Of a DNA stretch of 53,354 bases, positions 1 through 53,354 are shown piece by piece (position 1 is the stretch's first letter; the number at the start of each line of letters is the position of its first letter). The notes under the pieces were generated by a model that was given only the letters and a program-made list of their open reading frames with translations, was not told the origin of the DNA and did not search any database. This DNA comes from Phycisphaeraceae bacterium (lineage in GTDB: Bacteria > Planctomycetota > Phycisphaerae > Phycisphaerales > Phycisphaeraceae): positions 1 to 53,354 of the forward strand of contig JAJDCU010000074.1 of NCBI GenBank assembly GCA_029260655.1, written 5' to 3'. The position numbers and the translations under genes were made by a program.

Positions 1-62
1 TCGCTTCGCCACTCTCGGCCCTCACGGGGCCTCGCACGGGTTCACGGGGAGATGGGAGAACA

Positions 63-113
63 AAAGGACAGCCTCACGATGTCCTTTACAACCGGTTCAC
101 GGGTTCACCGGTT
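63..113. repeat. Two short inverted repeats in the gene-free left end
   Basis: The first 387 bases hold no convincing gene. Two small inverted repeats are visible: AAAGGACA (63-70) against TGTCCTTT (80-87), and AACCGGT (90-96) against ACCGGTT (107-113). Fragments of TTCACGGG recur several times in positions 38-107. They could be the downstream hairpins of a gene lying left of the window, or a dispersed genomic repeat; the sequence alone does not decide. Confidence 0.35.
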
Positions 114-279
114 CTGCGGCTCACGCCGCCAGGGGGGAGACTGATTGCCCCCGGAAGGACAACGCCAGAACTGAAACTGTTGTAGATGTCATCAGGCCAG
201 AGGCTTGGCGCGCCGTTTCCATTTCGCTCTGTCTGCCGGAAGGTAGCATCCAAGAACTGTTAGGATAATATTTGGTGTT

Positions 280-297
280 CATGTATGATCTTACATG
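280..297. promoter_or_regulatory. Possible operator palindrome upstream of the Abi-like gene
   Basis: CATGTA (280-285) and TACATG (292-297) form a palindrome with a 6-base centre, 90 bases before the start of the abortive-infection-type gene. A TAATAT box lies at 267-272, just upstream. Such a site could bind a dimeric repressor, but no regulator gene is present beside it. This is pattern recognition only. Confidence 0.25.
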
Positions 298-387
298 TAA
301 AATGCCGCTCGCTCTACGGCTAAAGCGTAGGCGGCAATCATCGACAAGAATCCATTTCTGGAGATTGGGTAAGTAGTGGGAGGTTAA

Positions 388-1326
388 TTGGGAACGACTC
401 GTAGTTCAGACAACGCGATTACTGAGGTTACTCGCCGCGCAATCATTGACGAGATCACGGTTGCAAATGCTCCGTGGAGCGGACGCATGGGCGAAGACGA
501 TTTTCTCATGCGCATATTTGACTTGACAAACATGCGATCTACGGATCACAGGTACGATGATGCTGCGGGAGACATCTGTCAACACAGGGTGCGGAACTAC
601 GATTGGGATGACGATTGGATATTTTCCGACGCTAGATTCAACTTGCTTCGCTGCCCCGACGAGCAGTTCTTGGCGTTCCTGAGCGAGATGCTTCACCCTG
701 TTGTCCAGGACGATGAGGAATGGGTGGAATGGCTTCTCGATATGTTCAATCGCCACCTTCTGGTAGATGGCTGGGATATAGCGCCTGTTAGTGAGATTTC
801 TGATCGGCCAATATTTGCTGGTAGACGTTTACTTACGGGTGCCAGTCAAGCCGTAAAGAATGCTCGCGAAGCTACAAAGATTCTGGATACTGCATATATC
901 AGCAAGCAGATTAGTCGGATGGATAAAGCTGTTGTAGGCGATCCTGAGTTGGCTATTGGTACGGCAAAAGAATTTGTCGAGACAATCTGCAAGACTATTC
1001 TTGACGAGTGCAATGTATCGATCGAAAAAGGCGTCGACTTACCCAAGCTGACGAAGCAAGTAATGAGACTATTAGAACTTGCTCCAGACCAATTGCCTGC
1101 TGCATCCAAAGCAAACGATACACTGAAACGTCTGCTGAGCAACTTAGCTACTGTAAGCCAGGGAGTGGCCGAATTGCGGAACATTGCGGGTAGCGGCCAT
1201 GGTAAGTCTGCCAAGACACAGGTACTAGAACATAGACATGCACGGCTCGCTGTGTCCGCAGCAATAGCGCTTGGCGTGTTTCTCTTTGAAACTTACGAGG
1301 ACCAGTACGAGCGGACATGTTCTTGA
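388..1326 (+). CDS. Abortive infection family protein (Abi_C domain)
   Basis: This 312-residue protein ends in what looks like the abortive infection C-terminal domain (Abi_C, PF14355). The region from about residue 185 runs through an AIGTAKEFVE helix to the hallmark GSGHGKS (about 272-278) and the helix ARLAVSAAIALGVFLFET near the end. Proteins with this domain are found in phage-defence settings, although the biochemical activity of the domain is not settled. The N-terminal 180 residues are acidic and not recognised. The start is a TTG with a GGGAGG Shine-Dalgarno box about 5 bases upstream; no in-frame ATG offers a better start. It lies 117 bases upstream of the peptide precursor and on the same strand, so it may share the island's fate without belonging to the peptide pathway. 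Base composition is AT-richer than the chromosomal genes on the right. Confidence 0.75.
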   Translation: MGTTRSSDNAITEVTRRAIIDEITVANAPWSGRMGEDDFLMRIFDLTNMRSTDHRYDDAAGDICQHRVRNYDWDDDWIFSDARFNLLRCPDEQFLAFLSEMLHPVVQDDEEWVEWLLDMFNRHLLVDGWDIAPVSEISDRPIFAGRRLLTGASQAVKNAREATKILDTAYISKQISRMDKAVVGDPELAIGTAKEFVETICKTILDECNVSIEKGVDLPKLTKQVMRLLELAPDQLPAASKANDTLKRLLSNLATVSQGVAELRNIAGSGHGKSAKTQVLEHRHARLAVSAAIALGVFLFETYEDQYERTCS

Positions 1327-1377
1327 CCCCGGAAGGATTTGTCATTCTATCTTTTGCAGCCAGATACGAATAGGTCG

Positions 1378-1406
1378 TTGCGTATCATATCGGTACAGAG
1401 TATTCT
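1378..1406 (+). promoter_or_regulatory. Sigma-70-like promoter for the precursor peptide gene
   Basis: TTGCGT (1378-1383) and TATTCT (1401-1406) are separated by 17 bases, an ideal spacing for a housekeeping promoter. The predicted transcript would start near 1413 and give a leader of about 30 bases before the precursor ATG, with GGAG at 1432-1435 as ribosome binding site. This would let the precursor and radical SAM genes be expressed independently of the upstream Abi-like gene. Confidence 0.4.
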
Positions 1407-1443
1407 TGTATTAAGCACCCTTCTCTTTTATGGAGCCGCATAA

Positions 1444-1824
1444 ATGAGTCAATCCGACAACATTGGGCATCCAGAAGCATGCAATCTTATTGAACCGTGT
1501 CAGCTCATCGTTCATGATAGTCGAGGTAATTATTTCGTAATCCCGCTGTCAAGACTTGAAGAGTTTCAGATGTCTGACGAGGCGGTTGAAAAAATGCTTT
1601 CTGACCAGGGATCGGGAGGCGGGGTTTCGACTTCGCCATTAACCAGTAGTACGCCTAGATCTATACCGGGGGCGGTTGTTCGAACTGCGCCTGGAGCGAT
1701 AGTGCGTGCAGCACCTGGAGCAGTCGTTCGAACTGCCCCAAGTGCAATGGTTCGCGCAACACCAGAGAAGCAGTCTGATCAAACAATCGTGCGGAGTTGG
1801 ATTCAGGCAGAAGAGGCGGACTAA
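1444..1824 (+). CDS. Repeat-containing RiPP precursor peptide (candidate)
   Basis: A 126-residue protein with a leader-plus-core layout. Residues 1-60 form an acidic leader containing GNYFVIP and an LEEF helix, followed by the flexible stretch GSGGG (56-60). Residues 75-106 are four tandem 8-residue units: PGAVVRTA (75-82), PGAIVRAA (83-90), PGAVVRTA (91-98) and PSAMVRAT (99-106), consensus P-G/S-A-V/I/M-V-R-T/A-A/T. A degenerate copy, TIVRSW, sits in the tail (114-119). The core has no cysteine, so thioether bridges are excluded. The four DNA units (1666-1761) differ at synonymous positions (arginine as CGA, CGT, CGA, CGC), which points to selection on the peptide. The stop overlaps the radical SAM start (TAATG), implying translational coupling. 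Being a RiPP precursor is inference from layout and neighbour; no product is known. Confidence 0.8.
   Translation: MSQSDNIGHPEACNLIEPCQLIVHDSRGNYFVIPLSRLEEFQMSDEAVEKMLSDQGSGGGVSTSPLTSSTPRSIPGAVVRTAPGAIVRAAPGAVVRTAPSAMVRATPEKQSDQTIVRSWIQAEEAD
1666..1761 (+). repeat. Four in-frame 24-bp repeats encoding the core peptide units
   Basis: Units at 1666-1689, 1690-1713, 1714-1737 and 1738-1761 each encode one 8-residue unit of the precursor core. They are more alike as protein than as DNA, and third-codon positions vary freely, so this is an old, selected amplification rather than a fresh slippage repeat. Confidence 0.85.
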
Positions 1825-3374
1825 TGGCTACACCGCAGACGTGTCACGAGACGATCCCCGAGTACGCCTACCAATGGCGGCCATTCGCGTCACGTGACAT
1901 GATCTACAAAAAGGTTGTTACGCGAAACGGTGATCTATGTTTCATCGTTGATCCATGGAATCAGAGATGGCTACTTGCCTCTGAGCCAACGCCCTCTCTC
2001 TTAAAGGCCGCTGACGGCACGACTCGATTTTCAAAGATCATCCGTGATATGTCAACTAAGCCAGGACTTCAAGTCCCTGCGATAGGGATTGTTGGGCTAG
2101 CTGAACAATTATCCGATCATGGCTTGCTATTCAACTGTACGGAATCGCATCAGCAGAGTGGTAATCCTGTATACAACATATCGTCGCTGGCAGGCATGCA
2201 CATTGAGATTACCAATGCCTGTAACATGACATGCAAGCATTGTTATGTGTCGTCAGGCAAGAAAATGTCTGGAGAGATGACAACTGTCCAAATTATGCAA
2301 ACGATTGATCAACTAACTCCGTTCACGGGGAAGCGTGTTGTAATTTCGGGAGGTGAACCAGCGATCCACAAGGACTGTGCCCAGATTGTTGAATATTGCA
2401 TGATTGATCGCGGCCACGATGTTGACTTCTACTCTAATGGGAATAATTTTCCACGTCGCTTAGCAGAGCATTTCATGTCATTGAACAGTAGATCTAATCG
2501 AACGGTTAGGGTTCAAATTAGTCTAGAGGGGGCGACTGCCCCTATAAATGACGCGATTCGCGGTAATGGCTCTTTTGGCTCAGCCATGAGCAGTCTCGTG
2601 ATGTTTAAGGATGTCGGAATTAATCGTGACGTTGTACTATTTGTGTGTATCACCAGCCACAATATCCATGAGCTCGACGATATTATCTCATTGGCCGAAG
2701 AGTGTGACGTCGGCATGTTGGTATTTTCCCAGTGGCAGAAGCAAGGAAACGCATCAGACATTCCTTGGCGCGATATCGCGCCAAGTACCGAAGAGTGGCT
2801 AAAAGCAGGCGAAAAGCTACTAAAGTACTCAAATCCACGCCTCCAAATATTTGGGAATTTTTATGGCGATTTGAATAATAATATTTATGGCCGATATAGT
2901 ATTGACGGTTCTTTGTTCCCCAAGCATACCTATTACTACAATTCATTTCCACGAATTTCACCTGATGGAGATGTGTGGGCAGATCAATTGTGGGTAGATC
3001 GGGACTGGGTTCTTGGGAACGTGAAAGAAGTCAATCTCTATTCATGTTTTGAAACACCCAAATTCCAACTTCAGTTGGAGGAAATGCAGAATAGAAGTAA
3101 TACGATTTCGGAGTGCCGCAGTTGTGACTGGAAATTATTATGTGAAGGGGGATCACCGGGCCACACCTATGCAGAATATGACGGTGATATGAACAATCGA
3201 GATCTATTCTGCGATTCGCGTATCTATTGGTTCGAGCGATTTATTTCGTATCACGTAGAAAAAGCTATTGGCTCGGGTGAATTTGACATTGAATTCAAGA
3301 GACCACCTGCACATGAAGAATTGGCGCCAGACAATAAGAAAAAACACCGAAAAATGGTTGTTCTCGGGTCATGA
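1824..3374 (+). CDS. Radical SAM/SPASM peptide-modifying enzyme with RRE-like N-terminus
   Basis: From the ATG at 1824 this is a 516-residue enzyme. Residues about 20-105 resemble a PqqD-like RiPP recognition element (YKKVV, then FIVDPWNQRWLL, then a helical end), which in related systems binds the precursor leader. The radical SAM motif is CNMTCKHC (Cys 133, 137, 140), followed by GGEP at 176-179. The C-terminus has a CX2CX5C SPASM signature (Cys 431, 434, 440) and one more cysteine at 463. The usual cysteine after the SPDGDV turn is missing (GDVWAD), so one auxiliary iron-sulfur cluster may be absent or differently ligated. The ATG overlaps the precursor stop in TAATG; a start at 1797 would extend further into the precursor. 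The likely role is a radical-based modification of the repeat core, such as a crosslink or epimerisation; the reaction cannot be told from sequence. Confidence 0.88.
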   Translation: MATPQTCHETIPEYAYQWRPFASRDMIYKKVVTRNGDLCFIVDPWNQRWLLASEPTPSLLKAADGTTRFSKIIRDMSTKPGLQVPAIGIVGLAEQLSDHGLLFNCTESHQQSGNPVYNISSLAGMHIEITNACNMTCKHCYVSSGKKMSGEMTTVQIMQTIDQLTPFTGKRVVISGGEPAIHKDCAQIVEYCMIDRGHDVDFYSNGNNFPRRLAEHFMSLNSRSNRTVRVQISLEGATAPINDAIRGNGSFGSAMSSLVMFKDVGINRDVVLFVCITSHNIHELDDIISLAEECDVGMLVFSQWQKQGNASDIPWRDIAPSTEEWLKAGEKLLKYSNPRLQIFGNFYGDLNNNIYGRYSIDGSLFPKHTYYYNSFPRISPDGDVWADQLWVDRDWVLGNVKEVNLYSCFETPKFQLQLEEMQNRSNTISECRSCDWKLLCEGGSPGHTYAEYDGDMNNRDLFCDSRIYWFERFISYHVEKAIGSGEFDIEFKRPPAHEELAPDNKKKHRKMVVLGS

Positions 3375-3410
3375 TGCTGCGGACACTACCTTTCTAGCTT
3401 CATCATTGCC

Positions 3411-4244
3411 TTAAGCTACATAGCTACTATTAGCGTTAACCGCACTCGTGAACAGCACCTCATAAGGGATCGCTTCCACTTTGGCGAGTCGCGTTACTAG
3501 CCGCTGGGGTTGCCAACGTATTCTTTGGAGCGACCACTTCGCATAAACCCAGCTCTTACCGGCGATGATCTGATCAGCACTGCTAAGTCGGCCCCAACTC
3601 TCTTCAAGCTGGCTTGCAACTCGGAGTAATTGCGTAATGAGATTGTTGACGACGACGTTCGGATCTGCCCCCGCACGGACCGGCGTTAACCAGAAATTGA
3701 AGTTCCAGTCCTCGCGGTCCTCGTTGATATCAGCGAAGTCCTCGACGAGTTCCATCAACGAATCATAGTATTCGAAGAACTTTCGAAGACGATTAGATCG
3801 TTGGGGGACGAGTGCGTACGCATCAATGAGGTCGCGTGCAATCCGCACATCTGCACATTTCAGCTTCGCGATGTGGCCATACTCTTGAACACTACATCCA
3901 TCGAAATTGAGATCGTGGATTGCCCGCTCGATCTCTCCATATTGCCGCAAGGAATCCACCCCGTTTGCAAGAACGCCCAGCTTTATGGCCCGGTCCGGGA
4001 TGCTGGCGTTCTCTAATTGCCGCCAGAATGTATTTTCTGCAACAGAGGGTAACACGCAGTTATTCTCAAAGAGTTCGTCTAGAGCGTAAACCCTCTGTTG
4101 AACCTCGGCAGCAGTCCACCGCCATTCGTCATAGGCCTCCTCATCCAAAGTAGATGCCGCAACTGAGCACAAACCTCTTGCTTGGAACAGGGCTTGTATC
4201 TTTTTGTTCAGTTTTATCATTCTATGCTCTTGTCCTATCGCCAT
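3411..4244 (-). CDS. Unrecognised soluble protein, last gene of the island operon
   Basis: A 277-residue protein with no membrane segment or signal peptide, rich in predicted helix and in Trp, Asp and Arg; I do not recognise a family. The start at 4244 (MAIGQEHRM) is preferred because AGGGATGG lies at good distance upstream and it leaves 13 bases after the stop of the membrane-protein gene; a longer reading to 4331 would run into that gene. It is the fourth gene of a tightly packed minus-strand operon with the membrane protein, the PRMT-like enzyme and the transporter, and it ends 36 bases from the converging radical SAM gene. Its position suggests a role in the same pathway, possibly as a partner protein, but this is not shown by the sequence. 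Confidence 0.7.
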   Translation of the reverse strand: MAIGQEHRMIKLNKKIQALFQARGLCSVAASTLDEEAYDEWRWTAAEVQQRVYALDELFENNCVLPSVAENTFWRQLENASIPDRAIKLGVLANGVDSLRQYGEIERAIHDLNFDGCSVQEYGHIAKLKCADVRIARDLIDAYALVPQRSNRLRKFFEYYDSLMELVEDFADINEDREDWNFNFWLTPVRAGADPNVVVNNLITQLLRVASQLEESWGRLSSADQIIAGKSWVYAKWSLQRIRWQPQRLVTRLAKVEAIPYEVLFTSAVNANSSYVA

Positions 4245-4257
4245 TACATAGCCATCC

Positions 4258-4959
4258 CTATTTAATACCCAGCCAATGATAGACATATGCCACGTTACCA
4301 ACAGACGCACTTGCACCAACAGCACCGCCAATGAAGCTTTGATAATACTTCAATGGCATTGCGTTATTCGGATTTGATCCAAAGATATCGGACATAATAG
4401 ATATGCCGACTAACACTAAAGCTGCTGCGATCGGTAATTCGATCCACACAAAGGAATGCCTCGCGCGAGTTCTAATTGACTTTAGTGATTCGATATCATC
4501 GTCAGTTAATGGAACGCGTTCGTTAACTTTCGACTTCCAATACCTATAATTAATAATAGCGCCAAGCGAAGCAGCCATGACCACTGCAATAACGTGTATA
4601 TGTGGCCAAAGAGGTTCGTAATAATGCCAATTCCATGCCGGCGCACAAGCACAGTATATTGAGGCAGCTAGAAAAAATATCATTGCCCAGTTCAGATTTG
4701 TCTGTGATGATACCACACTGCTAGCAAGCAGATTGCCAGGACGTTTGCCCCACTTGTGCAAATCTTTATTCATCAAGTACGTAAATAAGGCCACCATAAC
4801 TAAAGCCGCCAGCTCCCAAGAAAGACTTGGCGGTAACTTTTCCAAGTAAGCGATACCGGCAGCAAATAGCATGACTGCAATATGAAGAATTACAAGGCCT
4901 AGCTTCCATTTCCTAAATATCCTAGCCCAGAGAGAATCTAGAACAATAATCTCATCCAT
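4258..4959 (-). CDS. Unrecognised integral membrane protein of the island operon
   Basis: A 233-residue protein with five or six hydrophobic segments (about 19-39, 47-64, 91-109, 119-137, 171-190 and a weak one at 207-228), joined by short charged loops such as KDLHKWGKR and an acidic DDDIES stretch. No transporter, protease or ABC signature is visible. It begins 20 bases after the PRMT-like gene and ends 13 bases before the last gene, so it is co-transcribed with them. Possible roles are self-immunity, export, or anchoring of a modification complex; none can be chosen from sequence. Confidence 0.75.
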   Translation of the reverse strand: MDEIIVLDSLWARIFRKWKLGLVILHIAVMLFAAGIAYLEKLPPSLSWELAALVMVALFTYLMNKDLHKWGKRPGNLLASSVVSSQTNLNWAMIFFLAASIYCACAPAWNWHYYEPLWPHIHVIAVVMAASLGAIINYRYWKSKVNERVPLTDDDIESLKSIRTRARHSFVWIELPIAAALVLVGISIMSDIFGSNPNNAMPLKYYQSFIGGAVGASASVGNVAYVYHWLGIK

Positions 4960-4979
4960 ACTTGGCCACCCTTAGTCAA

Positions 4980-5816
4980 TTATGTATTTGTTTGATGAAT
5001 TGCTTTCCAAAACAATGAAGTGTTTGCACTACCGACAGGCATGCTTAGCATCACCTCAAACCGCCCAGGATATTGTTTCGCGATTTTTTCAACAGGTGAT
5101 CCCCAGCTTGTTGCTTGACCGATTTTATGACGTGTATCGATGGAAACAGAATGTATAAAACTCAATCGCATGCCCCAAATCAAAGCATCGGCATTTCCGT
5201 CAAGGTTCAGAAATACAAGATTGGTATGAGTCGGCCAAAGGTTCACCTCTGAAAAGCTGAGCGAAGACACGAGATGCCAAGTAGATGAATAGTGAAACTC
5301 GTCACTATGTGCAATCCAGCCTATTTGACCAAGGCTATCAGGGCAACTCCCAAAAGCTGCCCAGAGTTCTACTCTGTCGGGTAAGTACTGGACTCCCTTA
5401 CCAGAAGACCAAGGGTTGTTTTTTTGGAATTTGGCCAATGTGCTTTGTATGCCCTCGTCATAAAGGCGAGCACCAATCATCTCGTGGATCACAACATCTT
5501 GCGGTGGAAGTATTACTTCTGAGATATCGGCTTCGATAGTTGTCACATTGGAAGTAGGGCCTTGTAGCCATGTAAGTGTGCGTGAATACTCAGTGACTCG
5601 AGATCCACAGTCTATCAGAGTGACTTCAGCACCTAGAGACGCTGCGTAACGGCCGAAGACGCCGAGACCGGCCCCCAACTCTACAACACGCATTCCAGGT
5701 TTGACGCAAGCATCGATAGCACGAAGAAATGCGTGCACTCGCGTAAGGTCGGCGAGCAATAAAGCATGCGTAAACCCATCATCGAAATCAATCTGGTTAA
5801 GGTAGTAGTCACGCAT
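4980..5816 (-). CDS. PRMT-like protein/peptide arginine N-methyltransferase
   Basis: A 278-residue class I SAM-dependent methyltransferase with the specific marks of protein arginine methyltransferases. The N-terminus carries a YY pair (4-5). Motif I is VVELGAGLG (44-52), with an acidic D69 at the end of the next strand. The double-E loop is present: E112-MIGARLYD-E121, two glutamates exactly nine residues apart with the M-x-G-x-x-L pattern, which in the family hold the arginine guanidinium. PDR (146-148) matches the start of the family's beta-barrel, and TSW (236-238) stands where THW is usual. It is a little shorter than eukaryotic PRMT cores. Sixteen bases separate it from the upstream transporter gene and 20 from the next. 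The substrate is unknown; the repeated arginines of the precursor encoded 3.2 kb away are an attractive candidate (inference). Confidence 0.75.
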   Translation of the reverse strand: MRDYYLNQIDFDDGFTHALLLADLTRVHAFLRAIDACVKPGMRVVELGAGLGVFGRYAASLGAEVTLIDCGSRVTEYSRTLTWLQGPTSNVTTIEADISEVILPPQDVVIHEMIGARLYDEGIQSTLAKFQKNNPWSSGKGVQYLPDRVELWAAFGSCPDSLGQIGWIAHSDEFHYSSTWHLVSSLSFSEVNLWPTHTNLVFLNLDGNADALIWGMRLSFIHSVSIDTRHKIGQATSWGSPVEKIAKQYPGRFEVMLSMPVGSANTSLFWKAIHQTNT

Positions 5817-5832
5817 GTGTTACACAACATTC

Positions 5833-7452
5833 TTAATCTTGATGCTCGACAAAACCCATCATCATGAAGCCAATCTTCTTTAGGTTCCCAGCCCCTGTTA
5901 CTACAAACGAGGCCGCCATCATAATGGCGAGTGGCACGAGAACCGCGACTACAGGAGCCGCGTAGCTGTAGGAATAGGCGTCTGTGATGTTACTAGCCAT
6001 GGTACTGAGTCCAAGAAGTATTAAGATGCTTATAGAGGCAATAATAACCGCTACAAATGCCCATACTCGAATTCTCGCAGCGGCGACAGGGGCATGGAGG
6101 GCTGCCACGGCGATGGGCGAAAGAGTCAGCTGTGCCGCCCAAACGAAGAAGATCAAAGCCACGAGTGGGATTTTCGCATACATGCTCCCGATAACGAGCA
6201 CTAGTGCAACCACCACCACCACCCAGACCGTCCATCTGAACGAGCGCCCCAATCGTTTGTCTAGATGGTCGTGTTGAAGATTACGTAAGCGGGTCACTTG
6301 TCGTCCCGTTCGATTCCATTGGAACAAGAAAGCTTGGGCCGCGGTGATAAGGTAACTATCAGTAGTGGACAGGATAGCGCTGTACATACCAAGCAGAACA
6401 AGTGCAACCAGGAGGGCAGTACCGGCAGTGGCCCACCCACCAAGCCCGATTAATCCTTGATGCAATACCGATGACATTGGTTCGCCCTGGCTGTACGCGA
6501 ACTCCATAACTGACATCCGCGCATCTGGGAGTTGCAGTGACGACGCAGGCCAATGAATGAGTAACATTCCTGCAATAAAGAGAATCAGCCATCCGAAGCC
6601 GTTGAGGCAGGTCGCCTGCCGACAGGCTCGCTTCGCAACCTCACCAGTTGGTGCAAACTGGAGTCGCTGCCAAGTGGTCAGATCACCGAGAAGTATGAAC
6701 GCCTGAAACGCGAAAAATCCCGCGAAGAACAGAACCAGGTTGATCAGCATACTTGTCGTCGAGGCATCATTCGTCGAAGCTGCCAACTGCTCACCAATGG
6801 TGATCTGCTCCCCATGGGCTATCCCGAGTGCGACAAGGATCACTAGTGCAGCCAAGGCCAACATAACAATGGTGGATTGGACGCGGTCGGAGGCAAAAAC
6901 AGCTCGCATCCCTCCGTGCTCAGCAAAGAGTCCAACAGAAATCGCCATAACGGCTGCTACTGCTATCAGTGTTACACTTCCTGAAAGATCAATTCCGAGT
7001 GTGTGCAAGAGCACGATCCCTACGAGCATCTCCAGGGCAACGGTTCCGGTAGCAGTCATCATCGTCAAGAGAGAACATGCCCGTGACAGAAGACGGCTTT
7101 TATACTTGTCCTCAATGAACTCAAGGATTGTTGGGTAGTGCTGTGACTCTGCGTGGATGCGGTTGGCGTGTCTCATTAGGAGTATGAAGCCAAATATCCA
7201 CGTGACGACAGCCCAGATTGCGAAGATTTGATATACGAGCGTTAAGAGAAGCGCCCCGATTACAACGTTGCCGAGGCTCATCCATGATGCAAAGAGTGAA
7301 CGAGCTGAATCAGACGTATTCAGATCGCCTTTGGGCAATAGACGATCTGAAGCGAACCCGCCGGGCCTACTTGTCGAGTACGCGAAGTAGGCTGCAACAC
7401 CTAAAGCTATCACAATTCCAGTCGCGGCTATCAATGTTGTGATATGAATCAT
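5833..7452 (-). CDS. Sodium:solute symporter (SSS) family transporter
   Basis: A 539-residue membrane protein with about 13 hydrophobic segments. Family-type features include GGMRAVFASDRVQS (about 180-193), matching the GGL-AV-TD-Q segment of SSS proteins, TTWQRLQFAP near 260, and a MYSAILSTTDSYL helix near 355-367. SSS carriers import sugars, amino acids, nucleosides or vitamins with sodium. It is the first gene of a four-gene minus-strand operon and sits 16 bases from the PRMT-like gene, so it may import a precursor or cofactor for the pathway, or salvage or export its product. The substrate cannot be read from the sequence. The start has no close Shine-Dalgarno box; GAAGGA lies about 20 bases upstream. 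Confidence 0.8.
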   Translation of the reverse strand: MIHITTLIAATGIVIALGVAAYFAYSTSRPGGFASDRLLPKGDLNTSDSARSLFASWMSLGNVVIGALLLTLVYQIFAIWAVVTWIFGFILLMRHANRIHAESQHYPTILEFIEDKYKSRLLSRACSLLTMMTATGTVALEMLVGIVLLHTLGIDLSGSVTLIAVAAVMAISVGLFAEHGGMRAVFASDRVQSTIVMLALAALVILVALGIAHGEQITIGEQLAASTNDASTTSMLINLVLFFAGFFAFQAFILLGDLTTWQRLQFAPTGEVAKRACRQATCLNGFGWLILFIAGMLLIHWPASSLQLPDARMSVMEFAYSQGEPMSSVLHQGLIGLGGWATAGTALLVALVLLGMYSAILSTTDSYLITAAQAFLFQWNRTGRQVTRLRNLQHDHLDKRLGRSFRWTVWVVVVVALVLVIGSMYAKIPLVALIFFVWAAQLTLSPIAVAALHAPVAAARIRVWAFVAVIIASISILILLGLSTMASNITDAYSYSYAAPVVAVLVPLAIMMAASFVVTGAGNLKKIGFMMMGFVEHQD

Positions 7453-7639
7453 GATATGGTGAGTGTATCATCCTTCAGAACGTGTGGAAAGATGATTCTG
7501 TAGAATAATGGTTGGTCTTACTCCATCTAACAAGACTTACTCGGCCTCTGTCAACACATCCTTTTTGGCGGTCGGTGTATGGATCACTTTCGGCCTGGGC
7601 CATCCAGCCGTGAGCGAGGCCCTAGGACCGTGGAATACG

Positions 7640-7681
7640 GCTTCCCCTACCCACAGCCTTCAGGCGTGGGTCAGTTATCAT
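7640..7681. repeat. Hairpin resembling an IS200/IS605-type end
   Basis: The gene-free stretch 7453-7741 contains CCCACAGCC followed by TTCA and GGCGTGGG (about 7660-7680), a stem of eight pairs with one bulged A and a four-base loop. Hairpins with this shape and the words GAAGCC...CCCACGCC on the other strand are typical of the subterminal ends of IS200/IS605 elements. No tnpA or tnpB is left. It sits exactly where the AT-richer island gives way to the mobile-element region, so it may be a scar of an insertion. Confidence 0.3.
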
Positions 7682-7741
7682 ACAATCCATTGTGTATTGT
7701 AGGCCAATTCAAGCAATTCAACTTGAAAGAGGTGCCGCAGC

Positions 7742-9406
7742 ATGAGAAAGCAATGGCGACCAACCCCACTCACTCTCGGCAACCGCCTTGATGGCCAGGG
7801 CGACGTACTTCTCTCGCCCTCAGACCGCGAATCCCACACCTACATCGCCGGTGCCACTCGCACCGGCAAATCCAAGCTCATCGAGCATCTGATCCGCCAG
7901 GACATCGGTTCATGGCGAAAGCACCGCTGCGGAATGTTACTCCTGGACCCCCATGGCGAGGTGTACCACGAAGTCATGCGTGCGGTGGCCGCTCGTGGTA
8001 TGACCGACATACCAATCGTCCCCATTGATCTCACCGATCCCGAATACATCGTCTCGTATAACGTGCTGAGGAAGCAACAGGCTGATGTATCAGCTGTCGT
8101 CAATGCTCTTGTCAGGGGTATGACGCACGTATGGGGTGTGGATGGAACCAATGAAACCCCGCTCTATGAGCTATGGATTGTCAATCTACTGGACGCTCTC
8201 TACCAGCTTGACCAAACATTGGCCGAAGCGCCCTTGATGCTGTCATTGAATGATGAGAACTATCGCAAGCGAGTGCTCCCCCAGCTATCCGGCAGTACAG
8301 AAGAGCATTGGAAAGCTGCCTGCATGATGGGCAAGAAAGAGTTCCGGGGCGAGGTGGGTTCAACCGCCAGACGCTTTCATCGTTTCCAGTTCAACGAGAA
8401 ACTTCGCCTGATGCTGGGCACAAAGGAGCCGTCCTTTGACTTCGGACAGGCTATCGAAGAAGGCTGGATTGTGCTGGTCAATCTCTCAACCGAAGGGGCA
8501 TGGGCTGAAGAGAAGGATGCAGACACACTGGCCACCCTAATGCTCACGGATCTATGGACAGCCGCCAAGGCCCGGGGCAAGGGCAAGGACAAGAGACCAT
8601 TCCGTGTCGTCATCGACGAGTTCCAAAACTTCATTACCCCGACCATTGCCAAGAACCTGGCACAAGCGGCGGGCTATGGTCTTCACCTGACTTTGGCGAC
8701 GCAGTTCCCGACGCAACTGCTGTCGGCCGGCAGCGTCGGCGAAGACATCTACCGCAACGTCATGGGTAATGCTCGCTCCAAGATCGTCTTCTCGCTTGAA
8801 GAGCCTGAGTCGTTGAAAGCTTTGAGTGAATGGCTCTTCCGGGGCAAGATTGACCCCAACCAGATCAAGCAAGAGATCTATGCCACCCGTGCGGTTGGCC
8901 AGAAGCTCACTACACTCTCCGGCTACTCGTCCACCACGACGGATTCAGAGAGTTCGGGCGAGACAGAAACGATTGATGATGATGGGAATAGGTCGAGCAG
9001 TAGTTCGCGCGACCAATCGAGTCATTCTTCAAGCGAAGCATATAGCGAACACGAGGCGTTCGCCACGGTATACGGCAAGGAGTTGGCTTCGCGGCAGTAC
9101 CGCTCCATCGACGAGCAACTCTTCCTAGCAACACAACACATCGTCGGCCAGGACCAACGCTACGCCTATGTACGCACCGCCAGCATGAAGACGCCCGTGG
9201 CCATCCGGACTCCCGAAGTCAAGAAGGGAAATGCACGCGACCCGTTTGTGCGAGAGCACACGCATCGCCTATTGGAAAGACTGCCCTTTGCCCTGCGAAC
9301 CGAGGCGGCTAGAAAGCAGCTTGCCGAGCGGCAGGCCGTGATTACCAACCAGAAGTATGGTGTGATCGACGAGCCCACAACCGCCAGCCGTCGGATACCC
9401 AGATAA
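7742..9406 (+). CDS. HerA/TraD-like DNA-translocating ATPase
   Basis: A 554-residue P-loop ATPase of the FtsK/HerA/VirD4 coupling-protein class. Walker A is GATRTGKSKLIEH (about 37-49), then MLLLDPHGE (65-73), and Walker B is FRVVIDEFQNF (about 288-298), followed by an LTLATQFPTQLL sensor region. It lacks N-terminal membrane helices, which sets it apart from classical VirD4/TraG proteins. Residues about 397-440 are an unusual serine-, threonine- and acid-rich linker. Proteins of this class pump DNA during conjugation or in mobile-element biology. No relaxase or mating-pair genes accompany it, so here it is more probably part of an integrative element or a stand-alone defence or mobility function. 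The gene starts 50 to 100 bases after the suspected IS-like hairpin. Confidence 0.8.
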   Translation: MRKQWRPTPLTLGNRLDGQGDVLLSPSDRESHTYIAGATRTGKSKLIEHLIRQDIGSWRKHRCGMLLLDPHGEVYHEVMRAVAARGMTDIPIVPIDLTDPEYIVSYNVLRKQQADVSAVVNALVRGMTHVWGVDGTNETPLYELWIVNLLDALYQLDQTLAEAPLMLSLNDENYRKRVLPQLSGSTEEHWKAACMMGKKEFRGEVGSTARRFHRFQFNEKLRLMLGTKEPSFDFGQAIEEGWIVLVNLSTEGAWAEEKDADTLATLMLTDLWTAAKARGKGKDKRPFRVVIDEFQNFITPTIAKNLAQAAGYGLHLTLATQFPTQLLSAGSVGEDIYRNVMGNARSKIVFSLEEPESLKALSEWLFRGKIDPNQIKQEIYATRAVGQKLTTLSGYSSTTTDSESSGETETIDDDGNRSSSSSRDQSSHSSSEAYSEHEAFATVYGKELASRQYRSIDEQLFLATQHIVGQDQRYAYVRTASMKTPVAIRTPEVKKGNARDPFVREHTHRLLERLPFALRTEAARKQLAERQAVITNQKYGVIDEPTTASRRIPR

Positions 9407-9589
9407 TTATTGCTTCCGGCATCTTGCGCGATATACTTGAGGGTCAATACTTGGCCCATTCACCCATTAAGGAGCGATGCCAGCAAGATAAGTTAGACCC
9501 AACATCCTGACTTCTGCGAAAGCAGACGCCTTATTCGTTCAAACTACCCGGTGTATTCTCCTGCATACATCAATGAGTCTCTGAACCGT

Positions 9590-9850
9590 TTCCCTGTTTT
9601 GGGTCGATTTACAGGGATTTTTTCGTTTTCGCAGGGAAGATGGGGGTTTGGACGGTAGGTCGACCGCGGTTACTGGCTGAAATACCGAGACTTACGGCGG
9701 TTCATTTCTGAATTCCCTACGCCGTGTAACAGGGAACGAGCAGGGAATTAACAGGCGGCAGATCGAGGCCTTTGGCGGGCTTGAGGTGGGCGGTGGCCGC
9801 GCCTCGAACAAGGCTGTAATCAAGCCCCTGCTTAGGGGTATTCCCTATTG
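9590..9850. repeat. Cluster of short CAGGGAA / TTCCCTG repeats
   Basis: Within the 489-base gap 9407-9895 the word AGGGA(A), or its complement TTCCCT, recurs at about 9590, 9612, 9632, 9713, 9730, 9741 and 9842. CCCTGT (9592-9597) and ACAGGG (9611-9616) pair around a 13-base loop. No coding sequence is evident. Similar CAGGGAA clusters are familiar to me near integrated elements in planctomycetes, so this may be an attachment or recombination region, but that link is from memory and not tested. Confidence 0.5.
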
Positions 9851-9895
9851 TTGGTGCCTTGCAAGCACTAGAGTTACGGGCTACTTGTGATCGCT

Positions 9896-10990
9896 ATGAA
9901 CCAATCGATTTACGTCTTAGTACACCTCCTATTGGAGTCGTTTTCGGTACATCGTGATGCCCAGGTCCGGTTCCTGAAGGAAGAGAACCGGATCCTCCGT
10001 TCGCGGATCTCTAGCCAACGCTTGATCCTCGATCCCGAGGAGCGAACCCGGCTTCTGACCATCGGCGCTGAGTTGAAGCATCAGGTTAAGGGGCTGGTCA
10101 GCATTGTCCAATTCCGAACCTATCAGCGCTGGGTCAAGGAGCAGGCATCAGGCAAGAAGCCCGGCCGTGTCGGCCGCCCCCGGAAGATTGGCCAGGATGT
10201 CCGCCAAGCCATCATCAGGTTTGCAAGGGAGAACCCAGGCTGGGGCTACCTTAGAATCGTCGGCGAACTACTCAAGCTGCGCTGCAACGTTGGTAAGACC
10301 AGTGTCCGGCGGATCCTGCGTGAAGAACGCATCTATCCCAAACCCACCAGGCCCAACCGTACCGATCGAGTGGACTATCAGCCCTGGGACCAGTTCATCA
10401 AACTCCACGTCAACACACTGGTGGCCTGCGACTTCTTCAGCAAGGCGATCTGGACGCCGTTTGGCAAGCGTCAAGCCTTCTCGCTGATGTTCATTCACGT
10501 CGGGACGCGAAAGGTCTGGGTCTCCCCGACAACCTATCACCCCAACGAGGCTTGGGTAAAACAACAAGCCCGCAACGTGCTGATGTGGTTGGATGACAAC
10601 GAGATTCAGGCGACTCACATGATCCGCGACCGGGACACGAAGTTCACCACCAGCTTCGATCAACTGATAAAGACTTCCGGGGTCAAGGCCGTGAAGTCGC
10701 CGGTGATGGCGCCCAACGCCAACGCATTCGCCGAGGCCTGGATCGGATCGATCAAGCGGGAATGTTTGAACCATTTTATGTGCTTTAGCTTAAAGCACCT
10801 GGACCACATCGTGCAGGCGTACATCTACTTCTACAACGCGTATCGCCCGCATCAGGGCATAGGCAATCAGACGCTTCGTCTCGCTGGCGAACCTCTGAAG
10901 TACTCGGGCCAAGCAGCTCTGAAGCTGGGCGATCTCGAATGCGTCGAACAACTCGGCGGGTTGCTCAAATCCTACCGCCGCGCCGCGTGA
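9896..10990 (+). mobile_element. DDE transposase with integrase core (IS3/IS481-like)
   Basis: A 364-residue single-frame transposase. The N-terminus has a leucine-rich helical segment and an HTH-like region (about 85-150, including RKIGQDVRQAI). The integrase core (rve) carries the catalytic acids in VACDFF, MIRDRDTKF and AFAEAWIGSIKREC, spaced as expected for D,D35E enzymes, followed by FYNAYRPHQG. A GTG at 9887 is an alternative start three codons upstream. The frame appears intact, so the element may be functional, but I could not identify terminal inverted repeats or a target duplication by eye. It separates the HerA-like ATPase from the prophage-derived block. Confidence 0.85.
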
Positions 10991-11018
10991 AGCCGGAGCC
11001 ATTTGGTTGTCATAAAGC

Positions 11019-11294
11019 GTGGTTCCACAGCGACCTGGCAGCCCCCCCGAGTCAGCAGGTGTCACAAGCCTGCTACTTCAGGCCGAAAGGGCTCGTGCTG
11101 ATTCGAGTGCCATCGAGGCTCTTTCAATTGCGAATCGATGCGCATCTCGCACACATCTTTCTGAGGATACGGCCTCATCTGTTAGATCCAGCATGGCTTG
11201 GATCGAGCGGACCGCAGAACAATTAAATAGCGCGTTAGGCGATGAGCGGACCTGTTCCCGGGCCGGTCAGTCGTTGCGTGTGGTTTCTCCCTGA
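11019..11294 (+). pseudogene. Possible remnant coding fragment downstream of the transposase
   Basis: The 384-base gap 10991-11374 has no clear gene. One frame (11019-11294) reads as a helical, Ala/Ser/Glu-rich peptide ending in a normal stop, without a credible start or ribosome binding site. It could be the 3' part of a gene cut by the insertion of the adjacent transposon. The fragment is too short to assign to a family, and chance is a real alternative in this composition. Confidence 0.2.
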
Positions 11295-11374
11295 TCAGAA
11301 GAGCCCACATCCACCTGTACTTGGCCCGGGAATCCACCGGCGCGATCGCTGCGCCTCCTCAGAAAGTTCACCCA

Positions 11375-12754
11375 ATGCCACAAACGACTCAACAACACTC
11401 AAAACCCCAGTTGGAGCACGTCTCCCCCGACACGCTTCGTCCGCATCCAGACAATCCGCGTATCCATACACGCAAACAGATCAAGCAAGTGGCCAACAGC
11501 ATTAAAGCCTTCGGCTTCCAGGGCGTGGTCCTGGCCGATGAAGACTCGCAGTTGATTGCGGGGCACGCCCGTGTCGAAGCCTGCAAACTTTTGGGTGTCA
11601 CCGAAGTCCCGTTGCTCCGTGTCAAAAACCTGACCGACGAACAGGTTCGTGGTCTGATGATCGCTGACAACCGGTTGACAGATAACAGCGATTGGGATGA
11701 TCGGTTGCTCGGCCACAATCTGAAGATCCTCGCGGACCTCGAGCTTGATTTCGACCTCGATGCAGTGGGTTTTGACTACGGCGAACTCGAATTCCGCATC
11801 GGACAGATCGAGCTTACTAACGACGACGAACAATGTGCCGAAGATAATGAGTCCTCGCTTCCGGATTTTGATCAGGTCCAAGCGGTATCGAAACCGGGTG
11901 ATCTGTGGTGTCTTGGGGATCACCGGCTGATCTGTAACGACTCGACCCTCGCCGAGACGTACGAACAACTACTCGGAAACGAACGGGCGGCCATGATCTT
12001 CACAGATCCGCCGTACAACCTCCCGGCTCGTGACATCGGGAAGATCTGTGCCGAAGCGCACCGCGATTTTGCGATGGGCTTCGGTGAGATGACCCCGGAA
12101 GAGTTTACGGCCTTCTTGGGTTCGGTGATTAATAAACTTTGCCAGTACAGCGTGCCGGGTTCGATTCATTACATTTTCATGGATTGGAGGCACGCCGCCG
12201 AGATACTCACGGCGGGACAGACCCACTACTCTGAGTTCAAGAATCTTTGCGTTTGGTCGAAGGATCGAGCGGGTATGGGTACGTTTTACAGAAGCCAGCA
12301 CGAACTGGTCTTCGTGTTCAAACACGGCGATGCACCCCACCAAAACCATTTCGAGTTGGGTCAGCACGGCCGCACTCGCAGCAACGTTTGGCACTATCCT
12401 TCGGCTCGCAGCATGACTTCTGGGGACGGTGATTTCGACCGAGACGAAGTATTAGAACATCACCCTACGGTTAAGCCCGTCAAGCTCATCGAAGAAATCG
12501 CCCTCGATTGTTCGCGCCGCGGCGAGATTGTTTTAGATCCGTTTCTCGGCAGTGGATCTACGCTAATCGCCTGTGAAAAGACCCAACGACGATGTTTTGG
12601 TATCGAGCTTGAACCACGCTACGTCGATGTAGCGATCCAGCGCTGGCAGCAATGGACGGAGCAGGAGGCGATCCACGAAGCAACTGGCCAGACCTACAAC
12701 CAGATTGCCACCCAGCGCGGCGAAGCGATGAGCAAGGAGCCTACCGATGCCTGA
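11375..12754 (+). CDS. ParB-domain DNA methyltransferase (N6-adenine/N4-cytosine type)
   Basis: A 459-residue fusion. Residues about 10-120 are a ParB/Srx-like N-terminal domain (LRPHPDNPR, then QLIAGHARVEACKLLG and MIADNRL). After an acidic linker comes a beta-class DNA methyltransferase: the catalytic DPPY motif at 211-214 precedes the SAM-binding DPFLGSGST at 388-396, an order typical of N6-adenine or N4-cytosine enzymes. Such ParB-methyltransferase fusions are common in prophages and integrative elements, usually without a restriction partner, and here too none is present. The ATG at 11375 is preferred to the TTG at 11321, which would add 18 non-conserved residues. The stop overlaps the DUF5681 gene by 8 bases, so the two are coupled with the terminase that follows. 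Confidence 0.88.
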   Translation: MPQTTQQHSKPQLEHVSPDTLRPHPDNPRIHTRKQIKQVANSIKAFGFQGVVLADEDSQLIAGHARVEACKLLGVTEVPLLRVKNLTDEQVRGLMIADNRLTDNSDWDDRLLGHNLKILADLELDFDLDAVGFDYGELEFRIGQIELTNDDEQCAEDNESSLPDFDQVQAVSKPGDLWCLGDHRLICNDSTLAETYEQLLGNERAAMIFTDPPYNLPARDIGKICAEAHRDFAMGFGEMTPEEFTAFLGSVINKLCQYSVPGSIHYIFMDWRHAAEILTAGQTHYSEFKNLCVWSKDRAGMGTFYRSQHELVFVFKHGDAPHQNHFELGQHGRTRSNVWHYPSARSMTSGDGDFDRDEVLEHHPTVKPVKLIEEIALDCSRRGEIVLDPFLGSGSTLIACEKTQRRCFGIELEPRYVDVAIQRWQQWTEQEAIHEATGQTYNQIATQRGEAMSKEPTDA

Positions 12755-13121
12755 GGAGCAATCCGAAGACTATGAAGTCGGCTACGGTAAGCCGCCACAG
12801 AGCACAAGGTTCCAACCGGGGCAATCCGGGAACCCAAAGGGAAGGCCAAAGAGAACCAAGAACGCCGAAACGCTGCTCGATCAAATTTTAAGTAAAACGA
12901 TTCGAATATCGGACAGTGGCACGCCGCGCACCCTCACGATGGCGCAGGCCTTCATCCAAAGTCTGGTGACGGATGCGGTCAAAGGCAAGGCCGACGCACG
13001 TCGGATGGTCTTCGCATACATGATGGCTCAGAAAGAAGTGGAAGGATTCGAAATCGACGCTGCTGACAAGAAAGCCCTGGATGAATTTCTCAAGCGAGTG
13101 AATCAGCAGGACAAGGAGTAA
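12747..13121 (+). CDS. DUF5681 domain protein (small-terminase-like position)
   Basis: A 124-residue protein beginning with the DUF5681 signature: GYGKPPQSTRF, then PGQSGNPKGRPK (about 29-40), followed by a helical tail. Members are regularly encoded just before large terminase genes in prophage-like elements, where they may act as a small terminase or DNA-binding partner; this role is inferred. The gene overlaps the methyltransferase stop and ends 4 bases before the terminase start, so the three form one operon. Confidence 0.85.
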   Translation: MPEEQSEDYEVGYGKPPQSTRFQPGQSGNPKGRPKRTKNAETLLDQILSKTIRISDSGTPRTLTMAQAFIQSLVTDAVKGKADARRMVFAYMMAQKEVEGFEIDAADKKALDEFLKRVNQQDKE

Positions 13122-13125
13122 GCAA

Positions 13126-14226
13126 TTGGATACTACAGCAAAGGCTATCCGTCACATGTATCGCACCGATCTAGCCAGCTTTGTCCGGTTGGCGTTCAAG
13201 CTTGTCGAACCTGGTGCGGATTTTATCCCCCACTGGTCAATCGATATGGTGAGCGATGCGCTGATGCGCTGCCACCGCGGTGAGACCAAGCGGCTGATTA
13301 TCAACATGCCACCTCGCTACCTCAAGTCGTTCTGTGCGTCGGTCGCGTTCCCGGCCTGGTCGCTGGCCTTGCGCCCCGAGTCCAAGATCATGTGCATCAC
13401 CGGCAACCGGGGGCTGGTCGAAGACCAGCACCAGATGAATCTTCGGTTGATGAGCCACCCCAACTACCGGGCACTGTTCCCTCATATCAAGAGTCTCGAT
13501 GACAAGGGCCAGACGATCCGCTTGCCCCACGGCGGTATACGCAGCGCTCATGTGCTCACACCCGGCTCGGGGATCACGGGGCTTGGTGCCGACACGATTA
13601 TCATCGACGACCCGCTGCCTGCGGGCTACACCGACGACGAAAAGCGGATCGAGCAGGTCAACCGGTGGTACGACCAGAACGTCTACCAACGGTTAAATGA
13701 CAAGGCCAACGGCGTAGTCATCGTGGTGATGCAGCGGCTGCACGTCGATGATTTGACGGGTCACTTGCTAAAGCAGGACGGGTGGGAGTTGTTGAACTTG
13801 CCCGCCGTGGCGATGCAAGATGAGCAGTATCCCCAACTATTCGGTGATCGTATCGTGCGGCGCTGGGGTGACGCGTTGAACATAGAGATTGAATCGATCG
13901 ACGAACTAAAAGAAGCGATGCGGCGTATGGGCGCTAAGACCTTTATGGCTCAGTACCAGCAAAAGCCCTATCCGCCTGGAGAAGGTAACGGCTTTCATGG
14001 GCCGTACCGCTGGATGACACCCGTTGGGCCGGAGATGCCTGGTGTTGGCGAGATGAACGTCGCGTTCATACATCGCAGTCAGGAAGACATCGTTGAAGAT
14101 GAGCTTTTCCATGAACCCCATTGCCCGCCTTCAAATGAACCTGCGTTAAGACAGACGACCACTGATGAGTGGCATACGCTCGCCCGAAAAATCCGGCGCC
14201 CTGCAACAAGCAAGTCTAAATTCTAA
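13126..14226 (+). CDS. Phage terminase large subunit, nuclease domain missing
   Basis: A 366-residue protein with the ATPase half of a phage large terminase: Walker A-like MPPRYLKS (about 61-68), a CITGN strand (about 92), and Walker B IIIDDPL (about 160). It continues normally to AQYQQKPYPPGEGN (about 275-288), the point where family members enter their RNase H-like nuclease domain. From there the sequence becomes unrelated and stops about 80 residues later, so the protein should not cut DNA. This could be an old frameshift or a recombination junction. It starts at TTG with AAGGAG upstream, 4 bases after DUF5681. No portal, capsid or tail genes follow, so this is a prophage remnant rather than a phage. 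Confidence 0.8.
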   Translation: MDTTAKAIRHMYRTDLASFVRLAFKLVEPGADFIPHWSIDMVSDALMRCHRGETKRLIINMPPRYLKSFCASVAFPAWSLALRPESKIMCITGNRGLVEDQHQMNLRLMSHPNYRALFPHIKSLDDKGQTIRLPHGGIRSAHVLTPGSGITGLGADTIIIDDPLPAGYTDDEKRIEQVNRWYDQNVYQRLNDKANGVVIVVMQRLHVDDLTGHLLKQDGWELLNLPAVAMQDEQYPQLFGDRIVRRWGDALNIEIESIDELKEAMRRMGAKTFMAQYQQKPYPPGEGNGFHGPYRWMTPVGPEMPGVGEMNVAFIHRSQEDIVEDELFHEPHCPPSNEPALRQTTTDEWHTLARKIRRPATSKSKF

Positions 14227-14306
14227 ACCACCGATGATGATGAAAAACGCCCTATATATGCAAAAAGGACTTGATCTTCCGCCCGGTTCATGCGTGTATA
14301 CGGGGG

Positions 14307-14825
14307 ATGAAAGAGTCTCTGGACAATGGCGATTTTGAGGCCCTAAAGCGGCTACCCGTGGCCGAACTAGGGCGATTGTGGCGGGATAACGCCGGGCGTA
14401 AAGCCAGGCAGAAGGAGCCGCCGCGCGTCCGAGCTCTGCTGGCTCGGGATCTGGCCTGGTGGGCCCAACAGCGGGGGCGAAGTGGGCTCGACGCGGAGAC
14501 CCAAGGCCTACTCAACGCTGCTATCCGGCAGGCCAAGGCCCGGGCCGCTGACCCAAGGGATAACCCTGCTCCACCCCGGAACCCCCGGCACCCCCAGAAA
14601 CGCCGCACCAAGAAGCCCGAGCTTCAGGCAGGGGTCACGCTGATCCGCAAGTGGCGGGGTAAGACCTACAAAGTGAAGGTGATTGAGGATCACAAAGGCC
14701 AGAAACGATACCAATTCGCCGACCGCGAGTACCGCAGCCTGACGCACATCGCCCAGGAAATCACCGGCGCCCATTGGTCTGGCCCACGCTTCTTCGGCCT
14801 CAACCGTGTGAGGTCCACAGGATGA
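14307..14825 (+). CDS. DUF2924 domain protein
   Basis: A protein of about 172 residues (184 if the TTG at 14271 is used). It shows the DUF2924 pattern: AELGRLWRDNAGRKAR, the basic central linker, GVTLIRKWRGKTYKVKV, and the closing ITGAHWSGPRFFGL. The family has no known biochemical function, but it is repeatedly found directly upstream of large serine recombinases in integrative elements, as here, where its stop overlaps the recombinase start (ATGA). It may be a recombination accessory or directionality protein; that is inference from position. Confidence 0.85.
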   Translation: MKESLDNGDFEALKRLPVAELGRLWRDNAGRKARQKEPPRVRALLARDLAWWAQQRGRSGLDAETQGLLNAAIRQAKARAADPRDNPAPPRNPRHPQKRRTKKPELQAGVTLIRKWRGKTYKVKVIEDHKGQKRYQFADREYRSLTHIAQEITGAHWSGPRFFGLNRVRSTG

Positions 14826-16561
14826 GCCCCCGGAAACTATCCGAAATTAAACGATGTGCGATCTACACCCGCAAGTCTCACGAAGAGGGATTGGATCAGG
14901 CTTTCAACTCGCTCGACGCACAACGCGAAGCCGGGCTCGACTACATCAAGAGCCAGAAGCACGAGGGCTGGCAGGTCATCGACAAACAATATGACGACGG
15001 CGGATTCACCGGCGGCAACATGGAACGGCCGGGGCTCAAGGAACTGCTCCAAGACATCGAGCGCGGCACTTGCGGGGGCGTCGATGTGGTGGTGGTCTAC
15101 AAGGTCGATCGCCTGTCTCGCTCGCTGCACGACTTCGCGCAGATCATGAAACGGTTCGACGAACAAGAGGTATCTTTCGTCTCGGTTACCCAGCAATTCA
15201 ACACGACCACGTCGATGGGCCGGCTGACCTTGAATATGCTGCTGAGCTTTGCGCAGTTCGAGCGTGAGGTTACCGGCGAGCGCATCCGCGACAAGCTCGC
15301 CGCGACGAAGAAGAAGGGTCTGTGGGTGACAGGCCAGCCGCCGTTGGGCTACGAGACCGTCGATAGGGAGTTAGTGATTTTGCCCGCGGAAGCCGAACTG
15401 GTTCGTCGGGTCTTCAAAGGGTATCTGGAACAGGCTTCATTAATTGAGTTGGCAGGACGGCTCAATCGAGCGGGTTGCACCACGAAACACTGGCTGAGCA
15501 GTCGCGACCGTTGGCACGGCGGCAAGCCGCTCACCCCCAAGTACTTGTACCGTATCCTCACCAACCCGCTGTACATCGGGAAGATCACCCACAAGGACAA
15601 GGTCTGGCCCGGGCAGCACAAGCCGATCATCCCCCGGGAACTTTGGGATCAAGTTCAGCAAGCCATCAATAAGCGGGAGCGTCAGACCCGGCACCGCTGG
15701 GACCACACGCACCTACTCAAGGGCAAGCTGCGCACCCACGAAGACTCCACGATGAGCCCCGGCGCTGTGCATCGGCCAAGTAAGGTGAAGGGTGAAAAAC
15801 GATTAGTTCGGTACTACGTCAGCCAAAAGGCGATGCGTCAAGGCTACAAGCATTGCCCGATCAAAACGATCAACGCGGTCCACATCGACAATCTTGTTCG
15901 CGCGTTGGTACTCGACCACCTCGACAGCCAGGCACTCGAACACCTGAGGAATCGTGACAGCGAGGCCCGTGACTTCTGGGTCCGTGAGATCATCGATCAG
16001 ATCGTATTGTCACCCGACCAACTTACGATTGAGTTGAATAGCGATCAGCTCGAAGCGTGCAAAGATTTTGAATGGCCGGAACTCAAAGCCGGTGTGGATG
16101 CGTCATCGGCCTGCCTCTACAAGCCCACCGTGGAACAACGGCGTGGCAAGACCGTTCTGGTACTGGCCATCCAGATCAAGCGACTGGATGGGAGGCGGCA
16201 ACTGCTGTCTCCCAATGGACAAGACTTGTTTATGTCTGCGGAACCCGAGCCGAAAGACCACATCGTCGCCGCGATCGGTAACGCGTACCGGTGGCGGGAA
16301 TTATTGATCCAGGACAACCTGACGCTCACCCAATTGGCCAATCGGATCGGATTCTCCGAGAGCCAGATCCGCAAGTACCTGCCTTTGATCAATCTCTCGC
16401 CGAACATTCTCAAATGCGCGTTGACTGGCCACCTCCCGCCAAGGGTGACCCTGATGATCCTACTAGCCGCGGCCCGGCACCTTGACTGGCAGCAGCAGGC
16501 CCACTTCCTCGGGTTCGACCAGATCCCCTCAAGTCAGCTCATCCCAACTAAGTCAAGCTAA
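14822..16561 (+). CDS. Large serine recombinase (resolvase/integrase family)
   Basis: A 579-residue site-specific recombinase. The catalytic domain contains IYTRKS (nucleophile about Ser19), SLDAQREAG and YKVDRLSRSLHDF; a recombinase domain follows (about 190-300, with LTNPLYIGKI). The zinc-ribbon region normally rich in CxxC pairs reads HLLKGKLRTHEDS without cysteine pairs, so zinc binding looks lost, while a long C-terminal part remains with an HTH-like segment (LTLTQLANRIGFSESQIRKYL, about 505-525). It is translationally coupled to DUF2924. As the last gene before a tRNA-Ser locus it is the probable integrase of the element to its left. No att core could be fixed by eye. Confidence 0.9.
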   Translation: MSPRKLSEIKRCAIYTRKSHEEGLDQAFNSLDAQREAGLDYIKSQKHEGWQVIDKQYDDGGFTGGNMERPGLKELLQDIERGTCGGVDVVVVYKVDRLSRSLHDFAQIMKRFDEQEVSFVSVTQQFNTTTSMGRLTLNMLLSFAQFEREVTGERIRDKLAATKKKGLWVTGQPPLGYETVDRELVILPAEAELVRRVFKGYLEQASLIELAGRLNRAGCTTKHWLSSRDRWHGGKPLTPKYLYRILTNPLYIGKITHKDKVWPGQHKPIIPRELWDQVQQAINKRERQTRHRWDHTHLLKGKLRTHEDSTMSPGAVHRPSKVKGEKRLVRYYVSQKAMRQGYKHCPIKTINAVHIDNLVRALVLDHLDSQALEHLRNRDSEARDFWVREIIDQIVLSPDQLTIELNSDQLEACKDFEWPELKAGVDASSACLYKPTVEQRRGKTVLVLAIQIKRLDGRRQLLSPNGQDLFMSAEPEPKDHIVAAIGNAYRWRELLIQDNLTLTQLANRIGFSESQIRKYLPLINLSPNILKCALTGHLPPRVTLMILLAAARHLDWQQQAHFLGFDQIPSSQLIPTKSS

Positions 16562-16617
16562 ATCGCATTACTCTTAGGGAGCGGCCCGCGCGAAAGCGCA
16601 CCGCTCAAAATGGCGAA

Positions 16618-16747
16618 AGAGACGTTTGGCTAATTCGCCCCCAATGAGCCCTTATTGATCCAGAGTTACGCCAACAGAGACAGTCGCCAAAACGCACAAT
16701 CCCCCGTGTTTGCGGGGGATTGTGCATGTGCTGGGCGAAACGTCTCT
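16618..16747. repeat. Nested inverted repeat between recombinase and tRNA-Ser
   Basis: AGAGACGTTT (16618-16627) and AAACGTCTCT (16738-16747) are perfect 10-base inverted repeats, 110 bases apart, and enclose the strong tRNA terminator hairpin. They lie in the only gap between the serine recombinase and the tRNA-Ser gene. They may be part of an attachment site or of the element boundary; a purely structural role in the tRNA 3' region is the alternative. Confidence 0.45.
16694..16725 (-). terminator. Rho-independent terminator of tRNA-Ser
   Basis: GCACAATCCCCCG (16694-16706) pairs perfectly over 13 bases with 16713-16725 around a 6-base loop. On the minus strand the stem is followed by GTTTTGG, giving a short U run. 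It lies about 50 bases beyond the 3' end of the tRNA gene and fits its terminator. Confidence 0.75.
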
Positions 16748-16775
16748 AAGTGATTTAGAGAGCGTTTGTTAGAAG

Positions 16776-16863
16776 CGGAGAGGGAGGGATTCGAACCCTC
16801 GGTACGGACAAGCCGCACACACGATTTCCAGTCGTGCACCTTCAGCCACTCGGTCACCTCTCC
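16776..16863 (-). tRNA. tRNA-Ser (anticodon GGA)
   Basis: The 88-base gene on the minus strand has a perfect 7-bp acceptor stem (16857-16863 with 16777-16783) and discriminator G at 16776. It also has the D-loop GTGGCTGAAGG, an anticodon arm with GGA at 16827-16829, the long variable arm typical of serine and a T-arm with GGTTCGAATCC. The 3' CCA is not encoded. It is transcribed away from truB and towards the recombinase. Confidence 0.97.
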
Positions 16864-16953
16864 AAAAAGGGGTCGGCCGGGTCTGGGCCAACGGATCGAG
16901 TTTGGACCGGTATCCTATGGGTTCTGTGGGGCTTGTAAAGGAAGGTGGTTGCG

Positions 16954-17655
16954 TTGAGTCGTCAGAAAGTGGTATCCAGCCTTTGCGGGCTGATCGTGGT
17001 GGACAAGCCGGTGGGGATGAGTTCGATGGACGTGGTCCGCCGGGTCCGCCGGGCAGCGGGTAAGGCGAAGACCGGCCACGCCGGGACGCTGGACCCGCTG
17101 GCGACGGGGGTGGTCATCTGCTGCCTGGGCAAAGCGACCAAGAGCGTCGAAAAGCTGATGGGCCAGCCCAAGGTCTACCAGACGATGGTGGACCTGTCGG
17201 CCTTCACGACGACCGACGACCTGGAGGGCGAGCGGCAGGAGGTCGAGGTCGCCGACCCGCCGGGGTTGGATGTGGTTACGCAGGCCTGCAATAAATTCGT
17301 CGGCGAGATCGAGCAGACGCCGCCTGCATTCTCTGCGGTCCATATCAACGGTCAGCGCGCGTACAAACTGGCGCGGCGCGGCGAGCAGGTCGACATGCCG
17401 ATCAAGACCGTGCGGATCGATTCGATCGAGGTGCTGTCATACACCTGGCCGATGCTGACGCTGACCGTGGCGTGTGGGCGGGGGACGTACATCCGCAGCC
17501 TGGGGCGCGACATCGGCAAGAAGCTGAATGTCGGCGGGCACCTGGCGTCGCTGCGACGCACGGCGGTGGGGGGGTATACGCTTGAGAAGGCGCACATGAT
17601 CGACCGGTTCGAGTCGCCGATCACGCAGGAAGACTTGTTGCCGATCCCTGAATAG
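16954..17655 (+). CDS. truB: tRNA pseudouridine(55) synthase TruB
   Basis: A 233-residue enzyme that makes pseudouridine at position 55 in the T-loop of tRNAs. It has the family's KPVGMSS motif near the start, the catalytic aspartate in GHAGTLDPLATGV, and the GRGTYIRSLGRDIG motif in the second half. The length fits a TruB without the C-terminal PUA domain. TTG at 16954 is chosen because AAAGGAAGG (16937-16945) sits about 8 bases upstream; the GTG at 16945 would overlap that box. It is divergent from the tRNA-Ser gene and marks the beginning of the high-GC chromosomal region. Confidence 0.95.
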   Translation: MSRQKVVSSLCGLIVVDKPVGMSSMDVVRRVRRAAGKAKTGHAGTLDPLATGVVICCLGKATKSVEKLMGQPKVYQTMVDLSAFTTTDDLEGERQEVEVADPPGLDVVTQACNKFVGEIEQTPPAFSAVHINGQRAYKLARRGEQVDMPIKTVRIDSIEVLSYTWPMLTLTVACGRGTYIRSLGRDIGKKLNVGGHLASLRRTAVGGYTLEKAHMIDRFESPITQEDLLPIPE

Positions 17656-17709
17656 GCCGCGACAAGTCACGGCGCTTCATGGGAAGCAGGCGAGGTTTGC
17701 GCTGGTGTA

Positions 17710-18423
17710 TCAGCTCTTGGCGAACAGGTTGTACTTGAGGATGCAGCGGATCGCGGAGACGCCGTCTTTCCAGTTGATCTTTTTGCCCTCGTCGTAGGAC
17801 CGGCCGTTGTACCCGACGGGGGTTTCGTAGATCCGCAGGTCCTTCATGCGCGAAAGCTTGGCGGTGATCTCCGGCTCGACGCCGAAGCGCGGCTCCTGGA
17901 TCGTGAAGCGCTCCAGCACCTCACGCTTGAAGACCTTGTAGCAGCACTCCATGTCGGTGAGGTACAGCCCGGTGAACAGGTTGGACAGGCGCGTGAGGAC
18001 TTTGTTGCCCAGGAAGTGGTGGTAGTTCAGCACGCGGTGTGTCTCGCCGACGAACCGTGAGCCGTAGACGACGTCTGCCCGGTCTTCGAGGATAGGTGCC
18101 AGCAGCCTCGGGTAGTCGCGCGGGTCGTACTCGAGGTCGGCGTCCTGGATGATGACGATGTCGCCGGTCGCGTGCTCAAACCCCGTGCGGAGCGCCGCGC
18201 CCTTGCCCTGGTTGACTTTGTGGAAGACCACGGTGTAGTCGGGCCGCTGCCCGGCGATCTCGCGGAGCAGGTCGGTCGTGCCGTCGGTCGAGCGGTCATC
18301 GATCAGAACCATCTGCCGCTGCACGCCATCGGGCAATTCGACCGCCTCGACCTGGCGCAGGATCTCCGGCAGCAGCGTGTGCTCGTTGTAGACCGGGATG
18401 ACGATGCTCAGCGTTTTGCCCAT
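17710..18423 (-). CDS. Family 2 glycosyltransferase
   Basis: A 237-residue GT-A fold glycosyltransferase of the dolichyl-phosphate mannosyltransferase-like group. It begins with SIVIPVYNE, has the nucleotide-binding [10 protein letters not shown] (about 42-51), [17 protein letters not shown] (about 74-90) and the metal-binding DADLEYDP (about 95-102). It has no C-terminal membrane anchor. It probably transfers a sugar from a nucleotide donor to a lipid carrier or cell-envelope acceptor; donor and acceptor are not predictable. The ATG at 18423 (MGKTLS) places the first strand at the usual distance; an ATG at 18444 would add seven residues. Confidence 0.88.
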
Positions 18424-18522
18424 CGGCGGGGATTGTAACGGCAACCCGCAAGTGATGTCCGGTCATCGTTGACTGGGGAAGAGCCCGGCGTGCAAAAGAC
18501 CGCCTCGCCGCGCTAACGGGGC

Positions 18523-19935
18523 TCAGATATCAAAGTACATGCTGAACTCGTGGGGATGGGGGCGGTGTCTTATGGCGTCGATCTCGCTTTCGCGTTTGTA
18601 TTTGATCCAGTACCGGATGACTTCTTCGGTGAAGACGTTGCCCTTAAGCAGATAGCCGTGGTCGCGTTCGAGCTCGGTCAGCGCGTGATCGAGGTCGACC
18701 GGTGCGGCGTCGATCGCTTCCAGCTCGTGGGGTTCCAGGTCATTCAGGTTCTTGTCGATCGGGTTGCCGGGGTCGATCTTGTTCTTGATCCCATCCGCGG
18801 CGGCCATGGTCATCGCGGCGAAAGCCAGGTACGGGTTGCAGGACGAATCCGGGCAGCGGAACTCGATGCGCTTGGTCTTTGGGTCTTTGGAATACCCCGG
18901 GATGCGTATCGCCGCGGCGCGGTTGCGTGAGGAGTAGACCATGTTGACCGGCGCCTCGTACCCTGGGACCAGTCGCTTGTAGCTGTTGGTCGTCGGGTTG
19001 GTAAACGCCAGCAAACTCTTGGCGTGCTTGATCAGTCCGCCGATGGCGTAGAGCCCGACCTTCGAGAGCCCGGCGTAGTGATTCCCGGCAAACAACGGCT
19101 TGCCCGCCTTCCACAGCGAAAAGTGCGTGTGCATCCCCGAGCCGTTATCCATAAAGAGCGGTTTGGGCATAAACGTGGCGACCTTGCCATGCTGCGCGGC
19201 GACATTTTTGATGACGTACTTGAACATCATGCAGATATCTGCCATCCGCAAGAGGTCCGTGTGCTCCAGGTCGATCTCGCACTGCCCGCCGGTGGCGACC
19301 TCGTGGTGGTGGCCCTCGACCGCGACGCCCATCTCGGAAAGCACCTTGCACATCTGCGAACGCAGGTCGCTTAGCGAGTCCATCGGCGGGCCGGGGAAGT
19401 ACCCGTCGTTTTGCCTGACCTGGTAGCCAAGGTTTGTCGGGTCGGGTTTCACGCTGTTCCAGCACCCCTCGGCCGAGTCCACCCGGTACGACGCGCTATT
19501 CACATCCTGCCCGTAGCTGGCGTTGTCAAAAACAAAGAACTCCATCTCCGGCCCAAACACCGCGCGGTCGGCGATCCCGGCCTTCTTGATGTAGTCCGCC
19601 GCCTTGCGCCCGATCGAGCGCGGGTCGCGAGAATACTGCTTCTTGGTCACCGGGTCTTTCACATCGCAGATCAGCGCCAGCGTCGGGTGCTGGCGGAACG
19701 GGTCGACGTGGGCCGTGTCCGCCACCGGGACGATCAGCATGTCGGTCTCGTTGATCGCCTGCCAACCGCGGATGCACGAGCCGTCAAACCCAAAGCCGTC
19801 CCTAAAAGATTTCTCTTTGAGTTCGCTCACCGGCAACGTGATGTGCTGCCACAGCCCCGGGAAGTCCATGAAACGGCAGTCGATGAACTCGATCTTCTTG
19901 GTCTTAACGAGTTGCAGGACCTGCTTGGGGGTCAT
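18523..19935 (-). CDS. glnA: Type I glutamine synthetase
   Basis: A 470-residue dodecameric-type glutamine synthetase making glutamine from glutamate, ammonia and ATP. Signature segments include GFDGSCIRGW, FGPEMEFFVFD, GHHHEVATGGQCEIDL, the ATP-binding KPLFMDNGSGMHTHFSLW, and RNRAAAIRIPG. At the adenylylation loop the protein reads KNLNDLEP, where enterobacterial GlnA has KNLYDLPP, so the tyrosine modified by GlnE is an asparagine. Control by adenylylation therefore seems impossible, leaving feedback or transcriptional control. The ATG at 19935 has AGGAACG upstream; the open frame runs on to 20007 but the extra residues are not conserved. It is monocistronic and divergent from the DUF3592-like gene. 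Confidence 0.97.
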   Translation of the reverse strand: MTPKQVLQLVKTKKIEFIDCRFMDFPGLWQHITLPVSELKEKSFRDGFGFDGSCIRGWQAINETDMLIVPVADTAHVDPFRQHPTLALICDVKDPVTKKQYSRDPRSIGRKAADYIKKAGIADRAVFGPEMEFFVFDNASYGQDVNSASYRVDSAEGCWNSVKPDPTNLGYQVRQNDGYFPGPPMDSLSDLRSQMCKVLSEMGVAVEGHHHEVATGGQCEIDLEHTDLLRMADICMMFKYVIKNVAAQHGKVATFMPKPLFMDNGSGMHTHFSLWKAGKPLFAGNHYAGLSKVGLYAIGGLIKHAKSLLAFTNPTTNSYKRLVPGYEAPVNMVYSSRNRAAAIRIPGYSKDPKTKRIEFRCPDSSCNPYLAFAAMTMAAADGIKNKIDPGNPIDKNLNDLEPHELEAIDAAPVDLDHALTELERDHGYLLKGNVFTEEVIRYWIKYKRESEIDAIRHRPHPHEFSMYFDI

Positions 19936-20046
19936 CGCGACGTTCCTGTGGTACAGCCTTCGGGCCCGAATAGGATAGCCGCAGCCAGGGGGTTCGACCA
20001 TCCCCACTCCGATCTATATGGCGCTCCGATCTGATATGCTTGGGCT

Positions 20047-20967
20047 GTGTTGAAGCCGACATCGAAAAATCAGGCGATGAACGATCAGGCCATCCTGACA
20101 TTCGATGCCACACCCCGGCCTGTGCCGTTGTCGGTCAGGCCTTCGTTGTATTTCGGCGGGATCGTGGCGCAGATGGGGTGGTTCTTCTTTGGGTTCGGAA
20201 TGGTCTTCGTCTGGATCTTCGTCCTCAACAGCGACATCGCGGCGCTGTGGCAATTCTCCGGGCCGATCCAGACCGTCGACGGGAGCGTCACCGCCACCCA
20301 TGAGACTTCGTACAGTGAAGGCGGGGACGAGGATACAGATGGGACCCCGATCTACGAGATCGCGTACCGTTTTACCGACGAGACAGGCGTGATGCACGAT
20401 GGGGTCTGCTACCGTGTAGGGTGGGGCCCCAGCCCCGGCAAGCCGGTCAAGGTGGAATACCCGGCCGGGCGGCCTGAACTGTCTCGGATCGAACACACGC
20501 GGCGCAAACCTTTTGGGTGGTTTGTTGTGTTTACGTTAATCTTCCCGGTGATCGGGCTATGCATGGCGGCCCCCCGGTTGGCGTGTGGCCCCCGGATATC
20601 ACGTCTTCTGCGGTGGGGGCGTCTTGGCGCGGGCGATCTTGTAGACAAGGCGATCACGCCGGTCACCGTGAATAATTGCCGTGTCTACAAGCTCACTTTC
20701 GAGTTCACCGATATCGCCGGCCGGATCCATCGCGCGGCGACCAAGACGCACGAGGTTGAACGGCTGGAAGACGACGCATCGGAGTTGCTGCTGTACGACC
20801 CAATGAGGCCCGGGCGGGCGGTATTCCTTGACAACCTGCCTGGTCGCGCTCAGATTGACGATCATGGTTACCTGATCGGCCTTGGAATGCGCGGGCTCGC
20901 AGTGCTGGCCCTGCCCGTCGTCAGCGTCGTGGCCCATGCCGTTGTTGCCTGGTTGCGGCTGGGTTGA
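20047..20967 (+). CDS. DUF3592-like membrane protein
   Basis: A protein of about 306 residues (296 from the ATG at 20077, which is an equally good start). It has a hydrophobic segment near 37-65, a soluble beta-rich stretch with YEIAYRFTDETG and VKVEYPAGRPELS, a second hydrophobic segment near 152-175, a second soluble stretch (YKLTFEFTDIAG, ELLLYDP), and a final hydrophobic segment. The repeated beta-domain resembles DUF3592, found in membrane proteins of unknown function. It stands alone between divergent glnA and the convergent phosphomannomutase gene. Confidence 0.65.
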   Translation: MLKPTSKNQAMNDQAILTFDATPRPVPLSVRPSLYFGGIVAQMGWFFFGFGMVFVWIFVLNSDIAALWQFSGPIQTVDGSVTATHETSYSEGGDEDTDGTPIYEIAYRFTDETGVMHDGVCYRVGWGPSPGKPVKVEYPAGRPELSRIEHTRRKPFGWFVVFTLIFPVIGLCMAAPRLACGPRISRLLRWGRLGAGDLVDKAITPVTVNNCRVYKLTFEFTDIAGRIHRAATKTHEVERLEDDASELLLYDPMRPGRAVFLDNLPGRAQIDDHGYLIGLGMRGLAVLALPVVSVVAHAVVAWLRLG

Positions 20968-21002
20968 CCGGGCCACCGAGTCTGTACATGGCTTTGCGTC
21001 GA

Positions 21003-22385
21003 TCAGTGCCCCGCAGCGACCGTGCCTAGTCTCGGGGTCAGATCCTTCAATAGCCCGTCCAGCATCGCGGCGTCCTTCGCTTCGGCGTTTAGGCGTAATA
21101 GTGGCTCGGTGTTACTCGCGCGGACGTTGAACCAGAAGCCTTTGCTATCGAAGCAGTCGATCGTCACGCCGTCCAGGTTGTCGATCAATTGGGCGTCGGC
21201 GGCGTAGGCCTCTTTCAGCGCCGCCATCACGCCGGCCTTGTCTTCGACCTCGAAGTTGATCTCGCCGGACTGGGGGTACTGCTTGTAGGGTGCGATTAAC
21301 TCGCTGATCGGCTTGTCGCTCTCGCTGAGCACGCTGAGCACGGCGGCGAAGGCGATCGCGCCGGAATCGGCGAAGCTGTTGTGCTTGAAGTAGAAGTGGC
21401 CGCTGAGCTCGCCGCCGAAGATCCCGTCGGTCTCGCGCAATAGCGCCTTCATGTTCACGTGCCCGACCTTGCTGCGCGCCGGCTTGCCGCCGAGCTGCTT
21501 GATCGTCTGCTCGACGACCTTGCTGGCGCGCAGGTCGTAGACGACCGACGAGCCGGGCTGTTGCTTGAGGAAATGGTCACAGAGCAGGGCGGTCAGGTGA
21601 TCGCAGCCGATGATCTCGCCCTTCTCATCGGTGATCATGCAGCGGTCGGCGTCGCCGTCGAAACAGGCGCCGAGGTCCGCGCCCTCGCGCGTCACACCGT
21701 CCTGCGTCGGCTTCATGTTCTCGGCGACCAGCGGGTTGGGCTCGTGGGCCCACCGGTCGGTGAATTCGAAGTTCTCTGTCACGATGGTCAGGTTCTCAAC
21801 GCCGTTAAACACCTCGGGCACCAGTTTGGTCGCCATCCCGTTGCAGGCGTCGATGTAGACCTTCAGCGGGCGCTTCAAGGGCGTGAGGAAGCCTAGGACG
21901 TGTTTGCGGTATGCGTCCCAGAGGTCGCGTTCTTCGAGCTTGCCGACGGTCGGCTGATCGGTCGATTCGACCGATTCGGCGATGGCCTGTATTTCTTTGA
22001 GCCCGGAGTCCGCGCCGATCGGCTTAGCGCCGGGGCCTGAGATCTTGAACCCGATGTAGTCGATCGGGTTGTGGCTGGCGGTCGTCTGCACGCCGCCGAT
22101 TGCGCCCTGGACGTGGGGGATGGCGAAGTACATGAACGACGTGTCGGCCTGGCCCAGATCGACGACATCGACGCCGGAGGCGCGGAGCCCGGCGATCAGG
22201 GCCTTGGCCATCGACGGGGCGCTTGGGCGGTGGTCCCGGCTGACCAGCACGGTCCCGGCAGCGCCGCCGTTTTGTTTCTGAAAAAATGTCCCGGTGGCGA
22301 AACCGACCTTCCACCCGGCATCTTCGTTCAACGGCGTGGGGTAGGTCGCGCGGACGTCGTAGGCCTTGAATATCTTGCCGATCAT
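21003..22385 (-). CDS. Phosphomannomutase/phosphoglucomutase
   Basis: A 460-residue alpha-D-phosphohexomutase interconverting hexose 6-phosphates and 1-phosphates for envelope sugar synthesis. It has the catalytic phosphoserine loop TTASHNP (about 101-107), the magnesium-binding DGDADR (about 243-248), the sugar-binding GELSGHFYF (about 323-331) and the phosphate-binding RASNTEP near the end. It matches the AlgC/ManB branch in length. The ATG at 22385 is followed directly by the conserved IFKAYDVR. It is divergent from the OstA-like gene and may supply sugars to the same outer envelope. Confidence 0.93.
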   Translation of the reverse strand: MIGKIFKAYDVRATYPTPLNEDAGWKVGFATGTFFQKQNGGAAGTVLVSRDHRPSAPSMAKALIAGLRASGVDVVDLGQADTSFMYFAIPHVQGAIGGVQTTASHNPIDYIGFKISGPGAKPIGADSGLKEIQAIAESVESTDQPTVGKLEERDLWDAYRKHVLGFLTPLKRPLKVYIDACNGMATKLVPEVFNGVENLTIVTENFEFTDRWAHEPNPLVAENMKPTQDGVTREGADLGACFDGDADRCMITDEKGEIIGCDHLTALLCDHFLKQQPGSSVVYDLRASKVVEQTIKQLGGKPARSKVGHVNMKALLRETDGIFGGELSGHFYFKHNSFADSGAIAFAAVLSVLSESDKPISELIAPYKQYPQSGEINFEVEDKAGVMAALKEAYAADAQLIDNLDGVTIDCFDSKGFWFNVRASNTEPLLRLNAEAKDAAMLDGLLKDLTPRLGTVAAGH

Positions 22386-22562
22386 GCTGGGGCTCGCTTG
22401 TGTGGGCTTGGTTTCTCGTGGTCAACAGCGTGTCGGGCGATGATACCCCACCCGGCGGGCGTCGGCGACCAACCGTCCTTGCGGCATCCTGTCGGTCTGC
22501 TGTCAGGCGTGGGGTTAGCCCGGGCATTTGCATGTTCGCCCGCGGGGCTTGAAACTATCGGG

Positions 22563-25500
22563 ATGCCTAACCGTGTTTTGGTCATTGGATCGGCCGTGGT
22601 TGTTGCGGCCCTGGTGCTTTTGCTGGCGGTGATCGCCGGGGGGCCCCGCGCGTCCCAGAACAACCGGGCGCCTGTGATGCCCGAGAACCCGGACCTGTTC
22701 TTAGGTGATCCCGGCAGCGGGGATCAACTACCCGTCGGGACATCCAAGGGGTTTTACTATGAAAGCCACGACGGCGGCCGACTGATGCGCCTGCGGGCCG
22801 ACCAGTTGGTTCCGCTGCCCGATGGGGTCGGCGACCTGACCCACCCGATCGCCCAGATCCAGCTCGCCCCGGGACGGGAAGTGACCATCACCGCCGATGA
22901 GGGCACACTCGTCATGCCCGACAACCACCCCCGGGAAGGGGTGATGCGCGGCCACGTCGTGGTCACGATGTACGAGACGCCCGACGGTTCCCCGGTTGAC
23001 TTTGCCAGCGATCGGCACGTCGTGACCCGTATCTACTTCGACGACCCGGTCCAATTCGACCTGGAGCTACATCAGATCGACAGCGACGGGGCGATTTTTC
23101 TCACCGGCCCGCAGATCGAGTTCCGAGGCCGGGGCTTGAGCCTGAATTACAACCAGCTCCGACGGCGGATCGAGCGTCTGGTGATCGAGCACGGCCAAAC
23201 GCTGCGGAACATCCCCGAGCCAAAATCGCGCCAGCAAAAGCAAGTCGTCCCCGGCACCGCTTCGACCCAGCTCACGCAGGCCGGGGACGACGCGCCTAAG
23301 GCGCCCAAGCCAGGCGGTGAGGAAGATCATCCGACAGCGGATGCATCGGCGGTGGACCCGGACGATGCGGACGAGAGCCAGCCGACGCAGTACTACCTCG
23401 CGCGGTTCGAGCAGCTCCGCCAGATCGATATCGGCCGGGAGCAGTACATCGTCGAGGGCGACGAACTTGAAGTGGTGTTCAGCGCGAAAACCACCGAAGC
23501 GCTGGATGAGCCAGGGCCGGGTATCGGCGAAGATCAGCCCGGGGGGCAGGGCGTTAGCCGCGGCGGTGGGGACGGAGACACGCAGGTCGGCGGCGTGCTT
23601 CCAGGAGATGGCCATGCCCGATTGGCCGTGGGAAACCCGCTGCATGAGGCGCTACTGCAAGTGGTGGCGATGAGCCTGGGGCAGGTCTCCCCTGAAGACA
23701 GCCGTTCGCTGGCGACATTCACCCAGGACGATATCGTCATCAGCTTCGATGGCCGGCTGACCGTCGAGCCCCTGGATAGCCAGCCCGTCGCGCTAGCTGG
23801 GCCCGATGACGCGATGGTCACCATCGTAGGCTCGCCGGCCAAGGTCCACACCGATGGCGGCGAAACCATCCTCGCCCGCCGGATCGCGTTCCTGCGTAAC
23901 GAGGCGCGCCTGCTGGCCGAGGGTTCGGACATCTTCCCCGTCACCGTTGCCGCGCCGGACATGGGCGTGCTCACCGGCAGAGAACTGTCGATCAGCCAAC
24001 GGTTGGGTACCGGCTATGTCCTGGGCCCGGGCGTGCTCACCGGGCGGGTCCGGGACGACGGCTCGGCGATCAACGTGGCCCGGCCTGATAGCAACGATCG
24101 CACGCAGGCCGATGAAGCACAGGACGCCGAGCCCAAGCGCATCACCGTCGCGTGGGCCGAACGGCTGAACCTGACGTTCTTCCTCAAGGATTCGGCCGGA
24201 CGGGACATCCCCGAGGACGCCGCACCGGCGCAGGGCTCGAAGATCAAGGGCGTCAAGACCGCGGACTTCTTCGGCCATGTCGAAGTCGATTACACCGAGC
24301 TTGATATGACCAGCGACCGGCTGACCCTGGAGCTTGCGCCCGAGGACGACCGTGCGCTTCTTGCCGATGCCCAGTCTTCACAGACCCAGGCCGGCGACAC
24401 GCCGGACCCCATGGCGGTCAAAGCGCTCACGGCCCAGGGCAACGTCCACGTGCTTGTGAAAGACCAGGACGTCGAGCTTGTCGCCGACCGTCTGATCGCC
24501 GATCCCGCGACCGATCAGCTTCAGCTCTTCGCCGGAGCCACCCCCGGATCCACCCCCGCAAGCTCACCCGCCCAGGTCATCCGCCCCGACGCGACACTCG
24601 CCGGCGATCACCTGGTTATGGACCAGCGAAACCGCACGGTGCATGTGATCGGCGCGGGCTGGTTCGACTTCCTCGCCGACCCCGATCAGCCGGACAAGAC
24701 CGTCCGCGTCAACTGGACCGACAGCATGAACTACGACGACGCTGCCGGAGCCGCCCGGTTCGTCGGCAAGGTCGAGACCTTCTCCGTCGACGGCACGGAC
24801 ACCACCAAACTCTCCGGCGAGGACCTGAGCCTGAGCTTCGCCGTTGTGGACCCGGGGGACGAACCGGATGACCCACAGGCCGACCGGTTTGCCGGGCGCA
24901 CGCTCCAAACCGCGGTCATGCAGGGCGGGGTCCAATTCAAAGCACGCAGCTACGCCACCGAGAAGCGTCAAACAATGCTGACCCAGATGTTTTTGATGGG
25001 CCCGGAGATGACGTTCCATGCCCCCGGCCCGGACGATCCCAAGGACGCCGCCCAGTGGGTCATGGTCCCGGGCCCCGGGCGTATGCTCATCACCGACAAC
25101 CGACCGGCCAAGGAAAAATCCAAGCGCGAAGCAAAGAGCAAGCAGGGCAAGGGTATCGACATCTCCGGCCGGGGCATGACCGCGTTCGAGTGGTCCGACA
25201 TGCTCACCCTTGACCTGACCCGCGGCGAGATGCTCATGGAAGGCCAGGTCGCCATGGTCCACCGTGGCGAGGCCGGCGACAAGGTCCAGCTCGACGCCCT
25301 GCAACTGGCGGTGGAGCTCAAGCCCGCGCCCCCCGGCTCCGGCGGCTGGCTCTCCGATGACGCACCCAAGCCCGAGATCGAAAAAATCTGGGCCGACGGC
25401 GGCATCCGCATCATCCACGACAAGTACACCGTCCGCAGCGACCACCTGCTCTACCAGGAAGACAAGCGCGAGATCATCCTCTGGTCCGACGACCGCCACG

Positions 25501-25643
25501 TCGCTACCGTCGAGGTCCAAGGCGAACCCAACCTGACCAAGTCCAGAGCCTTCAAGTGGCACCGCGACACCGGCCGCATCGAAGCGCTCCGTTTCCGTAC
25601 CGGGATGATCCCGCTGCGCAGGAGCGAGCGGAGGAGCGACTAA
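22563..25643 (+). CDS. Very large OstA/LptA-LptC-like envelope protein
   Basis: A 1026-residue protein with one N-terminal membrane segment (about 5-28) and a long periplasmic part. Repeated stretches resemble the beta-jellyroll of OstA/LptA/LptC lipopolysaccharide-transport proteins, e.g. VTITADEGTLVM, the GHVVVTM/GNVHVLV strands and ELVADRLIADPATDQLQLF. The end, KYTVRSDHLLYQEDKREIILW, is again OstA-like. Typical LptA or LptC proteins have about 180-200 residues, so this is several times longer, with acidic linkers rich in Asp, Pro and Gly. The likely role is lipid or LPS transfer across the periplasm or building a bridge for it. The ATG at 22563 gives a proper signal-anchor; the frame is open upstream to 22071 but only as the antisense of the phosphomannomutase gene. 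It is followed by a hairpin cluster. Confidence 0.72.
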   Translation: MPNRVLVIGSAVVVAALVLLLAVIAGGPRASQNNRAPVMPENPDLFLGDPGSGDQLPVGTSKGFYYESHDGGRLMRLRADQLVPLPDGVGDLTHPIAQIQLAPGREVTITADEGTLVMPDNHPREGVMRGHVVVTMYETPDGSPVDFASDRHVVTRIYFDDPVQFDLELHQIDSDGAIFLTGPQIEFRGRGLSLNYNQLRRRIERLVIEHGQTLRNIPEPKSRQQKQVVPGTASTQLTQAGDDAPKAPKPGGEEDHPTADASAVDPDDADESQPTQYYLARFEQLRQIDIGREQYIVEGDELEVVFSAKTTEALDEPGPGIGEDQPGGQGVSRGGGDGDTQVGGVLPGDGHARLAVGNPLHEALLQVVAMSLGQVSPEDSRSLATFTQDDIVISFDGRLTVEPLDSQPVALAGPDDAMVTIVGSPAKVHTDGGETILARRIAFLRNEARLLAEGSDIFPVTVAAPDMGVLTGRELSISQRLGTGYVLGPGVLTGRVRDDGSAINVARPDSNDRTQADEAQDAEPKRITVAWAERLNLTFFLKDSAGRDIPEDAAPAQGSKIKGVKTADFFGHVEVDYTELDMTSDRLTLELAPEDDRALLADAQSSQTQAGDTPDPMAVKALTAQGNVHVLVKDQDVELVADRLIADPATDQLQLFAGATPGSTPASSPAQVIRPDATLAGDHLVMDQRNRTVHVIGAGWFDFLADPDQPDKTVRVNWTDSMNYDDAAGAARFVGKVETFSVDGTDTTKLSGEDLSLSFAVVDPGDEPDDPQADRFAGRTLQTAVMQGGVQFKARSYATEKRQTMLTQMFLMGPEMTFHAPGPDDPKDAAQWVMVPGPGRMLITDNRPAKEKSKREAKSKQGKGIDISGRGMTAFEWSDMLTLDLTRGEMLMEGQVAMVHRGEAGDKVQLDALQLAVELKPAPPGSGGWLSDDAPKPEIEKIWADGGIRIIHDKYTVRSDHLLYQEDKREIILWSDDRHVATVEVQGEPNLTKSRAFKWHRDTGRIEALRFRTGMIPLRRSERRSD

Positions 25644-25678
25644 TGCGCATCACACTTTCAAACTGCGTGTGGATTCGT

Positions 25679-25752
25679 CCCTCAGCCCCCGGCTCTGGCG
25701 GGGGGTTGAGAAGAGCATAAGGCGGTCCCCCGGCAGAGCCGGGGGCTGAGGG
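25679..25752. repeat. Long 18-bp inverted repeat (REP-like hairpin)
   Basis: CCCTCAGCCCCCGGCTCT (25679-25696) pairs perfectly with 25735-25752; the 38-base interior contains further G- and C-runs. Located 36 bases after the OstA-like gene, it may stabilise or end that transcript. The word CCCCCGGCTCTG appears typical of a dispersed genomic repeat, which would need a genome search. Confidence 0.7.
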
Positions 25753-25791
25753 GACATGTCATTTCAAAGTGGGATCCGTATAACTCCCACT

Positions 25792-25842
25792 GTTTAGCCA
25801 CCGCGGCCACGCGGCGAGCCGGGCGTGGCCACCTGGCTAAAC
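25792..25842. repeat. Second inverted repeat (GTTTAGCCA type)
   Basis: GTTTAGCCA (25792-25800) pairs with TGGCTAAAC (25834-25842), and inside it GGCCACGC (25805-25812) pairs with GCGTGGCC (25823-25830), leaving a 10-base loop. It has no T-run, so it is more likely a dispersed palindromic repeat than a simple terminator. Confidence 0.7.
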
Positions 25843-25853
25843 GGGGTGTCGGG

Positions 25854-25886
25854 AAAAAAGGCCCACGGATTGAACCCGTGGGCCTT
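25854..25886 (-). terminator. Rho-independent terminator of the first PEP-CTERM gene
   Basis: On the minus strand AAGGCCCACGG (rc of 25876-25886) pairs with 25858-25868 around a 7-base loop and is followed by six T residues. It begins 30 bases after the PEP-CTERM stop codon. Confidence 0.85.
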
Positions 25887-25915
25887 GGTGATAGATGAAT
25901 TGCAGATGATCGATC

Positions 25916-26905
25916 TTACAGTGAGTCGTGCTCGCGTCGTCGAGTGATCCGCCAGGCCAATGCGCCCAGGGCCATCATGCTCAGGGTCGCGGTGACGGGT
26001 TCGGGGATGGGCTGGTCGTGCGGCCCGTGCGTGCCGCCGAACTGGATGTCGATTTCCAGGACTACCGGCTCACCGAGGGGGCCCAGGAAGACTTCCCCCC
26101 AGCGAGCGCCGTAAGCGCCGTCATCATCGTCGGCGGGTCCATCGACATCGATGGTGGTCAGCGGCGCCGGGTTATCCAGATCGTTGAGCATGCCCCATGC
26201 CCCCGAATCTTCGGTCCCCAACTCGTCCGGCGGGGCGCCGTTGAGGAAGGAGAGCATCTCGATCATCGGGTCGTTGAAGTTAGAAGGCGAAGCGCTGCCT
26301 GGGTTGCCGAAGTCCTCGTCCCAGTGCCGTGCGGTTCCGGCGGCGACGCTGCCGCTGTCGTCGTCATCCCACGTTCCGATGTCCGGATCGAGCATGTAGG
26401 TGATCAGCAGCGGCAGGCCTCTGACAAACACATCGTTGTCACCGCCCGGTTCGCCGTTGAGGTGATTGAAGTAGATGAATTTGTAGGTCTGATGCACCAT
26501 CCCCGGGCTTGTCAGGGATGTGGTGACCTGCACGCCGAGGTCGGGTAGGCCTTCATTGGACAGGGTGTATTCGCTGCGGAGGGTGTTGGGGGCGATGAGG
26601 TTGGTTAGCGCCGGGTTGGGCACGCCGCTGCGCCCGTTCAGGGACGATCCGCCCAGCACGGTGTTGAACTGCGGCAGGTAGACCACGCCGGCGTGGACCA
26701 TATCGACGTTGGTCACAGTCGACGGCAGGTCGGTCGCTCCCAGCAGTTGCGTGTCGCCGACGAAGTTCCCGCCGATCGCCCCGTACTCATCGAATCGCAG
26801 GTCCACCACGCTGTCGGTGAACTGAAACTCCATCGCCTGGGCCGAGCCCGCAAACAGAACCGCGGCCGCCACAGACAACCCCCACTTCATTGAACGCTGT
26901 ACCAT
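25916..26905 (-). CDS. PEP-CTERM secreted protein
   Basis: A 329-residue exported protein of unknown function. It has a signal peptide (MKWGLSVAAAVLFAGSAQA, about 6-24), a beta-rich acidic body with Asp/Gly-rich loops (DDDDSGS, DGPADDDDGAYG), and a C-terminal PEP-CTERM sorting tail: PEP, a hydrophobic helix and a basic end (ITRRRE). In PEP-CTERM bacteria such proteins are cut by exosortase and go to the outer surface or matrix. The ATG at 26905 has GAAGGAGA upstream; the frame is open to 27091 but without a signal peptide at that point. The gene has its own terminator and stands alone. The 298 bases upstream to cysH show no gene. Confidence 0.88.
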   Translation of the reverse strand: MVQRSMKWGLSVAAAVLFAGSAQAMEFQFTDSVVDLRFDEYGAIGGNFVGDTQLLGATDLPSTVTNVDMVHAGVVYLPQFNTVLGGSSLNGRSGVPNPALTNLIAPNTLRSEYTLSNEGLPDLGVQVTTSLTSPGMVHQTYKFIYFNHLNGEPGGDNDVFVRGLPLLITYMLDPDIGTWDDDDSGSVAAGTARHWDEDFGNPGSASPSNFNDPMIEMLSFLNGAPPDELGTEDSGAWGMLNDLDNPAPLTTIDVDGPADDDDGAYGARWGEVFLGPLGEPVVLEIDIQFGGTHGPHDQPIPEPVTATLSMMALGALAWRITRRREHDSL

Positions 26906-27203
26906 CGTGTGCTCTCCTTCTTCAGACACTGATAAAGACATGGACAAATGACTTGGCCCTTGCGACGGCGTCGCTACGGGCATAACCAAAAAACAGGGCC
27001 GACCCTCGGACGTTCCGGGGACGGATACGATTGGACGGTATGTCGGCCACGCACCCTCATGCGATATGATCCAGTACGACTGCCCGGCCACCCCAGCCCA
27101 TCAAGAGTTAGAATAGTGTTTTTACATTCTGTGTCAATGGCGATTACTTGCGGATCGGCCTTTTTCCCAGCCCGCCAGGGGGCCGCGGGGCGGCTGAGCC
27201 CGG

Positions 27204-27947
27204 CTACAGGCCGCTGGAGAAGCGGCTGTCGTCCTCTTCCTGGGTCTCGGGCAGGTGCAGGCCGCACTCCTGCTTGAGGCCGCCGAACCGGCCTTCGCGT
27301 TCGTGCTGCTCGGCTGTGATGGGCAGCGAGGAGTGCCAATCGCCGATTGATGCGTAACCCTGGTCGCGCAGGGGGTGGTAGGGCAGGTCGTGCTTGGTGA
27401 GGTAGTCGTGCACGTCCTTGGTCGACCAGGTGAGGATCGGGTGGACCTTGTGTCGGCCGTTTTGCAGGACTACGGGCGGCAGGCTCTTGCGGTGCTCGGT
27501 CTGGCCTCGGCGAAGCCCGGCGAGGGTGGCGGTTGCGCTGAGCTCTTCAAGCGCCCGGTTCATCGGCTCGACCTTGTGGATCTTGTCGAGCTGGTTCAGT
27601 CCGTCCACGCCCTGTTCCCAGAGCTTGCCGTGGCGGGCGAGCGTCCAGGCGGGGCTGACCTTGGCCTGGTAGACCTTGAGGTTGAGCTTGAGCCGGGCGG
27701 TCAGCTCGTCGGCAAACTTGTAGGTATCCAGGAAGTGAAACCCCGTGTCGATGAAGACCACCGGGATCTCGGGCACGACCTGCGTGACCAGGTGCAGCAT
27801 CACCGCCGCCTGCATCCCGAAACTGGTTGACAGCACCAGCCCCTCGCCAAATGTCCTGTGCGCCCAGCGGACGATGTCCGTGGCGTCGGCCTGTAGCAGT
27901 TCGGGGTTGACCAGGTCAAGATTGGGTTGTTTGGCGGTCGTGGTCAT
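27204..27947 (-). CDS. cysH: Phosphoadenylyl-sulfate reductase (CysH)
   Basis: A 247-residue assimilatory sulfate reductase. It has the nucleotide-binding [15 protein letters not shown] (about 39-53), the [12 protein letters not shown] segment (about 70-81), [25 protein letters not shown] and [10 protein letters not shown], and ends with the catalytic KQECGLH (about 225-231). That is its only cysteine, so the four cysteines binding the iron-sulfur cluster of APS-type enzymes are absent. It should therefore use PAPS and thioredoxin. No other sulfate genes are next to it. A tail of about 16 acidic residues follows the catalytic motif. Confidence 0.93.
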
Positions 27948-28047
27948 GACTTACTCAGGGGGTTTCAGGTACACATCATAGGCAACCTGCGGGGGCGTGT
28001 TTGGTTGGGGGTTTGCCCGGGGGCGGGCTAGCGGCCACAATCCCCCG

Positions 28048-28533
28048 GTGGCGACGATTGCTTACATCGCGTTGGGCTCGAATCTCGGCGACCGCCGGGG
28101 GCACCTGGATCGGGCCTTGGCCGCTCTGGGCTCGTTGCGGGGCGTGACGTTTCTAAGCCCCAGCCCGGTCTACGAAACCGACCCCGTCGGCGGACCCGCA
28201 GGACAGGGCAAGTTCCTCAATAGTGTTGCTGCTGTCAACACGGAGCTGTCGGCGGGTCAGCTGTTAGATGAGCTAAACAAGATCGAAGCCGATTGTGGCC
28301 GGGACCGCAAAGCTGAGCACGAACGCTGCGGACCACGCCCGCTGGACCTGGATATCCTGCTTTTCGGGGACGAAGTACTCGATCGTCCGGGTCTGACGAT
28401 CCCACACCCGAGGATGCACCTGCGATGGTTCGTGCTCAAGCCCCTGTGCGACCTGGCCCCTGACGCGGTGCACCCGGTCCTCAAACTCACCGCTGCCCAA
28501 CTTCTGGCCGAACTCAACAGCCGCGTACCCTGA
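28048..28533 (+). CDS. folK: 2-amino-4-hydroxy-6-hydroxymethyldihydropteridine pyrophosphokinase
   Basis: A 161-residue HPPK, the folate-pathway enzyme that pyrophosphorylates hydroxymethyldihydropterin using ATP. It has ALGSNLGDRRGHL at the N-terminus, YETDPVGGPAGQGKFLN, and the signature GPRPLDLDILLFGDE, followed by IPHPRMHLRWFVLKPL. The GTG at 28048 puts the first strand (TIAYIALGSN) at its normal place; the frame extends to 27997 without similarity. No other folate gene adjoins. Confidence 0.95.
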   Translation: MATIAYIALGSNLGDRRGHLDRALAALGSLRGVTFLSPSPVYETDPVGGPAGQGKFLNSVAAVNTELSAGQLLDELNKIEADCGRDRKAEHERCGPRPLDLDILLFGDEVLDRPGLTIPHPRMHLRWFVLKPLCDLAPDAVHPVLKLTAAQLLAELNSRVP

Positions 28534-28649
28534 TGCCGAGATAACCCTTGACTTACGGGTCCCGGCCGGGGATACTGATCGTTGAATTACTTGCAGGCTT
28601 ATGCGGCCTTGCGGCTTGATCCGGGTCTGAACCTTTCGGGAGATTAACC

Positions 28650-29792
28650 ATGTCTGAGTTGCTGAATCGGGCAAGCTGCAAACGCTTGCTGGCCTATTCC
28701 GCCGCGGCAGGGCTGGGGGCGTTCGCGTTCGGACAGCCCGCCCACGGTGTCGTTGTGATCGGCGATTTGAGCCTGGATGCCGCGTGGGACCCCATCGCGC
28801 ACCCGTTACCGCCAACGGGTAGTGTCGGCGACGACATCACGGAGATCAACTGGGACGCCGGCCAGCCCTTCGACCTTCAAACGCCCGGGAACCCCCTCGG
28901 GATCGACCACATCATTATCGCCAGAAAGTTCGATAACACGTTCAAACCCTGGTGCGATCAGGCAAACTACCCGGGCTGTCAAGGGGATACCCCCGGCGCC
29001 CAAGGCGTGACCAGCACCGTCTTCTCGGCACAGACCTACCTGGACTCCAGCACACACGAACTCTCGGGCAACGCGGCTCTGGTCGACCCCAACGGCCCGA
29101 ACGCGGCGTTCTACTCCCTTGAATGGGTTAACAACACCTACTACACGGTGGGGTTTGGGCCCGGCGTAATGATCGACGGCACAAGCAAGATCGTGGGGAC
29201 CATTAACAACGCCAGTGACCACTACGGCGGGTTTGCGACCGCCGTGGGCAGCCTCGGCACCGCCAACGCGCCCGGCCTGCCCAACCCCGACCGCAACGCT
29301 CTGACCCACACGATCGCCGGCGACTTCATCGCGTTTAGCTTCGAGGGGACCGACGGCACACACTACGGCTGGGCTCAGATAGGGCTTCAAGTCGGCCCGA
29401 GCCAGAACATGAAGGTCGCCTACCACCGCTACGCCTACGAGACCACCCCCGATACGCCGATCGCCACCCCGATCGTCGGTGACCTGAATATGGATGGGTT
29501 CGTCGGGATCGAGGATTTGAACAAGGTGCTGGCCTCTTGGAACCAGGTGGTTCCCGAAGGCGATTGGCGCTTGGGCGATATCGCCGGCTGGGTGCAGCCC
29601 GTGGATTCCGGCAGGTCCTCTGGGGTGTCCGGCGGTGACGGGTTTGTGGGCATCGAGGACCTCAATGCCGTGTTGGGCAACTGGAACACGGGTGCCCCGC
29701 CGACCGTCGGTGTGGTGATCCCCGAGCCTGCCTCGCTGGCGCTGCTGGCTATCGGTTCGGGAGCGATTGCTCTTCGCCGCCGGCGGGTGTAA
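28650..29792 (+). CDS. PEP-CTERM protein with dockerin-like repeats
   Basis: A 380-residue secreted protein. A signal peptide covers about 8-35 (LLAYSAAAGLGAFAFGQPAHG). The body (about 36-265) is an unrecognised beta-rich domain with WG-x-IGLQVG-like strands. Two dockerin-type calcium-binding motifs follow: DLNMDGFVGIEDLNKVL (about 278-294) and GDGFVGIEDLNAVLGNW (about 328-344). The end is a PEP-CTERM sorting tail (PEPASLALLAIGSG, then RRRRV). Dockerin-like repeats before PEP-CTERM are common in Phycisphaerae and Lentisphaerae. The start has CGGGAGA upstream. A terminator follows the gene. Confidence 0.9.
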   Translation: MSELLNRASCKRLLAYSAAAGLGAFAFGQPAHGVVVIGDLSLDAAWDPIAHPLPPTGSVGDDITEINWDAGQPFDLQTPGNPLGIDHIIIARKFDNTFKPWCDQANYPGCQGDTPGAQGVTSTVFSAQTYLDSSTHELSGNAALVDPNGPNAAFYSLEWVNNTYYTVGFGPGVMIDGTSKIVGTINNASDHYGGFATAVGSLGTANAPGLPNPDRNALTHTIAGDFIAFSFEGTDGTHYGWAQIGLQVGPSQNMKVAYHRYAYETTPDTPIATPIVGDLNMDGFVGIEDLNKVLASWNQVVPEGDWRLGDIAGWVQPVDSGRSSGVSGGDGFVGIEDLNAVLGNWNTGAPPTVGVVIPEPASLALLAIGSGAIALRRRRV

Positions 29793-29823
29793 AGGCGATT
29801 CGACTACCATCTGAATCCTGACC

Positions 29824-29852
29824 GGGTGGGGACGCGAGTCTCCGCCCTTTTT
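29824..29852 (+). terminator. Rho-independent terminator after the dockerin PEP-CTERM gene
   Basis: GGGTGGGGA (29824-29832) pairs with TCTCCGCCC (29839-29847), allowing two G-U pairs, over a 6-base loop, followed by five T residues. It lies 32 bases after the stop codon and separates this gene from queE. Confidence 0.8.
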
Positions 29853-29880
29853 CATGGATACGGACTAGAATGCATGCGAT

Positions 29881-30567
29881 ATGGACACGCTGAAGGTCAA
29901 CGAGATTTTCTACTCGATCCAAGGCGAAAGCACCCGGGCGGGGTTGCCTAGCGTCTTCATCAGGCTCACCGGCTGCCATCTGCGCTGCGGGTATTGCGAC
30001 ACCGAGTACGCCTTCCATGAAGGGACACGCCAGACGATCGACGAGGTGATCGACGAAGCGGAAAAACTCGGCAGGGGCTGCGACCTCTACGAGATCACCG
30101 GCGGGGAGCCGCTATTGCAAAAGGGCGTCCACGGACTGATGGCGCGGCTCTGCGATACGGGCAAGACCGTCTTGATCGAGACCAGCGGGGCCTGCGATAT
30201 CAGTGTCTGCGACCCGCGGGTGATCCGGATCATGGACCTGAAAACCCCCGGCAGCGGCGAGGTGGAGCGTAACCTCTGGTCCAACATCGAGCACCTGACC
30301 CGGCAAGACGAGGTCAAGTTCGTGCTCAACTGCCGTGAGGATTACGACTGGGCACGTGGGGTGATAAGCGAGCACGATTTAGCCCGGCGTGTTTCGGCCG
30401 TGCTGGTCAGCGCCGTACACGAAACGCCCCCCGGCGAGGAACTATCCGGCTGCTCGGGGCTTTCCTTGAATGATCTGGCCACCTGGGTGCTTCAAGACCA
30501 CCTCCCCGTGCGAGTGCAGGCGCAACTGCATAAACTGATCTGGGATCCGATGGCCAGAGGTGTTTGA
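29881..30567 (+). CDS. queE: 7-carboxy-7-deazaguanine synthase QueE
   Basis: A 228-residue radical SAM enzyme that forms the deazapurine ring of queuosine. It shows the family start VNEIFYSIQGEST, RAGLPSVFIRLTGCHLRCGYCDT with the CX3CX2C cluster motif (Cys 32, 36, 39), EITGGEPLLQ (about 75-84), and an IMDLKTPGSG strand that helps hold SAM. Directly followed by queD in the same direction, the gene for the enzyme that supplies its substrate, carboxytetrahydropterin. The queC and queF genes are elsewhere. Confidence 0.96.
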   Translation: MDTLKVNEIFYSIQGESTRAGLPSVFIRLTGCHLRCGYCDTEYAFHEGTRQTIDEVIDEAEKLGRGCDLYEITGGEPLLQKGVHGLMARLCDTGKTVLIETSGACDISVCDPRVIRIMDLKTPGSGEVERNLWSNIEHLTRQDEVKFVLNCREDYDWARGVISEHDLARRVSAVLVSAVHETPPGEELSGCSGLSLNDLATWVLQDHLPVRVQAQLHKLIWDPMARGV

Positions 30568-30623
30568 AAAGCAGGACAGCCTCAACAGCGGCCTAAGCCG
30601 CTAAAGCAGAAAGTTCAATCTCC

Positions 30624-30667
30624 CGATCCCAATCCCCAAACCCCAACCCCCAAACCCCAACAATCCC
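30624..30667 (-). repeat. Four-run G-tract (G-quadruplex-capable) before queD
   Basis: The plus strand carries C-runs alternating with AA or AAA over 30627-30667; on the minus strand this reads as five to six G-runs of 3-5 bases split by 2-3 bases of T/A. It satisfies the usual G-quadruplex pattern and directly abuts the queD start codon. It leaves no room for a normal Shine-Dalgarno box for queD. Confidence 0.75.
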
Positions 30668-31027
30668 ATGCACATCAGCCTGACCAAGACGATCGATTTC
30701 GAAGCGGCGCACTGGCTGCCGACGTTTCCGGAGGGGCACAAGTGTCGGCGGCTGCACGGGCACTCGTTCAAGGTCGATGTCGTCATCGCCGGCGAGGTCG
30801 ACCCGGCCAAGGGATACCTGCAAGACTTCGGCGAGGTCAAGGCCGCGACCGAGCCGATCCGCAAGCGGCTCGATCATTACTGCCTCAACGACATCGATGG
30901 GCTTGAGAACCCCACCGCCGAGATGCTGGCCAAGTGGGTCTACGACCGGCTGAAACCGGCCTTGCCCTTGCTCGCCGCCGTCCGCGTCCAGGAGACCTGC
31001 ACCAGCAGCGCCGAGTATCGGGGGTAG
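30668..31027 (+). CDS. queD: 6-carboxytetrahydropterin synthase QueD
   Basis: A 119-residue enzyme converting dihydroneopterin triphosphate to 6-carboxytetrahydropterin for queuosine synthesis. The zinc-binding histidines and catalytic cysteine lie in FEAAHWLP and [14 protein letters not shown] (about 13-36), followed by DFGEVK and LDHYCLND. The catalytic glutamate is in [13 protein letters not shown] near the end. It sits 100 bases downstream of queE. The ATG follows a C-rich tract with no ribosome binding site that I can see. Confidence 0.96.
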
Positions 31028-31050
31028 AGGATTTGGTTTTTATGAAGTGT

Positions 31051-31099
31051 GATTGATGATGTGTCCGGATCAAGATTCGATCTCTTCACATCATCAATC
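31051..31099. terminator. Inverted repeat between convergent queD and sigma-like gene
   Basis: GATTGATGATGTG (31051-31063) and CACATCATCAATC (31087-31099) form a perfect 13-bp stem with a 23-base loop. A further pair, GTGTGATT near 31047 and AATCACAC near 31122, lies partly outside it. Its place between two converging stops suggests a bidirectional terminator, though it lacks a T-run. Confidence 0.5.
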
Positions 31100-31125
31100 T
31101 GCAAACGTAAGTGCGCGAAGCGGAA

Positions 31126-32610
31126 TCACACATCCGTAATCTCTACCCCCGCCTCGCGGGCCAGGCCGGTCAGACGCTTGAAGGCATCACCGCTTTGCAA
31201 CCGGCGCTGCGCCTGGGTCGAGCCCGGGCCGTCGTCGTGGGGGGCATCGGTGGCAAACCGCCCGAGCAGCCGATTGGTCAGGACCGAATCGAACCGCGGG
31301 TTGCGCGAGGCGTTGAACGTCTCGACGGCCTGGATCAACACGCCTAATCCAAGCTCCAACAGGTCCACCAGCCGCCCGGTCGTGGCCGAGGGTCGGCCGA
31401 TCAGGTGACGGCGGGACACCGACAGGACGACCGGCAGATGCACGCGCACCAGCAGGTCGCGCAGTTGCCCGGCCCGGTCCACCAGGTCGTTGAACCGTCG
31501 GACCTGTTTGGCGCCGGGGCTGTAGGTGTCGAACCCTTCACGTGTCTGCGCGGCGCAATGTTTGAGGTAGTTGTATCGGATGAACAGCGAACGTATCTGT
31601 TTGGGCGGGATCACCGGCTGGCGGAACAACGGGCGGACTGGCTCGGGCAGGTCGTCTAGCGCGACCGTGGTCACGGAATCGCTTTGGGGAAATGCCTCTA
31701 CCGGTCTGCCCAGGATGACCTCGTCGGCGTCGTCACGGCCGAAGATCGGTGAGGCGACGTAATCCAGCGGGACGCGCCCCGCCTTCCCTGCGTGGTGCTG
31801 ATTGATCGCTCGGTAGACCGTCGAGCGTGTCCGGCTAAAGTGCGCGGCGATCTTGTCGATCGGTGTACCCATCCGGTAGGCCCGCGCGATCACACGCTTG
31901 TCGCGACCGGTCAGGGGGCCGGCCCGGCCTGCGAAGATCGCCGACCCGGGGTGGTCGCGGTCGTGATGCTCGAGTATCTGGCGGACCGTTTGCAGCGCCC
32001 GGCCGGTCTTATGCGCCAGGTGGGCCGCGACCTGGTTCAGCGTCGAATCACGCCGGGAGGCGATCTGACGCGCCCGATCGATCAGACGCCGCCGGGCTGC
32101 CGGTTCGATCTGTGTGAACGACGCGGCACGGCTGACCTGACCGGCGTGTTCAGCGATGAAACGCTGCGACGCGGCGCACGGCACCACCACGACCTTACGC
32201 CCGCCGCCCGGGGGCACGGCCCAGCGCCAACGCAGGCCCGCTCCGCGCCAACGACCGATCGTCTTGCTGCTGACATCCAGGCGGTGCGCAAGCTCCTGAA
32301 CCGTCTCGACCGGGCCGCCGTCATCCATCGGGATCCGCAGCGATCGGCTAAGGGCGTCGATCATCAGCCGGAGGTCCGGCAGCACCGCCTCGCCGGTCAG
32401 CAAAAGCGAATCCTTGCCCTCGCGCCGATACCCGCTGATCCGGTAGAAAAGAAAGTCAAGCGGATAGTTCTTTGCCGGGTCGGTCTGGTCGTGCAGTTTT
32501 TCGACCCGGAACACCTGCCGGATGCGCTTGTCCGGCGGTGAGAAAAGAAGCTGGCGGGCGAGTTCTTCCAGCGGCCCGCATCGGAAGGTTTGTTTAAGTC
32601 GTCGGCTCAC
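31126..32610 (-). CDS. Sigma-70 region 2-like protein with two N-terminal HTH motifs
   Basis: A 494-residue protein. The first 270 residues hold two helix-turn-helix motifs: VQELAHRLDVSSKTIGRW (about 103-120) and IDKIAAHFSRTRSTVYRAI (about 251-269), the latter looking like a sigma region 4. The part from about 333 resembles sigma-70 regions 1.2-2: LFIRYNYLKHCA, LLVRVHLPVVLSVSRRHL, then LVDLLELGLGVLIQAVETFNASRNPRFDSVL, matching the DLIQEG...GLMRAVEKFDxxRGxKFSTYA core. The -10-recognition part after it is short and region 4 is not found downstream. So the order is the reverse of a normal sigma factor. It may be a planctomycete regulator derived from sigma factors; whether it binds RNA polymerase is unknown. 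Converges with queD. Confidence 0.7.
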   Translation of the reverse strand: MSRRLKQTFRCGPLEELARQLLFSPPDKRIRQVFRVEKLHDQTDPAKNYPLDFLFYRISGYRREGKDSLLLTGEAVLPDLRLMIDALSRSLRIPMDDGGPVETVQELAHRLDVSSKTIGRWRGAGLRWRWAVPPGGGRKVVVVPCAASQRFIAEHAGQVSRAASFTQIEPAARRRLIDRARQIASRRDSTLNQVAAHLAHKTGRALQTVRQILEHHDRDHPGSAIFAGRAGPLTGRDKRVIARAYRMGTPIDKIAAHFSRTRSTVYRAINQHHAGKAGRVPLDYVASPIFGRDDADEVILGRPVEAFPQSDSVTTVALDDLPEPVRPLFRQPVIPPKQIRSLFIRYNYLKHCAAQTREGFDTYSPGAKQVRRFNDLVDRAGQLRDLLVRVHLPVVLSVSRRHLIGRPSATTGRLVDLLELGLGVLIQAVETFNASRNPRFDSVLTNRLLGRFATDAPHDDGPGSTQAQRRLQSGDAFKRLTGLAREAGVEITDV

Positions 32611-32640
32611 CGCTATCTCCCCGTGGGCGCAGTAGCCCGG

Positions 32641-33504
32641 TCAGCCCCGTGGACGCCAGAGCTCAAGCGGTCGGCGGGTCTTAATCAAGCCAAGCCCGTT
32701 GGCGTAGCCGGCGAAACGCTCGATCGCTTGAAGGTGTTCGGGGCCGACCCTGTAGCTAAGCACCTGTCCCAGGTATTGTCGTGCGGCGCTGATTTCCCAG
32801 CCGTGACGCTTTGCGTGCCGATCCGCGATCGCGTCGATGTGCTGGGCGTTGAGTTGGCGCTGGCGGTCAAGCACGTCTGGCAGGCCGCCCAGTTCCGTAT
32901 CCCGTTTGGCCATCCACACCGCGAACACAAACGGCAGCCCGGTCAGGTCTCGCCAGCCCTCGCCTAAGTCCATCTGGTACGGGTAGTCGTCATGCGAAGG
33001 GGCATCGTGGACGACCTTGTCGCCGATCAGCAGCATCGCCTGGGGTGATTCGACGGCCGAGTCCTGGGCACCGCGATCTCGTGCGTCGAACGGCACGACT
33101 TCAGGACGCAATCTGTGCAGTTCATCCAGCAGAACTCGCAGAAGCGCGACGCTCGTGTGGCTGTCGCTGTCGGCGTGGACCTGCGAGATCGACGGGATCG
33201 GCACCCGGCTAAACAGCCGCACCGTCAACGTCGGGCCGGCCGACGCGATGCACCCGACCGGGACCACGACCAGCGGCTGATCGCTCAGGTAGTAGTCGAT
33301 CACCGGGCACAGGGCGATATCGACCTCCCCGCGGCTAAGGTCCGCCAGCAGGGCCGACGGCACATCCAGCCGCACTACCGGGTCGGGCCCGGGTTCCAGG
33401 CCCTCGATCAGCGGCTTGGCGTTGAGGTACCCGACGCAACCGATCCGTTTGACGCCGGGCGGCGTTATCGCTGGGGTGTCTTCCTGCTTGGTGGGAGTCG
33501 GCAT
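32641..33504 (-). CDS. mqnA: Chorismate dehydratase MqnA (futalosine menaquinone pathway)
   Basis: A 287-residue periplasmic-binding-protein-fold enzyme that removes water from chorismate to give 3-enolpyruvylbenzoate. It starts with IGCVGYLNAKPLIEGL, then VPSALLADLSRGEVDIALCPVIDYY (about 45-70), SAGPTLTVRLFSR, and the later AMLLIGDKV and DLGEGWRDLTGLPFVFAVW. The futalosine route is used instead of the Men route, which fits Planctomycetota. The ATG at 33504 is chosen over an upstream frame to 33579 that overlaps the promoter of the next gene. It is divergent from the NtrC-type regulator. Confidence 0.92.
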   Translation of the reverse strand: MPTPTKQEDTPAITPPGVKRIGCVGYLNAKPLIEGLEPGPDPVVRLDVPSALLADLSRGEVDIALCPVIDYYLSDQPLVVVPVGCIASAGPTLTVRLFSRVPIPSISQVHADSDSHTSVALLRVLLDELHRLRPEVVPFDARDRGAQDSAVESPQAMLLIGDKVVHDAPSHDDYPYQMDLGEGWRDLTGLPFVFAVWMAKRDTELGGLPDVLDRQRQLNAQHIDAIADRHAKRHGWEISAARQYLGQVLSYRVGPEHLQAIERFAGYANGLGLIKTRRPLELWRPRG

Positions 33505-33590
33505 CACGAGGATTATATCGGCCAAGCCGGGCGTGTCGCCCCATCCCGCCGCCTTGACCCCGGGCCGGTAGACCGTCAAGATTGCCTGCT

Positions 33591-34967
33591 ATGCCCAACG
33601 AGGAAAAAACACCGACCGCACAGGTCCTGATTGTTGACGACGAGCCCGACCACGCCGAGGTCATGGCCGAGGCGCTGCGCCGCCTGGGTCACGTCTGCAC
33701 GCTCGTGAACGACCTTGAAGCCGCGACCGACGAGCTCAAGCACGGCCAGTTCGATCTGGTCGTCACCGACCTGGTGATGGAACGCCCCGACGACGGGCAG
33801 AAGGTCCTCGCAGCCGCGCGCCAGAGCCAGCCCGATGCTGAGACGATCATGGTCACCGCCCACGGCGACGTCCCGACCGCCAAGGCCGCGATCAAGGGCG
33901 GGGCCTACGACTTTATCGAGAAGCCGTTAGACCTGGACGTCTTCCGAACGCTGTGCAACCACGCCATCCAGGCCGTCATGCTCCGCGCTCAGAACACCCA
34001 CCTGCACGAACGGCTCGACGAGCAGTTCGGGTTCGAGGGGATCATCGGCGGCGCGCCCTCGATCCGGTCGCTGATCACCACCATGCGCCAGGTCGCACCA
34101 AGCAACATCCCCGTGCTGATCACCGGCGAGTCGGGCACCGGCAAGGAGCTGATCGCCCAGGCGCTGCACAACAATTCCAAACGAACCAAGAAACCCTTCG
34201 TCCCCTTGAACTGCGCGGGGCTGAGCGCATCGATCCTCGAAGACGAGCTGTTCGGCCATGTCAAGGGCGCCTTCACCGGGGCGGACAAAGACCGTCAGGG
34301 CCGGTTCGAGTTTGCCGACGGGGGGACTTTGTTCCTCGACGAGGTTGGCGACATGCCCGCCGAGATGCAGGCCAAGCTGTTGCGCGTCCTGGAGAGCGGC
34401 GAGGTCGTCCGGCTTGGCGACAACAGCACCCGCCATGTCGATGTGCGCCTCGTCTCAGCGACCAACCACGACCTGAACGAGCTTGTCAAGGAAGGCATGT
34501 TTCGAGAAGACCTGTATTTCAGGGTCAAGGGCGTCGAGCTGCACCTGCCGGCGTTGCGCGATCGGCGCGAAGACATCCCGCTTCTGGTCAAGCACTACAC
34601 CGCCCACTACGCCAAGCAACTGGACAAGCCCGTCCCGGACATCGCCGAGGATGTGCAGATGCTACTCATGCAGCACGCCTGGCCCGGCAATGTCCGCCAG
34701 CTGATGAACGTGTTGCAGGGCATGGTGGTGATCGCCGAGCCCGGCCGGATCGAAGCCCGCCACCTACCCGCCGAGGTCCGTGAGTCCGGCGAGGCCGCAG
34801 ACGCAGGTTCATCCCAGGATGGCGGCATGAGCCTGGACAAAATCGAAAAGAAAGCCATCCGCGACGCCCTGCGCACCACCGCCGGTAATCGTGAACAGGC
34901 CGCCAAGATGCTCGGCATCGGCGAGCGCACGCTGTATCGCAAGCTCAAAGAATACGGATTAAAATAG
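33591..34967 (+). CDS. Sigma-54-dependent response regulator (NtrC family)
   Basis: A 458-residue regulator with three domains. The receiver (about 10-125) has VDDEPDH and the phosphoacceptor Asp in VVTDLVM. The AAA+ domain (about 145-380) has Walker A GESGTGKE, the sigma-54-contacting GAFTGA loop, Walker [12 protein letters not shown] and an R-finger region. The C-terminal Fis-type HTH (about 415-458) is [24 protein letters not shown]. It activates sigma-54 promoters on phosphorylation. No histidine kinase is adjacent, so the partner is elsewhere. ATG 33591 is preferred to the TTG at 33582. Confidence 0.95.
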
Positions 34968-34996
34968 ATTTTTCCACCATCACCGGGATCCTTTCG

Positions 34997-36091
34997 ATGA
35001 ATTCACCGACCCACCCCTCAGGCAGTAATGATTCGTCCTCGTCGGCGGAGGACCCCATGGCTCCAGATCCATTGGCCCACAGCAGGCCCAGGTTTTCACT
35101 CAACCCGATCGCTATCGCGCTGGTGGTACTGGCTTGTGCGGGGAGGATGTATGTTGGGCTCTTTGCGATGGAGCACGACCAAGGCATGTTTTGGGTTACG
35201 GATGTGATGGCCGGTATTACCGGGACGATCCTTTTCTCGATCGGCCCCGCCTGGCTGGTGTGGCGGATGACGGGCAGACGACGATTTTCAGCGACCGCGA
35301 CGTGCATCATTTTGCTGTTCTTGATTAATCTGGGCTATGTAAACAGCCTGGATTTAGGCGACAGGCAAGCCAACGATGAGGCGTTGGATACATTCAATAG
35401 AGCGATGGATGTCCAGAGCGACCAGCAAGCCGACCTATTGGATCGTGCGAACGCGGGCGAGGACGTGTCGGCGGAGGGGATCGAGAAGTTTGATCAGGAT
35501 ATGCGTATCATCGAGCAATTGAGTGACGACAGCAGTGGTCAGCAGGCACATATCTTCGCCATCGTGGCCAAGGTCATGCGCCGTCTCCAAGACCCGGCGA
35601 TGGCTTACAACGACACTTTGAATCGCTTCGCGGAAGCCGGCGGGATCGAGGCCGCCACCATGCTTGACCGCGCCGAGATTTCGCGGCGGCTACGGCTCGT
35701 CGAGGAGTTCGCCGCCGCCAACGACCAGTTTGCCGTGATCTATGCCTCACTGGAGGCCGACCTTCGTGCGCAACTTCTTGCAGAGAATATCGACGAAGAT
35801 AGGGCTGAGTTTTTCATCGACAACTGGCGCCGTGGCGCAAGACCGGATCTGATCGCGCAGCTTCGCCAGACAGACCGAGATCTGGCTGAAAGTTTCCGTG
35901 GCATCGTCAACACGCTTGACGCCGCTTTCGGCCGATGGTCGATCGATAGCGATTTGGTCATCTTTGATGACGACACGGTGCTCGATCAGTACAACGTGCA
36001 CTTCAACCGCATGAACGAGGCCGTTATACGCCAGGAGACAATCAATCGCCAGATCCAGCAGGCCATCAAGAGCAGGCAGAACTCGCCATGA
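34997..36091 (+). CDS. Unrecognised membrane protein with helical tail
   Basis: A 364-residue protein with three hydrophobic segments in the first 120 residues (about 39-60, 66-92 and 98-115) and a long, charged, mainly helical soluble part rich in Asp, Glu, Arg and Ala. No family recognised. The stop overlaps the ispF start (ATGA), so the two are translationally coupled, although there is no evident functional link. It begins 29 bases after the NtrC-type gene and may be co-transcribed with it. Confidence 0.7.
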   Translation: MNSPTHPSGSNDSSSSAEDPMAPDPLAHSRPRFSLNPIAIALVVLACAGRMYVGLFAMEHDQGMFWVTDVMAGITGTILFSIGPAWLVWRMTGRRRFSATATCIILLFLINLGYVNSLDLGDRQANDEALDTFNRAMDVQSDQQADLLDRANAGEDVSAEGIEKFDQDMRIIEQLSDDSSGQQAHIFAIVAKVMRRLQDPAMAYNDTLNRFAEAGGIEAATMLDRAEISRRLRLVEEFAAANDQFAVIYASLEADLRAQLLAENIDEDRAEFFIDNWRRGARPDLIAQLRQTDRDLAESFRGIVNTLDAAFGRWSIDSDLVIFDDDTVLDQYNVHFNRMNEAVIRQETINRQIQQAIKSRQNSP

Positions 36092-36573
36092 CGACCAACC
36101 CCCGTATCGGTCATGGCTTCGACTTGCACCGTCTTGAGCCCGACCTCCCGCTGATCATCGGGGGGGTTCGGCTTGAACACGACCGCGGCTGTGCTGCGCA
36201 CTCCGACGGCGATGTGGTCTATCACGCGGTGACCGATGCGATCCTCGGGGCGCTGGGGCAGGACGATATCGGACAACTGTTCCCCGACAACGATCCCAAG
36301 TGGAAGGGGGCCGACTCGCGTGTCTTTGTTGAGGAAGCCGTCAGGCGGATGCGGGACGCCGGGTACGCCATCGGCAACCTCGATATCACCGTCATCCTCG
36401 AACGCCCCAAACTCAGCCCGCACAAGGCCAGGATCAAACAGAACCTCGCCGGCCTGCTGGGCTGTGACCCTTCTCAAATCAACATCAAAGGCAAGACCCA
36501 CGAGCGCGTCGATGCGCTGGGTGAAAACCGGGCGATCGCCTGTTATGTGGTGGTGTTGTTGAATCAGAAATAG
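36088..36573 (+). CDS. ispF: 2-C-methyl-D-erythritol 2,4-cyclodiphosphate synthase
   Basis: A 161-residue enzyme of the non-mevalonate isoprenoid pathway. It has the metal-binding start GHGFDLHRL (Asp and His), GCAAHSDGDVVYHAVTDAILGALG (about 35-58), DIGQLFPDNDP, and the late INIKGKTHERVDALGE. It is coupled to the upstream membrane-protein gene by a 4-base overlap. Other isoprenoid genes are not in the window. Confidence 0.96.
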   Translation: MTTNPRIGHGFDLHRLEPDLPLIIGGVRLEHDRGCAAHSDGDVVYHAVTDAILGALGQDDIGQLFPDNDPKWKGADSRVFVEEAVRRMRDAGYAIGNLDITVILERPKLSPHKARIKQNLAGLLGCDPSQINIKGKTHERVDALGENRAIACYVVVLLNQK

Positions 36574-36589
36574 GCGAGCGAGGGGAGTT

Positions 36590-36675
36590 ATCCGCAGATC
36601 GCGCAGATGACACAGATTAAAAAGATGCGGCTGTAGATTCTTTCCGCATCAGCGAAATCTGCGTAATCTGTGGAT
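36590..36675. repeat. Imperfect inverted repeat of ATCCGCAGAT type
   Basis: The arms ATCCGCAGATCGCGCAGAT (36590-36608) and ATCTGCGTAATCTGTGGAT (36657-36675) are complementary at most positions. Similar CGCAGATT words recur between. It lies between convergent ispF and the zinc-ribbon gene and may act as a bidirectional terminator or be a dispersed repeat. Confidence 0.55.
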
Positions 36676-36737
36676 CACCTTCCCCCGACCTTCTCCCTCT
36701 GCCGTATCCTCTGCCAACTCTGTGGTTCATCCGGTTT

Positions 36738-37259
36738 TCACGCCGCCGGGTCACCGCCGCCGTCGATTGAGCCCGCCGTCGATGGGGCCTGGGGATATTG
36801 CTCGTCCATCGCCGACTCCCACGGCCGAGCGCCCCGGCCGATCGGCATGTCACGGTATTCGCTTCGGCATCGGTAGCAGACCATCACCGTCCCGCTGAAA
36901 AACAGGTACACCCCCGCGTCGACCAGCCCGACCGCCCCCAGCACGATCAGGGCGTAGCTGAGTTGACCTAATCCGAGCATCGCGATCGCGATCACCGCCG
37001 CCAGCGCGATCATCACGAACGCGGTGAGCCTGGGGAACTCGTGGCGGACATACAGGTCGTGACAGCCGCAGGCCGGGCAGCGGCGCAGGTGCTGCTCGTC
37101 GTCGATGGCCCGGTCCCAGTCCAGGTGGATCGCATGCCCTGTCCCCGGTGAGCCGTTTCCGCCGGCCCGTTCTCCGCGGACGACCGTCGGCGGGCTGGAC
37201 GGGTCCACTTCGACGGTGAACAACTTCTGTCGCTTGGGGTTACGCAGATCGATCCGCAT
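36738..37259 (-). CDS. Membrane protein with split zinc ribbon
   Basis: A 173-residue protein. A CPAC pair (about 61-64) is followed by two membrane segments (about 80-102 and 105-125) and then CYRC (about 132-135) with SEYRDMPIG. The two CxxC pairs can form one zinc ribbon if the membrane part loops between them. The N-terminal 50 residues are basic and soluble. The function is unknown. It is divergent from nnrE. Confidence 0.7.
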   Translation of the reverse strand: MRIDLRNPKRQKLFTVEVDPSSPPTVVRGERAGGNGSPGTGHAIHLDWDRAIDDEQHLRRCPACGCHDLYVRHEFPRLTAFVMIALAAVIAIAMLGLGQLSYALIVLGAVGLVDAGVYLFFSGTVMVCYRCRSEYRDMPIGRGARPWESAMDEQYPQAPSTAGSIDGGGDPAA

Positions 37260-37318
37260 AGCGTATTCTGTCTGTTTGGGGCCGGTCTGACAACCATAAT
37301 CTTTTCGGAGCCTACACG

Positions 37319-38092
37319 ATGCCCCCCCTCACCCGACACCAGGCCCGGCAGATCGACCGGATCGCGATGGAGGAATTGGGCATCCCCAGCGTCGTCCTGA
37401 TGGAAAATGCCGGGCTCAACGCCGTCTCGGCGATCGGGCGTTTCATGGCTAAGCAGCGGGGGGACCAGCCGGCTGGGCGAGACTGGCCAGTAGACGCCCG
37501 GGTCGTGATCTTCTGCGGCGGCGGCAACAACGGCGGGGATGGCTATGTCATAGCCCGACACCTCTACAACCAGGGCGCAAACGTCCAGATCATCGCGCTG
37601 AAACCAATCGACCAACTCACCGGCGATGCCGCCGTCAACGCCGTGATCTGCCAGAACATGGCCCTGGACATCCAGCCCGCCCCCGGAGTAGCCCCCGCCC
37701 CCGAATGTTCCCCCGCAGGCTTACCCGTCTCTGACTGGTCCACCGCCGACCTCCTCATCGATGCCCTGCTGGGCACCGGCTTCACCGGCGATCTCCGCCC
37801 GGACCTGCTCGAAATCATCCAGACAATCAACGCAACACGGGACATGCCCCACGCCCCGACAATCGTCGCCATCGACCTCCCCTCCGGCCTGGATTGCGAC
37901 ACCGGCCAACCCCCGGATAATCCCCCGGGTAATCCCGCCCAGGACGCCATCCGCGCCGACCTCACCATCACCTTCGTCGCCCCCAAGCTCGGCTTCAATG
38001 ATCCCGCCGCCAAGCCCTACCTCGGAAGAGTCGTCGTCGCCGACATCGGTATACCGTTGGCGTTGCTAGATCGTTTGAGCGAGTCACGGTAG
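37319..38092 (+). CDS. nnrE: NAD(P)H-hydrate epimerase
   Basis: A 257-residue YjeF_N-type enzyme that repairs damaged NAD(P)H by epimerising the R-hydrate. Motifs: LTRHQARQIDRIAMEE, SVVLMENAG, FCGGGNNGGDGYVIARHL (about 61-78), DALLGTGFTGDL (about 147-158) and AIDLPSGLDCDTG (about 184-196). It lacks the C-terminal ADP-dependent dehydratase domain that is fused in many bacteria, so the dehydratase must be separate. Several Pro- and Ala-rich insertions make it a little longer than the usual domain. Confidence 0.93.
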   Translation: MPPLTRHQARQIDRIAMEELGIPSVVLMENAGLNAVSAIGRFMAKQRGDQPAGRDWPVDARVVIFCGGGNNGGDGYVIARHLYNQGANVQIIALKPIDQLTGDAAVNAVICQNMALDIQPAPGVAPAPECSPAGLPVSDWSTADLLIDALLGTGFTGDLRPDLLEIIQTINATRDMPHAPTIVAIDLPSGLDCDTGQPPDNPPGNPAQDAIRADLTITFVAPKLGFNDPAAKPYLGRVVVADIGIPLALLDRLSESR

Positions 38093-38239
38093 TCATTCGG
38101 GTGGCTTGAACACTACGGCACCGAGATCACAGAGCTTCCGACGGCAAGATCGGCAACACGTAGAGAACCATTCTGAGTGTGCCTACAATGAGGCCCGAAT
38201 CGTCCGGGGTTGTAACCCCCCCCTGAAGGAGCGCCTCAA

Positions 38240-39244
38240 ATGACAACCGTCCACGCCTACGCCGCCAGTGAAGCCAACGGCACGCTGGAACCCTTTGAGT
38301 ACGAGCTGGGCCCGCTAAGCCCGCACGATGTCGATATCAAGGTCACCTCCTGCGGGGTCTGCCACAGCGACTTGAGCATGCTCGAAAACGCCTGGGGGAT
38401 GGCTTCGTTCCCTTTCGTCCCCGGTCACGAGGTGGCCGGCACGGTCGCCGAGGTCGGCGAACATGTCACGCACCTGAAGGTCGGCGACACCGTCGGGCTC
38501 GGCTGGAACTCGGGGTATTGCATGCACTGTCAGCAGTGCATGGGCGGTGATCACAACATGTGCGCCGACGCCAGCGCCACCATCATCGGTCGGCACGGCG
38601 GGTTCGCCGACCGCATTCGAGCCCAGGCCGCCAGCGTCATCAAGCTGCCCGATGGCATTGACCCGGCCAAGGTCGGCCCGATGTTCTGCGGCGGGATCAC
38701 CGTCTTCAACCCGATGGTCCAGTTCAACCTTTCGCCGACCGCCAGTGTCGGTGTGATCGGTATCGGCGGGCTCGGGCACCTCGCGCTGCAGTTCGCCAAC
38801 GCATGGGGCTGCCACGTCACCGCCTTCACCTCGCCGGGCAAGCAGGATGAGGCCAGGCAGATGGGCGCCCACGAGACACTCAACTCCCGGGACCCAAAGG
38901 ACGTTGAGAAAGCGGCGGGGCGGTTCGACCTGCTGCTGTGCACCATCAACGTCAAGCAGGACTGGAACGCCTACCTCAACGCGCTCAAGCCCAAGGGCCG
39001 TCTGCACATGCTCGGCGTGGTGACGGAGCCGCTGGATTTGAACGTCGTGCCGATGCTGTTCTCCCAGCGCAGCGTCTCCAGCTCACCGGTCGGCAGCCCC
39101 GCGACACTCGTTAAGATGCTCGACTTCTCGGCACGCCACGGCATCGAGCCCGTCACCGAGCACTTCCCGATGGCAAACGTCAACGACGCGATGGAGCACC
39201 TCAAGGCTGGCAAGGCCCGGTACCGGATCGTGCTGGATGCGTGA
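38240..39244 (+). CDS. Zinc-dependent NAD(P) alcohol dehydrogenase (CAD/YahK type)
   Basis: A 334-residue medium-chain dehydrogenase. The catalytic zinc ligands are in SCGVCHSD (about 34-41) and PGHEVAG (about 61-67). The structural zinc ligands lie in the [15 protein letters not shown] cluster (about 94-108). The cofactor-binding glycine motif is GIGGLGH (about 174-180). It probably reduces aldehydes to alcohols with NADPH, like YahK or cinnamyl alcohol dehydrogenases; the substrate is not predictable. A GAAGGAG box precedes the ATG. It stands alone. Confidence 0.92.
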
Positions 39245-39363
39245 TTAGACCCCTGAGAGCTGCTACTTGACCAGCAGCCCCGTTTTCGCCACAATACCCG
39301 GCTCGATACAGGCCCCGGTCCACGGACCCGGCGGCCCACCCAAGAGTCCCGAAAGGCCTTGAA

Positions 39364-39681
39364 ATGCTCGATAAGATCGCCCCAGGCAGCAAAATCAACG
39401 TCAAGATCGTCAGGCAGCCGACCAACGCCGCCGCCAGCAAGACCTTGGTGCGCGTCCTCCAGAAGGACCCTGAGGTCTACGCCGAGCACGACCGCCAGCG
39501 TAAGATCCGCAAGAAGAACTTCAGCCCGATCCGCCGAGGCGGCCGGCTCTGGGGCGGGCAGGTCGTCAAGCAGCACCCGGTCAAGGGCCGGCTCGGTGAA
39601 GGCGGGACCGTCACCGCGACCACCAGTGTCCTGCAGGACCTCGGCAGCGTTAAGCGCTTCATCGAAGTTACCCCGGCCTGA
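39364..39681 (+). CDS. Small basic conserved-looking protein
   Basis: A 105-residue basic protein with RKIRKKNFSPIRRGGRLWGG in the middle and a final GTVTATTSVLQDLGSVKRFIEV. No family recognised. A ribosome binding site (GAAAGG), an intact frame in the chromosomal codon style and a clear terminator after it argue that it is real. The basic centre would suit nucleic-acid binding, which is only a guess. Ordinary chromosomal neighbours on both sides (alcohol dehydrogenase, lipA) give no functional hint. Confidence 0.7.
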   Translation: MLDKIAPGSKINVKIVRQPTNAAASKTLVRVLQKDPEVYAEHDRQRKIRKKNFSPIRRGGRLWGGQVVKQHPVKGRLGEGGTVTATTSVLQDLGSVKRFIEVTPA

Positions 39682-39709
39682 CCGCACCGTTTACTTCAAG
39701 TAAAGATTG

Positions 39710-39746
39710 CAACGCCCATGCACGCCGTGTGTGGGCGTTGTTTATT
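39710..39746 (+). terminator. Rho-independent terminator before lipA
   Basis: CAACGCCCA (39710-39718) pairs with TGGGCGTTG (39732-39740), followed by TTTATT. It ends the transcript of the small basic protein gene. Confidence 0.8.
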
Positions 39747-39795
39747 GATGGCTCACCCTCAATGTTGCCAGCCCCCGGCAACCGGCTAAAATCCT

Positions 39796-40740
39796 TTGAA
39801 CGTGAAGCAATTTTCCCTAAGTACGCAGGTCCTGGACAACGCCCCGGCTTCGCCGCCGCTTGACTTTGTCAAGCGCAAAAAGCCCGGCTGGCTCCGCGCC
39901 AAACTCCCCGGCGGACCCGGCTATCAAAGGCTGCGGGCGCTGGTCGATGAGCACGCGCTGCACACCGTCTGCGAGTCCGCCAAGTGCCCGAACCTGGGCG
40001 AATGCTGGGCTCGCGGCACCGCCACCATCATGATCCTCGGCGACGTTTGCACACGCAGTTGCGGCTTTTGCCACATCAAGACCGGCAGGCCCCCGATCCT
40101 CGACACCGACGAACCCCGGCGCGTCGGCGAAGCGGTCGCATTGATGCACCTAAAGCACATTGTCATCACCAGCGTCAACCGCGATGAGCTACCCGACGGC
40201 GGGGCGGGCCTTTGGGCGCAGACGATTAACGAGATCCGCGCGAAATCCCCGGAGACTTCGATCGAGGTTTTGATCCCCGATTTCTGCGGCGACTGGGATG
40301 CTCTGCAAAAAGTCATCGACGCCCGCCCGGACATCCTCAACCACAACATGGAAACCGTCCGCCGGATGTACCCGGTCGTCCGGCCGCAGGCCAAGTACGA
40401 CCGCTCGATTGAGCTGCTGCGCCGCGGCAAGGACCGGGGCCTGCGGGTTAAGACCGGGATCATGGTCGGCATCGGCGAGACGGATGACGAGGTCAGCCAG
40501 CTCCTGGAGGACGTCGTCGACGGATCGAGCTGTGACATCCTGACCATCGGGCAATACCTCCAGCCGACGCGCAATCACCTGCCCATCACCCGCTGGGTCA
40601 GCCCCGAGCAGTTCGCAGAATTCAAACGTCTCGGCGAAGCGATCGGTTTCGGCCACGTCGAGTCAGGCCCGCTGGTCCGCTCCAGCTACCACGCCGAGGA
40701 GCAGGTCCTGAGCCTGGGCAAGCCGCTGGCGTCCCGGTAG
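39796..40740 (+). CDS. lipA: Lipoyl synthase LipA
   Basis: A 314-residue radical SAM enzyme that inserts two sulfurs into octanoyl chains to give lipoyl cofactors. The auxiliary cluster cysteines are in [13 protein letters not shown] (about 59-71) and the radical SAM cluster in [13 protein letters not shown] (about 86-98). Later motifs are [46 protein letters not shown] and [12 protein letters not shown]. The C-terminal RSSYHAE motif, whose serine contacts the auxiliary cluster, is present. The start is TTG at 39796 or GTG at 39802. It stands alone. Confidence 0.96.
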
Positions 40741-40950
40741 CCCCCGGACACCCCCCGGTAATCCCCGCCAACACCCGGAAAACACACTGAAAACCAGGGC
40801 TATCGCCCGCTGTCATCCGCGTCACCGGTCTGCTCACGATGGATCGGAGCATTTGACGCTCAGAGGGCCCCAAACTAACTTACGTGGCTCGCGTGGCAGG
40901 CCACTTGTGAACCCGCCGGCCCGCGGCCTCAATTGACCCAGGAGAACAAC

Positions 40951-41955
40951 ATGTCGGTGGAAATCCTCAAGGAATCGGACGGCTCGCTTGCACCCCTGCA
41001 GGGCAAGACCGTGGCTATCGTCGGCTTTGGCAGCCAGGGCCACGCCCACGCCCAAAACGGCCGGGACAGCGGCATCAACGTCATCGTCTCGGAGCTGGAG
41101 GGCACCGACAATCACAAGGCCGCCGTCGAGGCCGGCTTTACGCCGCTAAGCGCCGATGAGGCCGTCAAGCAGGCGGACATCATCCTGGTGACCCTGCCGG
41201 ACGAGGTGCAGCCGACGGTCTACGACAAGCAGATCGCCCCGAACCTCAAGGCCGGGCAGACATTTGTCGCGACCCATGGGTTTAACATCCACTTTAAGAC
41301 GATCGTCCCGCCAAAGGATATCAACGTGATCATGGTCGCCCCCAAGGGCCCGGGCCACGTGGTCCGCAGCGAGTTCGAGCGTGGCGGCGGCGTGCCGTGC
41401 CTGATCGCCGTGCATCAGGACGCGACCGGCAACGCGCAGGACATCGCGCTGGCCTGGACCATCGCCATCGGCGGGGCCCGCGCGGGCGTGATCGTCAGCA
41501 CGTTCAAGGACGAGGTCGAGACCGACCTGTTCGGCGAGCAGGTCGTGCTCTGCGGGGGCCTGAGCGAATTAATCAAGGCCGGGTTCGAGACACTCACCGA
41601 CGCCGGGTACGCCCCGGAGATGGCGTACTACGAGGTCTGCCACGAGCTGAAGCTGATCATCGACCTGATCGAGCGCGGCGGGCTGAACTACATGCGTTAC
41701 TCCGTGAGCAACACCGCCGAGTTCGGCGACTACCACATGGGGCCGCGGATCATCACCGCCGACGCACGCAAGGCCATGAAGCAGGCGCTGACCGAGATCC
41801 AGGACGGCACGTTCGCCAAGACCTTCCGAGGCGATTTCGAGAAGGGCTTCCCCTGGTTCAAGCAAGCGCGTGAGAAAGACAAGAACCACCCGGTCGAGGT
41901 GGTCGGCAAGAAGCTGCGCGCGATGATGCCCTGGCTCAAGGCCATCGAGATGTGA
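40951..41955 (+). CDS. ilvC: Ketol-acid reductoisomerase IlvC
   Basis: A 334-residue class I enzyme of valine, leucine and isoleucine synthesis. The NADPH-binding glycine motif is VGFGSQGHAHAQN (about 25-37), followed by TLPDEVQP (about 83-90), APKGPGHVVRSEF (about 130-142) and the metal-binding DEVETDLFGEQ (about 185-195). The knotted domain ends with YEVCHELKLIIDLI and SNTAEFGDY. The ATG at 40951 has CAGGAGAAC about 7 bases upstream; a frame from 40933 would run through that box. The 210-base upstream region shows no recognisable attenuator or riboswitch. Confidence 0.97.
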   Translation: MSVEILKESDGSLAPLQGKTVAIVGFGSQGHAHAQNGRDSGINVIVSELEGTDNHKAAVEAGFTPLSADEAVKQADIILVTLPDEVQPTVYDKQIAPNLKAGQTFVATHGFNIHFKTIVPPKDINVIMVAPKGPGHVVRSEFERGGGVPCLIAVHQDATGNAQDIALAWTIAIGGARAGVIVSTFKDEVETDLFGEQVVLCGGLSELIKAGFETLTDAGYAPEMAYYEVCHELKLIIDLIERGGLNYMRYSVSNTAEFGDYHMGPRIITADARKAMKQALTEIQDGTFAKTFRGDFEKGFPWFKQAREKDKNHPVEVVGKKLRAMMPWLKAIEM

Positions 41956-42011
41956 TCGCCAAGACGGGGATAACCACAGAGGCGCAGAGAAGGCGGAAAA
42001 GACTCATCAGG

Positions 42012-42083
42012 GATAAACGCTGATGAACGGGATGGGATGCTGTAGTAGTGTCTTTTTTTAAATCCCTTTCATCTGTGTTTATC
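42012..42083. repeat. Imperfect inverted repeat after ilvC
   Basis: GATAAACGCTGATGAACGGG (from 42012) and the complement of 42062-42083 match at about 19 of 22 positions. It lies 57 bases after ilvC. It may act as a terminator, or be a dispersed repeat of the same sort as that at 36590. Confidence 0.5.
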
Positions 42084-42269
42084 GTAGATAGGCGCAGGGT
42101 ATGGCCAAGTGGGATTTGGTGACAATTGGCGGGGATAATCCAGGGCTGTATAGGACTTCTGAGAACCTGGATCGGCAGAACGCCGCCGGAGCAATATGGC
42201 CAAACTCGCCCAGGAATCGGGCTTCGACGGTCCTTCACACCCCATCTAACGGCTCGTTAAAGAGGTTTT

Positions 42270-42300
42270 GGGGTGTGCATCGTGCAACCTTGCACACCCC
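42270..42300. repeat. Perfect 10-bp hairpin in a long gene-free stretch
   Basis: GGGGTGTGCA (42270-42279) pairs perfectly with TGCACACCCC (42291-42300) over an 11-base loop. The 854 bases between ilvC and the first helical-repeat gene hold no convincing gene; from about 42340 the composition turns AT-rich, as expected for an acquired or regulatory region. A chance short frame (42101-42337) covers the hairpin. Confidence 0.6.
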
Positions 42301-42809
42301 TCTGGAGCAAGTTATTGGACGCCGCCGTCGATCTTAGCAGCCGTCTACTAACTTGATCTGATCTTCAGTTAGCCTAATGACTAGTGGATCCCACTTATTT
42401 CCTGGTGAACAATTGATCGTTTCCGTAATTAGCGACTCAGGTTCGACCGGGTTAGCTGGTACGGGCAGTTACGAAAAAAGTATGGCCTATCTTCAAGTTT
42501 TACATAATCATCTTTAAGATCCATACAGAGTGGCCGCATCGCTTCTCCTTGATTGATCGCCTTGCCACACTATCTGTTTTCTAGCATACATTACTGATAT
42601 GAGTTTGCGAATAATTATATCGTTTGAGGTCGGAATGTCCGAGAACCGTAGATATGTGAAGCCCGATTTGTAGCCTAAACCAGCGGATCCGTCTATGATC
42701 TAATTCTATGGCCTTCTAGCGTCTGGGATTTTGCCACAAGGCTGTTGACTTAGGTACATCCCAGCGATCACAATCTACCTCTTCTCAATGGAACATCCAG
42801 AGGAATACT

Positions 42810-44294
42810 ATGCACCTATTCGCCCGCGCTGTATTGCCACTGACCGTTGTCCTTGCGCTCTGCCCGGTATGGCTGAGCGCGGGAGAAGAGGCGGATTGGC
42901 GCGCACTCTCCGCTACGGACCTGACCCGAATCTATGCCGAGCAGGAAAGACAGCGGTTTGCGGGGGTGTCAAAAGTCGAGTTGATCGATCACGTGTGGAC
43001 TGAGTTTCTGACGAACGATGCGTACCTGGAAACCGCGGAAGTTGCCGAAGTCATCGGATTGGTTAAACCCCTCGCACAATCACTTAACGATGAACGGAAA
43101 CAGCAACTGACCTCGATGCTTGAGGCTAGGATCGTCGCTAATCCAAACGTTTACCCGGAGCAGAGCATCTGGACGGTCTGGAGGCTACGGTCGGTGTGGG
43201 GTGACTTGGGCGTGTCGAACGAAAAGGTCTACGAGTGGACACGGGACTGGCTGGTGTCGGCCGACAAGTGGAAGCAGGAGGCGGCACACGGCGAGATCAA
43301 CCTACTGCTGGACTGGGCGATTACGGTTCGTAACCAGGCCGGATACGACATGACGGATGTGTTGGACGAGGTGTACGGCTATATCCGAGCAAAGGCGCTG
43401 ACAGACCCGGCATGGCTAAATATGAACGGCACCGTCGGCATGAAGAAGATGCTGTTTAGGATCAGCGACCGGGTGACGCTAAATGAGCGAGGTCGGATCC
43501 GCGAGAATCTCATCGGCCATGTCGTACGCGATCGGGACAGATTCCTGGGCCTGGACACTTCGGATATGGAACGGGTCCGAGAGATGGCAGATCTGTACGG
43601 AGCGTCCAAGGCAGAGCAGGACGGGTGGGTGCTTGACTGGGTTACGCATTCAGACGCCTGGCAGGCGTCTGATACTAGGCAACTTGACATGCTTTATAAA
43701 TGGCTCGGCGGCCTAGGAGACTCGGCGGACGCTCAAGCGGCGATGGGCGGGTTGGCACGTTACGCGGCGCGCAAGCTCGCAAATTCCCCGGAACTGGACG
43801 GATCGCAGTGGTATTTCAAGTCGCTGGGCGTCTTATTCAAGACAGATGAACAGCGGCAATATCTGGCGGAGTTATTGGTCGATGAGGACAGTCTGCCCAG
43901 GCGAAACATCGCTCGCGCCTTGACTAAAGCCTCCGCGGGGACAGAGGACGTAAGGGAATGGCTTGCATTTATCGAACAAGCAATCGAGGGTTCGGCCTCT
44001 CAGCCCGATCGGCAGGCGCTGTGGATGCTAGTTCGCGCAGAGGCGGTGACGACGAAAGAACCGGGAATACTCGATGAGGTGACACTCGATTGGGCGGTGC
44101 GTGCATTGGGAGTAGCCGGCAGCGATGAAGTCCGGCTAGCGTGTCTGGAATGGGTTGTAAACATGTTTACGAGTGCCGGGCGTGAAGCGGAAGCGGTTGC
44201 GTTTATCAAAGAACACTCGGGTCAGTTCGAGAACGAGGTGTTCCGCGAGCAGTTAAGTGAGTTGGAACGGATGATGTCTGCGAGCGAACGCTAG
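42810..44294 (+). CDS. Secreted helical-repeat protein, copy 1
   Basis: A 494-residue exported protein of unknown function. A signal peptide covers about 1-24 (LPLTVVLALCPVWLSAG). The rest is helical and holds two related segments built around W-x-x-x-R and two later tryptophans: IWTVWRLRSV...WTRDWL...LLLDWA (about 113-175), and DMERVREMADLYG...WVLDWV...YKWLGG (about 250-300). The same pattern occurs in the gene at 46079. AGAGGA precedes the ATG. It is followed 33 bases later by the GH18 lipoprotein gene, so the two are probably co-transcribed. Not recognised; a surface scaffold is a guess. Confidence 0.75.
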   Translation: MHLFARAVLPLTVVLALCPVWLSAGEEADWRALSATDLTRIYAEQERQRFAGVSKVELIDHVWTEFLTNDAYLETAEVAEVIGLVKPLAQSLNDERKQQLTSMLEARIVANPNVYPEQSIWTVWRLRSVWGDLGVSNEKVYEWTRDWLVSADKWKQEAAHGEINLLLDWAITVRNQAGYDMTDVLDEVYGYIRAKALTDPAWLNMNGTVGMKKMLFRISDRVTLNERGRIRENLIGHVVRDRDRFLGLDTSDMERVREMADLYGASKAEQDGWVLDWVTHSDAWQASDTRQLDMLYKWLGGLGDSADAQAAMGGLARYAARKLANSPELDGSQWYFKSLGVLFKTDEQRQYLAELLVDEDSLPRRNIARALTKASAGTEDVREWLAFIEQAIEGSASQPDRQALWMLVRAEAVTTKEPGILDEVTLDWAVRALGVAGSDEVRLACLEWVVNMFTSAGREAEAVAFIKEHSGQFENEVFREQLSELERMMSASER

Positions 44295-44327
44295 CTGGTC
44301 GAACCAGGAGCACGGGCACATGAAAGC

Positions 44328-45353
44328 TTGGGCATGATGATAAAATGGCCCGTCAGTTTAACGATACTGGGGTTCATTGTAGTCTACTTGATCATCGGTT
44401 GTGCCTCGAGAAGGGGCGGTGTGACCCCCAGCGTAACGGCCGCAAACTCGACAGAAGTGGGTGTCGGCACCCGCGAGGCAGATACACCGCAAACGGGCCC
44501 GTTGGTCGTTGCGGAGTATCTGCCGGATTATCGTCTGCGTGACTGGTCCCCTTCTGACCTTGGGCCACTCACCGACTTGATCTACTTCGGCATCGAGCCC
44601 CCGGCTGACGGGACTATCGACAAGGACGTCATCAGCCAGGAGGTGCTATCACTGCTACGGGCGGTCAGGGACAAGCAAGGGTGCCGTCTGCTGCTATGCG
44701 TAGGCGGTGGGGGGCGTTCGAACGGCTTTGCGGACATGGCAGCGGACCTACAGGCCAGAAAGCGGTTTGTAGAGGGGATATCACGATGGTGCATGGATAA
44801 CGGGTTCGCCGGTATCGACTACGACTGGGAGCACCCCCGCGGGGATAAGCAGATCGCGGACTACGCGTCACTGATCGTCGAAACCAAGCGTAGATTTGAT
44901 CAAACAGGCCTCATGGTGACCGTCGCACAAGCGGTATGGCTGGACCTCGGTAAGCAAACCTACGAAGTGGTCGATCGGGTACACCTGATGTCCTACAACC
45001 ACCCCTACCCACAGGCGACCGTGATGAAGTCGTGGATCGACGTTCAGCGTGTGCTGGGCTGGGGCTGCCCCCCCGGAAAACTGACGTTGGGCATTCCCTT
45101 TTATGGCAGGAATTTGGATCATGAGGCCAAGCCTTATCGTGAGCTGATTCAAGGTCAGAAAAGTGGTCCGACAGTGGACGTGATAGGCGGCTACGCGTTC
45201 AACGGGGCCGATACGATCAGAGCGAAGACTCGGTACGCGATTGAAAACGGCTTGGCGGGCATCATGGTCTGGGAGTTGGGGCAGGATGCACACGAAGGGG
45301 CCTCCCTGCTGAATGCTATCGGGGACGGATCCGAGGATAATTTGCGTGAATAA
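44328..45353 (+). CDS. GH18-family glycoside hydrolase-like lipoprotein
   Basis: A 341-residue secreted protein. The N-terminus is a lipoprotein signal (LIIGC, cysteine at about 25), so it should be anchored in a membrane by lipid. The body is a TIM-barrel of family GH18: LLLCVGGGGRSNGF (about 120-133), the catalytic motif FAGIDYDWEHP (about 158-168, acid Glu165), HLMSYNHPYPQ (about 218-228), GIPFYGRNL (about 258-266) and the final GIMVWELGQDA. GH18 enzymes cut chitin, peptidoglycan-like or related GlcNAc polymers; spore-type and endo-beta-GlcNAc variants also exist. It sits between copies 1 and 2 of the helical-repeat family. Confidence 0.88.
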   Translation: MGMMIKWPVSLTILGFIVVYLIIGCASRRGGVTPSVTAANSTEVGVGTREADTPQTGPLVVAEYLPDYRLRDWSPSDLGPLTDLIYFGIEPPADGTIDKDVISQEVLSLLRAVRDKQGCRLLLCVGGGGRSNGFADMAADLQARKRFVEGISRWCMDNGFAGIDYDWEHPRGDKQIADYASLIVETKRRFDQTGLMVTVAQAVWLDLGKQTYEVVDRVHLMSYNHPYPQATVMKSWIDVQRVLGWGCPPGKLTLGIPFYGRNLDHEAKPYRELIQGQKSGPTVDVIGGYAFNGADTIRAKTRYAIENGLAGIMVWELGQDAHEGASLLNAIGDGSEDNLRE

Positions 45354-45842
45354 GTTTGACTCATGGTGTGTCTCGGCTCTTTCGCATGGCTCCAATTTAC
45401 GCGATCGATGCGGGTATAGTGATGAAGAGCTTCATTTTATGCCTTCGGCGTTGCGGCGGATCGACCGAGATAATAGATCACAGACGACCAAGCGCGCATG
45501 TGGGTGACTACCAATGCTTTATACTTTAAAGATAAAAAGCGGTCCCTCTTAAACACACGACCTGCGACGACACCACCCCTCGCACGAAGCCACAAGCGGC
45601 ATTCGCGCAGTGGTAATTTTTTTGTCACGATCACGGGTGAGAAGAATCCTTGACAATAAGTTTGCATTCTGATATTTCAACACTATGAGTTTTCTTGAGT
45701 CTGTTCTTTTGTGCTGTGTTTTTCCCTTGCTAAAGGTCGGGGGTTCAGACATCATCGACGACGAAACAGTTACACGCCACAATAATTTGTGGCATGTAGT
45801 GATGTAATTTGGCGGGGTCGGGGGATCAGGGAGGATCCCAGA

Positions 45843-45899
45843 ATGAGCAGGGCTTTATGGGGCGTCAGCGCGGTGGTTGCGAGCGTGTCGTTGGCATAG
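45843..45899 (+). pseudogene. 18-codon signal-peptide-like mini-ORF
   Basis: The 725-base gap 45354-46078 has no large gene. At 45843 an ATG with GGGAGG about 7 bases upstream opens a frame of 18 codons, MSRALWGVSAVVASVSLA, then TAG. It looks exactly like a signal peptide that stops where the mature protein should begin. Frames after the stop are not convincing. It could be the broken start of a secreted protein of the same cluster, a leader peptide for regulation, or chance. Confidence 0.35.
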
Positions 45900-46078
45900 C
45901 TACGGATTCAGGGAAGGAACGAGCGTGGATGTAAGTCGGTGTGCATTCTTTCCAGGTGCTGTTTACAGGATCGAGTCGGGGAATGCCGTGTGTCGTGGTG
46001 TGTGTGCTTGCGGACGATTCAAGCTGCAAGCGTCGCGGACAATCCGAGACATGAAACGAAGATGAGGTAAGGGGCCGG

Positions 46079-47734
46079 ATGATGAATACAAGCAATAGAA
46101 TGAATGGTTCATGGCTGCGTGTAGTGACGGCTCTAATCTGCCTGCTCGCCTTAGGACTCCCGGCGTACGCGGCGTTGCCCACAGACTGGCAGCAGTGGGG
46201 TACCGACGATCTGCTGGCCGCATCGCAACAGGAGCAATGGGAGGCGATGGCCGTCGAGGAGCAGCACGCCGTTGCAGGCCTGGTCTGGACAGGATTCCTC
46301 CGCGATGGCGGTGCGGCTGCGGCGATAAGTTTGGCGGACTTCCTTCGGCTGGCGGACCGGTTCCACGACAGGCTCGATACGGCCCGGCGAGTAGACCTCG
46401 CGACCCTGGCACAGACCCGCATCCCAAGTGACGGCGCCGAGTTGGCCTCGTTGGGTGTCTGGGATATCTGGCGGATGCGCCGCGTGGCTCGATCGCTCGG
46501 CGTTGAAGACGCGACCGTCGTGGCGTGGACACAGACCTACCTGACTACGAACAGCCGGATGTTCAACGAAGCCGGCAGCCCGGAGCTCGGGCTGCTGATG
46601 GACTGGGCCAATGACGTCGAACAGGATCTTGGAACCGACATGTCCTCGACCCGGCAAGCGATCGTAAATTACATCGACGGGCTGGCCACCGCATCGGGCG
46701 GGCAAAGTCCAGCGGCGCTTTACGCACAGGTCCGCGTCATCGGGACGGCGCTGAGCAAGACCGGTGATGACGAGCGTCCAAAACTGGCGCAACAGATCGT
46801 TGATCTGGTCCAGCAGAATCCAGAGGCGTTCCACGGGATGACCCTGTGGGACCTCGATTATCTACGTGGGAAGGCACTTGCCGCAGAGGTAGATAAAGAC
46901 CAAATATCCGATTGGACACTCGACTGGGTGCTGCACGCCGACGCGTGGATGCATCAGAGCGCCCACCGCGAGATCAACGCCGTTCACGATTGGGTCTTCT
47001 CGGCCCGTACCCGCCCCTTGGCGCGAGATGCGGAGAGGCGGCTGACCGAGTACCTGTGTGACCGCCTGGCGATCGACCCACGCCCACTTGCGATGGTCGA
47101 TTCTGAAGGTATGGGCTTAGCCCGCGTGATGAGATCGCTCGCACCGCGGTTGGATGAGGATGAGCTTGAGCGCTTAGCCAACCACGTGGCCGATCAATTT
47201 GCCCAAGGGTCCGCCATCGACGGCTATCACTGGGACTATGAAAACATGGCGAGCCTTTTTGATACGCCACAGCTCCGGCAAGCGTTACGCGACCGTTTGG
47301 TTGACACACAAGGCCGGCCGAGAGTCAAGGTCGGCAAACTGGTGACCTGGATGCATCGCGGGAGCCAGGATGTGGCGCTGTGGCGGAGCCAGATCGAGCA
47401 AAAGGCCTCCGACGAGCAACTCCCCGCCGACCAACGCGCCCGCTGGTTGCTTATCCGGGCCGACGCCGCCTCGCCGGTGGCGCTATCAATCAACGACCCG
47501 GTCGATGCCACTACCCCGCGGATGTGGGCCGAGCAGGCGCTGGCCATCGCCCCGGACGAGCCAACGCGTCTTGAGTGCCTCAAGTGGATTGTGACGGATG
47601 ACCTGAGATTCAAACGGGTGTCTGAGGCTTCTGCCACCTTGACGCTTGAGGCGCCCACGTTCGTGACGCCGTCACTCGAGGTCGAAGTTCAGGAACTGCA
47701 GCGTCGAGTGTCGCTCAAGCAAGCGGATAACTGA
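46079..47734 (+). CDS. Secreted helical-repeat protein, copy 2
   Basis: A 551-residue exported protein related to the one at 42810. The signal peptide covers about 12-35 (VVTALICLLALGLPAYA). Two internal segments share the pattern: VWDIWRMRRVARSLG...WTQTYL...LLMDWA (about 128-180) and LWDLDYLRGKALA...WTLDWVLHADAW...VHDWVFSA (about 258-310). Conservation of W, R/L and DW positions against copy 1 shows common ancestry, even though overall identity is low. AGGTAAGGGG lies upstream of tandem ATGs. The next paralogue begins 76 bases downstream. Function unknown. Confidence 0.75.
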   Translation: MMNTSNRMNGSWLRVVTALICLLALGLPAYAALPTDWQQWGTDDLLAASQQEQWEAMAVEEQHAVAGLVWTGFLRDGGAAAAISLADFLRLADRFHDRLDTARRVDLATLAQTRIPSDGAELASLGVWDIWRMRRVARSLGVEDATVVAWTQTYLTTNSRMFNEAGSPELGLLMDWANDVEQDLGTDMSSTRQAIVNYIDGLATASGGQSPAALYAQVRVIGTALSKTGDDERPKLAQQIVDLVQQNPEAFHGMTLWDLDYLRGKALAAEVDKDQISDWTLDWVLHADAWMHQSAHREINAVHDWVFSARTRPLARDAERRLTEYLCDRLAIDPRPLAMVDSEGMGLARVMRSLAPRLDEDELERLANHVADQFAQGSAIDGYHWDYENMASLFDTPQLRQALRDRLVDTQGRPRVKVGKLVTWMHRGSQDVALWRSQIEQKASDEQLPADQRARWLLIRADAASPVALSINDPVDATTPRMWAEQALAIAPDEPTRLECLKWIVTDDLRFKRVSEASATLTLEAPTFVTPSLEVEVQELQRRVSLKQADN

Positions 47735-47809
47735 TCAGTGGTTGAAAGGTAAACACGCCTGGCCACCCCGGACTATGGCCGTCGAACGATATAATTTTGG
47801 AGCAATCAC

Positions 47810-49186
47810 GTGAGTATTCAGCTAGACAGACTACCGATCACCGGCGGTCATCGCGGGGTGCGGCCGGTTTACCCTCACCACCTCACGGGTATGTCAGTAT
47901 CCGCATGGTTCCTATTCGCCCTGTTGGCTTGCCAGATACTCGTAAGTATCGCCTCGGCGATCGTGATGACGGCAGATGACCCACTGATGGACCCGGCGAC
48001 CCTCCGTGTCACATCGGTCGCCGAGCTGCTCAGCGAGGCACCTCGGGTGGTCGAATCGGCGACAGCCGCAGACAAAGCCCTCATCCGGGACGCGCTCGAG
48101 CAGGTCTATGTCGCAGAGACAAGCCGTACAGCCGGATTGTCGTTCCAACAGCTTCAGGAACTCCAGCGGTTCTACCGCTACCTACGGGCGGGCGAGACAG
48201 ACCGTGGCCCGATCGTGGCGGTATGGCTTGACCAATCCGCGGAGGCCGCCACGCTGACGTTCAGACAGCAGGTCTGGCTGCTAGACCAGTTCGAAGCCCC
48301 ATCGCCGGGTGTCGCAACGGTGGGCACGCTCAAGAACCGTGTCTTAGGACAGATCGACTCAGCCTCGGCTGGTAGGTTGACGACCCGCCAACTAGCGTCG
48401 GCCGTGCGTGCGCTATCGCCACACCTGGCAGAGACCGAGAAGCTCGCTCTCTCGCAGACGCTCGGGCAACGGTGGGCCGCTCAAATCGACAGTAACTCCC
48501 CCTTCAATCTCACGGATTCCCGAAAAGCCTCTGCTTTAAGGGCCTGGCAGGCGATGTTTGACCTGCTGGATGACGGCGAGACGGGTCCGAGCCAATACAT
48601 TGATCACCTCCCCGATTATCTCGCCAAGATGACCGCCATCGAGTTGTACTGGCGCTTCCGATACGAGTACGTGGAACTGCTCGCGCAACCCATCCGCACG
48701 CAACCAGCCCGTGATGCGCTGCTCGCCAAGGCCCAAGCCGCTGGCCCTCTAAGGCAGGACGTGCTGCAGGTTCTGTCATCCTCTTACCGGCAGGCCGGTG
48801 AATCTGACGGTTGGAATCAACAACTGGACAGCCTGATCGCCGACCCGGGACTGACCGACGACCGGCACGCCCAGTGGATGATCGCCAAGGCCTACAGCTT
48901 GGCGCTGACCGACGACACCCACCAGCCTACGCCGCTGCTGGGCCAACCGCTCCTGCGCGACGCCATGGAGCTGGCGCAGACCGATGAGACGAGGATGGCG
49001 TGCCTCCGCCAGATAGTGCTCAACAACTTGGCGTACTTCCTGTTTGATCAGGCGAGGGCGGATGTAGCGAAGTACAGCACAAGTTTTAGCACGCGCGATG
49101 CCGAGGCGATGATCCGGCTGGAAACCATGATCTTGATGTTGGAGCACATCGCTGATCAGATCGCAGCCACAGAGAATGTCCGGTGA
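47810..49186 (+). CDS. Membrane-anchored helical-repeat protein, copy 3 (divergent)
   Basis: A 458-residue protein with one hydrophobic segment at about 30-52 (AWFLFALLACQILVSIASAIV). The rest is helical with VWLDQSAEA and QQVWLLDQFE motifs (about 145-166), weakly like the tryptophan-centred units of copies 1 and 2. GTG at 47810 is chosen because TTTGGAG lies 8 bases upstream; ATG at 47891 would give a clean signal peptide but has no ribosome binding site. Placed directly after copy 2 and before the giant surface protein. Confidence 0.65.
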   Translation: MSIQLDRLPITGGHRGVRPVYPHHLTGMSVSAWFLFALLACQILVSIASAIVMTADDPLMDPATLRVTSVAELLSEAPRVVESATAADKALIRDALEQVYVAETSRTAGLSFQQLQELQRFYRYLRAGETDRGPIVAVWLDQSAEAATLTFRQQVWLLDQFEAPSPGVATVGTLKNRVLGQIDSASAGRLTTRQLASAVRALSPHLAETEKLALSQTLGQRWAAQIDSNSPFNLTDSRKASALRAWQAMFDLLDDGETGPSQYIDHLPDYLAKMTAIELYWRFRYEYVELLAQPIRTQPARDALLAKAQAAGPLRQDVLQVLSSSYRQAGESDGWNQQLDSLIADPGLTDDRHAQWMIAKAYSLALTDDTHQPTPLLGQPLLRDAMELAQTDETRMACLRQIVLNNLAYFLFDQARADVAKYSTSFSTRDAEAMIRLETMILMLEHIADQIAATENVR

Positions 49187-49285
49187 TCAAGTGATGGCAG
49201 CCCGAACGAATCCCACCCTTTTGAAGCGGTGGTTGGGCCGATGTTTACATGAAGTGATGTCGAGAAGCGACGAAAGGGACCGCGG

Positions 49286-52200
49286 ATGACTACCCCGACC
49301 TCAACAATACACGCACACGTTACGGCACAGAGAACTACAGACGCTCTATGTCGCCGCGATGGCCAGCGGGAAGTTTTGCCGAAGATGTCGCGTGGCCGTA
49401 ACCGTCGGGGTCTGGCGGCTCAAAGCCTCGCCTGCACACTGCTATGCATTGTTGGCATATGCACAAACGCGTTAGGTACAGCTCCCGTTCCGAACAAGCC
49501 GCCGGTCAACCATTTTGCAGATGGGGTCCCGGATGATACTTTCCCGAACCCTCAGGAAACACAGGTTGGGGTAGTCCTCGACTTCAAGGACGTGGGCGTA
49601 CCATCCTCTAACAACCATATATCCATCAGTGATCCAGATGCGGGGTCCTTCGACCTTCAGGTTGACCTTGAGCTCCGAGATCACGGCACAACCACGCTTG
49701 CCGATCCCGCGGTAGTCGGGACGATCTCTTTGAGCCAAATCACCGGCTTGGACTTCACTTACTCTGATCCTTTGGGCGCCGGTACAGGCACCGGCAGCGA
49801 TAGCAATGTGGTTGACATGCAGTTCCGGGGCGAGAACCTAGATATCAATGCCGCGCTGGACAGGTTGAGCTTTACCCCTGTGTCTGGATTCATCGGCCGG
49901 GTAGACATGAGAATAGAAACAAACGACCTGGGGAACTCCGGATCGGGCGGGGAACTCTCCGACTCAGACTCGGTGGTTATCAACGTCGTACCGGCAACGA
50001 TTAACCTGGCGGGCGCCACCGAAGACACCCCGTTCCCCATCACCTACAACTCACTCGCGGCCGCGGCTTTCCCCGGAGGGCAGTACGCAGGCGAGGATAT
50101 CACTTTTCACATCGAGTCTCTAACTTCCGGAAAGCTGACCAAGGACGGCATCACAGTCGAGCCGGACGGTACCGTGACCATCGCTCAGGGCGAGCAGGTC
50201 GTCTGGCACCCTGCGGCCAACGACAGCGGTAACCCTATCGAGGCATTCCGGGTGAGTTTTTTGGTCAGCGACGGGTGGGAGTCCAGCCCGATACCAATAG
50301 AGGTAGACGTGCAGGCCGCCAACCAGGCCCCGACCGTTGTGATTGATATTGGTGGAACCCCGGTGGGTGATGAGGTGCAAACTTGGCAAATAGGCTCGTC
50401 CCCTGTCAGTCTCGACACAACAATCACTAACGTCAGCAGCCTGACAACTACCATCAGATGGAAACAGGTCAGCGGTCCAGTCGATGGTGCGATTCTTACA
50501 TCTCCTACCAGCGCGATGACAGACGTGACATTTACCGCAGCGGGGCAGTACACCCTGCGATTTACGATAACCGATAACGGTGACCCGAATCTAAACGACT
50601 TCGCGGAGGTGGTCTTCGACGTCGCCCCGGCAACCGGACCGGTTGGTCCCACCATTACGATCCAGAATCCCGTCGACGGGCAGGTGTTCACACAATTCGA
50701 TTCGAGCTTCCCACCGCTGCGCGCCCAGATCACGGATCCTGACGTGGTAGACCCCAACTCGGTGACGTTCGATATCTACCGCGGTTCAGACACCCTGGTC
50801 GCGAGTCTGTCCGGCCAACGTACCTCTCCAGCATTAGACGAATTTACAGCCCAATGGACCCCGGGCCAGGCTGGGATATATGTGATGCGAGTTACGGCTA
50901 CGGATAGCGAGGGCACAACCTCATCACAAACTCAAACAATCAATATTGTCGCAAGGGACCTGCTGTCTTTCATCAAGAACAGCCCTATTATCAGCGTCGT
51001 AGCCGAAGGCGGGGGTGTTCAGGCTGGTAATAAGTTTGGCGTATCCGTGGATGTGTCTGGCTCTCATGCCATAGTTGGAGCATATCTTCACGATATCAAT
51101 GGGGCAAATAATTCAGGCAAGATATACTTTCTTAAACGAGCTAATTCGGTCTGGCAGATTGATCAATCATTTACGTTAGACAACGCTCTTTTTGGATCGC
51201 CCGCCCTGAATCCAAATGATCGGTTTGGCACCAGCGTGGCAATCGACGGTAGTTATGCTGCAGCAGGGGCACCTGGTCTAGCCAATGGCCAATCAAGCGC
51301 GGGGCGTGTATACCTATTCACATACAACACAGTCTTGGATTTGTGGGAATTCGATACAAGCATATCTGAGCCAGGCGGACAGTACATTTCCAATGGCAAC
51401 CGAGAATCACATCGATTTGGCAACGCTATAGACCTTGAGGGAGATACTCTAGTCATAGCAGCTGAAGGAAATGATAATGACAATACGGCAATTAATGATC
51501 AAGGACGAGTCTATATATACGAAAGAGATGACATCGGCACCTGGACACAAATCGGCAGCGTTGTTCCAATGGCGGGGACGGGATCGAGCGTTAGTCGGAA
51601 AATGAGTGCCTTCTTCGGGAGTGACGTTGCGATATCAGGTGACACACTGGCGGTCGCCTCCGACCGCAGAGATATTGATCCTACTTCAAGCACCACAACC
51701 GATGAAGGTGAAGTATTTCTCTATAACAAAGATGCGAGCGGTTCCTGGCCTCAGACTGATCGAATCACACCAGATCTAATCGGGGGTGGTGTAGTCCGCG
51801 AAGCGGGTGCGAGGTTCGGATTCTCAATCGCTCTCGAGGGCCATACGTTAGCCATCGGTGAATTCAAACGCGATGATACTGTGTCGGGTGCTGACAGTGG
51901 GGCCGCCTATGTATTTCAGCGTATCGGTGGGGCATGGGCTCTTAGTGGCGGAACGCAACTGGTACCCAGTACCCCATCTCAGGGAGGGGATCTTTTCGGG
52001 GTGGCTGTCGCTGTTCGGAACGATGGGGTTGCAGTCGGTGCCAATCAACACGACAACTCAACAAATAGCAATTCGGGTGCCATCTACTTCTTTAAAAAGA
52101 ACGGCACCGTCTGGGCAGAGGATCATAAGCTTACCGCCAGCCCGGTAGCAACATCAGAGGCATTTGGCCAAGGCCTCGCGATTTCTGGGGGCACCGTCAT

Positions 52201-53354
52201 TGTTGGTGCCAAAACTGGCGAACGGGTCATCGTCTATAATCCGGCCGCACCATACGTTCAGATGACCGAACCCCGCAATGCATCCTCATTTGTGTTTGGC
52301 CAGACTATCACGGTTGAAGCCGTAGCCAGTGACCCTCAAGGGTCTGGAAACATTAATGATAGTAAGGTCGAACTTCTGCTGGACGGTTCCGTGCACGCGA
52401 CTGTGCTTACACATGACCCCTCAACACATACTTACAAATGCACCCTGTCCTCGACCAGTGCCAATGCCTTATTGCCCGGCAAGCACACACTTGCGGTCCG
52501 TGTTGAAGATCTGCAAGGCAACACGATTGAAACCGTTTCTATCGAGGTGTTCGTATACGCAGCAGATAACGCAAATACAGTTTCAACTAGTAACGATGCA
52601 GATCTTGATGGGATAGCGGATGCGAAAGAACTTCTGTACGTCGGTACTCTTGATGTGTATGACGCAACTACATCACAGGTGCAAAAAGACGCGATTAATA
52701 GCGGCCAAGATCCAACTGTGGTTGCCGGTGACCCCCGGGTCAAAAGCGTGTTCCCGCCGGTTGGTGGGACTGTGGCCGCACCGATTTCAGACGGGGCGTT
52801 GGCCCTGACCATCAATACCGCCAACACCCCTTCCGGCACCATCACAATCGTGGATCGATTTGGCAACGACATTACGGGAAACGCCAATGTCAGCACGGAT
52901 GGCTTTGAGCTCGCCATCAATCCCACAGATCTCAAGCCACCCACCGATGCCGGTGCAAGCGAGTACCTATCCGGAATCACCCAGCAATTCACGGTAACCG
53001 TGGACGCAGGTGGGCAGAATGAAAAGTCCTACAATATCTTCTTTCAGGTCGACTCGTCCTTACCCGTTGTCACCGCCACCCCCAGCGGCAGACGCATTTC
53101 GCGCGACTCCGGTGAAGCCACCATCGAAATCGAGTTGAAGACCGATGACGACGTGGCCCCGGGCGAGACCCGGTACCGGATCAACGGCTCCGGGCTGTTC
53201 GTTCCCTACACCGCTGCGATCCCTATCAGCTCATCAACCGTTTTGGAGTTCTTCGCGACTGATAAAGCAGGCAACGTTGGCCCGACAAGCACTGAGTACT
53301 ACGCCTTCGGTTTAGAGCTCGACCGTGTAACCGGGTTTACGGCCGGGTTTGACC
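49286..53354 (+). CDS. Giant surface protein with seven FG-GAP repeats (partial, runs off window)
   Basis: An open frame of 1356 codons without a stop before the window ends. ATG 49286 has GAAAGGGA upstream; ATG 49385 gives a more classical signal peptide (SLACTLLCIVGICTNALG). Residues about 70-330 resemble cadherin-like/tandem repeat domains (FTPVSGFIGRV, DTPFPITY, FLVSDGWES). About 345-560 are PKD/Ig-like (FTAAGQYTLRFTITDNGDP, GIYVMRVTATDSEG). About 580-990 contain seven FG-x-x-x-A/D units: KFGVSV, RFGTSV, RFGNAI, FFGSDV, RFGFSI, LFGVAV and AFGQGL, enough for one seven-bladed beta-propeller. Then come Ig-like segments, a calcium-type DADLDGIADAKEL, and a chitobiase-C-like TRYRINGSGLFVPYTAAIP near 1290-1310. 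Such proteins act in adhesion or matrix building. A sorting signal may lie beyond the window. Confidence 0.85.
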   Translation, partial: MTTPTSTIHAHVTAQRTTDALCRRDGQREVLPKMSRGRNRRGLAAQSLACTLLCIVGICTNALGTAPVPNKPPVNHFADGVPDDTFPNPQETQVGVVLDFKDVGVPSSNNHISISDPDAGSFDLQVDLELRDHGTTTLADPAVVGTISLSQITGLDFTYSDPLGAGTGTGSDSNVVDMQFRGENLDINAALDRLSFTPVSGFIGRVDMRIETNDLGNSGSGGELSDSDSVVINVVPATINLAGATEDTPFPITYNSLAAAAFPGGQYAGEDITFHIESLTSGKLTKDGITVEPDGTVTIAQGEQVVWHPAANDSGNPIEAFRVSFLVSDGWESSPIPIEVDVQAANQAPTVVIDIGGTPVGDEVQTWQIGSSPVSLDTTITNVSSLTTTIRWKQVSGPVDGAILTSPTSAMTDVTFTAAGQYTLRFTITDNGDPNLNDFAEVVFDVAPATGPVGPTITIQNPVDGQVFTQFDSSFPPLRAQITDPDVVDPNSVTFDIYRGSDTLVASLSGQRTSPALDEFTAQWTPGQAGIYVMRVTATDSEGTTSSQTQTINIVARDLLSFIKNSPIISVVAEGGGVQAGNKFGVSVDVSGSHAIVGAYLHDINGANNSGKIYFLKRANSVWQIDQSFTLDNALFGSPALNPNDRFGTSVAIDGSYAAAGAPGLANGQSSAGRVYLFTYNTVLDLWEFDTSISEPGGQYISNGNRESHRFGNAIDLEGDTLVIAAEGNDNDNTAINDQGRVYIYERDDIGTWTQIGSVVPMAGTGSSVSRKMSAFFGSDVAISGDTLAVASDRRDIDPTSSTTTDEGEVFLYNKDASGSWPQTDRITPDLIGGGVVREAGARFGFSIALEGHTLAIGEFKRDDTVSGADSGAAYVFQRIGGAWALSGGTQLVPSTPSQGGDLFGVAVAVRNDGVAVGANQHDNSTNSNSGAIYFFKKNGTVWAEDHKLTASPVATSEAFGQGLAISGGTVIVGAKTGERVIVYNPAAPYVQMTEPRNASSFVFGQTITVEAVASDPQGSGNINDSKVELLLDGSVHATVLTHDPSTHTYKCTLSSTSANALLPGKHTLAVRVEDLQGNTIETVSIEVFVYAADNANTVSTSNDADLDGIADAKELLYVGTLDVYDATTSQVQKDAINSGQDPTVVAGDPRVKSVFPPVGGTVAAPISDGALALTINTANTPSGTITIVDRFGNDITGNANVSTDGFELAINPTDLKPPTDAGASEYLSGITQQFTVTVDAGGQNEKSYNIFFQVDSSLPVVTATPSGRRISRDSGEATIEIELKTDDDVAPGETRYRINGSGLFVPYTAAIPISSSTVLEFFATDKAGNVGPTSTEYYAFGLELDRVTGFTAGFD

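Follow-up and report, generated by a model that had tools for sequence, protein, structure and literature searches.

The locus described here raises the question of whether a small open reading frame (ORF) with four copies of an eight-residue unit encodes the substrate of the radical SAM enzyme whose gene follows it and, if so, which residue of the unit is modified. The window, i.e. the whole stretch of DNA that was analysed, comprises 53,354 nt of contig JAJDCU010000074.1 (assembly GCA_029260655.1) from a Phycisphaeraceae bacterium. SPASM radical SAM enzymes with RREs modify peptides, and most known radical-SAM RiPP reactions depend on Cys, on an aromatic residue or on Asp/Asn.

A repeat-bearing gene and its partner in two phyla

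The features of the gene pair are as follows.

1444..1824 (+): precursor gene, 126 aa, from its translation
1528..1602 (+): conserved leader segment, NYFVIPLSRLEEFQMSDEAVEKMLS, which aligns with GYYEIDIDRLEDFRMDDERVEEFMK of the Nocardia precursor
1609..1623 (+): GSGGG hinge at the leader/core boundary (residues 56-60), missing from the Nocardia precursor
1666..1761 (+): core of four 8-residue units, in frame (residues 75-106)
1822..1826 (+): TAATG stop/start overlap of precursor and enzyme genes (TAA at 1822-1824, enzyme ATG at 1824), from the sequence
1824..3374 (+): predicted radical SAM/SPASM peptide maturase, 516 aa (Pfam PF04055, E 8e-20; 54.7% identity to the Nocardia enzyme)
1899..2138 (+): putative PqqD-like (RRE) N-terminal domain, residues ~26-105 (sub-cut-off match, profile match, low-confidence model)
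2220..2243 (+): CxxxCxxC (C133, C137, C140) of the SAM-cleaving cluster, from the sequence motif
3114..3212 (+): CX2CX5CX22C (C431, C434, C440, C463) of one auxiliary cluster, from alignments to AnSME 4k36 and the Nocardia orthologue

An earlier note on this DNA had described a precursor-like gene comprising leader, GSGGG hinge and four 8-residue units, coupled by TAATG to the enzyme gene. The overlap is present as described, and translation of the ORF at 1444-1824 (+), which gives MSQSDNIGHPEACNLIEPCQLIVHDSRGNYFVIPLSRLEEFQMSDEAVEKMLSDQGSGGGVSTSPLTSSTPRSIPGAVVRTAPGAIVRAAPGAVVRTAPSAMVRATPEKQSDQTIVRSWIQAEEAD and has a ribosome-binding-like GGAG about 8 nt 5' of its start, confirms the arrangement of the gene. 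The units read PGAVVRTA, PGAIVRAA, PGAVVRTA and PSAMVRAT and indeed lack Cys, Tyr, Trp, His, Asn and Asp, as had been stated. A chance origin of the period-8 pattern can be excluded, as the best of 20,000 peptide shuffles scored 18, against an observed column score of 26/32. Structure prediction for the precursor gave a pLDDT of 36.

The array is not a young minisatellite, since Tandem Repeats Finder did not report it (1666-1761) at score 30 and the DNA of the units is only 65-73% identical at 24-nt spacing in a repeat search. Like-for-like residue pairs between units use the same codon in 10 of 33 cases, and Nei-Gojobori counting between units gives a pS of 0.73 and a pN of 0.18. The repeats have thus diverged at synonymous sites while the protein was kept, which argues for selection on the peptide. 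Judged by these counts, the window peptide is maintained by selection, purifying between units, rather than reflecting a fresh duplication.

A tblastn search of plasmids with the enzyme identified a relative in Nocardia sp. NBC_01377, located on a 536-kb plasmid, with 54.7% identity over 91% of the length, the next plasmid matches being mycofactocin maturases at ~31% identity. Directly upstream of the Nocardia enzyme gene is an ORF annotated as a "hypothetical protein" which, from the ATG at 9552 of the locus (L101), encodes a 140 aa precursor. Its leader contains ...LYIQTPSGYYEIDIDRLEDFRMDDERVEEFMK, its core consists of six units (PGAFVRAT, PGASVRAV, then four times PGSFVRAV), and its TGA meets the enzyme ATG as TGATG. 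With the window precursor as sole query against 72,556 plasmids, only this locus was found (tblastn E 8e-7), and the two precursors match each other by BLASTP with E 5e-18. P1, V5 and R6 do not vary among the ten units. G occupies position 2 (S in one unit), A or S position 3 and A or T position 7, while position 4 is free (V, I, M, F or S).

Since the two pairs have unrelated gene neighbours, we conclude that the two genes represent the conserved core; no peptidase, transporter or immunity gene is common to the two loci. A precursor ORF beside a peptide-modifying SPASM radical SAM gene has been kept together at two loci in two phyla. The proposal of a radical-SAM RiPP pair is supported by this relative from another phylum, with a repeat ORF in the same place and the same invariant P, V and R. 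Enzyme relatives devoid of a repeat ORF, or with decayed repeats, had been named as observations that would speak against it; the only close relative found retains the repeats. As a separate observation, the Nocardia pair is flanked by two ORFs, ~6 kb apart (L101:8039-8506 and 14170-15072), that match different parts of DpdA (deoxypurine-in-DNA protein A).

The enzyme, its clusters and its N-terminal domain

The assignment of the enzyme to the SPASM radical SAM class stands, with one refinement, namely that it has cysteines for one auxiliary cluster only. Its Pfam SPASM match (18.1 bits) lies below the curated cut-off of 21.5 bits. In the alignment to AnSME 4k36, using what we take to be the AuxI and AuxII ligand positions of that enzyme, C431, C434, C440 and C463 coincide with the AuxII ligands. 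The AuxI cysteines are absent: the aligned positions covered read D387 and S444, and there is no conserved Cys before ISPDG. The enzyme thus lacks the full SPASM set of seven or eight cysteines for AuxI plus AuxII. The last spacing of the motif is 22 in the window enzyme and 21 in that of Nocardia, and the only other cysteines common to both (C275 and C408) are not cluster ligands. Structure prediction for the enzyme gave a pLDDT of 52.7.

The window enzyme reached no NCBIfam equivalog cut-off, the best match being the mycofactocin maturase MftC (TIGR03962; 128.9 and 141.1 bits for the two enzymes, with a cut-off of 265). MftC is likewise a SPASM radical SAM enzyme acting on a RiPP, but it falls in a separate clade and acts together with MftB, a separate protein, and a short MftA. 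In a tree of 47 sequences the window and Nocardia enzymes form a fully supported pair of their own on a long branch, whose join with a further enzyme (L092) is weak and was flagged as a long-branch case. The best sequence matches in the PDB to the radical SAM part are SkfB and CteB, maturases of sacti- and ranthipeptides, and the alignment with CteB begins where the N-terminal domain ends and reaches the SPASM region. Those enzymes act on Cys-containing cores, whereas the units here are Cys-free and the enzyme has no AuxI ligands.

A single auxiliary cluster is also found elsewhere. NirJ binds one via CX2CX5CX20-21C (PMC12505453), and in NirJ/AhbC, similar to the window enzyme, this is the only auxiliary-cluster motif; a G-x-V-x-A-D-Q stretch of the window enzyme is common to two NirJ/AhbC-like proteins (L027 and L028). 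The NirJ/AhbC enzymes differ in belonging to the heme pathway, with tetrapyrrole substrates, no precursor gene and a position in a separate clade. The epipeptide epimerase EpeE (YydG), which epimerises Val and Ile, has two 4Fe-4S clusters in all (PMC8326336), the number predicted for the window enzyme, but its sequence similarity is marginal (E 0.01-0.32) and it has no repeat core.

The PqqD-like N-terminus of the earlier note is supported, if weakly. The window enzyme gave no Pfam PqqD match by itself. In the Nocardia enzyme, residues 42-97 match PqqD (PF05402) with E 0.0078, below the curated cut-off. In a profile comparison the N-terminus of the pair matched those of planctomycete fusions of a radical SAM protein to ArsM with a score of 35.8, the maximum for a column-shuffled pair being 20.7 when run against a different target set; two of the three fusions scanned have weak PqqD matches themselves (E 0.018 and 0.00037). 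A low-confidence AlphaFold model has strands at 27-33, 36-43 and 48-52 and helices at 57-63, 69-78 and 89-98, the strand-strand-strand-helix-helix-helix order of PqqD. No significant profile match to this domain was obtained with MftB proteins, so that the argument for an RRE rests on PqqD and the planctomycete N-termini. Taken together, matches and model suggest that the N-terminus is likely to be an RRE. In the planctomycete-phylum proteins concerned (L094, L095 and L096), the PqqD-like/radical SAM/SPASM part is fused to an ArsM-like arsenite methyltransferase.

The predicted reaction and its alternatives

We consider it probable that the two genes are a RiPP maturation pair with Val or Arg as the target, a judgement that extends to no one exact chemistry. 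In such a two-gene system the PqqD-like N-terminus would bind the precursor leader, which is predicted to form a strand-turn-strand followed by a helix (RLEEF-x-M-x-DE-x-VE). A 5'-deoxyadenosyl radical produced at the radical SAM cluster would attack one and the same residue of every PGxxVR(A/T) unit, giving four rounds of modification in the window peptide and six in that of Nocardia; the single auxiliary 4Fe-4S cluster would carry electrons, and leader removal and export would be left to proteins encoded elsewhere.

The gene pair, its coupling, the conservation of leader and repeat across phyla, the enzyme class and the pattern of cluster ligands can be read from the DNA itself; sequence alone does not separate Val from Arg as the target, and no known family reveals the chemistry. 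Neither precursor has a core Cys that could serve as the thioether donor of a sactipeptide or ranthipeptide. As no unit contains Cys, Tyr or Trp, and Phe is confined to the variable position 4 in Nocardia, thioether and aryl links can be excluded as the common reaction, in agreement with the earlier note, which had then left Val, Arg, Thr, Ala and Pro as targets. Invariance narrows that list to P1, V5 and R6; since P-G can act as a turn or recognition element, V and R are the better candidates and the most probable targets.

Among these we tentatively favour the invariant Val5, by analogy to known enzymes, with either functionalisation of the side chain, for example to cyclopropylglycine, or epimerisation to D-Val; side-chain and alpha-carbon chemistry appear about equally probable. 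Arg6 is a less probable target, and a link within the unit or at Pro1 slightly less so again. The lean to Val is based on TvgB and EpeE, both of which act on Val. TvgB makes cyclopropylglycine from the Val of each TVGG repeat (PMC9062424). The TvgA/TvgB system of Halomonas anticariensis, which yields a poly-cyclopropylglycine RiPP, likewise has short repeats free of Cys or aromatic partners and one SPASM-family radical SAM enzyme acting on a Val per repeat (PMC9062424), as we propose here. On its published description it is set apart by its unit, TVGG as against PGxxVR(A/T) with an invariant Arg, and by tvgCDE (oxidase and transporters), which are missing here; no oxidase, transporter or peptidase genes are common to both of our pairs.

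The main alternative within a RiPP pair, which we regard as possible but unlikely, is that the enzyme modifies the Arg of each unit, through C-H functionalisation, a Val-Arg link or some other chemistry at the guanidine group, possibly with subsequent action, in this host, of a methyltransferase related to protein arginine N-methyltransferases (PRMTs), the product of 4980-5816 (-). The Arg is invariant in 10 of 10 units, the methyltransferase gene is 1.6 kb away, and Arg is a known radical SAM target in RRR (PMC8326336), but the reaction there requires a Tyr partner, which the units lack. Moreover, the methyltransferase gene belongs to a separate run of genes on the opposite strand, outside the transcription unit of the pair; it has no match in the collection of plasmids and does not occur next to the Nocardia pair. 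An epimerase that converts Val or residue 4 to the D form, in a redox-neutral reaction with C275 or C408 as putative hydrogen donor, is one of the two Val chemistries included above and on its own is distinctly unlikely. The core has no crosslinking partner, and EpeE has an equal number of clusters, Val/Ile targets and a Cys donor (PMC8326336); C275 and C408 are conserved non-ligands in both enzymes, but two sequences are too few to indicate functional conservation, and proteusin epimerases have a C-terminal RRE and no auxiliary cluster (PMC8326336).

It is very improbable that the repeat ORF merely adjoins the radical SAM gene and is not its substrate. Such a view would agree with the lack of other RiPP genes common to the two loci, and PGxxVRT is also spelled by unrelated 24-nt minisatellites, but the window repeats are no such young minisatellite, and the pair, its order, its overlap and its related leaders are the same in two phyla (at ~55% enzyme identity) in otherwise unrelated surroundings. 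Extremely improbable, in our view, is a viperin-like defence protein working with the AbiJ-type gene at 388-1326: the enzyme does match the PADLOC model for prokaryotic viperin (pVip) over the radical SAM core (E 5e-14), but only from residue 128 to 255, many radical SAM families score higher, the RRE-like N-terminal domain and SPASM cluster are additional to it, so that the whole-length pVip architecture is not found, and there is no annotated AbiJ-type gene beside the Nocardia pair.

For a maturation pair acting on Val or Arg, a Cys-free repeated core in which only P, V and R are invariant would leave the enzyme only aliphatic or guanidine C-H bonds to act on, and the modification may, on this sequence evidence, be of a new kind. 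Possible but unlikely is a new RiPP class, in which a SPASM enzyme with one auxiliary cluster would repeatedly act on the V-R pair of the PGxxVR(A/T) units by a reaction so far unseen in RiPPs, for example an intra-unit Val-Arg bond or chemistry at an Arg carbon. The repeat offers several identical test sites within one short peptide, and the pair is small enough to be cloned whole, its two diverged versions permitting leader/core swap tests. Neither precursor is flagged by any curated model of NCBIfam or Pfam, so that comparable pairs are probably overlooked.

Genomic setting and distribution

The surroundings of the pair include the following features.

388-1326 (+): abortive-infection type gene with AbiJ_NTD3 and Abi_C (Pfam E 1e-54), just upstream of the precursor
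14774-16561: large serine recombinase, within the low-GC stretch
16775-16863: tRNA-Ser, just beyond the serine recombinase

GC content is 46-58% from 1 to ~16,500 and mostly 59-66% from there to ~42,000. The low-GC stretch also holds a TraD/HerA-like ATPase, an rve transposase and a ParB-DNA methylase, and positions 1-16863 are probably an integrated mobile element that ends beside the tRNA-Ser; its left end was not found. The system is absent from four genomes of the same genus, in which no other copy of the enzyme was detected. This absence, which extends to the other genomes of the order that were searched, and the plasmid location in Nocardia are most simply explained by horizontal transfer of the pair on mobile elements.

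The search for further members covered several genome sets. The precursor gave, besides itself, only chance matches in 392 genomes of the phylum. The enzyme has no further member in these 392 or in 151 genomes of the order, nor in two sets built around an actinobacterial centre (398 genomes from its class, 396 from its phylum) or in 256 genomes of a mycofactocin-bearing actinobacterial family, some of these searches being centred on actinobacteria possibly far from Nocardia. A pattern scan for the enzyme in 84,980 species genomes, which requires exact short peptides and so can miss members at 55% identity, found distant radical SAM proteins only; viral contigs yielded none and phages only distant radical SAM proteins. 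The repeat DNA pattern matched 17 viral contigs, all by chance or through minisatellites and none with a radical SAM gene; one of these matches (in L143) was a tRNA-like stretch. We judge the system to be a new, rare and horizontally moving two-gene radical-SAM RiPP family, as represented by its two members in the window and Nocardia.

PRMT-like enzymes are uncommon in bacteria. The 278-aa protein of 4980-5816 (-) has PRMTs as its best solved relatives (E 1.9e-6), with HEMIGARLYDE resembling the PRMT double-E loop (its two Glu are nine residues apart) and, late in the sequence, LFWKAIHQ, which is similar to the PRMT THW loop. Further along, at 42810-49186 (+), three successive genes of ~460-550 aa are alike by eye (secreted, helical) and are probably paralogues.

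No repeat ORF with PGxxVR was found beside distant relatives of the enzyme, but two other arrangements were noted. At L099:48-1097 and L130:4566-5669, a subtilase-like ORF with about nine C-x-R-(A/T)-P repeats in its C-terminal half lies directly upstream of an RRE-radical SAM/SPASM gene, and may be a precursor-protease fusion, its R-(A/T)-P element resembling that of the window units. Finally, a 45-aa ORF ending in VQAVVFCSGGPGLPTAS (L092:837-974) is situated 300 bases upstream of an RRE-radical SAM/SPASM gene and is a possible RiPP precursor.
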